Below, one piece after another: positions 1-64,000 of a stretch of 64,000 nucleotides of DNA. The notes beneath the pieces are model-generated. The model ran no database searches and was not told the DNA's origin. It saw only the letters and a program-made list of their open reading frames with translations. A program made the translations under genes and the position numbers. Origin of the DNA: Berberis thunbergii. Taxonomy: Eukaryota > Streptophyta > Magnoliopsida > Ranunculales > Berberidaceae. The stretch is taken from contig QNQO01005758.1 of NCBI GenBank assembly GCA_003290165.1, positions 310,001 to 374,000 of the forward strand. Reading direction: 5' to 3'. Within the stretch, counting starts at the first letter, position 1, and every line of letters begins with the position of its first letter.

Positions 1-1
1 T

Positions 2-768
2 ATGGTAGGAGATATCATACCTCCCAACATGCTGCAAAGTGAAGAGTTAGAAAACTATGAAGGACTATTGAAACAAGCCCAACAAGCATTATACCCTGGT
101 TGCACAAAGTTCTCCCTGCTTACTACCATTGTGGATTTGATGCATTGCAAAGTGAAACATCATATGTCGAATAAGTGTTTTTCTCATTTAATAGCAGCGT
201 ATCAGTACTTGGCTGGGACGGCGACACCGCCGATGTTGATTTCTATGGTAAACTGACATCTGTAATTCAATTACTGTACAAAGACCGTTGCCAGGTGATT
301 TTATTCAAGTGTCGTTGGTTTGATACAAAGCCACATAAAGCCGGGAGTATTAAACGAGAATATGGTCTAGTAAGTGTGAACACAAACACACTTTGGTACG
401 AGCATGATCCTTTTATTTTGGCAACTATGGCAAAACAAATTTTTTTTATCTAGATGATCCTAAAGCCGATGGTGGATGGAAAGTAGTCCAAACGATCCAA
501 CACAGAAGTATATGGGACATTCCTGAAAAGGCTTCTGATGACCACAGTGATGACGACACCGCTGATCAAGAGAATTCATCTTCAAGCATTCCCATTATCC
601 AATAGCCATTTGAGTTATTTGTCGAACTTCCTCCGATTGATGATGAATATGATGTTGAGGTATCACCTGCAAAAGATGGAGTTTTTGGAGAATCTGAGGC
701 AACCATGTAAGATGAATTTGAAGAAGTCGAAAGTGATTACTCTACTGATTCAGATTAAATACATTTGA
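2..768 (+). pseudogene. TNP2-like CACTA transposase, C-terminal part (broken)
   Basis: C-terminal portion of the CACTA transposase that binds and cuts the element ends. The first frame contains LYPGCTKFS, a hallmark of the transposase-associated region. After a deletion/frameshift near position 220 the next frame matches the DUF4216 domain common in plant TNP2 proteins (VILFKCRWFD, LWYEHDPFILA). A further one-base shift near 440 leads into DDPKADGGWKVVQ and then an acidic tail. There is an in-frame TAG near 603 and another stop before the terminal TAA at 766-768. At least two frameshifts and two stops make this a pseudogene. The catalytic part lies left of the window. Family assignment is from recognised motifs, not a search. 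Confidence 0.82.
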
Positions 769-929
769 AGGAATATAATTTGTTAGGTCGTTTACAAGTG
801 TTAATAATATTATGTATTTTGTTAGTTCATTTAATTAAATTTGTTAATGTACTATGAATTTTTACCATAAATTTGTTAAATGAATGTCGAAGTTCAATTA
901 ATTAATTAAATAATGATATAAAAATTTTC

Positions 930-1110
930 TCTAAAATAAACAAATGTGATGTTTGTGCGATGAATTAGAATATTTCGTCGCACAAAATGCTCTCCCCTTA
1001 AAAACCCGGCACGTGCTTCTGGCGGCAAAAAAATTGGGGTGAAATTTTGAATACTGGCTCGACGAATTCTCTGATATATAGCGATGAATGCTTCGTTGCC
1101 CAAACTCAAA
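930..1110. repeat. Internal block of subterminal-type motifs in CACTA-A
   Basis: Between the two transposase genes there is a cluster of short motifs (ATTTCGTCGCACA, CTCGACGAATTC, GCGATGAATGCTTCGTTGCCC) that resemble the CGTCGC/GCGACGAAA units of the right subterminal zone at 4930-5420. They sit just upstream of the captured triosephosphate isomerase exons. They could be a second binding array, or the remains of a smaller related element nested here; no CACTAC terminus was found beside them. Confidence 0.5.
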
Positions 1111-1139
1111 CCCACGTCTCCTCTCACTATGTCATCCCC

Positions 1140-1270
1140 AAATCACAGCAGATGCAACATCTTTGAGTTCATTTGAGTTCGTGATTGCTTCTCTGAGTTC
1201 ATCTGGGTTCGTGATTGCTTCTTTGATCTCAGATCTCTGAGTTCGTGATTTCTTCTTTGAACTTAAATCT
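1140..1270 (+). repeat. Short imperfect tandem repeat, GAGTTCGTGATTGCTTCT units
   Basis: Three to four imperfect copies of a unit of roughly 35 bp containing TGAGTTCGTGATT(G/T)CTTCT lie directly upstream of the captured exons. No coding meaning is visible; it looks like slippage in a former leader or intron region. Confidence 0.6.
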
Positions 1271-1366
1271 TGATCGAACTTCTGGTTGTTCTTATTCTAT
1301 AGATCTAATCGCTTGGATTTGCTTGTACCGCTCTTGTTGATTGATCGAATTTGGTTGTTATTTCAG

Positions 1367-1643
1367 AATGGAACGATCGAGGAAGTGAAGAAGATTGTGG
1401 ACACAGTGAACATGGCGGAAGTTCCATCTGAGAGTGTTGTTGGTGAGTGTTTCTTGATGTTTGTAGATTGACTAGTTATGGATCTTGATGTGATTATAGT
1501 TTTTTTCTTGTTCGTGCAGAGGTTGTGGTGAGTCCTCCATTTGTGTTTCTTCCCACTGTGAAGAGTTTGATTCGATCGGACTTCCAAGTGGCTGCACAAA
1601 ATTGCTGGGATAAGAAGGGAGTTGCTTTCACTGATGAAGTCAG
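1367..1643 (+). pseudogene. Captured triosephosphate isomerase fragment (two exons)
   Basis: Two exon-like blocks with an intervening GT-AG intron encode residues near the N-terminus of cytosolic triosephosphate isomerase, the glycolytic enzyme that interconverts dihydroxyacetone phosphate and glyceraldehyde 3-phosphate. Block 1 (1367-1442, after TTTCAG) reads NGTIEEVKKIV...AEVPSESVV. Block 2 (1520-1643, after GTGCAG and before GTATTG) reads [20 protein letters not shown] then [18 protein letters not shown]. These match the family's exon 2-3 region in order. The first exon (catalytic Lys segment) and everything after are absent, so no enzyme can result. It lies inside CACTA-A between the two transposase genes, on the same strand. 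I read it as transduplicated host sequence. Confidence 0.85.
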
Positions 1644-2800
1644 GTATTGCTTTGAAATTGCTTCAACAACATATGTAACGCATTGTCTTGACCTTTAATT
1701 AGATTTTCTTAAGTGTTGAAATCGGGTCAAATTCGTATGGAATTTAGTTTGAAGTAGGTATTGTTCTAAAGTTTCTTCCGTAGTTTGGAACGTTGTCTTG
1801 ACTTTTAATTGTTTTAGATTTATGTATTAAAATCAAGCTTCAAGTAGTTGTTGTATTTAAGTACTCTTAATCAGAACATCATGATATTGGGTTTCTTTGA
1901 GGTGGGAGGTGGTATGGAAACCGAATAAGAGTCATTAGTGACTACTGTGCTTATAGTTGTCCAGTGTTAAGATATTTTGATTTCATAAGGTTTGAGTAAG
2001 TCTTTGATTACATGGAAAAACCAAGCTTTAGACCAATGCATTATTGGATAAGTTTAGACCAAGCTTTAGGGAGGAAAGACCAACAACTTCTTTAGGTATT
2101 GTACCATTAAGTTTGTTGTCTTCCAGACTCAAGAAGAACAAATTCTGACAGGTTCCAAGACTACGAGGAATTCTTCCTTCTAACTTGTTTCATCACACCT
2201 TCTGTTTTTCCCTTTCTTCTAATTAATCCAATGTTTTAAAAGTGTAGAAGGTTAGGTATAAAACTTCATGTTTTTATAGAATCTCTGTGATGGGCATGAT
2301 TCTTTTTTTTATTTGAATCATGGGCATGCTTCATTTGTCAGAATTATGGATTGTTGAAGTGGTAGTCAGATTATTTGGTTTTTGGATTGTTACAGAATTT
2401 CAAGTTGTTTTCTTCCATTATCAGTTTTGGTTGTTCCCCATTGATTCAATCTTTCTAAATTTCTTCCTCTTTTGATCTAATTTTGAATGAGTTTTCTGAT
2501 AGTAAAGCTCCAGTTTCTCTTATTGATTATTTTACTATAGTGATTTACATTTGCATATAAAATGCTAGACATGTACATTTATATCTCCTTTACATTTGCT
2601 GTTGAAATTCAATTTTTTTGTTCTTCTTCCCCATTTATCTAGTTTTCTTCCCGAACCTTATGAAATTCAAGTTTTCTCCTTCATTATACATTGTATAGTT
2701 AATGTATTGTTTTATACGTTCTTCCACTGATTGCATCTATTTACTTTGTCTTCATGTTACTTTGTAATTGTTGTGTTGTGTTTTTATTGTTTTGGTTCAG
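1644..2800 (+). other. Intron-like AT-rich spacer inside CACTA-A
   Basis: No coding block could be recognised here. The stretch is T-rich with short runs of C/T, like plant intron or leader sequence, and ends in a T-rich tract plus TTGGTTCAG immediately before the ATG at 2801. That layout would suit an acceptor site for the downstream transposase gene. Confidence 0.5.
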
Positions 2801-4712
2801 ATGGCTTCTTTGATTACAAGAAAACGTAGGTCCGTAATTGTTGCTGATAGTAGTTCGGTCGCTGCTCCTCCGCCCAATGTAGCTCATTCCGCCGTTAATG
2901 TTCCCGCTACAAGGGCTACTTCTATCAGTACTCCACCAGCACATGGATCACATGTTCCGGTAGTTGATCAATCTTCATCGTCTGGATTAGTTCCTCAAGT
3001 TCTCACTCGACAAAGCGCCAGATGAACAAACCGTCGATCAGCGGCTCCTGAGATTGCACTCGAGACTATTACCATGATCAGGGATGTAAACCCCTCCCCC
3101 CAAGGAGATCGAGAGCTCCCTAGAGGTAATAAACTTAAGTTTTCCTCATCATATTCGGCAAATTGGTTTTTATTTTATTTTTACAATAGCAAAGAAAACG
3201 AGGGGGCCCTGTAGACAACTAAAATCCCAAAGGATCACACGAACCAATAACACACGCATTCCCGTAGTGTGGGATCCTAGTCATCATCGCTCGCAATCGA
3301 CAAAGATTAATAGCTTGTTGGTGCATGACATCGGTGCAATCATTCGCAACCATTGCCCGATGACATCCTCATATTGGAGTGAGGTCAAGCCCGAGATGCA
3401 GGCCAAGGTGTTGGACGCGCTCAAAGTAAGTTTTAGCCATTCATCTCAACTTTTAATAATTAAAATCTTTATAATGCAGAAAGTTTTGAAGGCTTTGCAT
3501 GTTTATGCTTGTATTTTTACATGATTTGGTATAACTTATCTCTTTGGACCTTAATATTCTCTAATAAATATTATTTAAAATTTCAGGTTAACTTTGAGTT
3601 TGACATGAATTATCCAAACATTCATGAATATATCACCGGTACGTGCGTGGATCGATACAGAAATTGGAAGCATGATTTCCACCGATACTTCCAAACGTTT
3701 TCTTATGTGGATAGTGCTAAGGCACAACCCCCAATCGAATTGGAGCATAGGCCTGATGAGTGGGTGTGGTTGTGCGATCATTTTCGAACTCCCACATTTT
3801 TGGTAAGCATTAACGTTTTATTTAATTAAAATAAACATATTTATTTTTATATATGTAATAATGCATATGTTTAATATATATTTTGAATAATTATACAGAA
3901 AATATTTGAGGCGAACAAGGCGAACCGACGTCAAAAGAAAATTTTACATCACTCTGGTTCATTGCCCTTCTCTTACAGGGTGGAGAAACGACTTCTAGTA
4001 AGTGAACTGATATGTTTCATTTCATTATTTTATTTTTAGTCAATACATTCAATTAAACGTTTATATTAGTAGGTTTATTATTTTAACAATGTTTTGTAGG
4101 AGGGTTCAAAATTCCCAGAAATCGACATGTTCAAGGATGTTTATGCACTACCTGGCAATGAGGTGGCCGTGAAGTTGCATGTAAGCTTTATTCTTTGAAT
4201 TTTTTGCATGTTGTCACTTCTGTTGTTTTAAAAGTTATTAATTTTTAATAATTTTTTTAATCAAGGAAACGATGGTGGAGAGGCGGGATGCCTACATGGA
4301 ACGAGTGGCCTCGCAGCATCCTCCGGGAACTCCGTTGGAACAACTCACAATGGACGATCCTGATGCATGATTACATATTTTGACGGAGACATTGGAATCG
4401 CTAGGTCCAAGACCCGGAAAGATTGTTCGGGGGATGGGAAAAGCTAAAGTTCGTGAGGTCAACACCTCATCTTCAGCTTCGCAGTGGTCAGTTGGAATCA
4501 TTTCATCATTACAGTCAAAAGTGGAGGAATTACAGAATGAGTTAAATGCTGCCAAAGCGCGTGAGGCGGAGAGGGAGGCCCTGGATGGGGAACGACAAAC
4601 ACAAGAGGCAACTAGGTGGAGTATGTTATTAGGGGCTCTCCAGCAGTCGAGGATTAATTTATCGAGCCTCCCGCTACTGTTGACAAACCATCATCAGCCA
4701 CCACATCCCTAA
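2801..4712 (+). pseudogene. TNP1-type plant transposase (Ptta/En-Spm family), multi-exon, broken
   Basis: Second gene of CACTA-A. ATG at 2801 follows an intron-like TTGGTTCAG. Exon-like blocks with plausible GT-AG borders lie at about 2801-3125, 3190-3425, 3585-3803, 3899-4000, 4100-4181 and 4266-4712. A serine/proline-rich N-terminus is followed by the family core (VVWDPSHHR, IGAIIRNHCP, FEFDMNYPNIHEYI, EWVWLCDHF, FSYRVEKRL) and a C-terminal coiled-coil-like segment (SLQSKVEELQNELNAAKARE). TNP1-class proteins bind subterminal repeats and assist TNP2. In-frame TGA codons occur at about 3022 (SAR then stop) and 4368 (DPDA then stop), so this copy is probably non-functional unless splicing removes them. 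Exon limits are by eye. Confidence 0.8.
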
Positions 4713-4929
4713 AAACTGTACTGATGTGTTTTTTTAATTTGTAACTATACAGTACGGTTTAAATTTTTTTATTTGTAATGGATACATTATGATTTTACAT
4801 TATTAATTTGTAAAGTTAATAGTATTTAAATAAATTAGCAAAACCTTTCTATGCGTGAGACGATTCAATTAATAAATATTTCAAATTTAATTAAAATAAA
4901 TATTTGAATTAAAATATTTCAAAATTATT

Positions 4930-5420
4930 AAACAGAAATTTAAGCGACAAAAATTTTCGTCGCATAAGAATAGATCAAGCGTGTTTGGATCGAAGGAACC
5001 TGTGTGACAACATTACAGTGATGAATATTGTTGTCGCGTAAAGAATATCTTCCGCGATGAAAGGTTCGTCACCATTGAGTTAAGCCGACAAAGTCTAACG
5101 CGACGAAAGGGATCGTCACGATTGAGTTATGCCGACAAAGTTTAATGCGACGAAATGGGTAATCACGTAAGTATATTATGCACGAAGAACAATTCTATTT
5201 CTTGCGACGAAATTAGCGTCGCACAAAATAGTATTACGTGACCCACTCTTTTGCAACGATCTTTGGTGTCGTCGCGCAAAAGGATTTTGTAAAGACGAAG
5301 ATTTATTTTCGCCATGCAAAGGCTTGCGAGACAGAGCTGTGGCGACAACCTTTGCGCGACTAATATTTTGTCGCCCAATATTTATGGCGACATAATGTTG
5401 TCTATAGTGACAATTTTGAC
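4930..5420. repeat. Right subterminal repeat zone of CACTA-A
   Basis: Many short motifs in both orientations share a GCGACGAAA / TTTCGTCGC core (for example AAAATTTTCGTCGCA, ACGCGACGAAAGGGATCGTC, ATGCGACGAAATGGGT). One ~50-bp piece (GTCACCATTGAGTTAAGCCGACAAAGT) is repeated at 5068 and 5114. Dense subterminal arrays of this kind are binding sites for the TNP1-class protein in CACTA elements. Confidence 0.8.
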
Positions 5421-5432
5421 TACGTCCCTAAA

Positions 5433-5449
5433 GGCCTTTTTTTGTAGTG
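5433..5449 (-). repeat. Right terminal inverted repeat of CACTA-A
   Basis: GGCCTTTTTTTGTAGTG is the reverse complement of CACTACAAAAAAAGGCC, a typical CACTA terminus. It abuts CTA, and the host LTR sequence continues to the right in register with the 3' LTR copy. Confidence 0.85.
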
Positions 5450-6984
5450 CTAGGGAGTTCTTCTCTCTTCTTCCATGTTCCTTCTTCCCTCCTCTCTTTT
5501 TCAGCCACCACACCAATCCACCCTGCCGACAATCCTCACTCGATAGAAGAGCTGGCAGTGCGATAATCCCGCCATCACCACCTCACCTCGCCACCGTCAA
5601 ACAACCACAACCGCCACCACCATCTCCTCTCCCTGTTCCATCACGCCACACAATAGCAAACCTCTTCATCCATCTCTCGTCACCTCGCCACCTTCCCTGT
5701 CCAGCAACCAAGCACCAAGCCCCGCCACCAAAGCACCACCACCACCACGAAACAGGGGCGTGACAACCCTGTTTCACGTCAAATTTTCACCTCGCCACCA
5801 AGCTTCGCCATCTCTCGCCCGTTCTCGTCCTCTCTCCCATATCTCTCTCTGCCTGTTCTTCTTCTTTAGCAACACAACCACCGCCGCCGCCCTGTTCCAC
5901 CTCGCGACATAGCACCGCCCTGTCTCTCTCCTCCATTCTCTCCCTATTCATCTTCAATATCTTTCTGTTCATCCATCTCCCGACCCTCTCTCTCTTGCAT
6001 GGAAGTTTCAGTGGAGAAGAATAACCGAAACGAAGCAGCAGCGGCAAAGCACAGGACGTGTCACGCTGGAGAAGACAACTGTGCGACTTTGGCAAGAACC
6101 AACTGTTTTCAAACAGTTGGCTATTGACACCTCGAGATTCTGTAAGAGCTACCACAGTGCATTTGCACCATTTTCTCGGGATGTGCGTTCATGCTAAGAT
6201 GGATTTTGTTGATGCTGTGACCACCGCTATCATGGAGAGCTAAACCCTTCGCCAAGGCTAAGATGAAACCAATTGGGTTTCAAGAGTTTGTTATAGTTTG
6301 ACTTTTTATTGTATTATGTGCTTAACTACAAAATACATTTAATTTCTGAGTATTAGTAAATTACTTTAACCGATTATATCGGATTTGATCTAGACTAGTC
6401 GGTAGTTACAGTTTTCTTTACTAATATTTAAAGCATTAGTTTTAATTGGTTAAGTCAGACTTGTGATTGAGTGTGCCGTAATAAGACACTCAATGCTAGG
6501 AGTTGAAACTTAATAAGTTAGACTTGTTATTAAGTGTGCCGTAATAAGACACTCAATGCTAGGAGTCTATAATTTATGCTGAAGTTAATTGTAACATTGG
6601 ATTTTAAAACTGAATTGTTCTAAACGATCACATCATCAATGCGAGCAAGGGATTCTCATCCCTATAGCTTCTCGCTTTAGAAAATAATAAGTTAGATAAA
6701 AATAACTTGAAAAACTAAATTGGTGGATTCAATGCCTTGGTTTCCTTTCTCATTTTCTTAAAAAAAATTATTTTGCTTTTTAATTTGATTTTTAGTTTAG
6801 ATATTTTGATTGTTGTAACCCCCATTTAAATTAGTTTAAGTAAACTTTGAAATTTAATTGCAATCACAGTCGTTGTGGGATCGACCTGTACTTGCCCTTG
6901 TCTACCAGTTAGACACTGTACACTTGCAGTTATTAAGACTAGGTTAAATTAACCATTTTATTTAGGTTAGTTAAATTTGCATCA
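5450..6984 (+). repeat. 5' LTR (right part) of the Athila-like element
   Basis: Matches 25343-26877 over its length with about 4% differences where compared. It ends in GCATCA, seven bases before the PBS. The LTR upstream of its CTA target site, including the TATA box seen in the other LTR, is displaced beyond CACTA-A. The first 400 bases are C-rich with CCACC runs that give long but meaningless open frames. Confidence 0.9.
6451..6566 (+). repeat. Tandem duplication with stem-forming ends inside the LTR
   Basis: Two copies of a ~53-bp segment begin 63 bp apart (6451 and 6514), each containing GTGTGCCGTAATAAGACAC and ending CTCAATGCTAGGAGT. Within the first unit ATTGAGTGT and ACACTCAAT are inverted, so it can fold into a short hairpin. 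The same pair is present in the 3' LTR at 26345-26460, so the duplication predates this insertion. Confidence 0.8.
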
Positions 6985-6990
6985 AGTTTT

Positions 6991-7008
6991 TGGCGCCGTT
7001 GCCGGGGA
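6991..7008 (+). promoter_or_regulatory. Primer binding site, tRNA-Asp type
   Basis: TGGCGCCGTTGCCGGGGA lies six bases after the 5' LTR end. It is the complement of the 3' end of plant tRNA-Asp including CCA, the primer used by Athila-type elements. It is perfectly preserved although the coding region is broken. Confidence 0.92.
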
Positions 7009-8379
7009 TTGTAATTGTGAGACCCTAAGTGGATGGACCTGAGGTGAGGGCGAGGGTGAGGGTTGGAACTCAACAGGCCAAATAGGCCTAGAGAGGTTGG
7101 ACGAGCTACAAAGGGAATCATAGTCCCACATCGCCTGAGTGGGGGAGGGGAATCACAATAGCGGTGTAATTGAAATTAAGAGTTTATTTTCACTAATTTT
7201 TAGTTTAGGTTAAAAAATAAAATAAAATAAAATTTAGGTTAAATATAGATTGCTTTTGCTTTTAGGATAGACTTGATTTTATTTTTTAGTTATTTCTTTT
7301 AAGACTTAGAAGTTTTGATACTTGTTTTTATTTATTTTTTTATTTTTGCAGGTATTAACAAGTAGGAAGCATATATTACAGGTTGCATAAAAAAAACAAA
7401 AAAACAAAACAAAACAAAACAAAAAGCACATGGTTTGAATTGTTTACAGGTTGCTATCGTGTGAACACTCTCAGAAGTCGGCGAGCCGTCAGGTGGACGA
7501 TGCTTCTGATCGACGTCAACTCGACTTCTACCCAGCGTCGCAAGTAACCCAATAGAGGTTCACGCCGGAGGTAATTTCTTCCCACCGCTTCTGCATGCGG
7601 TTTCTGAGTGGATTACTGGGTGTTTTGCTTGTTTTGTTTTTAGCTAGAATTGCATGCAAATTTGAATAGATTGAGGATATTTTTGATGCTGTAAAATTCT
7701 GTGCTCTCTCCCGCGGATAGGTTAACCACCATCCATTTTAGGGTTAGGGACCTAAGCCCTCACTATTAAATTTGTAGCAAGATAAATTAGGACAAGACGC
7801 TCATAGGACCCCTCTTTTGAAACTTGAAAGTTTAAAGTATTCAAGTGAAGGAGCATATCCAATCTTGGAATAGTTCTGAAACTGGCACTACACTTTAAGC
7901 TGAAGGTAGAAAAGGAGGTAAGAGAAATTAGATTTCAGGATATTTTTAATGCTGGGAAACTTCGTGCTCTCTCCCACGGATAGGCTAATTAAAATGGATT
8001 TCAGCCCTTGATTAGTAACAAACATAGGTAATAAAAAAGAGTGCTTGTAGGGATTACCAGACGTTACAGCCTCTACCTAGTAAATTAGTTTCTCACGAGA
8101 TTAATTTGCTTCATAGAAACCTCAACTTTTCATGGGGCTATAACTATCAGCTGCGCAGTACCCGAAAGCAATGTGAATGATTGTATTGCTAGGTACTTAT
8201 CTAGGGTCGTTTTCCATTCATCTTGTTTGCGCATCATATAGGTATTGATTAGGTTTTCCCATTTTTATTTTTTTAGAGTTAGGTCATCTTCATATAGAGG
8301 GTAGGCTTGCATAAAATAAAATAAAAAATTGACGTCTATTTAGGAGTGTTGACTTTGAACCTTTGTTATCCATCAGTGT
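7009..8379 (+). other. Leader between PBS and gag, with an internal direct duplication
   Basis: No coding capacity recognised. There are A-rich low-complexity runs near 7210-7230 and 7388-7425. A segment containing AGGATATTTTTGATGCTG and CTCTCTCCCGCGGATAGG at 7674-7725 recurs in diverged form at 7938-7985 (AGGATATTTTTAATGCTG, CTCTCTCCCACGGATAGG), about 263 bp downstream, so the leader has been duplicated locally. Long leaders are usual in Athila elements. Confidence 0.65.
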
Positions 8380-10115
8380 ATGCATACCTGGGTGTGTGAT
8401 TCTAAGAGTAGACTTGTCCGACAAGAATTCGAAGAGTTCTTTGAAGTCTCCATTACTTATTTAGGTTCATCATCCTTGTCCACTGAGATGGCTAAGGGAA
8501 AGGCCTTTAAGGATTATTTCGCCCCTCTTCCTAGTAGTGTTCCATCTTGCATTGTCTTACCTGAGACAAATGCAAATAGTTTCGAACTCAAACCATCTAT
8601 TATTCATTTCTTGCCCACTTTTTATGGTTTTGAGAAAGAGGACCCTTATCTTCATGTCAAAGAATTTCTTGACATCTGCGCTACCCTGAAGTACCAAAAC
8701 TTTTCTGATGATACGGTCCGTTTTAGGTTATTTCCCTTTTCTTTGAAAGATAATGCGAAATCTTGGTTAAACTCATTAGAGACGAGATCCATCACATCAT
8801 GGGATGCGTTGTCAAGAAAGTTCTTGACAAAATACTTCCCCATTCATAAACGAATGCCCTCCGACGAGATTTATCTAATTTTCAACAAAAAAAGGGTGAA
8901 CATTTCTATGAATGTTGAGAAAATGTTGAGAAAGGTTCAATGAGCTCATTGTCGGGTGTCCCCATCACGGATTCGAGAAGTGGCGGCTAGTTCAATAATT
9001 TCAAGACGGTTTAACCCCTCAAAACCGTCATATGATTGATGCCACTAGTAGTGGGTCATTAATGAAAATGAGTGTCAGTGAAATTTGGGAATTCTTTGAA
9101 ACGCTTTTCGAAAATTCTCAGAAATGGAATTATTCGAGAAAGGAGTCTGATAGGCATAAGGGTGGTATATATGAAGTTAGAGATACATCTGTTCAATCCC
9201 CTTCTGCCTCAAAGTTAGAGACGGATGTTATGACCATGACTCAAAAGATAGATGCACTTTTGAATTTGAGTCAACCTGTACCTCTCGCAAACGCTTCATC
9301 TGAAGTATGTACTGCATGTTCGAGTCCTGGTCATTCAATAGCTAATTGTGACTTGCAAAACGATTATCCTGCATCCTATCCTGAGCAAGTCAACTCTTTT
9401 AATGCGATGCAGCGATCTGGCAATAATCTGCAACCTAACTATTACAATTCAGGGTTCGCCAAATATCCAAGTTTCTCAAGCCCCTAACCCTGTTAGGCCC
9501 CACCATAACCAAGTTCCTCCATCCAACACATCAAGTTTAAAGGAAACGGTTAACCGATTTTTGCAGCGCTCAGAAAGTATAATTAAGCAGCATTCTAAGG
9601 ACATATCTGAGTTGAAAGCCACGACTCAACACCAATCTCAAGCCCTCAATAGACTTGAGATAGCTGTGAGTAAGATTACTCAGTCCTTTTTGGAGGAAGA
9701 GCCAGAGAGATTTCTTAGTCAATCTGTTCCAAACCCAAAGGGTCAATTCGCAGTTGGTAGTACATCTGAGTCACACCATGAAGATGTCCAATCTATTACT
9801 ACCCTTCGGAGTGGAAAACAGGTTGACATTTGGGTACAAGTGTCTAATTTGAGTGTCGTTGCATATCCGTCCAAGTCAACGCAGGTTGCATCTCCATCTG
9901 ACTAGGAGGCTGATAAAGCCTCATCTTCTAAAGATGTGCCTCTTGACTCTGACCCCACTAAGGCATCTTATTTGCCTAGGGCACCATTTCCATCACGGTT
10001 AACTCCGGCAAAGAAAGGAACAAGTGTAAATGATGTAATAGAAAATTTTAAACAAGTTCACATAAATATCCCATTACTCGATGCCATCAAGAAAGTTCCT
10101 AACTATGTCAAGTTT
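8380..10115 (+). pseudogene. Athila-type gag polyprotein, frameshifted
   Basis: Structural capsid/nucleocapsid protein of the retrotransposon. Seen in order: a retrotransposon gag core (EDPYLHVKEFLDICATLKY, VRFRLFPFSLKDNAKSWLNS, KFLTKYFP) at 8630-8870; after a frameshift near 8890 and a stop, the MIDATSSGS segment at 9032; a zinc knuckle CTACSSPGHSIANC (CX2CX4HX4C) near 9310-9355; after another frameshift near 9480, a C-terminal region with ITTLRSGKQ; then an in-frame TAG at 9903-9905 and the gag-protease linker PFPSRLTPAKK...INIPLLDAIKKVPNYVKF. The ATG at 8380 is the first in frame; ATG at 8490 (MAKGKAF) is an alternative. The frame is cut by CACTA-B at 10116 and resumes after 21318, where TTTTTGAAG restores the expected K-F-L-K. 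Confidence 0.88.
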
Positions 10116-10395
10116 CACTACACCAAAAGGCCTGTTTAGCTACGGGGAGGTGGCCACGGCTCTAAGCCGTTGGGTTGTTTGCCACGGTTTCTAACCGTGA
10201 CTACAATGGCCAACGGTCTAAAACCGTGGCTAAAAAATAAAAACCGTTGGCCTTGCCCACGGTTTTAGACCGTTGGGAATTGTAGCCACGGTTTTAGACC
10301 GTTGGCCAATATAGCCACGATTTTGGACCGTAGCTATATTTTCCAACGTTCTAAAACCGTTGCTAAAATACATCAAAACCGTTGGAAGAACTCGA
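10116..10395. repeat. Left terminus and subterminal repeats of CACTA-B
   Basis: After CACTACACCAAAAGGCC there are about eight units of the form GCCACGGTTTTAGACCGTTGG, many nearly self-complementary (GCCACGGTTT / AAACCGTGGC). The same terminal layout, down to GTTTAGCTACGGGGAGGTGGCCACGG, is found in reverse at 60730-60771, which defines a shared family with CACTA-C. Confidence 0.88.
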
Positions 10396-12048
10396 ATGGA
10401 CTTCACGCGGGCGAAAGAAATTTCGCGGTCTGGCGAAAAATTTGGCGCTCCCGCCTCCATTTTCGCTCATTTTCATTTTCATCTAATAGGTTTAGGGTTT
10501 TGTAAGAACATATCTGTTTTTGTGTTGATTTAGAGAAATTTCGTCAGTCGTCTCCTCTCCTCTCCATGGTTTGGTTTGATTTGATTGCATTTGGAAGGTC
10601 TTTCAACCATAATCTCCCTCTGGACTCAGCCTCCACCTTCTCGCACGGCAATGACACGGTGCCCTTCCTTCCCTTCTCATCATTCATCTCTCCCTCTGCT
10701 GCAATTCTCCTCCTCCCTGTAAGTTCAAGTTGTCTTCTTGAAAAACCATTTGGGGATGTGAGTGTGAGGATAAGGGTTGAGTTCGTTGTCCATTCTTTGA
10801 TCTCTTGGAACCAATCCAAGTTTATTTAAACCCTAATTCAATCCAAGTTCGTTGTCCAATTTTTTATGTTCTTTCTCTCTACCAACTTACCAAGTTCCAC
10901 GCTCTGCTCTTCTTCTTCTTCTTTGACTCTCCATTTCTTCTCCGTCTCTCTGCATCATTATAATTTATCTCACTCTCAATCGAACTCCATCATCCCTTCT
11001 ATGTTGCTGCTACAGAGCCCTTCAAACGACCCAGCAAGCACAAACTCAACTGGATCGTATCAGGTTTTTCGTTTTCCAAGTGTCTGATTTCAATTTTTTT
11101 TTGTTTTGTCAATCAATTTATGCATTTAGGCCAATGGGCATTGTTTAAATGATGGTTTTAATCGATTGATTGAAGGGTTTCAGGAAATGAGTGTAAGGCG
11201 ATTGTTGGGTTGGGTGGGTTTGAAAGAAATTTGGACGAAATTGATTTGGGGCTTTAAGTGGGGTTGATCAATTTGAGTGAAGTTTGGTTTTGTGATAGGA
11301 ATTATATGAGGTTGATTAGATTTTTAATGCACTTCCCCTCTTTTTCTTGGTGGTTTGGTTTTGTTTAATGTAATTTGTTATTGTATTTCCTAAATTCCTT
11401 TGTTGCAAATTTCGACACTTGGTAGTTTGAGATATTAATTCCATGGATTTTATATGGTATTTGAGGAGATTATTAGTACCAAGAAGATGGGGTTGAGTGA
11501 TATATAGAATATAAATTCTATTGGTGATCTCCCTATTAGTTGCTTCAAATTTTAGCAATTTTGTATAATTAATGCCACACTAACATAGATATAAGACATG
11601 TTTGAGGAAAAATAATTGTACGTGCAATGTGCAATGCTCTCGGATAGGCATTAGTACTATGAGAGTTTGATTACTAACGATCACATGAAACTAGTTGAAT
11701 TGGACTATTAGATCACTAGTAAGCTCCAAAGTTGATGCCTTTAAAAATTCATACCAGAGTTGATAAATTTTAACCACTTGCTATAGTTGATAAGAGCCGA
11801 AGCGCCCTTTGAAAGGCGATCCCCATTTGAAAGAGAGTGTGCAATAAATAAAAGAAGATGTTCCTTGAGTTTTCAAGTTATGGTATTTGTTCTTTGAGAG
11901 TATGTTTTAAATATGGTCATTTCCTATTCTGCATTATTAATTATTGTTGAATTTCTAATTTCTATCACATTTCCATTTTAGAACTCCAATGGATAAAACA
12001 TTTACGAAAGATTTGGAATTGGCGAGACATATGAAGAAGAATGAGAAT
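10396..12048 (+). other. CACTA-B 5' interior without recognisable gene
   Basis: Starts with a GC-richer stretch (TTTCGCGGTCTGGCGAAAAA, TGGCGCTCCC) followed by C/T-rich leader-like sequence. CACTA-C has a comparable GCGAAA-rich segment just inside its terminus (60470-60520), so this may be the family's own promoter region. Open frames at 10566-10829 and 10866-11087 are low in complexity (Ser/Leu/Phe-rich). A block ending TGGATCGTATCAG before GTTTTT (about 11064) could be an exon end, but I recognise no protein. 11100-12048 is AT-rich, with nothing I can assign. Confidence 0.5.
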
Positions 12049-13005
12049 AAGATCTGGAATTGGCGGCTTGCAGACTCCCGCAACTACGAGGGTTTGTTCA
12101 GCGTCACCTAAATCCTCTTTTAAATTCTCTCTCATGAATTAACCGATGTCTTATGGGATTAGCTTCTTTTTTTTTGCAGGATCAATACCGATTACTTGGA
12201 GAAAATGTTGCTAAGATCAGAACTGATCTTATGAAGGAATAGCTTGCTACATTTAAATCCCAATTGGAAGATTTTTCCCGTAAGCACAAGGTCATCTTCA
12301 TGTTCTGTCATTGTTGTTTTGGAATTTTCATTTTTCTTTGCTATTTATGATCATAATAAGTTGACCAATATGATTCCACTGTCCTAAAAGAGTTAATAGT
12401 ACTGGGACTGGGAGATCCTGAGTTGAAAAACTTGTTAGAAATTTTTGTACTTTTAAATTGATTTTTTTTTAACTTATTTAGAAGACTTTTAACCTTGATT
12501 ACTAATGAAATCTCACAAAAAAAATTTTATTTTGCTTGGTGATGTCAATTTTCTGTTGATTGCAATGAGATTTGGGGTGAATTTGCAAGATTTAACACAT
12601 GGAAATTCAAAAGGATACAAATTCGTTTTCATATAAACAAAGAACATGAAGTGAAACAATTTTCCCAATTTCTTTTGTGGTAGAAAGTGAATGAGACTGT
12701 TGGAAAACTTCAGGAGCTGTCCATGGAAAATTAAAGAGGTTTTTAATCATTGTTTTTTTCTATAACAATCGAGGATATCTAGAAAATTTGAATGTTGAAG
12801 TAGTTATGGACCTGATTTCTTATCAACCAGACTGTATATGTTAATAGGTAAGTATGATAAATTTTTATAGCCAACCAAAGCCCCTTCTACGATTTCTGAT
12901 TTTCTCGCAATACGGATATGATTCTTCTAAGATACTAATCATACTAACATGGTATCTGGCTGCTGCAGAATGACATCCGTAAAAATCCTAATTATAAATA
13001 TATGC
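12049..13005 (+). pseudogene. Captured VPS22/SNF8 (ESCRT-II subunit) fragment
   Basis: Fragments of the ESCRT-II subunit that helps sort ubiquitinated membrane proteins into multivesicular bodies. A first block near 12049-12092 reads SGIGGLQTPATTR, like the protein's N-terminus. A clear exon at 12180-12290 (after TTTTTGCAG, before GTCATC) reads DQYRLLGENVAKIRTDLMKE, stop, LATFKSQLEDFSRKHK; the stop is one TAG where Gln is expected. The next exon begins at 12969 after TGCTGCAG with NDIRKNP, then departs from the family. Order and phase match plant VPS22 exons 1-3. The stop and truncation rule out function. Identification is from remembered family sequence. Confidence 0.78.
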
Positions 13006-13216
13006 CACCATTTGCATGTTGAGTTACTTCCCTCTACAATGAAATTTTTTTTGCAAGTCCAAGTATGCTATTGCCAACAATAGTCAAGGGAGATCTTAAT
13101 GATTAAGGTCAAGCACATAGGATCTATTATTTGAACGAGTTTTTCAATGGGGTTTAAATATAATACCACAAAAATCTCATCAATTGAGTTGATATTTACA
13201 ATAAATATTTTTGCAG

Positions 13217-13717
13217 GGGCAACCTTGGGTAAAGGTATAAATAGAGCAATTGCTACATTTCTAGCTGGTGCACTTGGAGTTGGAGCTCATCACTTGGCTA
13301 GCTTGGCTGGACAACAAGGAGAACCAATACTTCTATGTTTCTTTGTTTTCCTGCTAGGTAAGAGTTAGTGTAATTAATTCGTTCTTTTCTTTCTTACTGG
13401 TTACTTAACTTTTACTTACCATTGAAACTGGTTTGATGTAACAGCTGCAGTATCGTCTTTCTCGAGATTCTTCCCAACAATCAAGGCGAGATATGACTAT
13501 GGGGTGTTGATATTTATACTGACATTCAGTTTGGTATCTGTTTCGGGTTATCGAGTTGACAAGATCATTGAGATGGCACACCAAAGGCTAACAACAATCA
13601 TTATTGGTGGTTGTACATGTGTGTTCATTTCCATATTTGTTTGCCCCGTATGGGCTGGTGAGGATCTCCAGAACCTAGTTGCACTCAATATGGAAAAGCT
13701 TGCAGAATTCTTAGAAG
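13217..13717 (+). pseudogene. Captured ALMT (aluminium-activated malate transporter family) fragment
   Basis: Two exons of an ALMT anion channel, a plant membrane protein exporting malate or other anions. Exon 1, 13217-13357 (after TTTTTGCAG, before GTAAGA), reads GATLGKGINRAIATFLAGAL then GVGAHHLA and a hydrophobic end. Exon 2, 13445-13717 (after TGTAACAG, before GTACCA), reads [20 protein letters not shown], then two membrane segments around [16 protein letters not shown] and [20 protein letters not shown], ending [11 protein letters not shown]. It covers the middle transmembrane helices and the start of the cytosolic helix; the first helices and the C-terminal domain are absent. There is no stop or frameshift in the captured exons, so of all the fragments here this one has decayed least and is the likeliest to be spliced into a readable transcript. 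Confidence 0.88.
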
Positions 13718-14034
13718 GTACCAAAAACTCCATTAATATTCATTCCCTCTTTTAATATATTTCTTTTTATCTATGAAGTTGAAGACTTACTAGGAACAAT
13801 GTGTGAAAATAGGTCACTGGTAAATAGAGCTGTATAAGCTCGTCTGTGTCTTTTCTTTGTGCATTATACTATTATATGTGTACTTCAAAGTTTACGCCAA
13901 CCTTAAATTGTTCGTACATGATAATGTTATAAACATGATCTGTAATTAATTTCCATACATGATCTGATGCCTGCATATCTTTTCATTGTTCCCTTAACAA
14001 TATAATATTCGGTCATTTGACTCTTTTGTTCATT

Positions 14035-14332
14035 AGCTTCTAGCCCTAGCAAATGGGGACCGTGTTAAGGACAAGCAGCGTAGTAGGAGTTCCTTTGTGG
14101 TGGACATGGATAAGAAGCTCGCAGCAGGAAATCTCTTATGCGAGTGGTCTTCACAACATGGAGCTATTATGAGACAGGTAAATTTCAGCTTAGTTATGTA
14201 TTTCGCATTTCAGAAGTATTTCCTTTCTTTGCATTAGTCATTCGCTACCTAAATTATACTACAATCTACCATACATATGATGCAGATGGTGGAGATTTAC
14301 ATAAAACTGGCAGAACTAGAAACAAAAGGAGA
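14035..14332 (+). pseudogene. Probable captured ATM kinase fragment (two exons)
   Basis: Exon-like block 14035-14177 (before GTAAATT) reads LALANGDRVKDKQRSRSSFV, continuing VDMDKKLAAGNLLCEWSSQH. A second block, 14287-14332 (after ATGCAG, before GTCAGT), reads MVEIYIKLAELETKGE. Joined in phase, the arrangement resembles the segment between the FAT repeats and the kinase domain of ATM, the DNA-damage checkpoint kinase: LALAN near the start and IYIKLAELE at the matching place. The resemblance is from memory and moderate, so the ATM name is tentative. That it is spliced host-type coding sequence is much firmer. No catalytic residues are included. Confidence 0.5.
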
Positions 14333-14372
14333 GGTCAGTGGTATTTCGCATTTCAGAAGTATTTCCTTTCTT
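14201..14372 (+). repeat. Direct repeat overlapping the probable ATM fragment
   Basis: TATTTCGCATTTCAGAAGTATTTCCTTTCTTT at 14200-14231 recurs at 14341-14372, so about 140 bp has been duplicated around the second exon-like block. Further downstream, CGGCTTCCAA(T/A)(A/G)GTAAGTCATTTTGGAT occurs at about 14577 and 14623, next to a (TA)n microsatellite at 14550-14572. Confidence 0.75.
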
Positions 14373-14923
14373 TTGTTCATTAGCTTCTGTAATATAATAT
14401 TTTCTCCTGTAGAATTCACAACTGGACAAAAGTAACTAGCTCCACATTATTTTCTCTCGTACTTGATCAAGTTTTTTCCCTTCAGAGACATATTTCATTG
14501 ATTCCAAGAATTCATTATTCATTTCCTAAATGAGGTCTATGCCATCTATATATATATATATATATATATATAATACGGCTTCCAATAGTAAGTCATTTTG
14601 GATTACTCATATTCAAACTATACGGCTTCCAATGGTAAGTCATTTTGGATTTGATATGTACATTAATTTTTGTAGGGATTATGACTTATGATCCATACCA
14701 GCAAACATTCTCTAAACAATTAATGTTGCGTTTTATCTGCCGTTTGATCTTTTCTTAGATTACCATTTACTCTAAAAGCTTAGGATCTGCTGAAAGAATG
14801 CAAATCTACTATATATATCAAAGTAGTGGGGGGTGGTGTGGAATAGAGTTTACTTTCAATATATATGTTTACTAAATTTTACAGCTTTTTTGTTTGAGTC
14901 TTACTTGGTTTGATTTTCAACAG

Positions 14924-15189
14924 GTCACTGGTAAAGCTCTCATGTTGGATGAGATAATCAACTATGTTCAGTCCCTACAATACCAAGTAGAGGTACGTAG
15001 TACTAAATAACATGGCACAGTATCACATAAAGACCACTAAACTTCTCCTTTTTCATTGGATGATGATCATAATTGAATCATTGTTTTTTGTTTTCTTCTC
15101 TTTAGTTCCTCTCCATGAAACTTGCTTCCATGAATCCAATATTATATGACTTTGGAGAAGATTTAGATACCCACATGATCAAAACAGAG
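14924..15189 (+). pseudogene. Captured bHLH transcription factor fragment (two exons)
   Basis: Exon 14924-14992 (after TTCAACAG, before GTACGT) reads VTGKALMLDEIINYVQSLQY then QVE: the second helix of a plant bHLH domain. Exon 15106-15189 (after TCTTTAG, before GTATAG) reads FLSMKLASMNPILYDFGEDL then DTHMIKTE. The pair matches the helix 2 and following segment of the BEE/BPE/CIB-like bHLH group (subfamily XII). The basic DNA-binding region and helix 1 are not included, so no DNA-binding domain remains. No stop codons in either block. Confidence 0.85.
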
Positions 15190-15315
15190 GTATAGAAGAA
15201 ACTACACTCCCTTTCATCTATCATTTTGTTTATCATCCACAATTAAAATCTTTTTTGTTTGCTTGGTTCTTGTCATTTTGTTTATGTTGTCTTTGTTTAT
15301 TGCAATTAAAACAAG

Positions 15316-15371
15316 GAGAAGAGGCAATCAGAATTAGCAGAAGTCTGGCTTTTGGGATTCCTTTACATCAA
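15316..15371 (+). other. Unidentified exon-like block in CACTA-B
   Basis: Between AAAACAAG and GTACTAAT there is an open block reading EKRQSELAEVWLLGFLYIK. It has the look of a captured exon like its neighbours, but I do not recognise the protein. Confidence 0.4.
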
Positions 15372-15644
15372 GGTACTAATTTCATTTCACATTGTTATAA
15401 TTGGTGCTTCTTTCTTGTTGATATTGTAGATATTACATCGAGGCTGCTCTCTTATCCTTATACAAAACGTGTTTCATTACTTGTACTCCATATAAACATT
15501 GTATGAAACCAAACTATAACATATCTCTTTTACACCCCATTTTGTTGTTGTTCTTCTTGTGTCTCTCTCTTGGGGTCTCTAAAGCTCTCTCTGACAACTG
15601 GTTTTTCTTTTTGTTAGATTTTTTTTTTTTTTTTGTTAGATATA

Positions 15645-15715
15645 ATGTATAGTGGCTATAAACCTTACTATGATCCTGATTTTGAATCATTGATAGAGAG
15701 AATACATCCACCCAG
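15645..15715 (+). pseudogene. Captured ACR (ACT-domain repeat) protein, N-terminal exon
   Basis: ATG at 15645 opens MYSGYKPYYDPDFESLIERI followed by HPP and a GT donor at 15716 (CCCAG then GTAAT). This is the characteristic N-terminus of plant ACR proteins (four ACT domains, proposed amino-acid sensors): tyrosine-rich start, DP(D/E)FES, then (I/N)ERI(H/N)PPR. Only this exon is present; the ACT domains themselves are missing. The donor leads straight towards the Dicer-like exons 170 bp downstream. Confidence 0.75.
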
Positions 15716-15887
15716 GTAATAAAAATCTCTTGTAGCCATCTTGTGCTTCTTCTTCTTCTTTGATTTTTGTAGCCATCTTGTACCCATCTCTTGTAGCCAT
15801 CGTGTACCCATGTAAAGGAATACATCCTGATTTTCCTTTAACTACAATTCTCAACAAAAGCTTGACATTTCATCCCTGATTTTGTAG

Positions 15888-16441
15888 CAAGCGGACGTCA
15901 TAACGAAATCAACTGATTTTAAAGTTCAGACATATGTCGGCCATACTAAGCATTTGAACCATCAAGAATGGGAGAAAGAGATGGAAAACTATGAGGTTCC
16001 ATTCACACTCTATGCAGCTTATCTTCTTCACAGTCTATGATTTTAAAGTGATTTAAGTTACTTTCTTTTTCACAATATAAAAAGAAAAATTTGAGAAGAA
16101 TTTCATTTACTGGACTATGCAGGTTCTTGTTATGACCCCACAAATACTTCTGCGCAATTTATTCCATTGACTTATCAAAATGGAGCTAATTGCAATTTTG
16201 ATATTTGATGAGTGCCATCATGCGCAAGCACAAAACAGTCACCCATACAGCCAGATTATGAAGGTAACTGATTAATATGTTGACGTCTCTGTTTAAATAG
16301 TTTAAGTTTCCTCGCCCTTTTTTGGAAGCTAGACAGGTCTTGTGACACTCAATTTCATTAAAACTGTACAGGCATACAAGAGAAGTGCCATGAACCGTCC
16401 CCGCATATTTGGCATGACTGCATCTCCTATTGTAGGGAAAG
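15888..16441 (+). pseudogene. Captured Dicer-like (DCL) helicase fragment (three exons)
   Basis: Three exons of the DExH helicase domain of a plant Dicer-like RNase III. Exon 15888-15995 (after TTTTGTAG) reads QADVITKSTDFKVQTYVGHT, ending KEMENYE. Exon 16123-16263 (after ACTATGCAG, before GTAACT) contains VLVMTPQILL and the motif II box IFDECHHAQ. Exon 16372-16441 (after CTGTACAG, before GTAAAA) contains motif III-like FGMTASPIVGKG. One in-frame TGA lies in exon 2 (NLFH then stop). The ATP-binding P-loop is upstream and absent, as are the PAZ and RNase III domains. DCL4 seems the closest remembered relative, but I cannot separate the DCL types with confidence. Confidence 0.85.
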
Positions 16442-17216
16442 GTAAAATAATAGTTCTTGACTCTTTTAATTCTCTTTTATGATGTCTGTTTAGTATGAAG
16501 CATTCAAAATAAGAGGCTGCCAAGTTTTAATCACAAATGATCTATAAATGACTTCTAAGCAAGTTCTATGACTAGTTACCTATTGTTCTAAGGTCTGCCT
16601 GGTATTAAAATTGGTAGGATTTCATGAAGTTTGGATGCTGCATGTTCTAAAGTCTGCATGTTCTAATGTTCATCCTATTGTTAAGCATTTCAAGTTGTTG
16701 TCTGTATAGTGTATACAATACAGATATGCTGATTTTTTTAGTATATGCTGCCTGTAATGCTTCCATTTATCCCTTCTAGTTCGAGCTATGCTGATTTTTT
16801 AAGTAGTTTTGAATGGAAATAAGTATATGCTGCCTGGTCTTTGTTAGTTTCCTTTCAAATTTTTTTTGTTTTTTTGACAAAGTAAGTTTTGTTGTCAGGA
16901 TGGTAGAAACTCCAATATTGGATACTTGTCCTTTCAAATTACCTATTGACCTTTTTTTTCACACACTGTGTCCTATGGTCAAGAAGTGTGGATGACTAGG
17001 CGTGTGGTTAGGTGGTTATTCTCTCTTGGTTATATGGAGCTACCTTAATTCTTTTAATTAGATGATGAAAAGATTGGAAACGAATCTGTAGGCAATGCTT
17101 ACAAAGAGCACATCATTGCAACAACCTTTGAATCCATAAAAATAAAATTTGATTAAGCCAAACTAAAGTGCAAGTCATCAATATACTGATTATGTTAGTG
17201 GAACTGGAATTTGCAG
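16442..17216 (+). other. CACTA-B spacer with one unidentified open block
   Basis: Mostly T-rich, intron-like. At 17063-17150 an open block reads DDEKIGNESVGNAYKEHIIA then TTFESIKIKFD before a TAA. It is unlike its AT-rich surroundings and may be another captured exon; I do not recognise it. A TATGCTGATTTTTTTAGTATATGCTGCCTG-like phrase is repeated around 16724-16835. Confidence 0.4.
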
Positions 17217-17324
17217 ATCCGGAAAAATGATAGATTAGCTGTTAGCAAGCTGGTTAACAGCTTAACGAGAGGTGCAGTTCGTTCACCACTGGCTCAGTGC
17301 CTCCTGATCCGTTATGCTAGTCAG
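17217..17324 (+). pseudogene. Captured gamma-COP (coatomer subunit gamma) exon
   Basis: A single exon after ATTTGCAG reads IRKNDRLAVSKLVNSLTRGA then VRSPLAQCLLIRYASQ, matching the N-terminal adaptin-like repeat region of the coatomer gamma subunit, part of the COPI coat on Golgi vesicles. It is open across its length and then runs into unrelated sequence (LHVFLSN...). Only about 36 residues of a protein of nearly 900 are present. Confidence 0.85.
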
Positions 17325-17654
17325 TTACACGTCTTTCTTTCAAACATTACAAAGAATGTGACATTGTCTTGTGTATCATTCCAAGTATGCTGTTTGTATG
17401 GACTACTAGCTTCTTCATTCGAGTCAAGGTTCTGTGTATAAGAGAGAGACAGAAAAAGAGGGGGGGTTGTTTGTGAAGTTGTTATCAGTCCATGATTTTA
17501 CTGATAAAATATAGTCTAGTTTGAGCCTATTGACTCACCATGTGTCAAGAAAAAACCTCAGGCAAAAAGAGGCTTTGGGTGACAGCCCATTGACCCAGTT
17601 GTTGAATATTATGAATTGTTACAGTAGCAACCTAATATCTTTTTCTATATGGAC

Positions 17655-17836
17655 CAGATTATTTCACAAATCCGTACTGTGTACTCATTTGTTGGGGAGG
17701 AAAAAGCTCTTGAAGCCTATTCCAATTCTATTGGAAAGGCCTTGAAGTTGGGAAAAAAGGAGTGGATTCGTGAAAGGAATTTGTGTCGGCATTACATATG
17801 GAGTGTTATTTTGTGTTTGGGCATTGCTAGATTGCA
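17655..17836 (+). pseudogene. Captured ABCB (P-glycoprotein type) transporter fragment
   Basis: Reads QIISQIRTVYSFVGEEKALE, then AYSNSIGKALKLGKK, which is the conserved intracellular-loop region of plant ABCB transporters. After a one-base frameshift near 17758 the next frame continues with the following membrane segment (GICVGITYGVLFCVWALL). No nucleotide-binding domain is included. The frameshift makes it non-coding as a transporter. Confidence 0.82.
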
Positions 17837-18061
17837 GTAGAGAGATAGTTAAGGCTGCAAATTTCCATTGTTTGTGGGAGTTTTTCACTCTATCTAAATT
17901 GTGATCCTCTTTTTTTTTTTCTAATGAATTCTGCTATTGTTTACTTGATAAAAGAAACCTTTAAGTTGGCAAGGTTGCGTGTACAATGTTATATGTTTTA
18001 AGATTTAGATTTGTTGAGGAATTTTAAATACAAGTCTTTAACAAGCTTTTATTTTTCTCAG

Positions 18062-18590
18062 CTTTGGAAAATAGCTATGAGGTGCAGAAAACTGATGACA
18101 CAGCAACCGAAAATGCTTCAAACACCATCGTTGAGAATGCTGAGCCCAAGGATGCCCAATGTGTAGTAGGGGACCTTTAGACAGAAAATGTGAAAGACTG
18201 GCCTGCTGAAAATCTTCAGATAGAAAATGAGCATGCAGTGTCTACAGAGAATCCTCAGGCTTCAGATGTTCAGCCTTCCTCTGAAGGGGACCTTGTACAC
18301 CCCGCTGCAGTGTACCCCAGCAAATAGATCAGTCTTCTGCTGAACAACAGCCTATTGCAGGGAACACTGAAAAAGACGATTTAACACAGCAACAACCTAA
18401 ATCTGAAAGTCAAACCATGTCTCGAAAGATGGATACGATTTGGTTTGTGCAATACAATTCAGGAGCTAAAATTCAAATTACAAGGGATTCTAAAGCTGAT
18501 TGGCATTCTTCCACCTGGCCAGTGGAACTAATAGGATCCTTGGAGAACATAAACAAGGCTGAAAAACTGATAAAGGATGTCATTGCAGAG
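18062..18590 (+). pseudogene. Captured KH-domain (FUBP-like) RNA/DNA-binding protein fragment
   Basis: Begins after TTTCTCAG with an acidic, Asn/Glu-rich segment (ENASNTIVENAEPKDAQ, ENPQASDVQPSSEGD) and ends with a KH-domain piece in which QYNSGAKIQITRDSKAD and PVELIGSLENINKAEKLIKD are clear, before GTTTGG at about 18591. This matches a plant far-upstream-element-binding-like protein. The GXXG-containing first half of the KH motif appears deleted (SRKMDTIWFVQYNSG), and there are in-frame stops at 18178 and near 18326. A following block at 18756-18844 could be a further exon but is not recognisable. Confidence 0.75.
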
Positions 18591-19094
18591 GTTTGGTGTT
18601 TATTTATTTTTACTTGTATTTTGTTTTCTTTTCCTTGTGCAAACTAGATCACACTTCAGCAAACTTTTGTATTTGTTGTTGAAGATTCTTTTTTAAGTTT
18701 GCCAGTTTTTTTTTTCTTGGAATGTAAAATACTAATGTTTGAATTTATATGACAGGAATCTCGCGGAGAACATGCACATTGAAGGCCATCAAGAAGATTG
18801 ACAAAGTTAAGAGTGGCTAGAGAGGCTGCTCACATTGGAAACAGGTTTTGTTTTTTCCCATTTGATATTTGCTTAGTCGGTATAGTTCAATTGTTTATCG
18901 TTTCTAACAAAATTTTGAAAATTAAACAATGGAACAAACCTTGGTTCAAGTTAGATGGTCTTTATTGGTACTTAATCATAGTGGTTTATATTTGAAACAT
19001 AGTTTTAAATATGTTGACCATAATGTTTGTGGAGGAACAAGTTCTAGTCATGTATTCTACACTTCTTAACATTGACATTTTCTTTCCTACCCAG

Positions 19095-19222
19095 TACTCT
19101 GTCTTTGGCTCCATGTTGACAATTAGTGCAATGATCGGTGCAATTACAAGTGGGCCAATAGCTGATTTCATAAGCCGAAAGGGGCATTTGTTGCAGGATG
19201 GCTTGCCATATACTTTGCACAG
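19095..19222 (+). pseudogene. Captured ERD6-like sugar transporter exon
   Basis: After CCTACCCAG the block reads YSVFGSMLTISAMIGAITSG then PIADFISRKG, the second and start of the third membrane helix of ERD6-like (major facilitator) monosaccharide transporters, including the conserved loop G-R/S-R-K-G. A short deletion then shifts the frame to AFVAGWLAIYFAQ, also family sequence, ending at a GT donor. The conserved R of GRKG is replaced by S (ISRKG). Too short for function. Confidence 0.82.
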
Positions 19223-19574
19223 GTTTGCTTCATCTGTACTCTGTTTATTCTCAATAATGTGTATTTCATTTCTAAAATTTATAAGCTTTTCCTCGTCAAA
19301 TATGTTCCAACATTTCCTTGTCAATGTTTCCGATGTCAAATTGTTCTTTAGGTTTATTATGTTCAATTAATAAGTTGTTGGAAACTATACTCATGCAATT
19401 TGCAAACATTTGTGTTCATAATTCTTCAAATTCTTCATTTCTGTTATTTTAGTTAGATTGTTTGGAACAAAATTTTTTATGTCTGTTCATCATTAGGCCC
19501 TTTTTTGAATGTCTGTTAATCATTAGGCCCTCTTTTCTTTTTTGTTGAACAGTTGATTGAGTAGCTTCAAATAC

Positions 19575-20487
19575 TTGACAGCCGATGCACTTATCTCAAC
19601 AGGACTGGCTGGTTTAGGATATATTTATGTGAATATTGGTAATTCTTTTCTTAACCATTCTACTACGAAATAGCTTTTCTCTTAGAACTGGGCTGATTAA
19701 TAATCTTTATGGCTGATGATTGCTGGTCCTCTTTTAAAGGGGATTCAAAGGTTTGTCTTCTTACACTAATCCACATAACTAAAATGATTTTCTTTCTAAG
19801 AATCTGATTAATTTTGTATTTCTTAGCTTAATTAGTTCCAAATTTAGTTCTTATCGAGGAATGATATTTAGCTGATTATTTACTTATGTAGTAACCTAAA
19901 GAGTGTAATTTCTGTAACATGGACATCTTATAGGAGAGCCATGTTATATTATGGTGACTACTTGTATGCAAAAGGAGGGTAGATATTAAACTTGTTGATT
20001 GAAAGTATGTGAGGATGCAAAAAGACCCATTCCTTGTTACTCTCTATATGAATGAGGCACAATTTTTATTTTATTTTGTTCACTAAAAGATACCACTTTT
20101 AGATTTCAGGTTTCAATGGAAGTTCTCCCAATTCCTCGTAATAATGTAATTCTATTTGCAGGGTGATTTAGTACCTGATCCCAAGACATTTCCCTCTGGT
20201 ATTAAAGCTTTAAGTGACTATATACATGGGAAGGGCCTCAAGCTTGGTATATATTCTGATGCTGGGTAAGATGGTTTGGCTTTTGCTTCATGGTTGAGAT
20301 AATATAGTGATACATTATCTTCTAATTCATTTTGCCATGGGTTAGCTTGTTATATTCAGCATGCACTATAATACTTTACATGATTACTGTTTTTTAACCA
20401 ACCTATGATTCCAGGGCCTTTACTTGTCAAGTTCGACCTGGATCACTTTTCTATGAAGTGGGTGATGCAGAACTTTTTGCATCTTGG
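19575..20487 (+). pseudogene. Captured alpha-galactosidase fragment (four exons)
   Basis: Pieces of a plant GH27 alpha-galactosidase, in order. 19575-19638 reads LTADALISTGLAGLGYIYVN; 19710-19751 reads DDCWSSFKGDSK; 20161-20265 (after TTTGCAG) reads [20 protein letters not shown] and [11 protein letters not shown]; 20415-20487 (after ATTCCAG, before GTAAGG) reads AFTCQVRPGSLFYEVGDAEL then FASW. These include the conserved DDCW and KLGIYSDAG segments of the barrel's first half. The nucleophile region (YLKYDNC) and the rest of the enzyme are absent, and the second block seems shortened. Introns retain GT-AG borders. Confidence 0.87.
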
Positions 20488-20518
20488 GTAAGGATCGGGT
20501 GTAGTAACGAAAAGTTTT

Positions 20519-20735
20519 GTGACTCCACTTTTCACCCTTATTGCTGAGTATGGCCAAAAATGGAAAATGACCAGTCTCCAATCTTATGCATTCATGGGTC
20601 TTGCTGCTGGTAGCATTTTGGGCAACTTATTTGGCGGTTATTTCTTACTCAAGACACAACCCAAGACTATGTTTCTTCTGTTCGCTCTTCTACTATCATT
20701 TCAGATGACTATTTCCTTGACTATCATTGTATTTG
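20519..20735 (+). pseudogene. Captured folate/biopterin transporter (FBT) fragment
   Basis: Open block reading SLQSYAFMGLAAGSILGNLF then GGYFLLKTQPKTMFLLFALLLS, two membrane helices like those of plant folate-biopterin (BT1-family) transporters. No stop occurs before 20758. The preceding 60 bases (TPLFTLIAEYGQKWKMT) do not clearly belong. Family identification rests on the remembered SLQSYAY...GGYFLLKTQ pattern, hence moderate confidence. Confidence 0.65.
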
Positions 20736-20909
20736 AGATATTATTTGATAGATTTTGACTCAATGTAATACATTTTCTTATTAATTACATTACTTTGCCT
20801 CCATTAATTACATTACTTTGCCTCCATTATTTGATAGATTTTGACTCAATGACTCAAAGTCATTTGATAGCAAAAAAAAAATTAAAAAAAAAAGTAAAAA
20901 AAAATTTTG

Positions 20910-21318
20910 CCACGGTTTTAAACCGTGGCTAACTGTTGCAACGGCTAAAAACCGTGGCTACCTTGCCACGGCTTAAAACCGTGGCCAAAGTTAGCCACAG
21001 CTTAAAACCGTTGCTACTTAATTAGACACGGTTTAAAATCGTTGCTAGTATCCATGCTTTATCACGGCTTAAAACCGTGGCTATTTTTGCCACGGCTAAA
21101 AACCGTTGCTATTCTTCTTGCAACGGTTTAAAACCGTGGCTAAATGCTGAAAATCACCACCCCTATTTAAGCATAAAACCGTTGCTACAATGTTTAGCAA
21201 CGGTTTATAGCCGTTACAAAGAATTTTGCGACGCCTCTGTAGCCCACGGCTCTTAGCCGTGGCAATGGGTTACGCCCACGGTATAGAACCGTTGCTAAAA
21301 GGGGTTTTTGGTGTAGTG
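20910..21318. repeat. Right subterminal repeats and terminus of CACTA-B
   Basis: About a dozen units of GCCACGG(C/T)TTAAAACCGTGGC or the GCAACGG...CCGTTGC variant, in both orientations, packed into 400 bases, ending in GGGGTTTTTGGTGTAGTG. Many units are near-perfect 20-21 bp palindromes. They are presumed binding sites for a transposase supplied in trans. Confidence 0.88.
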
Positions 21319-22151
21319 TTTTTGAAGGTTCTTTGCACACAAAAACGGAAGCTCCATGTGCAAAGAGAGCCTTCCTCGCAGAGTAAGTGAGCTCAATTAT
21401 TCAACACAGAACCCCGCTTAAGTATAGGGATCCTGGTTGCCCAACTATTTCTTGTATTATCGGTAATCATGTGATAGATAAGGCATTATTGGATTTAGGG
21501 GCGAGTGTTAATTTATTGCCATATTATGTTTATGAGCAATTAGGTTTCGATGGGTTAACACCGACTAGAGTAACACTGCAATTGGTAGATCGGTATGTCA
21601 GAGTCCCCCGGGGTGTTATAGAGGATGTGATTATCAAGGTTGAAAAATTTTATTACCCTATGGACTTTATAGTTCTTGATACACAACCTGTTCACAATCC
21701 CTCTAGTCACATTCTAGTCATTTTAGGTTGACCATTTTTGGCCACATCCAATGCCATTATTAACTGTAGGAATGGAATTATGAAATTTTCATTTGGCAAC
21801 ATGACCGTCGAACTCAACGTTTTTAATGTTAGTCAACAACCTCCCGAGCCCGAGGATGTTTGTGAAGTTGACATGATTGAGAGTTCGATGGAGAATTCTT
21901 TATTGTAGTCTGTATCAAATGAGCCCTTAGCAGCATGCTTGACTCACTTCGGTTTAGACTTCAATATTGATGATTCCATTAGGAAAGTGAATGCTTTGCT
22001 TGATTCAGCCCCTATTATGGATCCAGGTTACACATGGAAGCCTAAAGTGGAACTCCTTCCACTCAGTGAGTCAAAATTAAACCTTTCTGCTGATACCCAT
22101 TCCCTTTTCCGCTTGTTCATGATGACCCATTTGACATATGTCCTCTTGTGA
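21319..22151 (+). pseudogene. Athila aspartic protease segment, broken
   Basis: Continuation of the Athila gag-pol frame after CACTA-B. The first bases complete the K-F-L-K...CTHKRKL linker. Then SSIIQHRTPLKYRDPGCPTI, the retropepsin active site LDLGASVNLLP (DLGA in place of DTG/DSG, normal for this lineage), and IVLDTQPVHNPSSHILVILG. A TGA at 21729-21731 follows LVILG where Arg is expected (ILGRPFL). The frame continues to NMTVELNVFN, a TAG at 21906-21908, then the post-protease region ACLTHFGLDFNIDDSI...PGYTWKPKVELLPL typical of Athila. RT should begin soon after this, but it does not appear. Confidence 0.85.
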
Positions 22152-22770
22152 CTTCTACATGAAGTCTGATCCTCAGTATTCCTTGGAGAGACTACATGCC
22201 ATAGGTAGTGCTAATTCTAGGTTTGGGGGTGTTGTTGCGTTGTCTAACTCATCATCTTGGTGTAGTTCATTTTGTTATGATGAGCTTGTACCACCTGATA
22301 TATCTATAGTTACATCTACCTGCATCACATTTCCATTGACCAGGGCTCATTATGTGAATCCCATGTTCCTGAGTGAGGATTTCAATTTTCACCATTCTAA
22401 TGTGGAAATTATCCAATCTTCTGATTTGGAACCAGACTTAGGATGTTCCATTTTAGGAGTAAGGGATGATTCTTTGTTGCATATCACTACTTGTGACCCA
22501 TTCTTGTTTAAGATCTCTACTGACTTCCAAGGAATGCAAGCTTCTTTACAATTTCTATATGATTTTAGATGGTGTCCTTGCAATTTTTGGGATGTGCTAG
22601 TATATCTTGTGTCGCATGTGGTTGCTATTTTTTAGTGGACTGATCCTCAACTTTTCAGGTTGTTGGTATACGATTCCTTAACCCTTTTGACTCGTTTATA
22701 TCATAGACTGGGTTTGGAGGTGAATGTTCCCTATGTTCTTCCTCATCACTTCATGATATATCATTCATGA
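22138..22770 (+). other. Unrecognised open region where RT-integrase is expected
   Basis: An open frame (22138-22635, then stop and continuation to about 22770: WTDPQLFRLLVYDSLTLLTR) with no RT, RNase H or integrase motif. It is Ser/Phe-rich with an internal hydrophobic patch near its end (DVLVYLVSHVVAIF). Athila elements can have an env-like ORF downstream of integrase, and this could be a remnant of one, but I see no convincing similarity. There is no ATG that clearly starts it. Confidence 0.35.
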
Positions 22771-22830
22771 GGGAGAATATATGTCGGGTTGACGACATTA
22801 AACCAAACGCTCCTAGGAGGCAGCCTAGCT
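22771..22830 (+). other. Conserved post-pol block of the Athila-like element
   Basis: GTCGGGTTGACGACATTAAA followed by CCAAACGCTCCTAGGAGGCAGCC. A block of this form follows the coding region in many Athila-type elements, so the element's 3' non-coding part starts here and the missing RT-integrase must have been lost to its left. Confidence 0.6.
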
Positions 22831-22937
22831 TCAGTTGTGTCATTATGGTTAGTCTGGATTGATTTTGAGTTCTTTCTAGTTGCATTTCACTCATACTCGT
22901 TAGCTCCGTAACAATTTTGACTTACAACCGATACATG

Positions 22938-22958
22938 TAATTTTTATTATTATTATTA

Positions 22959-23047
<89 letters not shown>
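22938..23047 (+). repeat. (ATT)n microsatellite
   Basis: About 100 bases of TTA/ATT repeats, interrupted once by a G (ATTGTTATT). Confidence 0.95.
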
Positions 23048-25091
23048 TTATTTGTTTTCATTTGTGTCCTGTATTGTTTTTATCAATTTACCATGATGAG
23101 CCCATAGTTCTTATGTCTTTGAGCGTTCATTGGTGGAAGATTTTGTCGAAATTGGTAAAAAATTTCCCATGGTAATATCACTTTAACTCTCATCTTTTCT
23201 TTTTCCTGCATTTGTCATGATCATCATTTTATATATTGTGGACAATGTTTGGTTTAGGTTTGGGGGTGAGGTTTATTAGTTTTTCTGCATTCTTCGCAAT
23301 ATTTTGAAATGAAATGTATTTCACAATTGACTATTATATTCTACTAAATCTCCATTGAATACATAGTTAATTATGACTGTGTGAAAATTTTCGATTTGAA
23401 AATGCTTCAAAATCTAAGTTTCTTTCCAATGAAGAGGATGTGCTTTCAAATATGCTTTTAAATTTGAGGAATACATACTTTCACTTGTCACTTTTATATA
23501 TCAATAGGAAAACATAAGGTTTGATATTATCTTTAAGTCAAATATATTTCATGTGATTTTTTCGACTCGACCATTCTTGCACTATAAGCCGAGTTAGCAT
23601 GATTTGAAGTTAATCAGTAAGATATTAACTAGAAAACTTTAGAATAATAGTGGAGACTTAACCCTTGTGAGTTTTGAGACATCCTATTTTTCTTGAGGGT
23701 TATTAAATAAACTCTGACTTTTCTTGAGTTCGCATTTTTTTTTGTTGATGATCTCATTATTCTTGTTTCTTTTATTGATTGCTTTGAAAATGGTGTTAAA
23801 ATTGAATTATTACACTAGAACTTCTTGTTTTATTTAGTTAAGATGTCATAATACCGACTAGAGCTTAAGAAATGATATATGCATTTTTTTTTCTTTGAAC
23901 CGTTCTTTAGCCTTTTAGCCTACCCAATGATAAATATCCTTTTGCAGCCATTTGAACCTTTAAATCGACTTTTTCTTTGCTAACCCCATTTCCAGTACCT
24001 ACTTCATTTAAGGAGTAATATCCCATACTATTTTTATACTTACCCAATGTCTCTAAGAATGTGTATGGTTGATATATTTTTGGAAGGGAAAAATAAAAAG
24101 AGATAAAACTAAATATTCCATGAATCCTCGGGACTGAAATGTTTTATTGTGCAGAAGGGGAAAGCATGTCATATATATATATATAAATTGATGTTCAAAG
24201 AAAAAAGAAAAATATATATATGAAAAAGAATTTCGAAGGAAGAAAAATTAATGGTGTACAACATTGGTTTATTATTCAGAGCCCCACGTGCTTATTAAAG
24301 GATGTATCCATTCTTAGAAAATTTTCCCGTATCCTTTTCCATTCTTGTTAGCCAAAATCTTAGCCTCATTACAACCTAATAAAGACCTAATTGATCTTAA
24401 GTAAAAGTTTGGTTCATAGACGTGGAGATTAAATAAGCAAGAACTATGGCGTGTGATTCAACATTCTCAAAGTAATTGATATTCATGTCCATGAGATCAT
24501 ATTCATTTCATTCTTTGAAAAGTCCATTTTTCATGATTACTATATGTGAGATGTTTGTCTTTCCATAATTTATTATCTTTCTCACATATAAACTGAGTGA
24601 TAACTAACCAATTTTTGAGTGATTCATTTCTGAGTGACAAGAGAGATTTGTAGTCGAAACGTACAATTCAAAGGTTATCTAGTCATATCTTTGCTGAGAA
24701 AAATAAAGTTATGTTGATAAGCCCATGCACACACACACTTCGAGTTGGGAATCATTGATGAAATTTATTTAACCTTTGGGTATTATTAAATTGTTGTGAG
24801 ACTCTTTGATATATTATTGTGAGACTGTTAGCTGTTTTCAAAACTTTTTTGGCAATTAGATTCTTACTATGAGGATAATAGACTAAGTTAACATGTTTTG
24901 GAAATTTATTGAGTCATAATGTTTGTGGGTAACATTTCTGGAAACCCTCATGAGACTATAATTCATCCACTAGAGGTAATCTAGGGGTTTAAAGCCTTGT
25001 TTCACGTTTAAGGTAAGTGCAACCGATGATTCCTGCGAAAGTGAGTTAGAATTTTCTTTCTATTGTTTTGCTCGAGGACTAGCAAAATATA
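23048..25091 (+). other. 3' non-coding region of the Athila-like element
   Basis: Two kilobases of AT-rich sequence with no credible reading frame. Athila elements usually have long 3' regions like this. A small (AT)n patch occurs at 24172-24186. Near 25065-25090 the text TTTTGCTCGAGGACTAGCAA leads to the polypurine tract and is characteristic of the lineage. Confidence 0.6.
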
Positions 25092-25104
25092 GGTTTGGGG
25101 TATT
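25092..25104 (+). promoter_or_regulatory. Polypurine tract of the Athila-like element
   Basis: GGTTTGGGGTATT lies immediately before the TGATATTCACC start of the 3' LTR. It is the expected primer for plus-strand synthesis, though shorter in G than usual. Confidence 0.65.
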
Positions 25105-26877
25105 TGATATTCACCTAATTATTACACAGAATACTACCTAATTTATATTTGTTATTCACTTTGAGAATCTATTTTATATTAATTATTTAAATTTTGTATT
25201 TTTCAGGATTCAGAGCGTCAACGGATTAATGCAGAGTTCGAGGTGATAATAAACAATTTGGTGTTGACGAGCGGAGACGGGGGTGCAATTAACCCAACAC
25301 AATTACCCTAATTTTCTATAAAACCCAATAACCCTAATTTCTCTAAGGGGTTCTTCTCTCTTCTTCCACGTTCCTTCTCCCCTCCTTTTTTTTCCAGCCA
25401 CCACACCAATCCACCTTGCCGACAATCCTCGCTCGATAGGAGAGCCGGCAATGCGATAATCCCGCCATCACCACCTCACCTCGCCACCGTCCAACAACCA
25501 CAGCCGCCACCACCATTAGACACCACCTCCTCTCCCAGTTCCATCACGCCACACAGCAGCAAACCTCTTCATCCATTTCTCGTCACCTTGCCACCTTCCC
25601 TATCCAGCAACCAAACACCGAGCCCCGCCACCAGAGCACCAAACCTCCCTGTTTCACGTCAAATCTTCACCTCGCCACCAAGCTTCGCCATCATTGCCAT
25701 CTCTCGCCCGTTCTCGTCCTCTCTCCCATATCTTTCTCTGCTTGTTCTTCTTCTTCAGCAACACAACCACCGCCGCCGCCCTGTTCCACCTCGCGACAGA
25801 GCACCGCCCTGTCTCCCTCCTCCATTCTCTCTCTATTCCTCTTCAATCTCTCTTTGTTCATCCATCTCCCGACCCTCTCTCTCTCTTTTGCAAGGAAGTT
25901 TCACTGGAGAAGAAAAACTGGAACGAAGCAGCAGCGGTGGAACACAGGACGCGTCGCGCTAGAGAAGACAACCGCGCGACTTTGGCAGGAACCAACTGTT
26001 TTTCAAACAGTTAGCTATTGACACCCCGAGATCCTGTAAGAGCTACCACAATGCATTTGCAGCATTTTCTCAGGATGCACGTTCGTGCTGAGATGGATTC
26101 CGTTGATGTTGTGACCACCGTTACCATGGAGAGCTAAACCCTTCGCCAAGGCTAAGATGAAACCAATTGGGTTTCAAAAGTTTGTTCTAGTTTGACTTTT
26201 TATTGTATTATGTGCTTAACTACAAAATACATTTAATTTCTGTGTATTAGTAAATTACTTTCACTGATTATATCGGATTTGATCTAGACTAGTCGGTAGT
26301 TACAGTTTTCTTTACTAATATTTAAAACATTAGTTTTAATTGGTTAAGTTAGACTTGTGGTTGACTGTGTCGTAATAATACACTCAATGCTAGGAGTTGA
26401 AACTTAATAAGTTAGACTTGTGATTGAGTGTGTCGTAATAAGACACTCAATGCTAGGAGTCTATAATTTATGCTGAAGTTAATTGTAACATTGGATTTTA
26501 AAACTGAATTGTTCTAAACGATCACATCATCGATGCAAGCAAGAGATTCTCATCCCTAAAGCTTCTCGCTTTAGAAAATACTAAGTTAGATAAAAAAAAC
26601 TTGAAAAACCGAATTGGTGGATTCAATGCCTTGGTTTCCCTTCTCATATTCTTAAAAAAAATTATTTTGTTTTTAATTTGATTTTTAGTTTAGATATTTT
26701 GATTGTTGTAACCCCCATTTAAATTAGTTTATGTCAACTCTGAAATTTAATTGCAACCACAGTCCTTGTGGGATCGACCTGTACTTGCCATTGTCTACCA
26801 GTTAGACACTGTGCACTTGCAATTATTAAGACTAGGTTAAATTAACCTATTTATTTAGGTTAGTTAAATCTGCATCA
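25105..26877 (+). repeat. 3' LTR of the Athila-like element
   Basis: Starts TGATATTCACC after the polypurine tract and ends TGCATCA at 26877 (1773 bp). From 25343 on it aligns with the 5' LTR copy. It shows what lies left of the CACTA-A insertion point in the 5' LTR, including the TATA box. The pair of 53-bp duplicated segments is at 26345-26460. Confidence 0.9.
25317..25324 (+). promoter_or_regulatory. Probable LTR TATA box
   Basis: TATAAAAC within CTAATTTTCTATAAAACCCA, a plausible core promoter of the LTR. The CACTA-A target site corresponds to 25343-25345, about 26 bp downstream, close to the expected transcription start. Confidence 0.6.
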
Positions 26878-26984
26878 ATCTACTAAAATTTACATTTTTC
26901 GAGGATTTTTTCAAAAAATTTCAATATTTTTTTTCTAATTATCGTTTATTCTAATTATTTATCAATTTTTGAAACCACCCCTAA

Positions 26985-27018
26985 TTTGCTATTATTATTA
27001 TTATTATTATTATTATAA
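26985..27018 (+). repeat. (ATT)n tract beside the LINE 3' end
   Basis: About eleven ATT units lie directly left of the LINE. On the LINE's strand this reads as an A-rich (AAT)n tail after AAAAAATAAATG, so it may be the element's simple-repeat tail rather than a pre-existing microsatellite. Confidence 0.7.
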
Positions 27019-27081
27019 TCATTTATTTTTTGAAAGGCAAGTGTGGGGTATAAATGGGCTCCCCAGACCACAGAAAAAGAG

Positions 27082-30000
27082 TTATAAATTACAATCTGGC
27101 ATAATTCTTGCCTTTCGCATCATTATGAATAAAATATCCTTAAGATCTTGCGCAAAGGAGCTAGGAGTAATCTCCATAAACTCTGAACTAGGCATAGTGC
27201 TTGCAAGCTTATCTGCTGCTTGATTGGTATCTCTAAACACATGTATAACTCTGAATTCCTCAAACTCGGTCGGTGCATTTTTAATACGTCTTACTATATG
27301 TCGTGCTTCCCATGGGGGAACCTTGTTTGTGTTAAGGTACATCTGTGCATTGGATGGATCCATTCCAAGCGTAATTTTCCTTAACCCATATTGTTTAGTT
27401 AGTTTCACTCCCATCTCAACTCCTTGGGAGTTCATGTAACGCTACAGACTGACCCTGCTGCCGCAGCCAGCACAACGCCTTCACGGTCCCTTATAATTGT
27501 TGCAAAGCCTCCTCTATTACCAGCAAGTGATCCGAGTTAATCATGTACTCTTGACATTCTGGCCATCTCCATTGATGCGTGGTGCTGGTCCTCATTGCAT
27601 ATTGTACTGGCAACTTTAGTCTATCACAAAAACTGCGATTATAAGCATTGTCAGCCACTTTAATGTCCAGAACTGCTACCATTAGTCTGATATCCTTAAT
27701 GATCCTACTCACCAGATCTAATGATGTCATACGCACAGATTGAAATAATCTCCTATTTCTCTCTTGCCATATGTGATATACTGTTGCATTGAATGATAGC
27801 TTCCTCATCAGTGTGCTAACATTACTTCTTGTGAACTGCTGTGTGCACCACTCAATTTCTAAATGTAGATCCAATGGCACATGAATGAACCCCATGTAGT
27901 GTAAGATGTACGACCATGTGAATCTGGAATAGCAACAGTCGAAGAATATGTGTTTTTCATTCTCATGTTCTGTATTGCACAATCGGCACAGTGAGGCTTC
28001 AATTTTTTTTTCCAAGCCTTCAATTTGTCCTGGGTCTTCAGAGCTCGATGCATAACTAACCACGTTACAAAGCTCTACCTGGGGATACGTCCCTTAAACC
28101 AGACCAATCTCGCCTACTGGACGGGTTATTTCCTTCTTCTCAAATAGTGGTAAGCTGATCTATTTGAGAACTCACCGTCTTTCCCTCCTTTCCAGATAAC
28201 TTCATCTTGGCAGTTCACATCCAGTTCAACTGTGTCGAGTGCACCATAGATGTCATCAATCGCTGGACGCAGATAACTTGGAACTTCCCATTTGCCATCT
28301 CTTATTAAAGCACTTACTTTTGCATTTTTATGGAGTGTGGAGTTATATTTTAAGTGCTGAGGGAACTTTACCATGAGAATACCCATAGGGTGCCATGGGT
28401 CTTTCCATATTCTTGTGCCCTCACCATTGCCAATTAAGTGAGTAATGAGTGTCGTAGTCCTTGTTCTACTATTCAAAATGCTGCGCCAGCACCATGAGGA
28501 TTCTTGAGGTACCTCCATCAACTAGAAATCCTTATCTTTGATCAGATTTTTCCAAGTCCAGTGAACCCACAGGTTGTTCTTTCTTGTGACTAAATTTCAG
28601 ATATGTCTTGTTAAGGCTGCCTGATTTGAAATTTCCACACACCGAACTCCTAGGCCTCCTTCACTGTAAGGATGGCACACCTTCTCCCAACCAACCATAG
28701 GTAATTTGTTATAAGAGTCAGTAGCTGACCATAAGAAATTACGCATGATGGAATTCAGCTCATTAATTGTTTCTTTAGGGATAGCAAAGCAACTGGTCCA
28801 ATAGACATGTAAGTTGTTCAAGACAACTTTCACGAGAGTTAATCTGCCCGCATAAGACAAAACTCTGTTCTTCCAGGAGCCTATTCTTTTACTAGCTTTC
28901 TCAATCAAAGGGAGACAGTCCCTATGTGACAAACGTGTAGAGACCAATGGCAACCCCAGATATCTAACTGGAAGTGCATCCAACTTTAATTGGAGGGTAG
29001 AAGTAATTTGCTGCAGCTCATTATCTGCTATCCAATATACATATAAGTTGCTCTTAGCAGCATTTATTTTGAGGCCAGTACAAGCTATAAACCTGTGAAG
29101 CACCTCTGCTAATGTTGTGGCTGACTGTACATCACCATAGAAGAAGACCATTAGATCGTCCGCGAAGCTTAAATATGTGACAATAGTCATTACATTTGTA
29201 ATGGAGTTTGTATGTACCCTCCATTACCTTTTGTTTTAGTAAAAGATGGAAGATTTCCATAACTAACACAAAAAGGTAAGGAGACATTGGACAACCCTGT
29301 CTTATTCCTCTCGTTGCCTTGATGAAACCCTTGGGGGAACCATTTACTGCAATGGAGAATCGTGCTGTCATTATGCACGCACTGACCCGTGTTATGAAGA
29401 TCTCAGGAAATTGCATTTTGCGCATGATATCTATGATCTCATCCCGCCTAATCGTATCATATGCCTTTCTCAGATCAAACTTTGCAGCACATCTGGGTGG
29501 CCCGTGGTCTCGATGATAATTCCTTACAAGTTCATGTGCTAGCATGATATTGTAATGTATGTATCGCCCCTTAATAAAAGCCAACTGATTAAGACTAACC
29601 AACTTCGGGGTAAGGTTTTTCATCATGTTCATCATAATTTTGGTAATGCTATTGTAGAGAACGTTACAGCAAGAGATTGGTCTGAAATCAGTGAGATAAG
29701 AAGCATTACTCACTTTAGGAATTAATGTAACACACGTTGCATTTACCTCTCCAAGTAGTCGGTAGCTTGTAAAGAAATTCTGGATTGCTTTCACAAAGTC
29801 ATTGCCGATTATCCTCCACACCGATTTAAAGAAGAAAGAGGAAAACCCATCTGGCCCTGGAGCTTTGTCAGACTGTATAGAAGCAAGGGCTTCCGTTATC
29901 TCATCTCAGGTAATCGGCTCTATAAGTTTTGCTCCTTCCTCAAGGGAGATTGCATTGTCAAGTTGTAGGCTCTGAATAACTGATGGGTCATATGGTGCAT

Positions 30001-31235
30001 TAGTTCCACCAAAAACACCTTCAAAGTAGCGGACACATTCTTCACTAATATCATCCATGTTTGCTAGTTTTTCATTTTCTGCATTGTATAGGGATAGAAT
30101 CTTGTTCTTCGATCTTCTTTCCTTCAAATAATTGTGAAAATAAGCCACATTCTCGTCTCCATCCCGCATGAGCTTGGCTTTTGATTTCTGTCTGGCTTCT
30201 GACTCTTCATTTCTTATTGCAGCAGCATAACATCTCACTGCACTCTTCTCCTGCTCAGCCAACATAGCATCTAGTGGTTGTAGCTGAACTGCAGCTTGTA
30301 GATTGTCCATTGCTTGTTGTGTTGTAACCGTGTCAGTGCTCGCATTGATAAATTTATTTTTTCGCCAGACAACCAATTTGGATTTAACCTATTTGAGTTT
30401 CTTTACAAAACAATACATCGCATTGCCATTCGTCTCCACAGTCCATGCATCACGAACTACATCCATGTACCCTTGCTCGCTCGTCCAGTAATTAAAGAAC
30501 CTAAAAGGGATCGGTCCTGAGTTCTTCTTCTCATAAATAGTCAGAGTCATAGGGGAGTGATCTGAGATTCCAGGATGAAGAAACTCTGCTACTGCATTGG
30601 GGAGACTATTCAACCATTCATGGTTCACCATTACCCGATCTAATTTGCTCATGATCCTGCTTTTTCCAACTTGTTTATTACTCTATGTTAGGAAGTTACC
30701 CTTGTATTTGCAATCACCCGGTTGTGCATTCTGGGTGCAATAAAGAAGGTCTATAAAATGCGCTGGGCGTATCGGTTCCCCTCCTACTCGTTCTTGTGAA
30801 TTTAGGATGGAATTATAATCTCCCATGACTGCCCAAAGTTGATGATTGTGTTGTGAAAAGTCCCCAATCTCCTTCCATAGTGTCTTCCTGTTCAGATAAC
30901 TGTTATTACCATACACGAAAGTCAGTTTGCATGAAAACCCATTCGACCAAGTTGTCTCCATGAAGATTGCCTGATCTGACGTAGATATTACACTGACATT
31001 CACAGCCTGTGGATCCCAGGCCACCCATATCCTTCCTCCATGAATCAGCTCATTGTTGTCTATAACAACCCAGTCCTTCATCAGGTCTTTGCATATGCAT
31101 TTTCTTCTCGTTGCTTACTTTTGTCTCCAATAAACCCACTATACTTAACTTTTGTTTATTTATCAATGATCTTACTTCTCCCTGCTTTAGGGGGTCATTA
31201 AGACCCCTCACATTCCAACATCCCACTCTAATCAT
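27082..31235 (-). pseudogene. LINE ORF2: endonuclease, reverse transcriptase, zf-RVT and RNase H
   Basis: Enzyme ORF that nicks target DNA and copies the RNA. Order on the minus strand: start MIRVGCWNVRGLNDPLKQ at 31235, then after a frameshift the endonuclease with WAVMGDYNSIL and SKLDRVMVN...GISDHSPM (to 30389). Next is the RT with TDFRPISCCNV, AKFDLRKAYDTI, GIRQGCPMSPYLF and the catalytic box SFADDLMVFF (about 29150-29180). After the palm come QAALTR and the zf-RVT motif CRLCNTEHENEKHIFFDC (about 27955-28010). The C-terminal RNase H domain (27082-27490) keeps ITLGMDPSNAQ and DTNQAADKLA, but its first Asp/Gly segment seems lost. At least six interruptions separate the blocks. The FADD active site itself is intact. 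Confidence 0.9.
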
Positions 31236-31260
31236 TGAAGGTCTTGTTTAGATTGACTTA

Positions 31261-31289
31261 CCCCCCACCCCCCCCCCCCCCCCCCCCCC
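31261..31289. repeat. Poly-C/poly-G homopolymer
   Basis: CCCCCCA followed by 22 C residues lies between LINE ORF1 and ORF2. On the LINE strand it reads as poly-G and would encode a glycine run in one frame. It could be true slippage or an assembly or sequencing artefact. Confidence 0.9.
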
Positions 31290-31513
31290 ATGTCGAGTAT
31301 CCTGCCTCCCCAATTTACAATTCTGTTTGTGATTAGGGTGTATACCTTGCTTCCCTATAGAGCTGGATTCACCTTGATGCATGGTAGTTCCCGTGGAGCT
31401 CTTGTTGTGTACCAATGATTTTAGGCGCACCTGTCCCTTTGGGTTTTTAAGAATTCCTCTCCTATTCTGCATCATTGGCCCTGCCTTTCGTGCGTTGATT
31501 TCCTTTTGAGGTT

Positions 31514-32951
31514 CTAGTAACAGGAATCTATTCTCATCATTCCCAATGTTCCTGCATAATTTATGTCAGTGTCAATTGTGTCTCTGTTGGTAATTGTCTG
31601 ACTAACATCCGTAGGTAAAGCCTGATCATTGGTATCATTTACTTGCTCAAGGCGGCCATCATGTTCACCATACACAACCATTGTTGTCGACATCGCTGCG
31701 TCTTGATTATTTGTTGACACTCCACTCTCCTCGACGATTATCTCTTCACTTATAGTGTCATTTTGTTGTTTTTTGTTTTGTCTGCCCACAACCTTAACCC
31801 AGCCTTCTTCCGCTTCCTCAGACTCCTTTACACTGTCTGTCTGTTTCACTTCCTTTGCACGCCAATACCGAGTTGTTCAGGTAGTTTTCCCTTTGTTTCT
31901 TGGACAACTTAAAGAAGCATGTCCAAAGCCTTTGCAGTGAGTGCATCTAACCGGCCTCCATGAGTATTCGACCTCCACCTCTAGCAATTTCCCATCATCT
32001 ACAGCTACTGATATAGAACTTGGGTACTTACTATTTGCATCAATTTTAACACATACTCTTGCATACGATAGCCTGGTCCTGCTCCGTTGCTTTATCCAGC
32101 ATCAAAGGTCTCCCCAATGTGCTAGCAATTGATTGCAAACCTTCCAGACTCCATAGGAAGAGGGGTACCTTCCTCAAACAGACCCAGATTGGTACTGAGT
32201 TTAGAACTTCTGCATTCGCTTCTATGTAAGGATGCCAAGGCCGAATAATGAATATTCGACTTGATATGTGCATAGGACCTAGTTCCAGTACTGTATCTCT
32301 GTCTTCCTTATTGCCAAACTGGAACACGAAGGCTTTGTCACCATACACAGACATATCGAACTTCCCTTTTAGAGCCCATATTTTTTTCTAATTTCTCCTT
32401 GACATAGCCATAAGCAAGTCGTTTCCCTACAAAGTTCCCGATTAGATAATCTTCACATTCAATCATCCTTCTTCCGTGGTCTGCTACCTTGATTTGGACC
32501 ACTTGCTTCCCCTCTACTACTGATGGGGGCACATATTGTAACTTAGTGTTCCCACCAATAGTCCGACTGCTGAACAGAGATGGCCAACTCATTGTGCGTG
32601 CCACCGTGTTCTGTTGTGGATCAATGGTTGTATTAGTCCCATTTGTAACTTGATCCGAATCATTGCGCTGCACAATAGGGTCTGCATGAGGATCCTTTGT
32701 GAACGTATCTGCATTAACATCTTTGTTTTCGTTGGGGATTGCAATTATTGTTGTTGTATGTTGTGGGGAATGGTGTGCATGAGTTTCCAGCGCCACTTTC
32801 AAGGATTCTGTAGATGCACCCCACAATAACTGCACTAGCGATGAACCCTCCTTAGGGTTGAGTGTACCTCCTTTGCTTATATCTTCATCTCCCCGGGAGG
32901 CTGGATGAGGATCTGTGGTGGTTTGTTGCTGGTCGTCATTGATCCATGGCT
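31514..32951 (-). pseudogene. LINE ORF1: DUF4283-type RNA-binding protein
   Basis: Nucleic-acid chaperone-like ORF1. The open frame on the minus strand begins left of a stop near 32955 with no in-frame ATG (the ATGGATCAATGA at 32951 is out of frame), so the start is probably mutated. The first block holds TMSWPSLFSS and IECEDYLIGNFVGKRLAYGY. After a frameshift near 32350 a DUF4283-like block follows (AFVFQFGNKEDRDTVLELGP, PIWVCLRKVPLFLWS). Then comes a CCHC knuckle RCTHCKGFGHASLSC near 31920-31960, and an acidic tail (KESEEAEEGWVKVVGRQNKK) ends at 31514. A further short frame at 31248-31475 precedes ORF2. Confidence 0.82.
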
Positions 32952-33060
32952 GAAATCAATAGTTTGCATTGTAGATCAAGCAAGATCACCGTCTCCTTTC
33001 TCAAACCCTAATCGATAGGTTGCAGCCGAAAAAATCTACCACTAACATCTACTTAGGAGC

Positions 33061-33232
33061 TGTTCTACACAGCGACGAAGCGGGCGAGGAAATCAGCGAG
33101 GGAGAGAGAGGGGGGACCGCTCATCCTCCTCGGGATGCGCGCCATCATTTTTCATGCGCATGTTGCCAAGGGGATGGCAGTCCCCCTCGCCCTCCCTCGC
33201 TAATTTCCTCGCCTACTTCCTCGCCATTTAGA
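33061..33232. repeat. Imperfect palindrome (foldback 1)
   Basis: The left arm GTTCTACACAGCGACGAAGC, then GGGCGAGGAAATCAGCGAGGG, is answered in reverse by CCCTCGCTAATTTCCTCGCC then TACTTCCTCGCCATTTAGAA. The inner parts (TCATCCTCCTCGGGATGCGC / ATGCGCATGTTGCCAAGGGGATGG) also pair. The whole 172 bp could form one long imperfect hairpin. Likely a MITE or foldback element; no clear target duplication. Confidence 0.75.
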
Positions 33233-33249
33233 ATTTCTCTCTACTTATA

Positions 33250-33497
33250 TATTGTTTTTTTAAAGAAAAATTCTAATTGTAGAGGGAAATGGCGAGGAAA
33301 ACAGTGAGGAACTCCACAGGGTTGGGAGCCGTCCATTTCTTGGGATGCGTGCTTGAAACCCTAGGATGTATGTGCTGAAAAGTTAAGCGCGCATCCTGCA
33401 TGGGATAGACGGCTCCCCCTCCCCCTACCCATCACCCCCCAAACCTGTGGGGTCCCTTGTTGTTTTCCTCGACACTTAGACGGGTTCTTTTTTAAAC
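33250..33497. repeat. Imperfect palindrome (foldback 2), related to foldback 1
   Basis: Arms TTTTTTTAAAGAAAAATTCT...GGCGAGGAAAACAGTGAGG...CCACAGGG...GGGAGCCGTCC...GGGATGCGTGC and, in reverse, GCGCGCATCCTGCATGGGATAG, GACGGCTCCC, CAAACCTGTGG, TTGTTTTCCTCG, GGGTTCTTTTTTAAAC. It shares the GGCGAGGAAA(A/T)CAG(T/C)GAGG segment with foldback 1, so the two adjacent palindromes appear to be members of one family, end to end. Confidence 0.7.
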
Positions 33498-34686
33498 TAT
33501 CCCTTAATTTTTTAATCATATGTATTTTAATTTCATTTAACATATTTAGTACATTTATTTACTTACATATTATTTTCACATATTTAATATATCCTTAAAA
33601 TTCTTAATATATTTCATTTATCCTCAAAAAGTTTTACCATTTTTATTACAAACCAAAATATATCTTAAAATCAGAAAACTTAAATTAACTCCAAAACGAA
33701 ATCACAATCCTTATCTGTAACTACAATTCACAAGGTGTGTATGTGCCTGGTGTCATCAAAAATCTCCAAAAAAAAACACCCTCCCAAAACACAAAAATGA
33801 TGAAGTAGGCCAGCCCAGGCCCCTTCACCCTCCACTATCAATATGCATTTCCTCTATTGGGCCTAGTTCAGTACATTAATTGAGAATATAAAATGCACAT
33901 ACATTATTCCAACTTTGTGAATTGTCTTCGTGGACTTATTTTTCCCACTGAAACAACATCTCAAGCCCATGACCTAAAACGCATTTCAAATCTTTTGAAA
34001 ATTCCGAAAAAGCTCGCACAATTAATTTTTTTTTGAAATGTCCATACTTATACTTAAAGCTCAATTGAACCCAAAACCCTAAATTCAACCCAAATAGAAC
34101 CCCAAGCCAAATGTTCAATCCAAGAAATATAACCCATACCCCAATTAAACCCAAAGCCCAGTTAAACCCAAAATCCTAATTCAACAAAAAAAATAGATCT
34201 CACGGCCTAATTCATCAAAAACTCTGATTGAACTCAAAGCCAATTCCTAAAAATAAAACTCAAACCCCAATTCAACTCAAACTTGATTCAACCCAAACAT
34301 GACCCCCTTCTAGCTATAAAAAAAAATTCATATATTTTCTTAACCTATCGTAAAAGGACAAAAATTTGTTGGAGCGATTTTATAAATTTCATATTTTCAT
34401 TTAATAGAATTACTGATTTTCAATGTATGTTTTCTAAACCATATGACAAGAGATTTGATATTTTTATAATGATAATCTATAATTTGTTTTCATATTTGGT
34501 AATTTAGTTACCTATTTGGGGAATGCCTAAGGCGCGACCCAAGGATCAGGGTTGCATGTCGAAGTCATGACACTCTACACCTATGTCAAAAGTATATGAT
34601 CGTGCCAACGACACGGCTGATACACTGGTAGTAAATAAATAATTAAGTGCTTTGATATATGGAAGTCAATTTAAATTTATAGAAAT
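33498..34686. other. AT-rich intergenic sequence with a degenerate CAACCCAAA repeat
   Basis: No gene seen. From about 34055 to 34300 a loose repeat of AAT(T)CAACCCAAA(A/G)CC-type units (roughly 20-28 bp each) is visible, for example TTCAACCCAAATAGAACCCC and CAATTAAACCCAAAGCCC. The rest is plain AT-rich DNA. Confidence 0.6.
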
Positions 34687-35363
34687 TGATGATACATAAA
34701 AATGACCATATCCCTTAGCCATACACGTGTCGCGATGATCTCGAGAAAACATGAGCCTCGGCGTCAATTAAACACTAACTCAGCCCAAGTGGTTTCAAGC
34801 TCGCCTAATCTAGTCCGCTAGACGAACCCGAACTCTTACAACATGCTAGGCCCACACGTCTCACAACTATCCTCAATATCCGTAAGTCCTACTAAGGCAA
34901 ATATCTCGAGGATCAGCTTCGGACGGGCAACTACAACAGCTCTTTGCTTCCAACTATGAAGCAAATACCAGAGTACATTCTACATAGGAAAACTCCCTTT
35001 TACGAATTACTCTTGGATTGAGAACTATCTTCCACGTATCTATTAGCACAGTGCTAACAAGGAACTTTACTCCTACAACACGACTCTTAATTAAAGAATG
35101 ATATCCATGATGATCTCATTTCTAAACTATGCTTATGATAGCTTGGTAGAACCAGGACTCCTGCACTATAAATAAGACATAGGTTGGTAAGCTAAGGGAC
35201 GCTACAAATTCCTTGTTTACAGTATTACGCCTTCATCAGATCCATGTCTGACTTTAGCATTGGTGTGTCATCGGCTACCACAACGGTGGTCCGTGGCACA
35301 CGTGCGTTACTTGTGCAAGTCAGCAGGATAGGTCAAAGCAGGGAGCGAAAAATAACTACATCA
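34687..35363 (+). repeat. 5' LTR of Tat-1
   Basis: 677 bp, TG...CA borders. TATAAATA at 35167-35174 in GCACTATAAATAAGACAT is a likely TATA box; the R/U5 part contains ATGTCTGACTTTAGCATTGG, a phrase shared in similar form by Tat LTRs. Ends AACTACATCA. Confidence 0.9.
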
Positions 35364-35364
35364 G

Positions 35365-35385
35365 TTTGGCGTCGTTCGTGGGAAC
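35365..35385 (+). promoter_or_regulatory. Primer binding site of Tat-1
   Basis: TTTGGCGTCGTTCGTGGGAAC directly follows the LTR. It matches in position and form the TTTGGCACCGTCTGTGGGG site of Tat-2, with several substitutions. Confidence 0.7.
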
Positions 35386-35560
35386 GACAAAGTTCCTATC
35401 CTTTCACTAGGATCATCTCCCTTTGAAACAGAGAGATGGTGACTAGTTCACGCGAGAAGGGAAAGCGACGGGCATTAAGCCTTGCACTGATTCACCACCC
35501 TCGACAACGCGAGTAACGCGCAAACATCAAGTTGGCGCTCCTAGAACAGCGGCAGCACCA

Positions 35561-35932
35561 ATGAACCCGGAGTCCGATCTACGATTTCTTTTCGTACACC
35601 AAGCTTTGTCAATGATTAAGACGTTTGCATCAATGAAGTAAAGGCCCGACGAGACACTAAAGGCGTACTTAACCCGTTTTAACACTGAGTTAACCACCGT
35701 CCACGTGTGCAACAACAAATTGGCCATCTCAGCTTTCATTAACAGACCGCGGAAAGGAAAGTTCTACATCTTTCTGACACTAGACCCTTCGGAAAACATG
35801 GCAAACCTGACAAAGGAAGCGCATAGCTTCATCGCCCTAGGAGAAAAATGGGCAGCACGAAAAGAAATCGAATCCAATGAGCAAGTGGTCAACGGGTCTA
35901 GGAATAGGGTTCTACGAGGTATGAGGATCTAA
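35561..35932 (+). pseudogene. Tat-1 gag fragment
   Basis: ATG at 35561 (MNPESDLRF) opens a frame interrupted by TAA at 35639. It continues RPDETLKAYLTRFNTELTTV, INRPRKGKFYIFLTLDPSEN and KEAHSFIALGEKWAARKEIE, the typical C-terminal part of gypsy gag capsid. It ends at 35932. The N-terminal half and a clear zinc knuckle are missing, so the gag has lost a large internal part. Confidence 0.78.
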
Positions 35933-35999
35933 GCGATACGCGGCGAACAATGGATACCACACGATCGGAAGCAAGGCCCCTCCGTGCCTATAGTATTTA

Positions 36000-38600
36000 C
36001 TATTTACGAAAAAATACCTCCAAGGCATACAAATCCCGCACAATGACGCCTGGTGGTAACAATTTCTCTGGCGGGCTGGGAGATAAGGAGGTCCTTAGTA
36101 GACACATGAAACTTTATGAACGTCATGTTTCTTCGTACGTTCCACAACATGCAATTAGAAGAAAAAACATTGACCCCTGATGATCGTTTGATGATCGACT
36201 TTACCGGCGAAAGATTATCCCCTGTGGGGAAGATACAGCTGGCTACAACAGTGGGAGAGAAGTCAGCTCAGAAAACCCTGTTTCAAGAGTTCGTAGTAAT
36301 CGACGTGCCTTTGGACTATAATGTGGTCCTAGGGAGACCCTGGATACATCATATGGAAACAACGGTCTCTACCCTGCACCAGTGTGTCAAGTATCCAACG
36401 CATCGAGCGGTCGATACATTAAGAGGCAACCATGTAGCTGCCAGTACATGATGACCACCACCTGGCGATTCTCAATCAGCGGCTAGCCCTACAGCTAAGA
36501 TGACCCTCTATTCCACCCAAAGTGTAGAAGGAGAACATCCAACCTCAGACAACGAGGCACCAGTAAGCCCTCGAGGGAAGCCCAATGCCGAACAACCAGA
36601 GGAAGAAACCGTTATGGTCTACCTTGACCGCCCTTACAACAGCAAGGTCATCGAGATCGGTTCCCGCTTGAACAAAGAATTGGTGAAGCAACTCACGGAG
36701 CTGCTACAACATAACCAGGACATATTCGAATGGACCATGCGGGACATGGTGGGGATCGACCCGTCGATAATCACCCATCGCCTAGAAGTGGACCCCTCGA
36801 GGAAAACTGTTAGGCAGAAAAATAGGCCCGTAACACTTGAAAGGAACACAATCATAAACAAAAAGGTACAATGTCTACTCAATGCCGACATGATAAAGGA
36901 AACACAATACCCCGACTAGCTGGCAAACATTATTCTTGTAAAGAAGAAAAATGGGAAATGGAGAGTATGTGTGGACTACAATGACCTAAACAAAGTCTGC
37001 CCAAAGGACAACTTCCCACTCCCCTGCATCGATCAGATAGTGGACGCCACTTCTGGGGACAACTTACTCAGTTTCATGGACACCTATTCTGGCTACAATC
37101 AAATATTGATGCACCCCCAGATCAAGAAAAAACATCTTTCGTGATGGAAAATGGAATATACTGCTATATGGTGATGTCATTCGGCTTAAAGAATGCAGGC
37201 GCTACGTAACAACGGCTGGTCAACCAGATGTTCAAAAAACATATTGACATATACATGGAAGTATACATAGATGACATGTTGGTCAAGAGCCTCTGCAACC
37301 CCGACCACATACAAGATCTTGCCGAAGCATTCAACCAACTCAGGAAATACCAGATGAAGCTCAACCCACAAAAATGCACGTTCAGAGTCAAGTCTGGGAA
37401 ATTCCTAGGCTACATAATGAAAGAAAGGGGAATCGAAGCCGACCCAAAACAAATTCAAGCCTTTCTCGACTTGAAAGCCCCTTCCAATATCAAAGACGTT
37501 CAGAGCCTAACTGGGAGGGTAGTAGTGTTTGACAGATTCATATCAAAGTCGTCCAATAAAGGTCTCCCATTCTTTAAAATACTAAGAGGGAGCACAAAAT
37601 TTTCTTGGAACGAATAGTGTGAACAAGCCTTTCAAAGTCTAAAAGAATACATGGGGAGTCCAGAGCTACTATCAAAGCCTACGAAAGGGGAAACACTCTA
37701 CTTGTACATGTCTGTTTCCAAGAACATTGTCAGTTCAGCCCTCGTACGATACAACTGAGGGACTCGAGACCAATATATTACACCAGCAAAACCTTTGCAG
37801 AAGTGGAAGCACACTATCTGCACCTGGAAAAGTTTGTTCGATCACTGGTCGTATCCTCCAGGAAACTAAGGCCCTACTTTCAGGCCTACTTCATAATGGT
37901 CATGACAAAGCATCCACTTCGCTCGGTATTGCACAAACCCAAGCTATCAGGTAGGATGGTGAAATGGCCGGTTGAGCTCGGACGATTTGACATAAACTAT
38001 GCTTCAAGAACAGCCATTAAAACACAAGTGCCAAACGTAGACCACCAACCTTCAAATTCAATGTCCAAGCATGGATCTTGCGTTGCAATGGGTCCTCGAT
38101 TGGAATGGCGAGCGGAACAGGGATCACACTCCACTCCCACAACAGCTTTACCCTTGAGACGACAATCAGATTCGACTTCCCCGCTTCAAAGAACGAGGTC
38201 GAATACGAAGCCCTCATGTCCGGCCTAAAGCTAGCATTAGATATCGGTATAGATCGTCTAACAACATACAACGACTGGAGGCTGATAGTCAACCAGGTCA
38301 AAGGGAATTTCAACAACAAGGACCTCTTATGATAGCCTACCGCGACAAAGTACTTGGCATAATGGGTAGGTTCAAGAGCTGTGAACTCACGCAATGCCCT
38401 CGAGATGACAACAAAAGAGCCGATGGGGTAGCCAAAGAAGCCTCAACCTCCGACGAAGTCCCCATCGACCTCATTGAATATCAAGAACAATCAAGCCTCG
38501 ATGAAGAAGAGCAAAGAGATATCTGCGCTGCGAAAACGCAGCCAAATTGGATGAGTCCGATACTGGAATACATAGCAATCGGAGCCCTACCAACCGAGAA
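36000..38600 (+). pseudogene. Tat-1 pol: protease remnant, reverse transcriptase, RNase H and second RNase H
   Basis: Protease-type segment 36150-36440 (LMIDFTGERLSPVGKIQLAT, YNVVLGRPWIHHMETTVSTL), with no DTG/DSG catalytic motif visible. The RT starts near 36600 (EIGSRLNKELVKQLTELLQH). It has stops at 36917-36919 and 37207-37209 and a shift near 37135, but keeps FMDTYSGYNQI, MSFGLKNAGAT and the active site VYIDDMLVKS (37261-37290). RNase H follows (KPTKGETLYLYMSVS; EVEAHYLHLEKFVRSLV). A second RNase H of the Tat aRH type lies at 38130-38450 (FPASKNEVEYEALMSGLKLA, QCPRDDNKRADGVAKEAS). The linker loses frame several times. Dual RNase H marks the lineage. Confidence 0.88.
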
Positions 38601-38619
38601 GGTCAAAGCGAAAAACTAA

Positions 38620-39761
38620 AAAATAGAGCAGCGAGATACACTCTTCTAAACAATGAGTTATATAGGAGATCAGTGACAGGGCCCCTGCTCCGATGTCCAT
38701 CACCTTCAATGGCAAGCCAGGTTCTAGGTAGAATCCACAGTGGTATGTGCGAGAATCACCCGGGCGGATGAACCCTCACCCATAAAACCCTAACTCTAGG
38801 GTACTAATGGCCGACCAAATAGCGAGTCGCCAAATATACTGTCAGAGATTCACACCATACACACATATGTCAGTCCCAACTATTAACTATGATAACTAGC
38901 CCATGGATATTCGCGCAATGGGGAATGGACATCGTCGGACTGCTCCCGACATCAGCTGACAAAAAGTTCCTTATTGTGGTCGTCGACTACTTCACCAAGT
39001 GGGCCCAGGCAGAGCCCCTATCCAAAATAGGGCAGGTCCAAATAAAAAAATTCATATGGGCCACCATCGTCTTTAGATTTGGCAACCCCAAAAGATTGGT
39101 CAGTGGCAACGGAACCCAGTTCGAAGGGAGCAAGGTCAAGAAACCATGCGAAATTTTAAATATCGACCACCACTTCTCTTTGCCAGGACACCCCCAAGCC
39201 AACGACCAAGCGAAGGTTACCAACCGGATGATCCTAGAGGCCATGAAAAGAAACTTTGACGCAGCCAAAGGGAAATGGGTTCTAGAGCTACCAAGAATAC
39301 TCTGGGCATATCAGACAACAAAAAAGGCCCCTATCGGAGAAACACCTTTCGCCTTAGCATATGGGTTAGAAGCTATGATTTCGATAGAACTCGAGGTGTC
39401 GACCTTCCAAACGGACCAGTTCATACCAACCAGTAACAACGAAGCCTTGCAAGTAGGGCTAGACCTCCTCGGCGAGAAGCGGGATCTAGCCTCCGCCAAA
39501 ATAGTCTCCTACCAACAACGAATGATGCAATATTACAACAAAAAGATCAAACCACACGAGTTCAAGGTGGGAGATTGGGTGCTCAAAAAGACCCAACAGT
39601 ACACCAAAGAAGCCGACACAGGAAAGCTAAACCCAAATTGGGAAGGACCTTGTAGAGTCACTAAGGTCAATAGGGCGGGAACGTACTGGCTTGAAGATAC
39701 AAACGGCGATGGGCTTAAACGACCATGGAATTTTAGAGCATTTAAAAAATATTATCAATAA
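38620..39761 (+). pseudogene. Tat-1 integrase, long open core with altered catalytic residues
   Basis: The N-terminal zinc-binding part is broken by stops at 38768-38888 (LYRRSVTGPLLRC, IHSGMCENHPGG are visible). The core and C-terminal domain run open for 290 codons to TAA at 39760 (WGMDIVGLLP, FLIVVVDYFTKWAQAEPL, FKVGDWVLKK, NWEGPCRVTKV). Of the D,D-35-E triad, the first Asp (MDIVG) is present, but the second is Gly (VSGNGTQF at 39099, family SDNGTQF) and the Glu is Lys (NDQAKVTN at 39201, family NGQAEVTN). So the protein cannot act as an integrase even though the frame is clean. Confidence 0.88.
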
Positions 39762-39841
39762 AATATTTGTTTTTACTAAAACTTCCACTGCTGCCTGTTA
39801 TGACCCTTGATAAGCCCGACTATGGCCAAACTCGAATATCG

Positions 39842-40745
39842 TCCCAAAGCCTAGTCCGTTGCACACGGGCCACAACGGCCGATGAAGTGGGAGTCTAGTC
39901 AGCGCTAGTCCGCTGATGACGACGACTCGCCAAGGGATCATTGCTCTTCACCAGACAATGATCGCCAAATTTACCAGGTAAGCTTAGTCAGTTCGCGATT
40001 AATGACGATAACTTCTAGTGCCCAAAGCCTAGTCCGCTGCGCGCGGGCCACGACGGCCGAGGATTCTATTCAAGGTTAGTCCGCTGATGACGAAGACTCA
40101 CCAAGGGATCATTGCTCTCTAACAGACAATGATCACCGAACTTACTAGGTAAGCTTAGTCAATTCATGACTGATGTCGACGGCTTCTGAAGCCAAAAGCC
40201 TAGTCAGCTACGCGAGGGCCACAGTGGCCGAGGAAGTGGGAGTCTAGTTAGTGCTAGTCCATTGATGACGACGGCTTCTGGTGCCCAAACCCTAGTCCGA
40301 TGCACGCGGGCCATGACGGCTGAGGAAGTGGGAGTCCAGTCAACGCTAGTTCACTGATGATGACGACTAGCCAAGGGATCATTGCTCTCCAACAGACAAT
40401 GATCGCCGACCTTACCAGGTAAGCTTTTAGTTAGTTCATGACTGATGATGATGGCTTCTGGTGCCCAAAGCCTAGTTCACTACGTGCAGGCCATGACGGC
40501 CAAGGAAGTGGGAGTCTAGTAAGTGTGAATCCATTGATGACGTCGACTCGCCAATGGGTCATGCTCTCCAACAGACAATGATCGCCAAACTTACCAAAAA
40601 AACTTAGTCAGTTCAAGATTGATGACAACGGTTTTTGTTGCCCAAAGCCTAGTCTAATGCACGCGGGCCACGACAGCCGATGAAGTGGGAGTCTAGTCAG
40701 CACTAGTTCGCTAATAACTCACCAAAAAGTCATTACAGACAATAA
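39842..40745 (+). repeat. ~177-bp tandem repeats downstream of Tat-1 integrase
   Basis: CCCAAAGCCTAGTCCG-type anchors followed by GC(A)CGCGGGCCACGACGGCC occur at about 39843, 40020, 40193, 40284, 40464 and 40640. The period is about 173-180 bp, with one unit cut to about 91 bp. Each unit also carries AGTCCGCTGATGACGACGAC, GGGATCATTGCTCTCCAACA and a splice-like GGTAAGCTTAGTCAGTTC. Variable tandem arrays after pol are typical of Tat elements and are known to seed satellites in some plants. Confidence 0.88.
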
Positions 40746-40970
40746 CCGAGGGAGCCTGGTCAACCCTCAACCGGCGATGGTGTTTGTCACAAGGTCACAC
40801 AACGATCAAAAGCAAAATATAATTTAACTGACAGGTGTTCTGCCCTGTAGTACAAATTCTATGATCTACGAAGCATCTAAAGGAAAAAGACAACACGAAA
40901 CAAAACGACACTTTCATTAAAAAAAATAAAAGAATATTTGTCTATCCAAGAAATGATGTTACAACCATTT

Positions 40971-42735
40971 TTAAAGAAAAGCATCCTCCTCAGCAGCTAG
41001 TCCTGTGGAGCTAGAACACTCCGCTCGATGAATCGATTTGAAAGCAACCCTTTTGTAGCGAGCAAAATCAAGGTCGACTTCAGGATGCTCTCTTTGGACC
41101 AGCTCCAGAAGCTCCAACCTGCCCTGAATAACCTTAGATGAGATTAATGGCCTCCTGCCTAACACATCAAAATCCACAGCACCTACAGGGCAGCATAGTG
41201 CGAAAGCTCCTCCGCCTCACGAACCCGGTGAAGCCCCTCATCAATCGCGGATTACAATTGTTGTCGTTCAATGGCTTCTTCCGCCTCGTTTCGACTTCCT
41301 GGGCCCTCCAGATCAAAAGACCGCCAGTCCACGACTACATCCAGATGCTCTAATTCGACCATGGTTCGCCTTAGTTCAACATGAGTTGATGCCAAATCAG
41401 ACTTGGCTGCCCTCAGTTGAGACCTCATACGGGCAAATTCTACTTCGGTGACAGAGGTCGTGGTCCCCACGACCCCAAGGTTTGCAACAGTATCAGAATT
41501 TTGGAACTGACCACTCAGGGAATCCACCCGATAGAGCGCATCCGAATATAACATCCGCGGGTCCGCGAATGCCTTCTCCAAAGCAAAAACCTTCAAGCAA
41601 GCCTCAGGGTGCAGTGAAATAGGGTTGTACAACTTAAGGGTACGAGTGATCACTTTAGGACCGTGATAACTCGAAGCATCAACACGTGTCCCAACTTCCT
41701 CCCCTTCTAGGTCAACAAGGGAAGCAGAAACATCTGGAGGGAAGCCACGACCCCTCGAGGATGCCGCCTGCACAGATCGAGACATCCCAAGGGGAAAATT
41801 TGCCATGTCAGAGGGTTGCTGCCTCTTCCTTGGAACAACAACAAGAGGCACATTCGCCTCCATGTCAGCAAGCTTGGACGGGCTAGGCAGAGACACACTT
41901 TTCTTCCTCGAACAACAAGAAACCACCCCCTATGCCAGTAAACTTGGCGCGAGGCAAACACCATGAGAACGCCGCAACAACCCGTTCTTCATAGCATTAC
42001 CTGGCATTATAACATCCTCAACGGATGTTAAAGGGAGCTTGAGAAACTCCCTTTCTATCCTCGTCTTTTCCTCGCTAAGAGACGGAACATTGAACTTCCC
42101 TGAAACGTAGGATTAATGTCATAACCAGCATCGCATAAGGGATATACAAATATACACATACGCCAACAACCAAGAAACTCACCAAGATCAAACTGAAAGT
42201 ATCGGGACACGCCACGACTCCCAAGCTTGAAGTACCCAAAATCCACCGAAACTAAGAACCAATGCTTCTCCCAAGATTCAGAGCCATTCGCTGCTAAGGG
42301 CAGACAAGGAGGACAATTCAATATGCAGAGACCCCTGGGATCCAATTGAGTAGCGGTCATGTGATGGATCACCGGCGAAGTCAAACGAATGTCAGCATCA
42401 TAAGCCCTCATAAGGATCGTGAGCAGAATCTTGAACCCGCTGGGAACCATTTGAGCGGGAGGCATACAGAAATGAACAAAGAAGCGCCAGACATCATCCG
42501 ACACTGGTAACCGAAGCCCATACTCAAACATGCCTCGGTGAAAACCTATGTACCCCTAAGGAGGTACAGTCGAGCCTAAACCTCCAAATGAGGGAATAAT
42601 GTCCAAATCGCCCGAGATACAGTACAAACTACGAAGCCTGATCAACTCAGTTTTGTCAACCAAGCTACCTTCGAAGAGCTGGATGCAAGTGAGGGATAAA
42701 AGGTCCTTGGGAGAAAGTTCAACATTGTCAGCCAT
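40971..42735 (-). pseudogene. Tat-1 antisense ORF (aORF)
   Basis: Reads opposite to the element between pol and the 3' LTR. ATG at 42735 gives MADNVELSPKDLLSLTCIQL. A TAG at about 42556 is followed in the same sense by GMFEYGLRLPVSDDVWRFFV, CMPPAQMVPSGFKILLTILM and FLVSVDFGYFKLGSRG. A later block (41926 down to 41252) has a basic linker (VPRKRQQPSDM) and a coiled-coil-like C-terminus (FARMRSQLRAAKSDLASTHV). Antisense ORFs here are described for Tat-lineage elements such as Grande and Retand; function unknown. It aligns with the plus-strand ORF of Tat-2 at 44912-47140 (PPAQM, GYF-LK), so the protein has been conserved between families. This copy has stops and frame changes. Confidence 0.78.
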
Positions 42736-42968
42736 CGGTAGAAAAAACAAATCAAATTTTACGGCAATACTATGGCTCAAAAGAATAGTGCAGATAAGAA
42801 TAATAAAATCTACATCAAAGCAGCCAATATTTTTGGGGAAGACAAATCGCACTGCAGTCGTGTACCCTTTAATGTGTGACGCTCGAGGAAAATGCTTTGA
42901 GTCCAATCATCACGACGGTACAGTCTCATTTTTGAAGAGTCAGTGGACCAACTTAACGCTTCACTAAC

Positions 42969-42981
42969 TCGGGGGAGTAAC
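42969..42981 (+). promoter_or_regulatory. Polypurine tract of Tat-1
   Basis: TCGGGGGAGTAAC immediately precedes the TGATGATAC start of the 3' LTR. Confidence 0.75.
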
Positions 42982-43668
42982 TGATGATACATAAAAATGA
43001 CCATATCCCTAAGCCATACACGTGTTGCGATGATGTCTAGAAAATACGAGCCCCAGCGTCAGCCCAACACTGATCCAACCCAAGCGGTTTCAAGCCCGCC
43101 TAATCTAGTCTACTAGACGGACCAGAACTCTTACAGCATGCTAGGCCCACACGTCTCATAGCTATCCTCAATACCCATAAGTCCTACTAAGGCAAGTATC
43201 TCGAGGATCAACTTCACATGGGCAACTACAACAGCTCTTTGCTTCCAACTAGGAAGCAAATACCAAAGTACATTCCACACAGAGAAACTCCCTTCTACAG
43301 ATTGCTCTTGGATTGGGAACTCTCTCCCGTGTATCTAGGAGCACATGGCTAACAGAGAACTTTCCTCCTACAACACAATTCCTAATTAGAGCAAGATCTC
43401 CATGAAGATCTTCTTCCGAAACTATGCCTACGATGGCCTGGTAGAACCAAGACTCCTGCACTATAAATAAGAAATGAGGTTAGTAAACTAAGGTACGCTA
43501 AAAATTCTTTGTTTATATTATTTTGCTTTCCTTAGATCCATGTCTGACTTTAGCATCGGAGTGTCATCGGCTACCACAACGGTGGTCCATGGCTCACGTG
43601 CGTTACTTGTACAGGTTAGCAGGTCAGCAGGACTAAGTCAAAGCAGGGAGCAGAAAACAATTGCATCA
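42982..43668 (+). repeat. 3' LTR of Tat-1
   Basis: 687 bp, aligned throughout with 34687-35363. TATAAATA is conserved at 43462-43469. Ends TTGCATCA. Confidence 0.9.
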
Positions 43669-44231
43669 TAAATATAATATGTTATGCTTATTTTCATATA
43701 GTTAGGGACAAAAATAAGTTGTATCATTGGCAACATCTATCTTACTTTTATAATGATTTTGATCTAGGTCTATAGTGAAAATGTTGCAAAATATTTGTTC
43801 AGTTTGTATATGTAATTGATAATTCATCTATAATTTTCATGAAAGTGAATGTAGGCACGTGTTGCATTACCCAAAAAAAAAAAAGAATGTAGACACGCAT
43901 ACATGGTTATACATTACCCTGTAATTGGTCGTGCACTTGCGTCGTTAGTTGTAGCTAGACAAAAAAAAGTCTTTACAAAAAATTTTATTCGCAAAATAAG
44001 TTGTCCTTAATTAAACAAAATTTCTGCTTTTACTCTTAACTATATATGTTGTAGTCAAAGGAAATGTGAAAATGATTGAGAGTGAAAGCCTCAGGCAAGT
44101 GATGTCTCAGATCATAAATAAATGGGGAAAATAAATGATGGCAGAGATTGAAAGTTGAAACGGTAGAGATACTAGACGTAGTTTGATAAACGATCGAGAC
44201 TGACATATATACTGGTATGTTAAAAAATGTG
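43669..44231. other. AT-rich spacer between Tat-1 and Tat-2
   Basis: No gene recognised. A phrase near 44095-44130 (AAGTGATGTCTCAGATCATA, AAATAAATGG) resembles one near 53363-53410 (ATTGATGTCTCAAATCATAC, AAATAAATAG), suggesting a small shared repeat, too diverged to delimit. Confidence 0.4.
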
Positions 44232-44579
44232 TCCACTTGTTTGAAGTAGGAAGTAAATCTGGGCAAAACTCAGTTAAAGTTGTATACATGTGTTGAATGT
44301 TAACTTTATATCCTCTTATTGTGGGTCTTGTCCGGGCCTCTATGGTTGGCTTTATTTTTCGGATTTTATGAGCTAGCCTAATAGATGTGACGCCATATCC
44401 TCGTGATGGATTTTTTTGCCACGTGTATGACCATGATGATCGAGGTCTATTTTGATGTATCATCAATTCTTCTTGGGCTTTATGAGATGGCCTAGTAGAT
44501 GGGACACCATATCCTCGTGATGGATGTTCTCTACCACGTGTATGGCTACGATGATTGGTCTATTTTGATGTATTATTAG
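44232..44579 (-). repeat. 3' LTR of Tat-2, truncated and internally duplicated
   Basis: Shares GAAG(T)AGGAAGTAAATCT, ACTCAGTTAAAGTTG and the CTCTTATTGTGGG...GTCTATTTTGATGT end with the other LTR, but lacks about 220 bp in the middle and its outer end. The last ~118 bp is present twice in tandem (44343-44465 and 44474-44578), each containing CATATCCTCGTGATGGAT and CACGTGTATG. Confidence 0.8.
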
Positions 44580-44592
44580 CTACTCCCCCCTT
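44580..44592 (-). promoter_or_regulatory. Polypurine tract of Tat-2
   Basis: On the minus strand AAGGGGGGAGTAGC precedes the LTR start. It has the same GGGGGAGTA core as the Tat-1 tract. Confidence 0.75.
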
Positions 44593-44911
44593 AGTTAGTG
44601 GATTCGCTCGTGTATCCACTAACATCGTGGTTGTTACTAATCCAATTGTATTTTTGCCTTGAACTTAATGTTGTTAGCAACTTTCGGTCGATCGATCATC
44701 TCGATTATTTCTTTATCCATTCGATTTTGGGCACATTTTTTGGGATTTTGTGCGCCGTTATTTCCCGCACGTAACCCCACGAGCATTCTCTTCGTTGCTC
44801 GGTTGTATAAAGGAGATCATAACGGTTTTGTTTCCTTATTTACGCCATCTTTGATATTAGGGTTGTTTATTCTTTCTATCATCTTCTTCCATCATTTCTT
44901 GCATATTCGCA

Positions 44912-47140
44912 ATGTCTGCCAATGACTTATTGAACGGTGAATAGCTTGCTAACTGCGAAGTTCATTTTTCATAGCATCTATTCTTACTACTCTTTGTCTT
45001 TTGACCTTGAGATCAATCTTCCTCGTGAGAACGACAGTCCTTGTCATCCTATGGTATATTGCACTATACCCATGTAACTTCCACTCTGGTTTTCAATTTC
45101 CAACTCCAAAGTTATTTTGGTCTTCTTTAGATCTCCTGGGTATTCCTCCTGCTCAGATGGGTCCTAACGGTTGGAGGGTTATGGTTTTCACATATGCCAA
45201 GGCCATCCTTTCTGGTATTCCTTTGACTGCTAGAATCTTGCACTCGATGGTCGGTCTGTTGGCGACCAAGAGTACTTGTTTTCTTCGTTATCCTCCGTGT
45301 TTTAGCAATCTTAACGATGACATCAGAGGTTGGTTTTACGCTTCCATCCATTCTGGCTACTTCAATTTGAAAGGTCGGCAGCTTATCAACGAATGTTTTT
45401 TGCAACTTCCCATGGTTCCTTTGGACACCTATCTTACTGATGTCATGGTGGAGCGCAGCGGTTTGTATAATATGAACAAATCCAAGCGGGCTCTGCTAAT
45501 TGAGAGGCAAGCTACCGAGATTGCTGCTCACGCTACCTTTGTCAATGGTGGTAATGTTGTCGTTGATGAGAAAGTGAGCTCAGATGTTGCGGATCTCAAT
45601 GTTCCTGCTAGCGTTGACGCTACTAGTCCAACTTCCAGGAAAAGAAAAGGTATGAGGCTTGTTAGTCCTTCGAAGCGGTTGTTTTCGAGTTCTAATCGTG
45701 TTCAGAAGAGGAAGCGGTTCCTTGATTCTACTCATTGTGCTTCTCTTTACTCGAGTTTTGTCGATAGGGAGCCTGCGAAGGAGGATCGTTTATCTCTGCA
45801 AGAAGCTGAAGAGATGAAGTTGGCATTAGAGAGGAGCGAAAAAAAAACCATTTGGCCGCTGGATGATGGCGTGAAGAGGCTCTTTTCTACTTATGGTGGT
45901 CCTGACTCAGCCAAGTGTTATAATGAGGATCCTAGGGCCATCAATGATGAGATGTTCCAACTAGTTGTTGTCCAGTCTAAGGAGCTGGGTAGTGATGATC
46001 GAGTTCTCGAGACGCGGTCTCCTCATTATCTTTCCTCATGTTGATGACGAGGCGAAGTTCTCGCCTTCTTCTGCCCACTTAGGCTCCTCTATTCTTGTTG
46101 GGACTACAACTCGTCCTGCTACTGCTATGGTTACTATGCCACGAGAGGGTGAGGATGGTTCTCCTGTCGTTTCTTCTTTCTTTTCGATTGTGGGTGGTGG
46201 GTCCTCCGTGCTTTCGGATCCCTTCTTCATTCGCAGATCAGTTGGATGGAACCTACCCCTGATGAGGTTTGGGTTAACTTGGTCGACAAGTTTTGCTAGT
46301 TTTCATGGCTTGATGTGCAGGAGGGTGCGCGTAAGTTGATCAACAAATAGGAAAAACAGTCGGTGGACAGGCCTTCGATGTCTGTGTTGGATCCGAGCCT
46401 TCATCTAGATGATGGCCTTAGGCATATAATGGATGGGATGAGTCAACTTGCTTACGCAAGGGTGAAGGGTTGGGGTTATCAAGTTAGTCGTAATTTGGTG
46501 GTTTCTCTAGAGATGAAACTCGTTGTGCTGTTGTTAGTGTATTCCCATGTTCTTTATCAATCCAACGCATTAAGAGCGCGGTGCTCAGAGCAGGTCAAAG
46601 CGGTCGGGGTCGCTCAAGCCTCATTGATCGAAGCGGAGAGTGCACGATGATGTGGAAAAAGAGTTGTCCACCGAGAAGACACTTCATGATGAGGCCATGC
46701 GTGTTGTGATAGAGCATTCTACCAACCGCAACATTGCCGAGAAAAGAGTGGAGCAATTAATGGCTGCACTTGACGAGATCAAGGCAGATACCTCCACGAT
46801 GCTTATTAATGTTGAGGGCTGACTTATTGCGGCTAGGAATGAAGTTTCTTCTGTTAAGGACAGATTTCCCATTATGGAGGTGGTGGATTGGCAACAAATT
46901 ATCGATGGACGAATTGAGCTTTTCGATTATTTCGAGGGTCTTGGTGTTAACTTGTCTCAATAACGCCACTTGGTCTGTCAGATCTGTAAGGATGAAGATG
47001 GTGTCGAAAACCTTCAGAATGGTCCAACGGCTGAAAAGTCGGTGCCTTCTCTTCTTGAAGAGAAAGCTCCTGCCAGTGATTTGGCTGCCCCTCGTCCGTC
47101 AGATGGTGTCGTTGAAGATGTCATGGATCCCTCTGCTTGA
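44912..47140 (+). pseudogene. Tat-2 antisense ORF (aORF)
   Basis: Opposite to its element. ATG at 44912 (MSANDLL) matches the start of the Tat-1 aORF in position but is soon stopped. The main open block 45061-46044 contains GFQFPTPKLFWSSLDLLGIP, PPAQMGPNGWRVMVFTYAKA and GWFYASIHSGYFNLKGRQLI, then a basic stretch (RKRKGMRLVSPSKR). Further frames continue with VDRPSMSVLDPSLHLDDGLR and a coiled-coil region (VEKELSTEKTLHDEAMRVVI, NIAEKRVEQLMAALDEI), ending EDVMDPSA at TGA 47138-47140. The longest open block is about 330 codons. Retention of this ORF in an element that has lost all of pol suggests it mattered for the element. Biochemical role unknown. Confidence 0.75.
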
Positions 47141-47589
47141 CCTCCTGTTCCTTTACTTTCTTCCTTGAATGTAGTAGAATAATTTTATTAAAAAACATGA
47201 ATTTTCTCCTCTACTTTTCTTTGTAGTCGAGGTTCATCTTGTTGACTTTGTTCGTGTTGCCTGTACCTTTTATATGTTGATCATTATTGTAGAAATGATT
47301 TGTAATCCAATTTTGATTTTTACAGCTATATCTTTGATCCTGCCTGAATTTTGTTGATTTGAATTCTCGTACGCTCTGATACATCCGTCTTAACCTCGTG
47401 TTGGTTATCTAGAAGCTTTTATGAGAAAACTGTTTTGTTCATTTGTCTTCTACTTTGTCGATCTGGCGCATCAGTTGATCTGAGGTTCTCTTGAGTTCTA
47501 TTAACTCGTTCTTTCATCTTTTGCTTCCCTAGTTTGATACTCTAATCAAAACGAAATTGCTTTTTTCGAGTTGGCTTACTTCATTGGCT

Positions 47590-48270
47590 CGACGATCCAG
47601 TTGATCCGAAGTCAATTCATTCAAGTTTTGCTTCATTGGTTAGACGTTTCAGTCGACCCAAGGTTACTTTTATTCAGTTGACTCGTTCGTCCAACTTTTA
47701 CTTTGTTGATTCAACATTTTGGTCAACCCGAAGTTGCTTTTACTTAGTTGTCTTATTTGCTCAACTCTTATTTCGTTGGTTCAACGTTCTAATCGACCTG
47801 AAGTTGTTTTTACTTAGTTGACTCATTCGACCAACTTCTACTTCATTGGTTCAACATTCTAGTCGACCCGAAGTAGTTTTTACTTAGTTCACTCGTTCAT
47901 TCAACTTTTACTTCATTGGTTCTACGTTTTAGTCGATTCAAAGTTTCTTTTACTTAGTTGACTTGTTAATCCAACTTTTACTTCATTGATTCGATGTTCT
48001 AATCAACCTAGAGTTGTTTTTACTTAGTTGACTCGTTCGTCTAACTTTTACTTCATTGGTATTACATTCTAGTTGATTGAAAGTTGTTTTTTCTTAGTTG
48101 ACTCGCTCGTCCAAATTTTACTTCACTGATTCAACGTTCTAGTCGACCCGAAGTTGTTTTTACTTAGTTGACTCGTTCGTCCAACTTTTATTTCATTGGT
48201 TCAATGTTCTAGTCGACCCGAAGTTTTTTTACTTAGTTGACTCTTTCGTCCAACTTTTATTTCGTTGGTT
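47590..48270. repeat. 70-bp tandem repeats in Tat-2
   Basis: AAGTTGTTTTTACTTAGTTG anchors recur at 47661, 47731, 47801, 47871, 47941, 48011, 48081, 48151 and 48221, an exact 70-bp spacing. Each unit includes GACTCGTTCGTCCAACTTTT, ACTTCATTGGTTCAACGTTC and TAGTCGACCCG. They occupy the place of the 177-bp array in Tat-1 but are unrelated in sequence. Confidence 0.92.
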
Positions 48271-48619
48271 GATCAGATCAGAAGTTTATTATATGTATCC
48301 GACTTGCGTCCTGATTCCTTTTGGCTTTATATGCTGATTGTTTTGCATGGCTGCATTTTGATGCTTTCATCCTTCGTGGGATGATGATTCTGAATTCGTA
48401 ATTTTATTGGTTTTCCTTTTTGGATGTTCCGACTGTTCTTAATGATATTTTATAGAGTAGTTACGCTACATTGGGGAGTGATTTACTTTTTCTCTTGATC
48501 ATTGCTTGGTTGATGTCTATCCTCATGTTGGAGGCTCCCACCTTTGTTGCTATTTTTCATTTAATTCATGACCTCTGTTGCTTGATCCGTTATTGTTCCT
48601 GCTCATCATTCACCACTGA
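48271..48619. other. Tat-2 junction where pol is missing
   Basis: Short non-coding stretch between the tandem repeats and the 3' end of gag. This is where protease to integrase would be in a complete element; no motif remains. Confidence 0.6.
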
Positions 48620-50427
48620 AGTTAATTGATTCGAGGTGCTTTCTGATCCGGTGGCCAAGCAATATTGGTTTGACTGGTTACGCCCATATCAATGTCAAAC
48701 TGTTCGATTATGCTCCCGTCAGTACATTGCTTGGCGTTACTTGCTGAGGTTTGGAGTCTGTTGTCGTTTATTCTTTCGTTGGTAATTTCGAATGGGTTTA
48801 CATCCATCGGTAAAGTCCTTGTGTCGATTGGTGCAAACGTCTTCAAAGTGTTAGCTTTCCTGTTTCAATATAGATTTGCTCGAGCAGGGGGGAGGTGCTT
48901 CTTTGCTTGGGTGGATGCAATGTAAGGCGTATATCAGTTCCCTAGATTTTTTTCGATCCTCTGGTGGTATCTACCTTTTCTTTCCCTTTGAGCTGCTTGT
49001 CTGGCATTCCAACAAATTCGTCGAGTCGTCATCTTTGAATCTAATGATCGATTTCTTCCTTCAGCTTGTAGCAATCCTCGGTATCATGCCAGTAATCCTT
49101 GTGGAAGGAACAATACATGTTTTTATCTCTTTCTTCTAGGCCTCTTCTCATCCTGGGTGGCCAGTTGATGTTCTCTCAATTCGCCATGTACTTCAGGATG
49201 TTGGTACGGCTTGCCATTAGCGTCATGTATAGTTTGTATGCCTTTTTCATTACGTTGGTTATCCGCTCGTGATTGGGTCGTGCTGATAGTGACTTCTTCG
49301 ATTCCCGCTGGTTGGATTCTGTCCTTTCGCCGTTTTGATGTTTCTTTGATTGACCGCTATCTTCCCGTGGTCCATCATCTCGCCTTTTCTCTTCCTTCAT
49401 TTCTCTTTTCCTTGAATGATTTTCCCTTTCCTATTCATTTTTCCTCCTGACAACTTTCATCTCTTCAAGAGAATAGTGTTTTTGGGCTATTTTCAGCAAG
49501 ACCGCCATGCTTTTTGGAGGTTCTAAGTTGAGAGCATAAAAAATGGACCTCTCTTCAACCTGGTGGTGAAAGTTGTGGCGGTTGTGTTATCGCTGCATCC
49601 ATCGATCATTGTCAGTTCATTGGTGAAACGAGTGATGTATTTCAGTGTTGTCTCTTTCGGGCTTCTACTTGACATGAAGGAGGTAGTGTGGCCCTTACTT
49701 CATCGATTGACTTCCGATGAATCTCATGATAAAGACGACAACTAACGCTTGGAAAGAGTCTATTGACCTCGGTGGTAGGCTGTTGAACCAATTCATTGCC
49801 ATGGAGGTAAGACTAGTCGGAAATGTTTGCACAATATCAACTTTGTAGTCTCCTTCAATGCCATCATGTGGTGGAAGTGTCTCAGGTTATCTATTGGGTC
49901 GATGGTACCATCATATATTTCAAACTTTGGCGGAGTGAACTTTTTTGGCATGGGAGCCTTCATGAGGGCGACAGAGATTGGCGGTTTGGCTAATTCGTGC
50001 AACACGTTAGGATCAGTGACCCCGATTCTGACGGGATTCTAACAAGTGTCTCGTAACACTGTGGAGTTCATTGCTTTCGAGGTTTCCATGTTGGGGTTCT
50101 GTTGGGACTTCATCACACCCTTGAGTTTGGTTGGTGGAGTTTTGCTGCCTGGATAGTGTCAACTGGCTGGATGCGCTCCTGGGTGATTTTTTCTAGCATT
50201 TTTGTCATGCAATTCATCTGGACCATAAACAGGTCTACCAGAGGATCTGTGGCAGCGTCATCGGATGTTTGGGTTGTCTGGGCTATTGCATGTTGTGACT
50301 CTTGATTCTCATATGCTATTGGCCTTATGGTTTGTGTTGTATCTTGTTCGTGAGCTACGTGTGATACATTGTCGCCAATAGGAGAGTTGTTATCGTTACC
50401 GAGTTGAGGATCTGTAGGGTGTGTCAT
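48620..50427 (-). pseudogene. Tat-2 gag
   Basis: Minus-strand structural protein. A hydrophilic N-terminal part (MTHPTDPQLGND...MVQMNCMTKMLEKITQERIQ) is followed by the gag core (APMPKKFTPPKFEIYDGTID at about 49890-49960; WFNSLPPRSIDSF near 49760). Then come a basic, charged stretch (KEEKRRDDGPREDSGQSKKH), the YCSFHKDYWHDTE segment near 49090-49130 that stands in for a zinc knuckle in this lineage, and a C-terminal tail (APIDTRTLPMDVNPFEITNE). Several stops and shifts break it. A TATAAAAG on the minus strand at 50722-50729 in the LTR would have driven it. Confidence 0.8.
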
Positions 50428-50512
50428 TTGTTATGACAGTTTGTTAATCGTTTATCCGATTTTGTGAACTTCATCACTGTGGATCTTCTTTTTAGAAAAG
50501 AAACTCATCATT

Positions 50513-50531
50513 CCCCACAGACGGTGCCAAA
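50513..50531 (-). promoter_or_regulatory. Primer binding site of Tat-2
   Basis: On the minus strand TTTGGCACCGTCTGTGGGG, one base after the 5' LTR end. It is a widely shared PBS form in plant Tat elements. Confidence 0.85.
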
Positions 50532-50532
50532 C

Positions 50533-51096
50533 TGATGCATACAAAAATTGTCTTCTTGTGAATTTGACCTGCAAAACAAATGTCAGACTGCCAAGGACCA
50601 CCTTTTTGGTGGCCAAAGGCACTCCGATGCTTAAGTAGCAACTCTATTTGAAGAAGGAAGTAAATCTAGAAAAAAAAAAACTCAGTTAAAGTTGCATACC
50701 TGTGTCGAATGTTCCCTTTACCTTTTATAATCGTCGCGGTTAATTTTCTGCATGACTTAAAAGCATGTGGCGTGCAACGGAAGGAAATGTTTCTCATAAC
50801 AGTCTCCTATTTGATGGAGATGCGTCCCTGGAGGCGTAACTCCCTCAACGACTCTTTTTTGGTGCAACGTTCATATTTTTTATGAGAGAACACGTGTCGG
50901 GTTTGAATTTGGGCTTTGATTCGTTCGGGCTTTGATTATATCTTCTTATAGTGGGCCTTATCTAGGACTCCATGGTTGACTTTATTCTTCTTGGATTTTA
51001 CAAGCTAGCTTAGTAGATCGGACGAGTGATCCTCATGATGATTGCTCTCTGCCACATGTATGGCTGCGATGATTGGTCTATTTTGATGTGTCATCA
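50533..51096 (-). repeat. 5' LTR of Tat-2
   Basis: 564 bp; on the minus strand it starts TGATGACACATCAAAATAG and ends GTATGCATCA. It contains TATAAAAG (50722-50729, minus) and, near its 3' end, AAGCATCGGAGTGCCTTTGG and CAGTCTGAC, which parallel phrases in the Tat-1 LTR. Confidence 0.88.
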
Positions 51097-51107
51097 TATG
51101 AGTACGT

Positions 51108-51277
51108 CTAGCCAACCAGATCTGGTAGCAATTTTTGGGCCAAGTTTTGGTTTTTTTACACTTTTTATCCATTCTCTTTAAAACACAACTACTAACATCA
51201 TCTATATATAGAAGGGTTAGAAGTGTAAAAAAAAATTTAACTTGACCCAAAAATGGCTACCAAACCTGGCATGCTAG
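51108..51277. mobile_element. MITE-like foldback with ~54-bp terminal inverted repeats
   Basis: Left arm CTAGCCAACCAGATCTGGTA, GCAATTTTTGGGCCAAGTT...TTTTTTTACAC is matched by the reverse complement of GTGTAAAAAAAAATTTAACT, TGACCCAAAAATGGCTACCA, AACCTGGCATGCTAG. Total 170 bp with no coding capacity. It sits 12 bp right of the Tat-2 LTR. CTA is present at both outer edges, which is compatible with a 3-bp target duplication but also part of the repeat, so the superfamily is open. Confidence 0.8.
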
Positions 51278-53721
51278 AATTGTTGATCATCATATACATT
51301 TCCCACAAAATGATATTTTAGTCTAAATATATGGCAGGACTAAATCACTCTGAACTATGAGCTACTGTGATGATTTGTTCTTACAAAATAACACATCAAA
51401 TGGTCAAAATGTTTTAATCCAGTCAATCGTTCCTATAAAATACCATATTAGGTGATCATACTGAACTTTAAGCTACTCAATTGAACTGATTATAAAAAAA
51501 TAAAAATAAACTATAAAAATAGATAAAATTAATTAAAAAAAAAGGTTGATCAATAAGTTTAAGACTTTGCATAATTCTCAAGTTTGGGCATCCACTAAAA
51601 TCAGTGAGAGAATTTTCATCAATTTATCTTACAATTTACATAGGTGTTTTACTATTCATTACTGACTTGGACAAAGATCAAATGATAATTGGAGATAAAA
51701 GAGGGTTATGATTGAAAGTTGGGAAGATGATGAGGGTCGAGATTCATTCTCCTCTACAATGACATGTTTGTAAATATAAAACATGTAGAAGATCAAAGAA
51801 AATGAAAAAATTGTGAAAAAGTTAATGAAATGTACATGTGGCAGAGAGAGAAAGTATTGTGTTTTCCTTTATTTTTCAAAACGAAAACTATCATAATTTA
51901 CGTAGTTGTTGGATTTTGATAAACTAGGTATCATTGAAATGCAATTTTGAAGATCTTTCCAACAAAATCAATAATCAATATAAACACTTAAAAGTTCAAA
52001 ATATGTATTTTATTTTTAAAACATGCAAGTATTTTTAAGATTTTCATGCTTAAGTATAATATTTTTCAAAGAAACGGATGAACATTTTATTGAACATTCA
52101 AACAAAGACTCCAAACATTCAATTGATTTTAATTTTAACCGAGTTTGACTCTAAAAAAATTAGTATTCTAAAATATGATATATTTATGGAACTGATTGAG
52201 GCCAATGGTGGGAATGGTGATGTGGGTGTCCAATGTATGATAATTAACAGTAAAAATAAATAAACATATTAAGAGTGCCAATGGCACGGGTAATGTGCTA
52301 GTCCATCTACAATTGATAATGTCAGCGAAACAGTAATTAATGGTAAGTGACGACATAAAGAAAAACAGCATATTGTAAAGTTAATCACTCTGAATCTTAC
52401 AGCTCAACCAAGCCAGGAAAATTTATGAGTTCCAAATGTATGTTTCCAGCCAGATTCTTCCTAGACAAGAAACTGCAGAGAACAAGACATAGAACAATAT
52501 CTCAATTAGTTTTCTTCCAGAAGAAGCAGTAATCAAGCTTCACGTGAGAGATTAAAAATACTTCTATAATGTATATGCTCATTTGTGGATTCCAAGTCAC
52601 CTGAATATTCTGTGGGCTGGTATGAACATATCAAAGGAATGGGTCGGCTTGAAACCATATGATAAACCGATGTTTGATTTGATCATAAATTTTGGAAACT
52701 CTGTGTTAAATTTTTTTTTTACCGTAAAAAAAAAGATTTGAGAGAAAAATAGGAGTCTCCTTATAAAATAAGACTTTTAACCTCTACAATTAGTTAGTTA
52801 TTAAGACTAAATCTAAACTTTTGATGATATATCATCTGACATGATATATATCACGTGTCAATTTCTTTGTCATAAATGTTTGTTCCCAGATCCTACCCCG
52901 ATATATAAAATTTAAAACAAAAATAAACTCCCATCACTTCCCCCAACCCCAACAATTCATCTTCTTAGCCATTTCTTTTTTCCAAACTTCTTTCTTCTAG
53001 ACTTTCGGAAAGAAATGGCGAACAACTGCATCTGTTGCTCTGATTAGGACACTTCATTTTTCATTTTGTGCATTATAGGATCAGTGAAAATGCACTTATA
53101 TCCACATAAAAATATCTTTTCAAATATACATCTTTTATCAACCACTTAAAAATACATTTGTCAAAGGTTTATTATTACTATTTTTTCAAAAATTAAATTG
53201 CTTGTGTCAAAGGAAAATTCAAATTTTGGAGACATATTTTTCGAGTTGGCAACAGGTTTCTAAAATCTTAAAGTCGACCATGTGCCTGATAAAAAAGGAA
53301 GAAGAAATTATATATATAACAAATCAAAACAAGGTGACAATCCACAATGAACAATTCTTTAAGGCAATTGATGTCTCAAATCATACACAAACATGAGAAA
53401 TAAATAGTGGTTGAGTTTTTATTTTGTTTTTGCTATATTTTTTTATCGGTCATTAATCCCTAATTTTTATAATCCATTTAGGTCTCAATTTACACAAAAA
53501 TGAGTGTCGGGCTTATCCACCGTCGCTCCCATAGTTTTTTCTTTTTTTTCTTCTTAAGCATATAAAGGGGTCCAACTTGTAAATGAGTTGTGATAATAAA
53601 TATTGAAAATAGCAAAGATGTGTTATTATAAAAGTTTTAATATCTATTTGGAAGTTGATATTCTTAAAGAATTTCCATGATTTGATAACCTTTCCCACAA
53701 GTTAGTAGTCCTGGGTAACTT
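51278..53721. other. AT-rich intergenic sequence
   Basis: No gene, RNA or repeat family could be recognised. A TATATAAAA motif at 52903 followed 110 bp later by a ten-codon ORF (ATGGCGAAC to TAG) has the look of a promoter-plus-start, but nothing follows. A (TA)n patch lies at 53308-53319. Confidence 0.5.
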
Positions 53722-53734
53722 CTGATATCAGAGC
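53722..53734 (+). promoter_or_regulatory. Possible initiator-Met tRNA primer site
   Basis: TGATATCAGAGCC differs at one base from TGGTATCAGAGC, the complement of plant initiator tRNA-Met used by caulimovirids and many retrotransposons. The assignment depends on the pararetroviral genes downstream. Confidence 0.5.
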
Positions 53735-55129
53735 CACATGTCCAACATTTTTTTGGGGGGGAATAGTGGTTAGTCAAGAGTAACGTTGGTAGACGAAAGT
53801 CTCTGGGGAAACATTTACAGTCTATACGTTGGTAGGTGTCACAGCCTTGTAGCTAGCATTGGTCAACTGTGGATACCCTTTGTTGCCGTGGTAGGAGTTG
53901 TTTAGTGTAGGTGGTCTCGCTCAGTGGTCATGTTTGATGGTCCCGTCTATGATAGTCCAGTTTGAGGTTAACCTATTACTCTCTTATGAAAATAAGTTGT
54001 CCAAGTGTCTTAGGTGTCTAGGATAACCCGTTCTTCATCCTCCAAGCAAAAAAATCAACTATAATGTATGATTTATATGATAAGTATTTGAAGTAGAACA
54101 AGAGTGGCAACAATAGCCAAATCCCTTAGTTTCCAAATCTTAGCTTTCAAATCTTGTTTTCTTTTAAGGATCAATTAAATAAAATGATGAAACAGTTGAC
54201 TCATTCTCAAGAACCAATTATTTATACAAGATTACAATTCTACAAAAAGACAACAATTTTTTACTCAACCACCAATGAAACCCAAAGGGATCAATTAGGA
54301 AAAATATTTTATGAATTTTTTGAAACAAACAGAGTCAATATTCCATTTTTTCAATGGTTCAACAATCATTACTTAAACCCCCAAAACAACCTAACAAATA
54401 CAAGAAGCATAATCCACCAAGAAACTTCAAGCGGAGAATAACAAATAAACTATAGACTAGCACAATTAAAACCCATACTAGAATCACAATCTTCAACCCA
54501 GAATCGAAAAAAATCTTATCCAACCAATCTTAATCAAGATTCCCAAAAGCAAAGCATTTATCAAGAAATTCAATCTGAACAAAAAGAACAAGATAATTTT
54601 AGTCATGACACTTTAACACAAATCGACAGTCCAACTCAAGATACAAACACAAACTTCAAATTAGATAAAGAATTTATTAGATTAGAATTCATGGAAAATT
54701 AAAATATTCAAAAAAGAAAAGAATTTTATTCAAGGTACAATTAACAAGAAAGAGATAGAATTGGTCAAACGTTTTATGATATTTGTGAACAATTTCAAAT
54801 TAATAAACCTTTATTTCAATGGTATGAAAACAATTATTCAAAAGATAAGGATGGAACCACATCATGCTTATCTAGCCAATAACCAAAAGAATCAAACATC
54901 ATATCTAAACTTAGCCCTGTCACTTTCAATCACAATCTACAATCATCTCAAGCTCAAATTATTGAGCCAAGACCTTATCACAAGATAAACATCAACACTC
55001 TTTCAAAACAAGATAATGACAACCTCAATAATTCTCCACCAAACAAGCAAAAAGAAGTATAAATAAAAGCCAAAACATCACAACACAAAACAACAAATAA
55101 AGAAAACATTTGAAAAGTAAAAACATTCT

Positions 55130-56930
55130 CCAGAAAGGCTTTGCTTAAAATGTGGACAATTGGACCACATCAAAAGGAATCATAACAAGTAGGGAAAAAT
55201 GGATAAATTACTTAGATCATAATTAAAGATATTGCAATCTGAACCAAAACCAAATACTTTACAAGACAAAGATCAATCTAGTCAAGAAAATTTTCAGTCT
55301 AATCAAATTAAAGAATCTAATGAATATAAAACCACAAGAAAATCAATACCAACAAAAAATCAACAAATCACTTTGCAAGATGTCAAGAAAAATCAATATC
55401 TCAAAAAAGAAATCCATCATATTAAAAATATTATTCCCGAAGATATCAAGTTACACTTTTCCAATACAATCACAAATAAAATACAGAGTTGGTATGTTAA
55501 TATCACACTGATAATAAACAAAGAATATAAAATTATTACAACTGCACTTTTAGATTCAGGTGCTAATTTAAATTGTGTTTCAGAAGGATTAATTCCTTCT
55601 AAATATTTAAAAAAAAAACAAAAGAAAATTATATGCAGCAAATGAAGAAAAATTACATGTTAATTACAAATTATCAAATGCTCATATTTGCTATAAAAAA
55701 TATTGTATAAATTAGGAACTCATTTTAGTAAAAAAAACATGAGTCAAGAAATCATTTTAGAAACACCCTTCCTAACATCAATTTACCCCTTCAAAGTAAG
55801 TCAAGATTGAATAATTACAAAAATATTAGGAGAAAATGTTCTTTTCCTTTTCTGACAAAACCAAAAATTGCAGATCTCAATGAAATAAAAAGAGAAGTTC
55901 AAATACCTATTTAGTAAAAAAAAAATTCAAACAAATCGATTGTTTAAAAGAAGAACTCAATTACAAACAAACTATAGAACAATTAAAAGATTCGAAATTG
56001 CAAACTCAAATTAGTCAATTTAAAAAAAATCAGAAACAAAAGTTTGTTTTGACTTGCCAAATGCATTTTGGAATAAAAAAAACATATGGTCAGTCTTTCC
56101 TATAAAGATGGCTTCAACGAAAAAAAGAATTTGACAAAAGCAGGACCAATCCAAATAAGTGCATAATTAATTGAATATTGGAAAGAAGAAATCAATCTTT
56201 TATTTAGTAATAAACTAATTAGAAAAAGCAAATCTCCATGGAGCTGCTTAGCTTTCTACGTTCAGGAGGCAGCTAAGATAGAACGTGCAACTACAAGATT
56301 AGTCATTAATTATAAACCCCTCAATGATGCACTTAGGTGGATTAGATACCCAATTCCAAACAAAAGAGGTCTAATCAACCGATTATCTTAAGCGACAATA
56401 TTTTCAAAGTTTGATCTTAAATCAAGTTTTTGCTAAATTCAAATAACTCTAGAAGACCGATACAAAACAACTTTCAATGTACCTTTTGGTCATTACGAAT
56501 GGAATATAATGTCATTTGATCTCAAAAATGCCCCATCAAAATTTCAAAGCATATTGAATGATATTTTCAATCCTTACACAAACTTTTCAATTGTCTACAT
56601 AAATGACATTTTAATCTTTTCAAAATAAATTGTAGAACATTGGAAACATTTAGGCAAATTCTTCCAAATTTTTAAAAAACAATGAATTAGTGTTATCACC
56701 AACAAAGATACCATTATTCCAAACAAACATTAGATTCCTTGGTCATAGAATCAATAATGATACAATTATCAGAAATGATCGATCAATAGCTTTTGTAGAC
56801 AAATTTTCAGATGAAAATAAAAATAAAAATCAATTGCATAGATGTTTAGGAAGTCTCAATTATATGGCTAATTTTTATAAAAATCTCAAGATTTTAGTTA
56901 AGCCTCTATATGCCAGACATAAAGAAACTC
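55130..56930 (+). pseudogene. Copy A: knuckle, protease and reverse transcriptase, broken
   Basis: Polymerase polyprotein remains. A CX2CX4HX4H knuckle-like motif lies near 55140. The protease has an LDSGANLNCVS active-site segment at 55549-55580. After stops and shifts the RT begins near 56150 with the family's conserved fingers and palm segments (RLVINYKPLND, FSKFDLKSSF, VPFGHYEWN, LKNAPSKFQ). At the polymerase active site the expected Y-x-D-D reads YIND (about 56598), so the first catalytic Asp is Asn. At least five stops or frameshifts are present. The region from 56940 to 57206 is open but not recognisable to me. No product could be functional. Confidence 0.75.
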
Positions 56931-57206
56931 CACCATTGACGGAATGTGTGTGCAGCTTGCGGGACATTCACACAATGCACATTTGTCAAAATGAAAGAAC
57001 AATTTTCTATCAATACATACCAAAAAGTTTTAAATGCTATTCAAACTTACAATACATGGTCCTCCATAATGCCTTCCATTCCCTTATGGAGAGCAAAATT
57101 GGCTAATCCTGAATCCTCACAACAGACAGATATAAAATCATTCATCCCTCCACTGCAAGTAAAATTCACAAACATGTATAATAAAGATCTTATAGACTCA
57201 ATTTGA

Positions 57207-57705
57207 CCACCCATACTATGGGATTTTATTACAAAGATCTTGTCAAAAGTTCAGTTTGTAATTTCCTCGTCTCTAAGAGAAGCAATTCTTCTTCAATAAA
57301 AGGAAGCTTAACAATACCCTTCAATATCAGCAACAGATTTCATAATGAATAAAATCTAATATAAACAATAAAATGTGATCCCATTTGTTAAGACAAAGAT
57401 CAATGAACCTGCCACTGATGTCTTTTTCCATCTAAATCAACTTCAAAACCTAACCATCGTACAACTTACAAATCAGTTCTCGTCATGAATTACTTACACT
57501 AATCTAGACAAATTTGGTTCTTACTTGTGGGGTAGAATTCTTTGACAGGGGATTCCTCTGAAGTCATTAGATGCCAATAAACTTTCGATAAAGCATGGAC
57601 ACTGCATAAGAACATTTTGAACACTACCTCAAGAAGAATGATACATTACATCAATGAGAAAAAAAGAAAAAATATGTCTGGATCCCTTCTAGGAACGAGG
57701 ACTCC
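57207..57705. other. Unassigned junction between pararetroviral copy A and the XRN fragment
   Basis: No recognisable gene, and no CACTACACC terminus, so the left border of CACTA-C is not visible here. It may contain the end of the pararetroviral copy, a deletion junction, or both. Confidence 0.4.
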
Positions 57706-59750
57706 CATCAGTTGTTCAAAAGGTTTAAATGGGGCCCCCATGTTAAATTTTATGCGGACACTTGCTAAACCCTTCAGATCGGAAGCAAAAGGAGCGTAAT
57801 AATATGGGTAAAACCTGCACCAAAAAGGGATTTTGTTATTCATCACACAAAAAAGTGTAGATTGGTACAAACTAATTTTCATAAACAAAACTCACCACAC
57901 GTCCATGATCGAACTCCATAGAAGTAATACTAAAGAACCCAACAAAGTCCTTCAGCGTACTTTTTAACCTACAAGTTGATACAAAAAGTATCATAAAAAA
58001 TTTACGAGATGACACTATCACCCGACGACTAATCAACATGACTTCAAACTCTGGAACTTTATGATCAGCTTTTATGGGGGAATATAACTTATAGAAACAC
58101 AGGAAGACATGGTGGGAAAATTCAAATGTGACTGGAAAAAAAAATCCAATATAAAAAAAGACAAAATTTTTTGCTAAAATAAGACGTACTATTTCTTTGC
58201 GAATGATTTCCATTTTCTCCGAGCCTTCTGCTTTGAATTTCTCCTTGTAGTACCTTTCCCTCCATCCATGTAAACCCAATCTGACTTGCATAAAATATGT
58301 GCAAACAACCTCTCAGATTTACAAATTATAATTATCTTCATCCTTTCAAAGCAATACTCTGTATACATGAAGCAGGAAGTACTTCACTATTACATACACG
58401 AGAAATTCAAAAAGTGAAAGCACATACCTTGTCTGTCAATAATCCACCATGTTTGAATAAATCACCCTTCTCACGGATCATATCCTTTAGCTGTCGTTTC
58501 AAGTCCTTCGTGTTCTTCACAACCTAGAAGACAACAACAAAATATTTAGATTGAACTCTTAAGCAAGTGGTTCCCAAAAAATTTCATGTGAACATAACAG
58601 GCACCAAATTCCAAATATAGCATTATAGTTATATAAGAATTAGCATACATCATCATCATCATCAAATTTGCCCAATGTTGGACAAGATCCTTTAAAGAAA
58701 GTATCTTCATTATAATCCTTCCTTGCATTCAGCTCCAATTTACTTATTGGAGCCTGAACAAGTATGTCATCTCGCTGCACAAAACAAGGAAAAAAAAAAG
58801 AGAACATTAGTTAAGTCAATTATCCAAGAGAATCCCATATCCTATATAACCTTTACCAAATGTAGCATTACCTCAGTCTCCAAATCATTTGTATCTTATG
58901 CCAATTCTCGCAATATCTTTTTTTTTCATCTGCTGGTGTAAAATTAACCTTTTCTTAAATATCACATCTTCATAAGTGCCCACAGATAGGATGAACTTTT
59001 CAATTCTCTTTAACTTCACATAACCAGCTTTCTTGTCCTCCACCTTTACAAAAACAGAAGAAACAAAACGACTACTCTGTTACACCTCTGATTTACAGAT
59101 TCATAAGCATAAAACTATGGAGCCTTTTCATACCCTTTGCATGTCGACCAGGTATCCTCCCAAACTCTTGAATTCATTTTTGTACACAACATACTAAAGT
59201 CATAAAAACATACTAAAGTCATAAAAAGCAATGTGCCATGAATGCGGTGCAAAGCAGTTAACCTCTCTTATCTCCAATGAAGGCATATGTGGCAGAAAAT
59301 CATTTCCCATGAAGAAGCAGATGAATATGAAATCATCTATCAAGCGTTCAAGATCAAGTTGAAATGGGGGTTCCTCGATTTTCAGGTCCAACTCCAAATA
59401 TTCCCTTTAGGTTCGTAAGTTTAAGAACTGTATCCTCCAAAAAAAAAAGGTGACAAATTAAGAAATATAAGCCGAAATCAAATATGAAAGCTTACAGAAA
59501 AGTATTGAACAAGCATAACTATTATGACAAGGACAAAGATATATATATACCTCAAAAGCTACATCTCGTTCTGATCCCTTCTTGGTGTCCTAACAAATGG
59601 AGATAATTGATTATTCAAGTTTTTATAAACAAATGAAAATTTAGAGTTGCCCATTCAAATGATGTAGGGAGACATAGCTAAACTAACCTCTCTTAGGATT
59701 GAGAAATGTAGTTCGTGAGCTGCAAGTGCCAACATTATCAGATCAGCATC
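57706..59750 (-). pseudogene. Captured XRN (nuclear/cytosolic 5'-3' exoribonuclease) fragment, about nine exons
   Basis: Minus-strand, intron-containing piece of a plant XRN2/3/4-type exoribonuclease, which degrades 5'-monophosphate RNA. Exon blocks in order: 59750-59688 DADLIMLALAAHELHFSILR; 59590-59551 DTKKGSERDVAFE; about 59435-59264 with [15 protein letters not shown] (a conserved catalytic-domain motif); 59170-59136 SLGGYLVDMQ; about 59045-58940 KAGYVKLKRIEKFILSVGTY; 58773-58652; 58527-58430 DLKRQLKDMIREKGDLFKHG; 58290-58190 VRLGLHGWRERYYKEKF; about 57840-57706 [20 protein letters not shown] ending QLMGVL. The N-terminal Mg-binding exons and the C-terminus are missing. At least one frameshift (near 59405) is present. 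Exon limits are by eye. Confidence 0.85.
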
Positions 59751-60519
59751 CTGTAGAACAGCTCATTTAAGAGATTGAAATCAAATGGTGCACGTGAAAC
59801 TAACAAGAGTTCTATGTTTAAATAACAAAATAAAAGGGGAAAAGCATTGCAGAACAAAGGCACAAAATGTCGGAAATTGTTCATATCAAACCAAACAGAC
59901 AGTGTCTAGTGTCAGGATCATAGCCATCAATTGGTCTCTTCAATGGGTTTCCGGATCTGTTGGAGATATCTCTCCGTCAATTGCGGGTGAGAGATTGATA
60001 AATTGGTGATATTGAGTTTGAGCCCTTCTAGATTGATAAATGGGGAGAGGAAACCCTAACTTTTCAACTTTGCAAATGGGGAGAGGAAGAGATGAGAACA
60101 ATAGACTATTCTGCTTGAAGAAATCATGCTTGGGGTGCCATGAAAGATGAAGAAGAGATGAGCTTTTGAGAGAGATTTGTGAAAAAAGGAGCTTTTGAGA
60201 GAGATTTGGGGGTGCCATGAAAGATGAAGAAGAAGGAAATCTGAACCAATTTCATGTTCTTCTTCAGTTCGGTTCTCTCAAGATCTAAAGAAGAAGAAAG
60301 AGATCGTACCTTCTCAAACTTTCTTCTTTTTCTTCTTCTTTTTCTTCTTCTTCTTCTTCTTCTTCTATCGTCCTCTCCTTCTTTCGTCCTTCTTCTCTGC
60401 TTCGAGAATCAAAATACTGCTTGTGAAGAGAAGGTGTGGAGAGAGTGAGAATTTGTTTTTCCCCAATTTTTTTCGCCAAAGCGCGAAACTGCTCCCTCCA
60501 AAGCGCGAAAGTGAAATTC
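59751..60519 (-). other. CACTA-C 5' interior without recognisable gene
   Basis: Between the terminus and the XRN exons. A (CTT)n-like run lies at 60320-60370. Two copies of GAGCTTTTGAGAGAGATTTG (60161 and 60190) and of GGGGTGCCATGAAAGATGAA (60134 and 60211) mark a short duplication. No protein recognised. Confidence 0.55.
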
Positions 60520-60771
60520 TTTTAGCAATGGTTTTAAACCGTTGGCAGTTTTAGCCACGTTTATAAACCGTTGGCAATTATAGCCATGTTTATAAGCCAT
60601 TGGCAATTATAGCCACCGTTTAAAACCGTGGCAACCCTTTTGGTGTAATTTTTTTAGCCACGGTTTTAAACCGTTGGTCGTTATAGCCACGGTTTTTAGC
60701 CGTGGCAAATAAACCAACTGCTTAGAGCCGTGGCCATCTCCCCGTAGCTAAATAGGCCTTTTGGTGTAGTG
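60520..60771. repeat. Subterminal repeats and terminus of CACTA-C
   Basis: Units such as AGCAATGGTTTTAAACCGTTGGC, AGCCACGTTTATAAACCGTTGGC and GCCACGGTTTTTAGCCGTGGC are repeated about seven times, ending GGCCTTTTGGTGTAGTG. TTT follows at 60772-60774, the same target triplet as CACTA-B. Confidence 0.85.
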
Positions 60772-60774
60772 TTT

Positions 60775-63700
60775 CAATCATGATTTATTTAGGCTAAATT
60801 TTCTATAAAGGATTAGGCGTTTCTGTTACTGTTGTTCAATTTTTTCAAAAACACCCAAATCATGAAGAAAGAGTACACCTAGGAGAATTCTTTTACCAAT
60901 TCTGTGAAAAACTCCAAGTCTCATTTATTTGACTGGTATGAAAACAATTACTCAAAATGTTTAAATGTCATAACAAATACAAATACCTGAAAACTCAAAG
61001 ACAATACTATCACAGAATCCAAAATACCTCCCTTAGAACAAATATATTACAAAACCCAAGGTGCTGAAGTTGTAGCCTCCCCAATAAAATATGCCAATCA
61101 AATCACTTCAAATCAAGTAGAATATGGAATATTGAAATTCATTGAACAAAACAATTACACAAATATACTTTTACACACAATAGGTCAACATGTAGTCAAT
61201 GATAAACCTTCCAATACCCAAGAACAAATAAATCCTCCAAAACCATCTCCATATTTCAAACCAGCAACAATTGACAAATGAACAATTTCATCTCAAGCCA
61301 ATCTTATTGACCAAATCAATAAATAAATAAAAAATTAGCACAATTAACACTCAATGGTCTCGAATCTACAAAATCATCCTTAAGCTCAAATAATAAAAAT
61401 GTTTTATCACAATTATCAGATACAGAAAAAGAATCTGATTCACAACCCCAAATAATTTCACAATTAAATAGGTCAATTCCTTCAACATCAAAATTCACAC
61501 CATTACCTTCAACAAGAAACTTTTATCCAAGACCTTCCTTTCCAGACCTTCAATTTCAAGAAAATGGACAAACATTCGCATCTCAATATTCCACTGGTTC
61601 AATTTATGAGTGAAATATAGACGGCCAAAGTAAACAAAATATTTTAGACACAACTATAGAAATGACAATGTTGGCCTCAACTCATAGAAATGAAGGCAAT
61701 GATGACAATCAAATAGTAAAAAAATTATTGCCAATTTTACTAATCAATTAAAATGATGGTGGGATTACTATCTAAACCAAGAAGAAAAATACAATATTGT
61801 CAATGCTGTTAAAATCGATCAGTTCGGCCAACAATCAAAACTGAAATGGGTGAAACCATATATGATTTTGTTCCAACCCTCATTTTCACTATACTCAAAC
61901 TCTTTATAAGTGATCCAACCCACTTTCAAGAAAAATCAAAAGAAATCCTTATAAATTTAAGATGCCCAACACTTTAAGATTTCAGATGGTACAAAGACAT
62001 ATTCATATTAAAGGTCATGACTAGACCAGATGCCAATAGTCCATTTTGGAAGAAAATTTTTTTTGTTGGATTTCCTTCAACTTTCACTAAAACAATTAGA
62101 CATAGTCTTAAGCTTTAATTCACTTGATCATATGATAATCTCACTTTTGGTGATTTGATTGCAAAAATAAATGAAGTTGCATTAACAATTTGCAATGATC
62201 TCAAACTTAGAGTACTATTAAAACATTAAAATCTAAAAAAAAGAAAAGAATTAGGTAACTTTTGTCAACAATATGGTTTTGAACCAATCAAAACACCATC
62301 ATCAAAATAAAAATATCAAATCACAAATATACAAACAAAAAACCCACATACTCAAAACAGCTTACATATTCAATGACATCTTTTAAACCCAATCCTTACA
62401 ATAAACCACAAACAAACAGCCATATACCAAACCACAAATAAATCAATCGACTTATTTCAAATGTGATAAAACATGACACTTTGCAAAAGATTGCAAATTG
62501 GAAACAAAATCAAAGAATTAAAAATATCAGATGAACTTAAAAACATGATTCAAAATATACTCATCGAATCTGAATCTGATTTAAATCATGATGACCCTCA
62601 ACTTTACAATATCTAAACATCAAAATCCGATTTTGATTCATTTTCAAATCATCAAGTTAATGCATGTAACTGCAATGAAGCTTCATGCATCAATTTAATC
62701 TCAAAACAAATATTTTATTAGACTTTATTAATAAGATAGACAATCCCCAATTAAAACATGAATACATAGTCAAAATCAAGGATTTAATAGGCAAACAAGA
62801 ACAAACATTTACAGACAAACCATACTACAATCTTCAAGAAATTATTGACCGATTCAAACCTAAAAAACCATTATCCTTACAAGATCTTCAACGAGAATTA
62901 ATAATCTTGAAACATAAATTTCACAATTAAAAATGGAAAAATTTACAAATAAAAGAATTAATATTTTACAATTTTCAGGAACAAGAGAAATCTGAAACAT
63001 CTACCAAAGGCGAAGAAATATTCCAAGAAGAAACAAAAAAGGATAACAAAATTTTTTCAAATATTTTCACAAATCAAATTTTGTAAATGGTATGCAATAT
63101 TACCATAATCATTAACAAAGAATACAAAATCAACACAACTGCATTAGATGATTTTGGTGCAGATTTAAATTGTGTTTCTACAAGATTAATCCCTTTAAGA
63201 TATTTTGAACAAACAAATAATAAACTCTATACTGCAAACAATCAACAATTAAAGGTCAATTACAAATTAACAAATGCTCAAATTCACCGTCATAAAAATC
63301 TAGGACAATAAATTATCTTAGGAACTCCCTTTTTGTCAACAATTGATTCATTCAAAACAAGTGATAAAGGAATATCTGCAAAGATTTTAAGAGAAGTTTT
63401 CTTCCCATTCTTTTTGCAACAAACATCTAATAATTTTACAATTTTACAAAAACAGTTAATAACTAAAAAATCTCCAACAAAGTCCACATCCAATTATAAT
63501 TCAAAATCCTCATTCCTGATTTGCCAGATCAAACCAATTTATTTTACATGAATTTTAAAAAATCAAGATTTTCAAACAATTTCCAATATTCAAATAATTT
63601 CAAAATTGCATCACTTTAACAATTTTTCAAATTGATAGTCTTGCAGTTCACTGGGACGATCCCAGTCGTTCAACACAAACTATACTCTTAATAAATCGGA

Positions 63701-64000
63701 GAAAAATCTTGTTGATGATTTATGAATAACCTTCAAATCCAACAATGAAACCCAAATGAAAACCTCATTAAAAAGGCTATGCAAAAAGTTATTCACAGCC
63801 AAATGGAAAAGGCTTGTCAAAATTGACAAATCTAGGCTCGGTCCATTGTGACCAGTAATGCATTAGCCAGCTCATCTCAGAGCAAAGCCCATGCTCATGC
63901 AACTTTGTCTAGTCCAATAACAATGGCAATTTAAAATCCAAAAGGACAGTCTTGGTTTGATCAGTCAAATGTTCAGCCCAACATGTCACTAAGTGATGTA
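60775..64000 (+). mobile_element. Endogenous pararetrovirus (caulimovirid-like) relic, copy B
   Basis: Second decayed caulimovirid-like copy, same strand as copy A and running to the window's right edge. Seen: an open region resembling copy A's (60850-60960, a segment also present twice in copy A at about 54240-54380 and 54730-54845), a Ser/Thr/Gln-rich stretch (61340-61610), a coat-protein-like region (61760-62500) with a knuckle near 62455-62495, an acidic segment, a short clean frame at 62685-62930, and an aspartic protease segment at 63080-63330. RT is not reached or is lost before 64000. Many stops. Copies A and B overlap in content (N-terminal region and protease), so they are separate copies rather than halves of one. 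Confidence 0.65.
61760..63330 (+). pseudogene. Copy B: coat-protein-like region, knuckle and protease, broken
   Basis: Coat and protease part of a caulimovirid-type polyprotein, described only in outline. The coat-like region (about 61970-62280) keeps a W-Y-K-D...MTRPDAN block and the ELGNFCQQYGFEPIK block. A CX2C...HX4C knuckle follows near 62455, and an acidic, Asp/Ser-rich segment near 62560-62640. The protease at 63150 reads DFGADLNCVS, where the first Asp-Ser/Thr-Gly of the active site has become Asp-Phe-Gly. It ends at a TAA at 63309, after which IILGTPFLSTI continues. At least ten stops or frameshifts interrupt the whole. Confidence 0.65.

Follow-up and report, generated by a model that had tools for sequence, protein, structure and literature searches.

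Structure of the element

The window (the whole 64,000-nucleotide stretch of Berberis thunbergii DNA analysed) hosts an element bounded by matched ends at 10116 and 21318. The left terminus (10116-10128) reads CACTACACCAAAA, and its exact inverse copy constitutes the right terminus (21306-21318). The end features are as follows.

10113-10115, target site duplication TTT, left
10116-10145, plus strand, left terminal inverted repeat, starting with CACTACACCAAAA; 25 of its 30 outer bases match the inverted right end
10154-10386, plus strand, left subterminal repeats, ACGG..CCGT near-palindromes
10390-12049, plus strand, 5' interior, occurring in the copies compared
20742-21318, plus strand, right-end region of type R1, with subterminal repeats at 20909-21290 and the terminal inverted repeat ending at 21318
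21319-21321, target site duplication TTT, right

CACTA termini flanked by a TTT duplication had been proposed in an earlier, sequence-only reading, and this is borne out: TTT lies on both sides, and joining the two flanks restores, across the empty site, an open retrotransposon frame. The window copy is inserted in a retrotransposon. Terminal inverted repeats starting with CACTA, a 3-bp duplication, and arrays of short direct and inverted subterminal repeats are those of CACTA (En/Spm) transposons. Helitrons are rolling-circle elements lacking terminal inverted repeats and target duplications, whereas the window element has both. Pack-MULEs carry long terminal inverted repeats and a 9-bp duplication, but here the ends are of the short CACTA type, and the duplication measures 3 bp. 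No transposase family was detected in the six frames, nor in 95 plus-strand and 99 minus-strand ORFs of at least 30 aa, and protein comparison of the 5' interior gave no convincing match. When the literature was searched for this end sequence, none of the papers listed dealt with a transposon. The element contains host coding DNA without a transposase, and the cargo moves along with it. It belongs to a non-autonomous Pack-CACTA subfamily with multiple copies.

Captured gene fragments

The cargo of the window copy is listed below.

12050-12989, plus strand, VPS22 (ESCRT-II SNF8), parts of exons 1-3, one in-frame TAG
13216-13717, plus strand, ALMT, two exons and intron (Pfam 4.1e-55; PDB 1.4e-40)
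13809-13824, plus strand, filler between ALMT and ATM, 13-16 bases recurring at the start of the bHLH exon (14920-14935)
13822-14345, plus strand, ATM fragment (protein search; host ATM gene)
14341-14373, plus strand, templated filler at the ATM 3' junction, a 33-bp exact repeat of 14198-14230
14924-15189, plus strand, bHLH49/62-like, two exons
15640-15715, plus strand, ACR-like exon (name presumed)
15888-16441, plus strand, DCL4, three exons, one in-frame TGA (PDB Dicer-like 4, 7.1e-20)
17217-17389, plus strand, gamma-COP, cut off inside its intron at 17389
17652-17824, plus strand, ABCB19-like, with a frameshift
18062-18590, plus strand, KH-domain protein (far-upstream-element-binding-like)
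19095-19222, plus strand, ERD6-like sugar transporter, weak identification (Pfam Sugar_tr E 0.011, under Pfam's cut-off)
19578-20487, plus strand, alpha-galactosidase, three to four exons
20537-20725, plus strand, folate-biopterin transporter (FBT8/9-like)

The sequence-only reading had named 12 donors. Ten have tool support, namely VPS22, ALMT, ATM, bHLH, DCL4, gamma-COP, ABCB, KH/FUBP, alpha-galactosidase and the folate-biopterin transporter. The ERD6-like piece, for which a PDB search gave no match, is weakly identified, and the exon which we take to be ACR matched no Pfam family. Three further lines were abandoned. An integrase ORF, considered as a guide to the host, reached 51% identity in its best match. 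A Corchorus fusion protein had suggested that the outermost fragments, biopterin transporter and VPS22, were former neighbours, but its sequence, as read, is that of another transporter paralogue, in reversed order. Dating by conserved-residue changes, which left out bHLH (no conserved columns), found 8 of 124 residues changed, too few to order the captures.

ATM is the one named donor whose source gene has been located in the host genome. The protein search with the ATM fragment returned 27 matches, 22 of which carry the PI3/PI4-kinase domain PF00454; three of the other five are named ATM, one merely kinase, and one has a pectinesterase-inhibitor domain. The fragment found no support in PDB or Pfam, and a longer piece had no Pfam match either. 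The host ATM gene resides at G000:C6595, away from the element. Alignment to a donor locus had been proposed as a check on capture, and the ATM gene is 96.8% identical to a sister copy of the element, copy A, over 1,076 bp of introns and exons. Relative to the donor, the piece in copy A has filler both internally and at its 3' border. The edges of the captured piece fall within introns, and the host locus has more ATM exons beyond them. Since introns have been kept and the donor lies elsewhere in the genome, ATM was captured at the DNA level. Together with the tool-supported, unrelated donors, this upholds capture of multiple genes by a CACTA element.

Related copies and internal deletions

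Nine more insertions, at different sites, bear all or part of the cargo. The cargo of the window copy is rich, as had been noticed, but not singular, because it recurs at many places. Copies are complete, and flanked by 3-bp duplications: W (the window copy) TTT, A TGA, B AGA, D TAA, E CAA, F ATA, G GTA, H GCA, I AGA and J GGG. The flanks of these ten sites differ, and nine distinct triplets are represented. A further element, K, is flanked by TAC. The search for other copies, suggested earlier, has thus yielded nine insertions and K, from which both the order of deletions and a fusion can be read.

Retained introns resemble genomic DNA, and one could imagine that a segmental duplication, or simply a row of host genes, lies by chance between unrelated CACTA ends. 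This is extremely improbable: the unit, or part of it, is found at ten sites with differing flanks and 3-bp duplications, and the genes are represented by parts only; at the ATM locus, exons continue past the captured piece, whose edges are intronic.

The window copy lacks two segments that other copies keep. A segment of ~565 bp with two upstream ATM exons is deleted at 13936/13937 in the window copy, B and E, is kept in A, D, F, G and J, and partly in I. The second segment is missing at the following point.

18692-18693, deletion point, where F and G keep ~870 bp and K retains most of it

In F and G it includes a prohibitin exon and an exon presumably derived from a transporter-like gene. 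The filler between ALMT and ATM is missing in J and I. The order of deletions fits a tree of the left 2.7 kb, in which branch support is mixed (0.55 to 1.0). Stepwise growth from H to I, to J and to the long form was considered and rejected: VPS22 and ATM are broken earlier in H and I than in J, hence H and I arose by deletion and are not earlier stages of growth.

Fusion of two loaded elements

J hosts the left donors, runs on from the gamma-COP intron into the next exon, which matches Adaptin_N, and terminates with a different right end. Compared with the long forms, H, I and J show 87-91% identity in their right ends and 97-98.5% in their left parts. K is a complete element of 10,391 bp. 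Over 126 bp, the left ends of K and of the window element share 78.6% identity; the left cargo of K, derived from other donors, has no match to the window. The match of K to the window element begins at 17390, before ABCB, and reaches the right end, interrupted by internal gaps; identity lies at 93-98%, with blocks of 1,306 bp at 97.9% and 565 bp at 98.2%, and 93.1% in the final 919 bp. The single fully read K copy is without the ERD6-like piece, the first alpha-galactosidase exon and other stretches.

17389-17390, fusion point, with J-type sequence on its left and K-type sequence on its right

The region upstream of the ABCB piece was compared at 23 further places, drawn from a list of 40 from which 7 were left out: at 14 of them the match to the window does not start before 17390, and 9 continue as the long type. 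All 14 K-like places have, upstream of 17390, at least 24 bases common with K and missing in the long form. The same right half adjoins four or more left contexts other than the J type. As J and K keep native sequence where the long form does not, the long form is a hybrid of J and K, from which the window copy derives by deletion. No microhomology was seen at the J/K junction, and the joining mechanism is therefore not fixed by the sequence.

The reverse could be imagined, with the long form as ancestor, from which J and K each derived by replacement of one half. The types coexist, and the left parts of J and of the long forms are similarly close. Yet J holds contiguous gamma-COP gene sequence past the break of the long form, and a derived replacement would not restore the sequence of a donor gene; the upstream bases shared by the K-like places argue in the same direction. 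This reverse order is very unlikely.

Termini belonging to different elements had been indicated as fatal to the capture model. By descent, this is half true, the left end being of J type and the right end of K type. Yet the two ends have travelled together, each insertion having its own target duplication, so that the capture model stands, and a fusion is added to it.

The history that we propose, and hold to be quite probable as a whole, is one of fusion, movement as a unit, nested deletions, repair-mediated capture and tolerance of sense cargo. A J-type element, made of the left end and VPS22, ALMT, ATM, bHLH, ACR-like, DCL4 and gamma-COP fragments, was fused, at a point inside the intron of gamma-COP, with the right half of a K-type element carrying ABCB, KH, prohibitin, transporter-like, alpha-galactosidase and folate-biopterin transporter pieces and the right end R1. 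Relatives of both parents, the junction and the swapped right end show this event, in which the inner right end of the J-type and the inner left end of the K-type element were lost. The hybrid was then carried as a whole to other places by cut-and-paste transposition, as shown by sites with their own duplications, plausibly with a transposase supplied by another element. Nested internal losses among the copies followed; from the window copy, the prohibitin exon and the transporter exon are gone, as is a portion of ATM. The fragments were plausibly taken up as genomic DNA, through error-prone break repair and template switching, as the ATM donor and the junction filler suggest.

Cargo orientation and coding capacity

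All detected fragments are in sense orientation relative to the left end. Scans run equally on both strands, covering ORFs of at least 30 aa in two composites rather than a family-wide sample, found 11 donor families on the plus strand and none plausible on the minus strand; at E 0.001 the figures are 9 and 0. In the window element, 95 plus-strand ORFs matched 6 donor families (two of them, KH at 0.0027 and ABC at 0.021, pass the lax threshold alone, where unrelated families also occur), and 99 minus-strand ORFs none plausible. In the left cargo of K, 5 donor families were matched by 47 plus-strand ORFs, none plausible by 54 minus-strand ORFs. The three minus-strand frames of the window element gave no match in Pfam and PDB at E 1. 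The interior A-T skew, -0.123, is not exceptional, as 10.5-kb segments from other parts of the window span -0.151 to 0.170, and the strand asymmetry of splice signals is slight (TTGCAG 10:2, p 0.039; GGTAA 13:5, p 0.096). Composition lends weak support to the polarity of the cargo.

Most likely, cargo made of spliceable exons, rather than of sequence antisense to host genes, was tolerated better. Alternatively, polarity may have been made by capture itself, through R-loops at transcribed genes or insertions in one direction, and not by later selection. The equal polarity of two composites with different cargo is in line with such an origin, but we know of no step in the formation of CACTA hybrids that reads the direction of the captured gene, and we regard it as the less probable cause, though one with some weight. 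That both composites have their cargo in sense orientation alone suggests a rule, which a family-wide survey can check. It is possible, at nearly even chances, that elements are assembled modularly in several left/right combinations, and that only sense cargo with usable splice sites persists. If so, exon shuffling would be combinatorial and strand-filtered, and would involve tens of copies, perhaps about a hundred.

Whether the composite is a selected chimeric gene or RNA, of benefit to the host or to the element, has to be weighed. Most splice dinucleotides at exon borders are intact in the 8 copies compared, raw pN/pS is 0.54, and non-synonymous changes are fewer than expected after correction for the mutation spectrum (69 vs 91.4). 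Yet divergence among copies is 0.0144 in exons and non-exons alike, stops (7 vs 6.7 under neutrality) and synonymous changes (31 vs 29.2) are near expectation, and the joined exons of the window copy have 35 to 54 stops in every frame. A selected product is unlikely. Since exons diverge as much as non-exons, no coding function is indicated, and mild constraint may be present.

Comparison with known systems

How unlinked gene pieces come together in one DNA transposon is partly undiscovered, according to the extract of a 2026 review (PMC13317346). Here, a single genome holds relatives of both parents, the hybrid, the junction, one donor with its breakpoints and nested deletion derivatives, which makes the order of events readable and testable.

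Soybean Tgm-Express1, as described in the excerpt of PMC1947982, carries five gene fragments in 5.7 kb, is inserted in a flower-colour gene, and gives rise to transcripts including cargo exons. The two systems share the CACTA type, unrelated gene fragments, retained introns and exons with usable splice sites. In contrast, the window copy sits in a retrotransposon, belongs to an amplified family, and is known here from DNA alone. In the excerpt of PMC3288121, maize helA helitrons host 0-12 gene fragments each, and stepwise acquisition was inferred from related copies. They resemble the Berberis family in fragment numbers and in the way history was inferred, and differ in the helitron features mentioned above. 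The number of donors, deemed remarkable at first, is large, though not without precedent. In a comparison of Pack-TYPE groups in maize, the largest number of loci was contained in Pack-CACTAs (extract of PMC8903248). The Tpn1 family of morning glory similarly combines conserved CACTA ends with captured host sequence as the interior, but the fusion of two loaded elements is not described in the excerpt of PMC5105172.

The closest parallel is the tandem-insertion model of Arabidopsis Pack-CACTAs (Catoni et al. 2019, as presented in extracts of PMC8903248 and PMC13317346), in which parents adjacent at one locus, in the same direction, generate a hybrid using the outer ends of the two neighbours, the inner ends being deleted. 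The long form has outer ends from two elements, inner ends lost, and the DNAs of both joined. CACTA ends, host DNA inside and the lack of a transposase are likewise in common. Yet in Berberis both parents were already loaded with several donors, relatives of both have been found, and the product carries about 12-14 donors.

The window element and its copies

The CACTA termini and the TTT duplication claimed by the sequence-only reading are borne out. CACTACACCAAAA starts at window position 10116 and its inverse copy ends at 21318, subterminal near-palindromic repeats are present, TTT flanks the element on either side, and an uninterrupted reading frame results when the flanks are joined. The upstream ORF (8359-8943) matches Retrotrans_gag (E 1.5e-9), and the host of the insertion is a gag-bearing retrotransposon with long terminal repeats at 5452-6985 and 25346-26878 (90.6% identical). 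No transposase family was found in the element, either in six frames or in ORF scans of both strands. The window holds one more CACTA end belonging to this group, on the minus strand at 60520-60771: 122 bases are 89% complementary to the left end, the match being 76% over 254 bases, and no partnering right end was seen within the window. Additional features of the window are:

29132-29905, minus strand: reverse transcriptase ORF of another retroelement (Pfam RVT_1, 1e-25)
38823-39761, plus strand: integrase ORF of another retroelement (Pfam rve, 5.1e-10)
47546-48315: tandem array, 70-base period

Further copies sharing the cargo run have been found in the host assembly (2.24 Gb, 11,732 contigs). 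The left end has 40 scored copies at 94-100% identity, from 3,360 first-look candidates. Among the places read, the first 16 of 39 listed other than the window, the composite lineage counts ten insertions with different flanks: the window copy W and copies A, B and D to J. The count merges contigs with identical flanks, which we take to be two haplotypes, and C7335, a copy cut by the contig end with the flank of E.

Fusion of two loaded elements

The long form (W, A, B and D to G) is a hybrid, fused at 17389/17390 within a gamma-COP intron, of a left parent represented by J and a right parent represented by K. J (9,499 bp, duplication GGG) runs through the intron into the next gamma-COP exon (Adaptin_N, E 5.6e-12), beyond which it has a different right-end region, partly common to H and I. 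Identity to the long forms falls from 97-98.5% in the left parts of H, I and J to 87-91% at their right ends. In these seven long-form copies gamma-COP breaks at AAGTATG and is followed by CTGCTTGTATGG, with single-base differences. K, complete on contig C631 (10,391 bp, duplication TAC), has a left end 78.6% identical to that of the window copy over 126 bp and a left cargo without match to the window. From 17390 onward K has the right half of the window copy (97.9% over 1,306 bp, 98.2% over 565 bp), down to a tail 93.1% identical over the last 919 bp, including R1, the right-end type of the window copy. Window 18694-19782, with the ERD6-like piece and the first exon of alpha-galactosidase, has no counterpart in K. 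At the break J and K have no bases in common.

Of 128 candidate places for the ABCB piece, 40 were scored, all at >=96%. Among 23 further places read upstream of this piece, 9 go on as the long type, and in 14 the match to the window begins only at 17390. At least 24 bases directly upstream of 17390, absent in the long form, are common to all 14 K-like places, and in 9 of them, K included, K-type sequence continues as far as read. Since different left sequence precedes the right half elsewhere, the same right half would adjoin at least four left contexts, J type not counted: three places (L049, L051, L058) have only ~74 bases of K-type sequence, followed by other sequence common to all three, while L056 and L037, after ~375 and 24 bases, respectively, enter sequence matching neither the K left part nor other places. 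The upstream stretches read were short (~0.65 kb per place, 1.2 kb for L037), so some of the apparent partners may be insertions into the element. A 77-base stretch of K matches the inner right-end region of J at 98.7%; we read it as the scar of an earlier fusion.

Derivatives of the long form are ordered by deletions. F is the longest (12,485 bp). About 870 bp are kept in F and G and missing from A, B, D, E and W; this segment, most of which K keeps as well, includes a prohibitin exon (PDB E 1.6e-8) and a second exon, presumably of an amino-acid transporter, which has no Pfam match. About 565 bp of ATM are kept in A, D, F, G and J, and partly in I, and are missing from W, B and E. E lacks a further 330 bp, and G carries a separate large deletion. 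A tree of the left 2.7 kb, in which H, I and J cluster (support 0.93), agrees with the deletion order.

Donors and capture

Most donors named from sequence have been recovered by searches. ALMT, alpha-galactosidase, DCL4, gamma-COP and ABCB19 emerged from six-frame searches independent of the earlier list. VPS22, a folate-biopterin transporter, a far-upstream-element-binding (KH) protein and a bHLH factor are among the best 120 of 4,386 matches of a stitched query (5.77 billion proteins). A second stitched query pointed to ATM: of 27 matches (E up to 10), 22 carry a PI3/PI4-kinase domain and 3 more are named ATM. The ERD6-like identification is weak, and the ACR fragment found no confirmation with any tool. 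The element also contains further exon-like blocks besides the named ones. AG precedes 17 of the 21 exon blocks of the window copy and GT follows 17 of 21, a description rather than a test, the blocks having been picked partly by these signals.

The search for host donor loci placed the ATM gene on C6595, with C189 as the paired contig. Its identity to copy A is 96.8% across 1,076 bp, introns and exons, so the ATM piece was captured from genomic DNA. The captured exon occurs in 66 of 86 listed matches, the two contigs of the gene not counted (haplotype pairs unmerged; of the 623 candidates, 81 were scored). The fragment stops within an intron, and there the element runs on with 33 bases that exactly repeat a stretch of the element lying 143 bases further upstream. 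Within the fragment ~330 donor bases are swapped for a short filler which, by eye, resembles nearby sequence. Between ALMT and ATM the long form has 13-16 bases of a bHLH exon start, missing in J and I and with one change in D. Templated fillers of this kind are a typical mark of break repair in which the template is switched.

Orientation and evolution of the cargo

ORFs of at least 30 aa in window 10390-20905 were compared with Pfam (E 0.05). The plus strand (95 ORFs) matches 17 families, 6 of which we count as donors (ALMT, Melibiase_2, BT1, ResIII, corresponding to DCL4, KH_1 and ABC_membrane), reading the others as cross-matches or chance. The minus strand (99 ORFs) matches 2 families (E 0.034 and 0.043), and its three frames have no PDB match at E 1. 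The left cargo of K (L061 1400-6801, the last 1.2 kb left out), unrelated to that of the window, is a second multi-donor collection with the same orientation: 47 plus-strand ORFs match 11 families, 5 counted as donors (TRIP12-type TPR [TPR_TRIP12_N], Rho_GDI, PWI, sugar transporter [Sugar_tr] and a ribonucleotide reductase domain), and 54 minus-strand ORFs match 3 (best 0.0051), none plausible as a plant donor. Pooled, donors are 11:0 plus versus minus (two-sided sign test, p 0.001), and 9:0 at E <=0.001 (0.004). T is more frequent than A in 19 of the 21 500-bp windows within the element and in 55 of 105 beyond it (Fisher p 0.0012), which points the same way. The agreement is weak: the mean A-T skew of the interior (-0.123) is one that 10.5-kb windows elsewhere also reach (-0.151 to 0.170).

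Among the eight copies compared, exons diverge as much as the non-exon part (0.0144 each), and raw pN/pS is 0.54. Against expectations from the non-exon mutation spectrum (computed without ABCB, ERD6 or parts of VPS22 and KH), 31 synonymous changes were observed versus 29.2 expected, 7 stops versus 6.7, and 69 non-synonymous changes versus 91.4. We read the cargo as evolving plausibly close to neutrality, with room for mild constraint. Outside the exons the eight copies show, relative to their majority, a strong excess of C to T and G to A changes, greatest at CpG (0.024 and 0.032 per site), as expected for methylated, silenced DNA.

Comparison with known systems

CACTA elements are already known to capture genes, such cargo is known to be spliced, and hybrids are known to form from two neighbouring elements (PMC1947982, PMC8903248, PMC13317346, PMC4290129, PMC2528002, PMC5105172, PMC2773423, PMC8978399, PMC3288121, PMC6431247). 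The present case adds a composite whose junction and derivatives are at hand together with a donor gene and relatives of the two loaded parents. It also adds two composites in which all the cargo detected faces one way.
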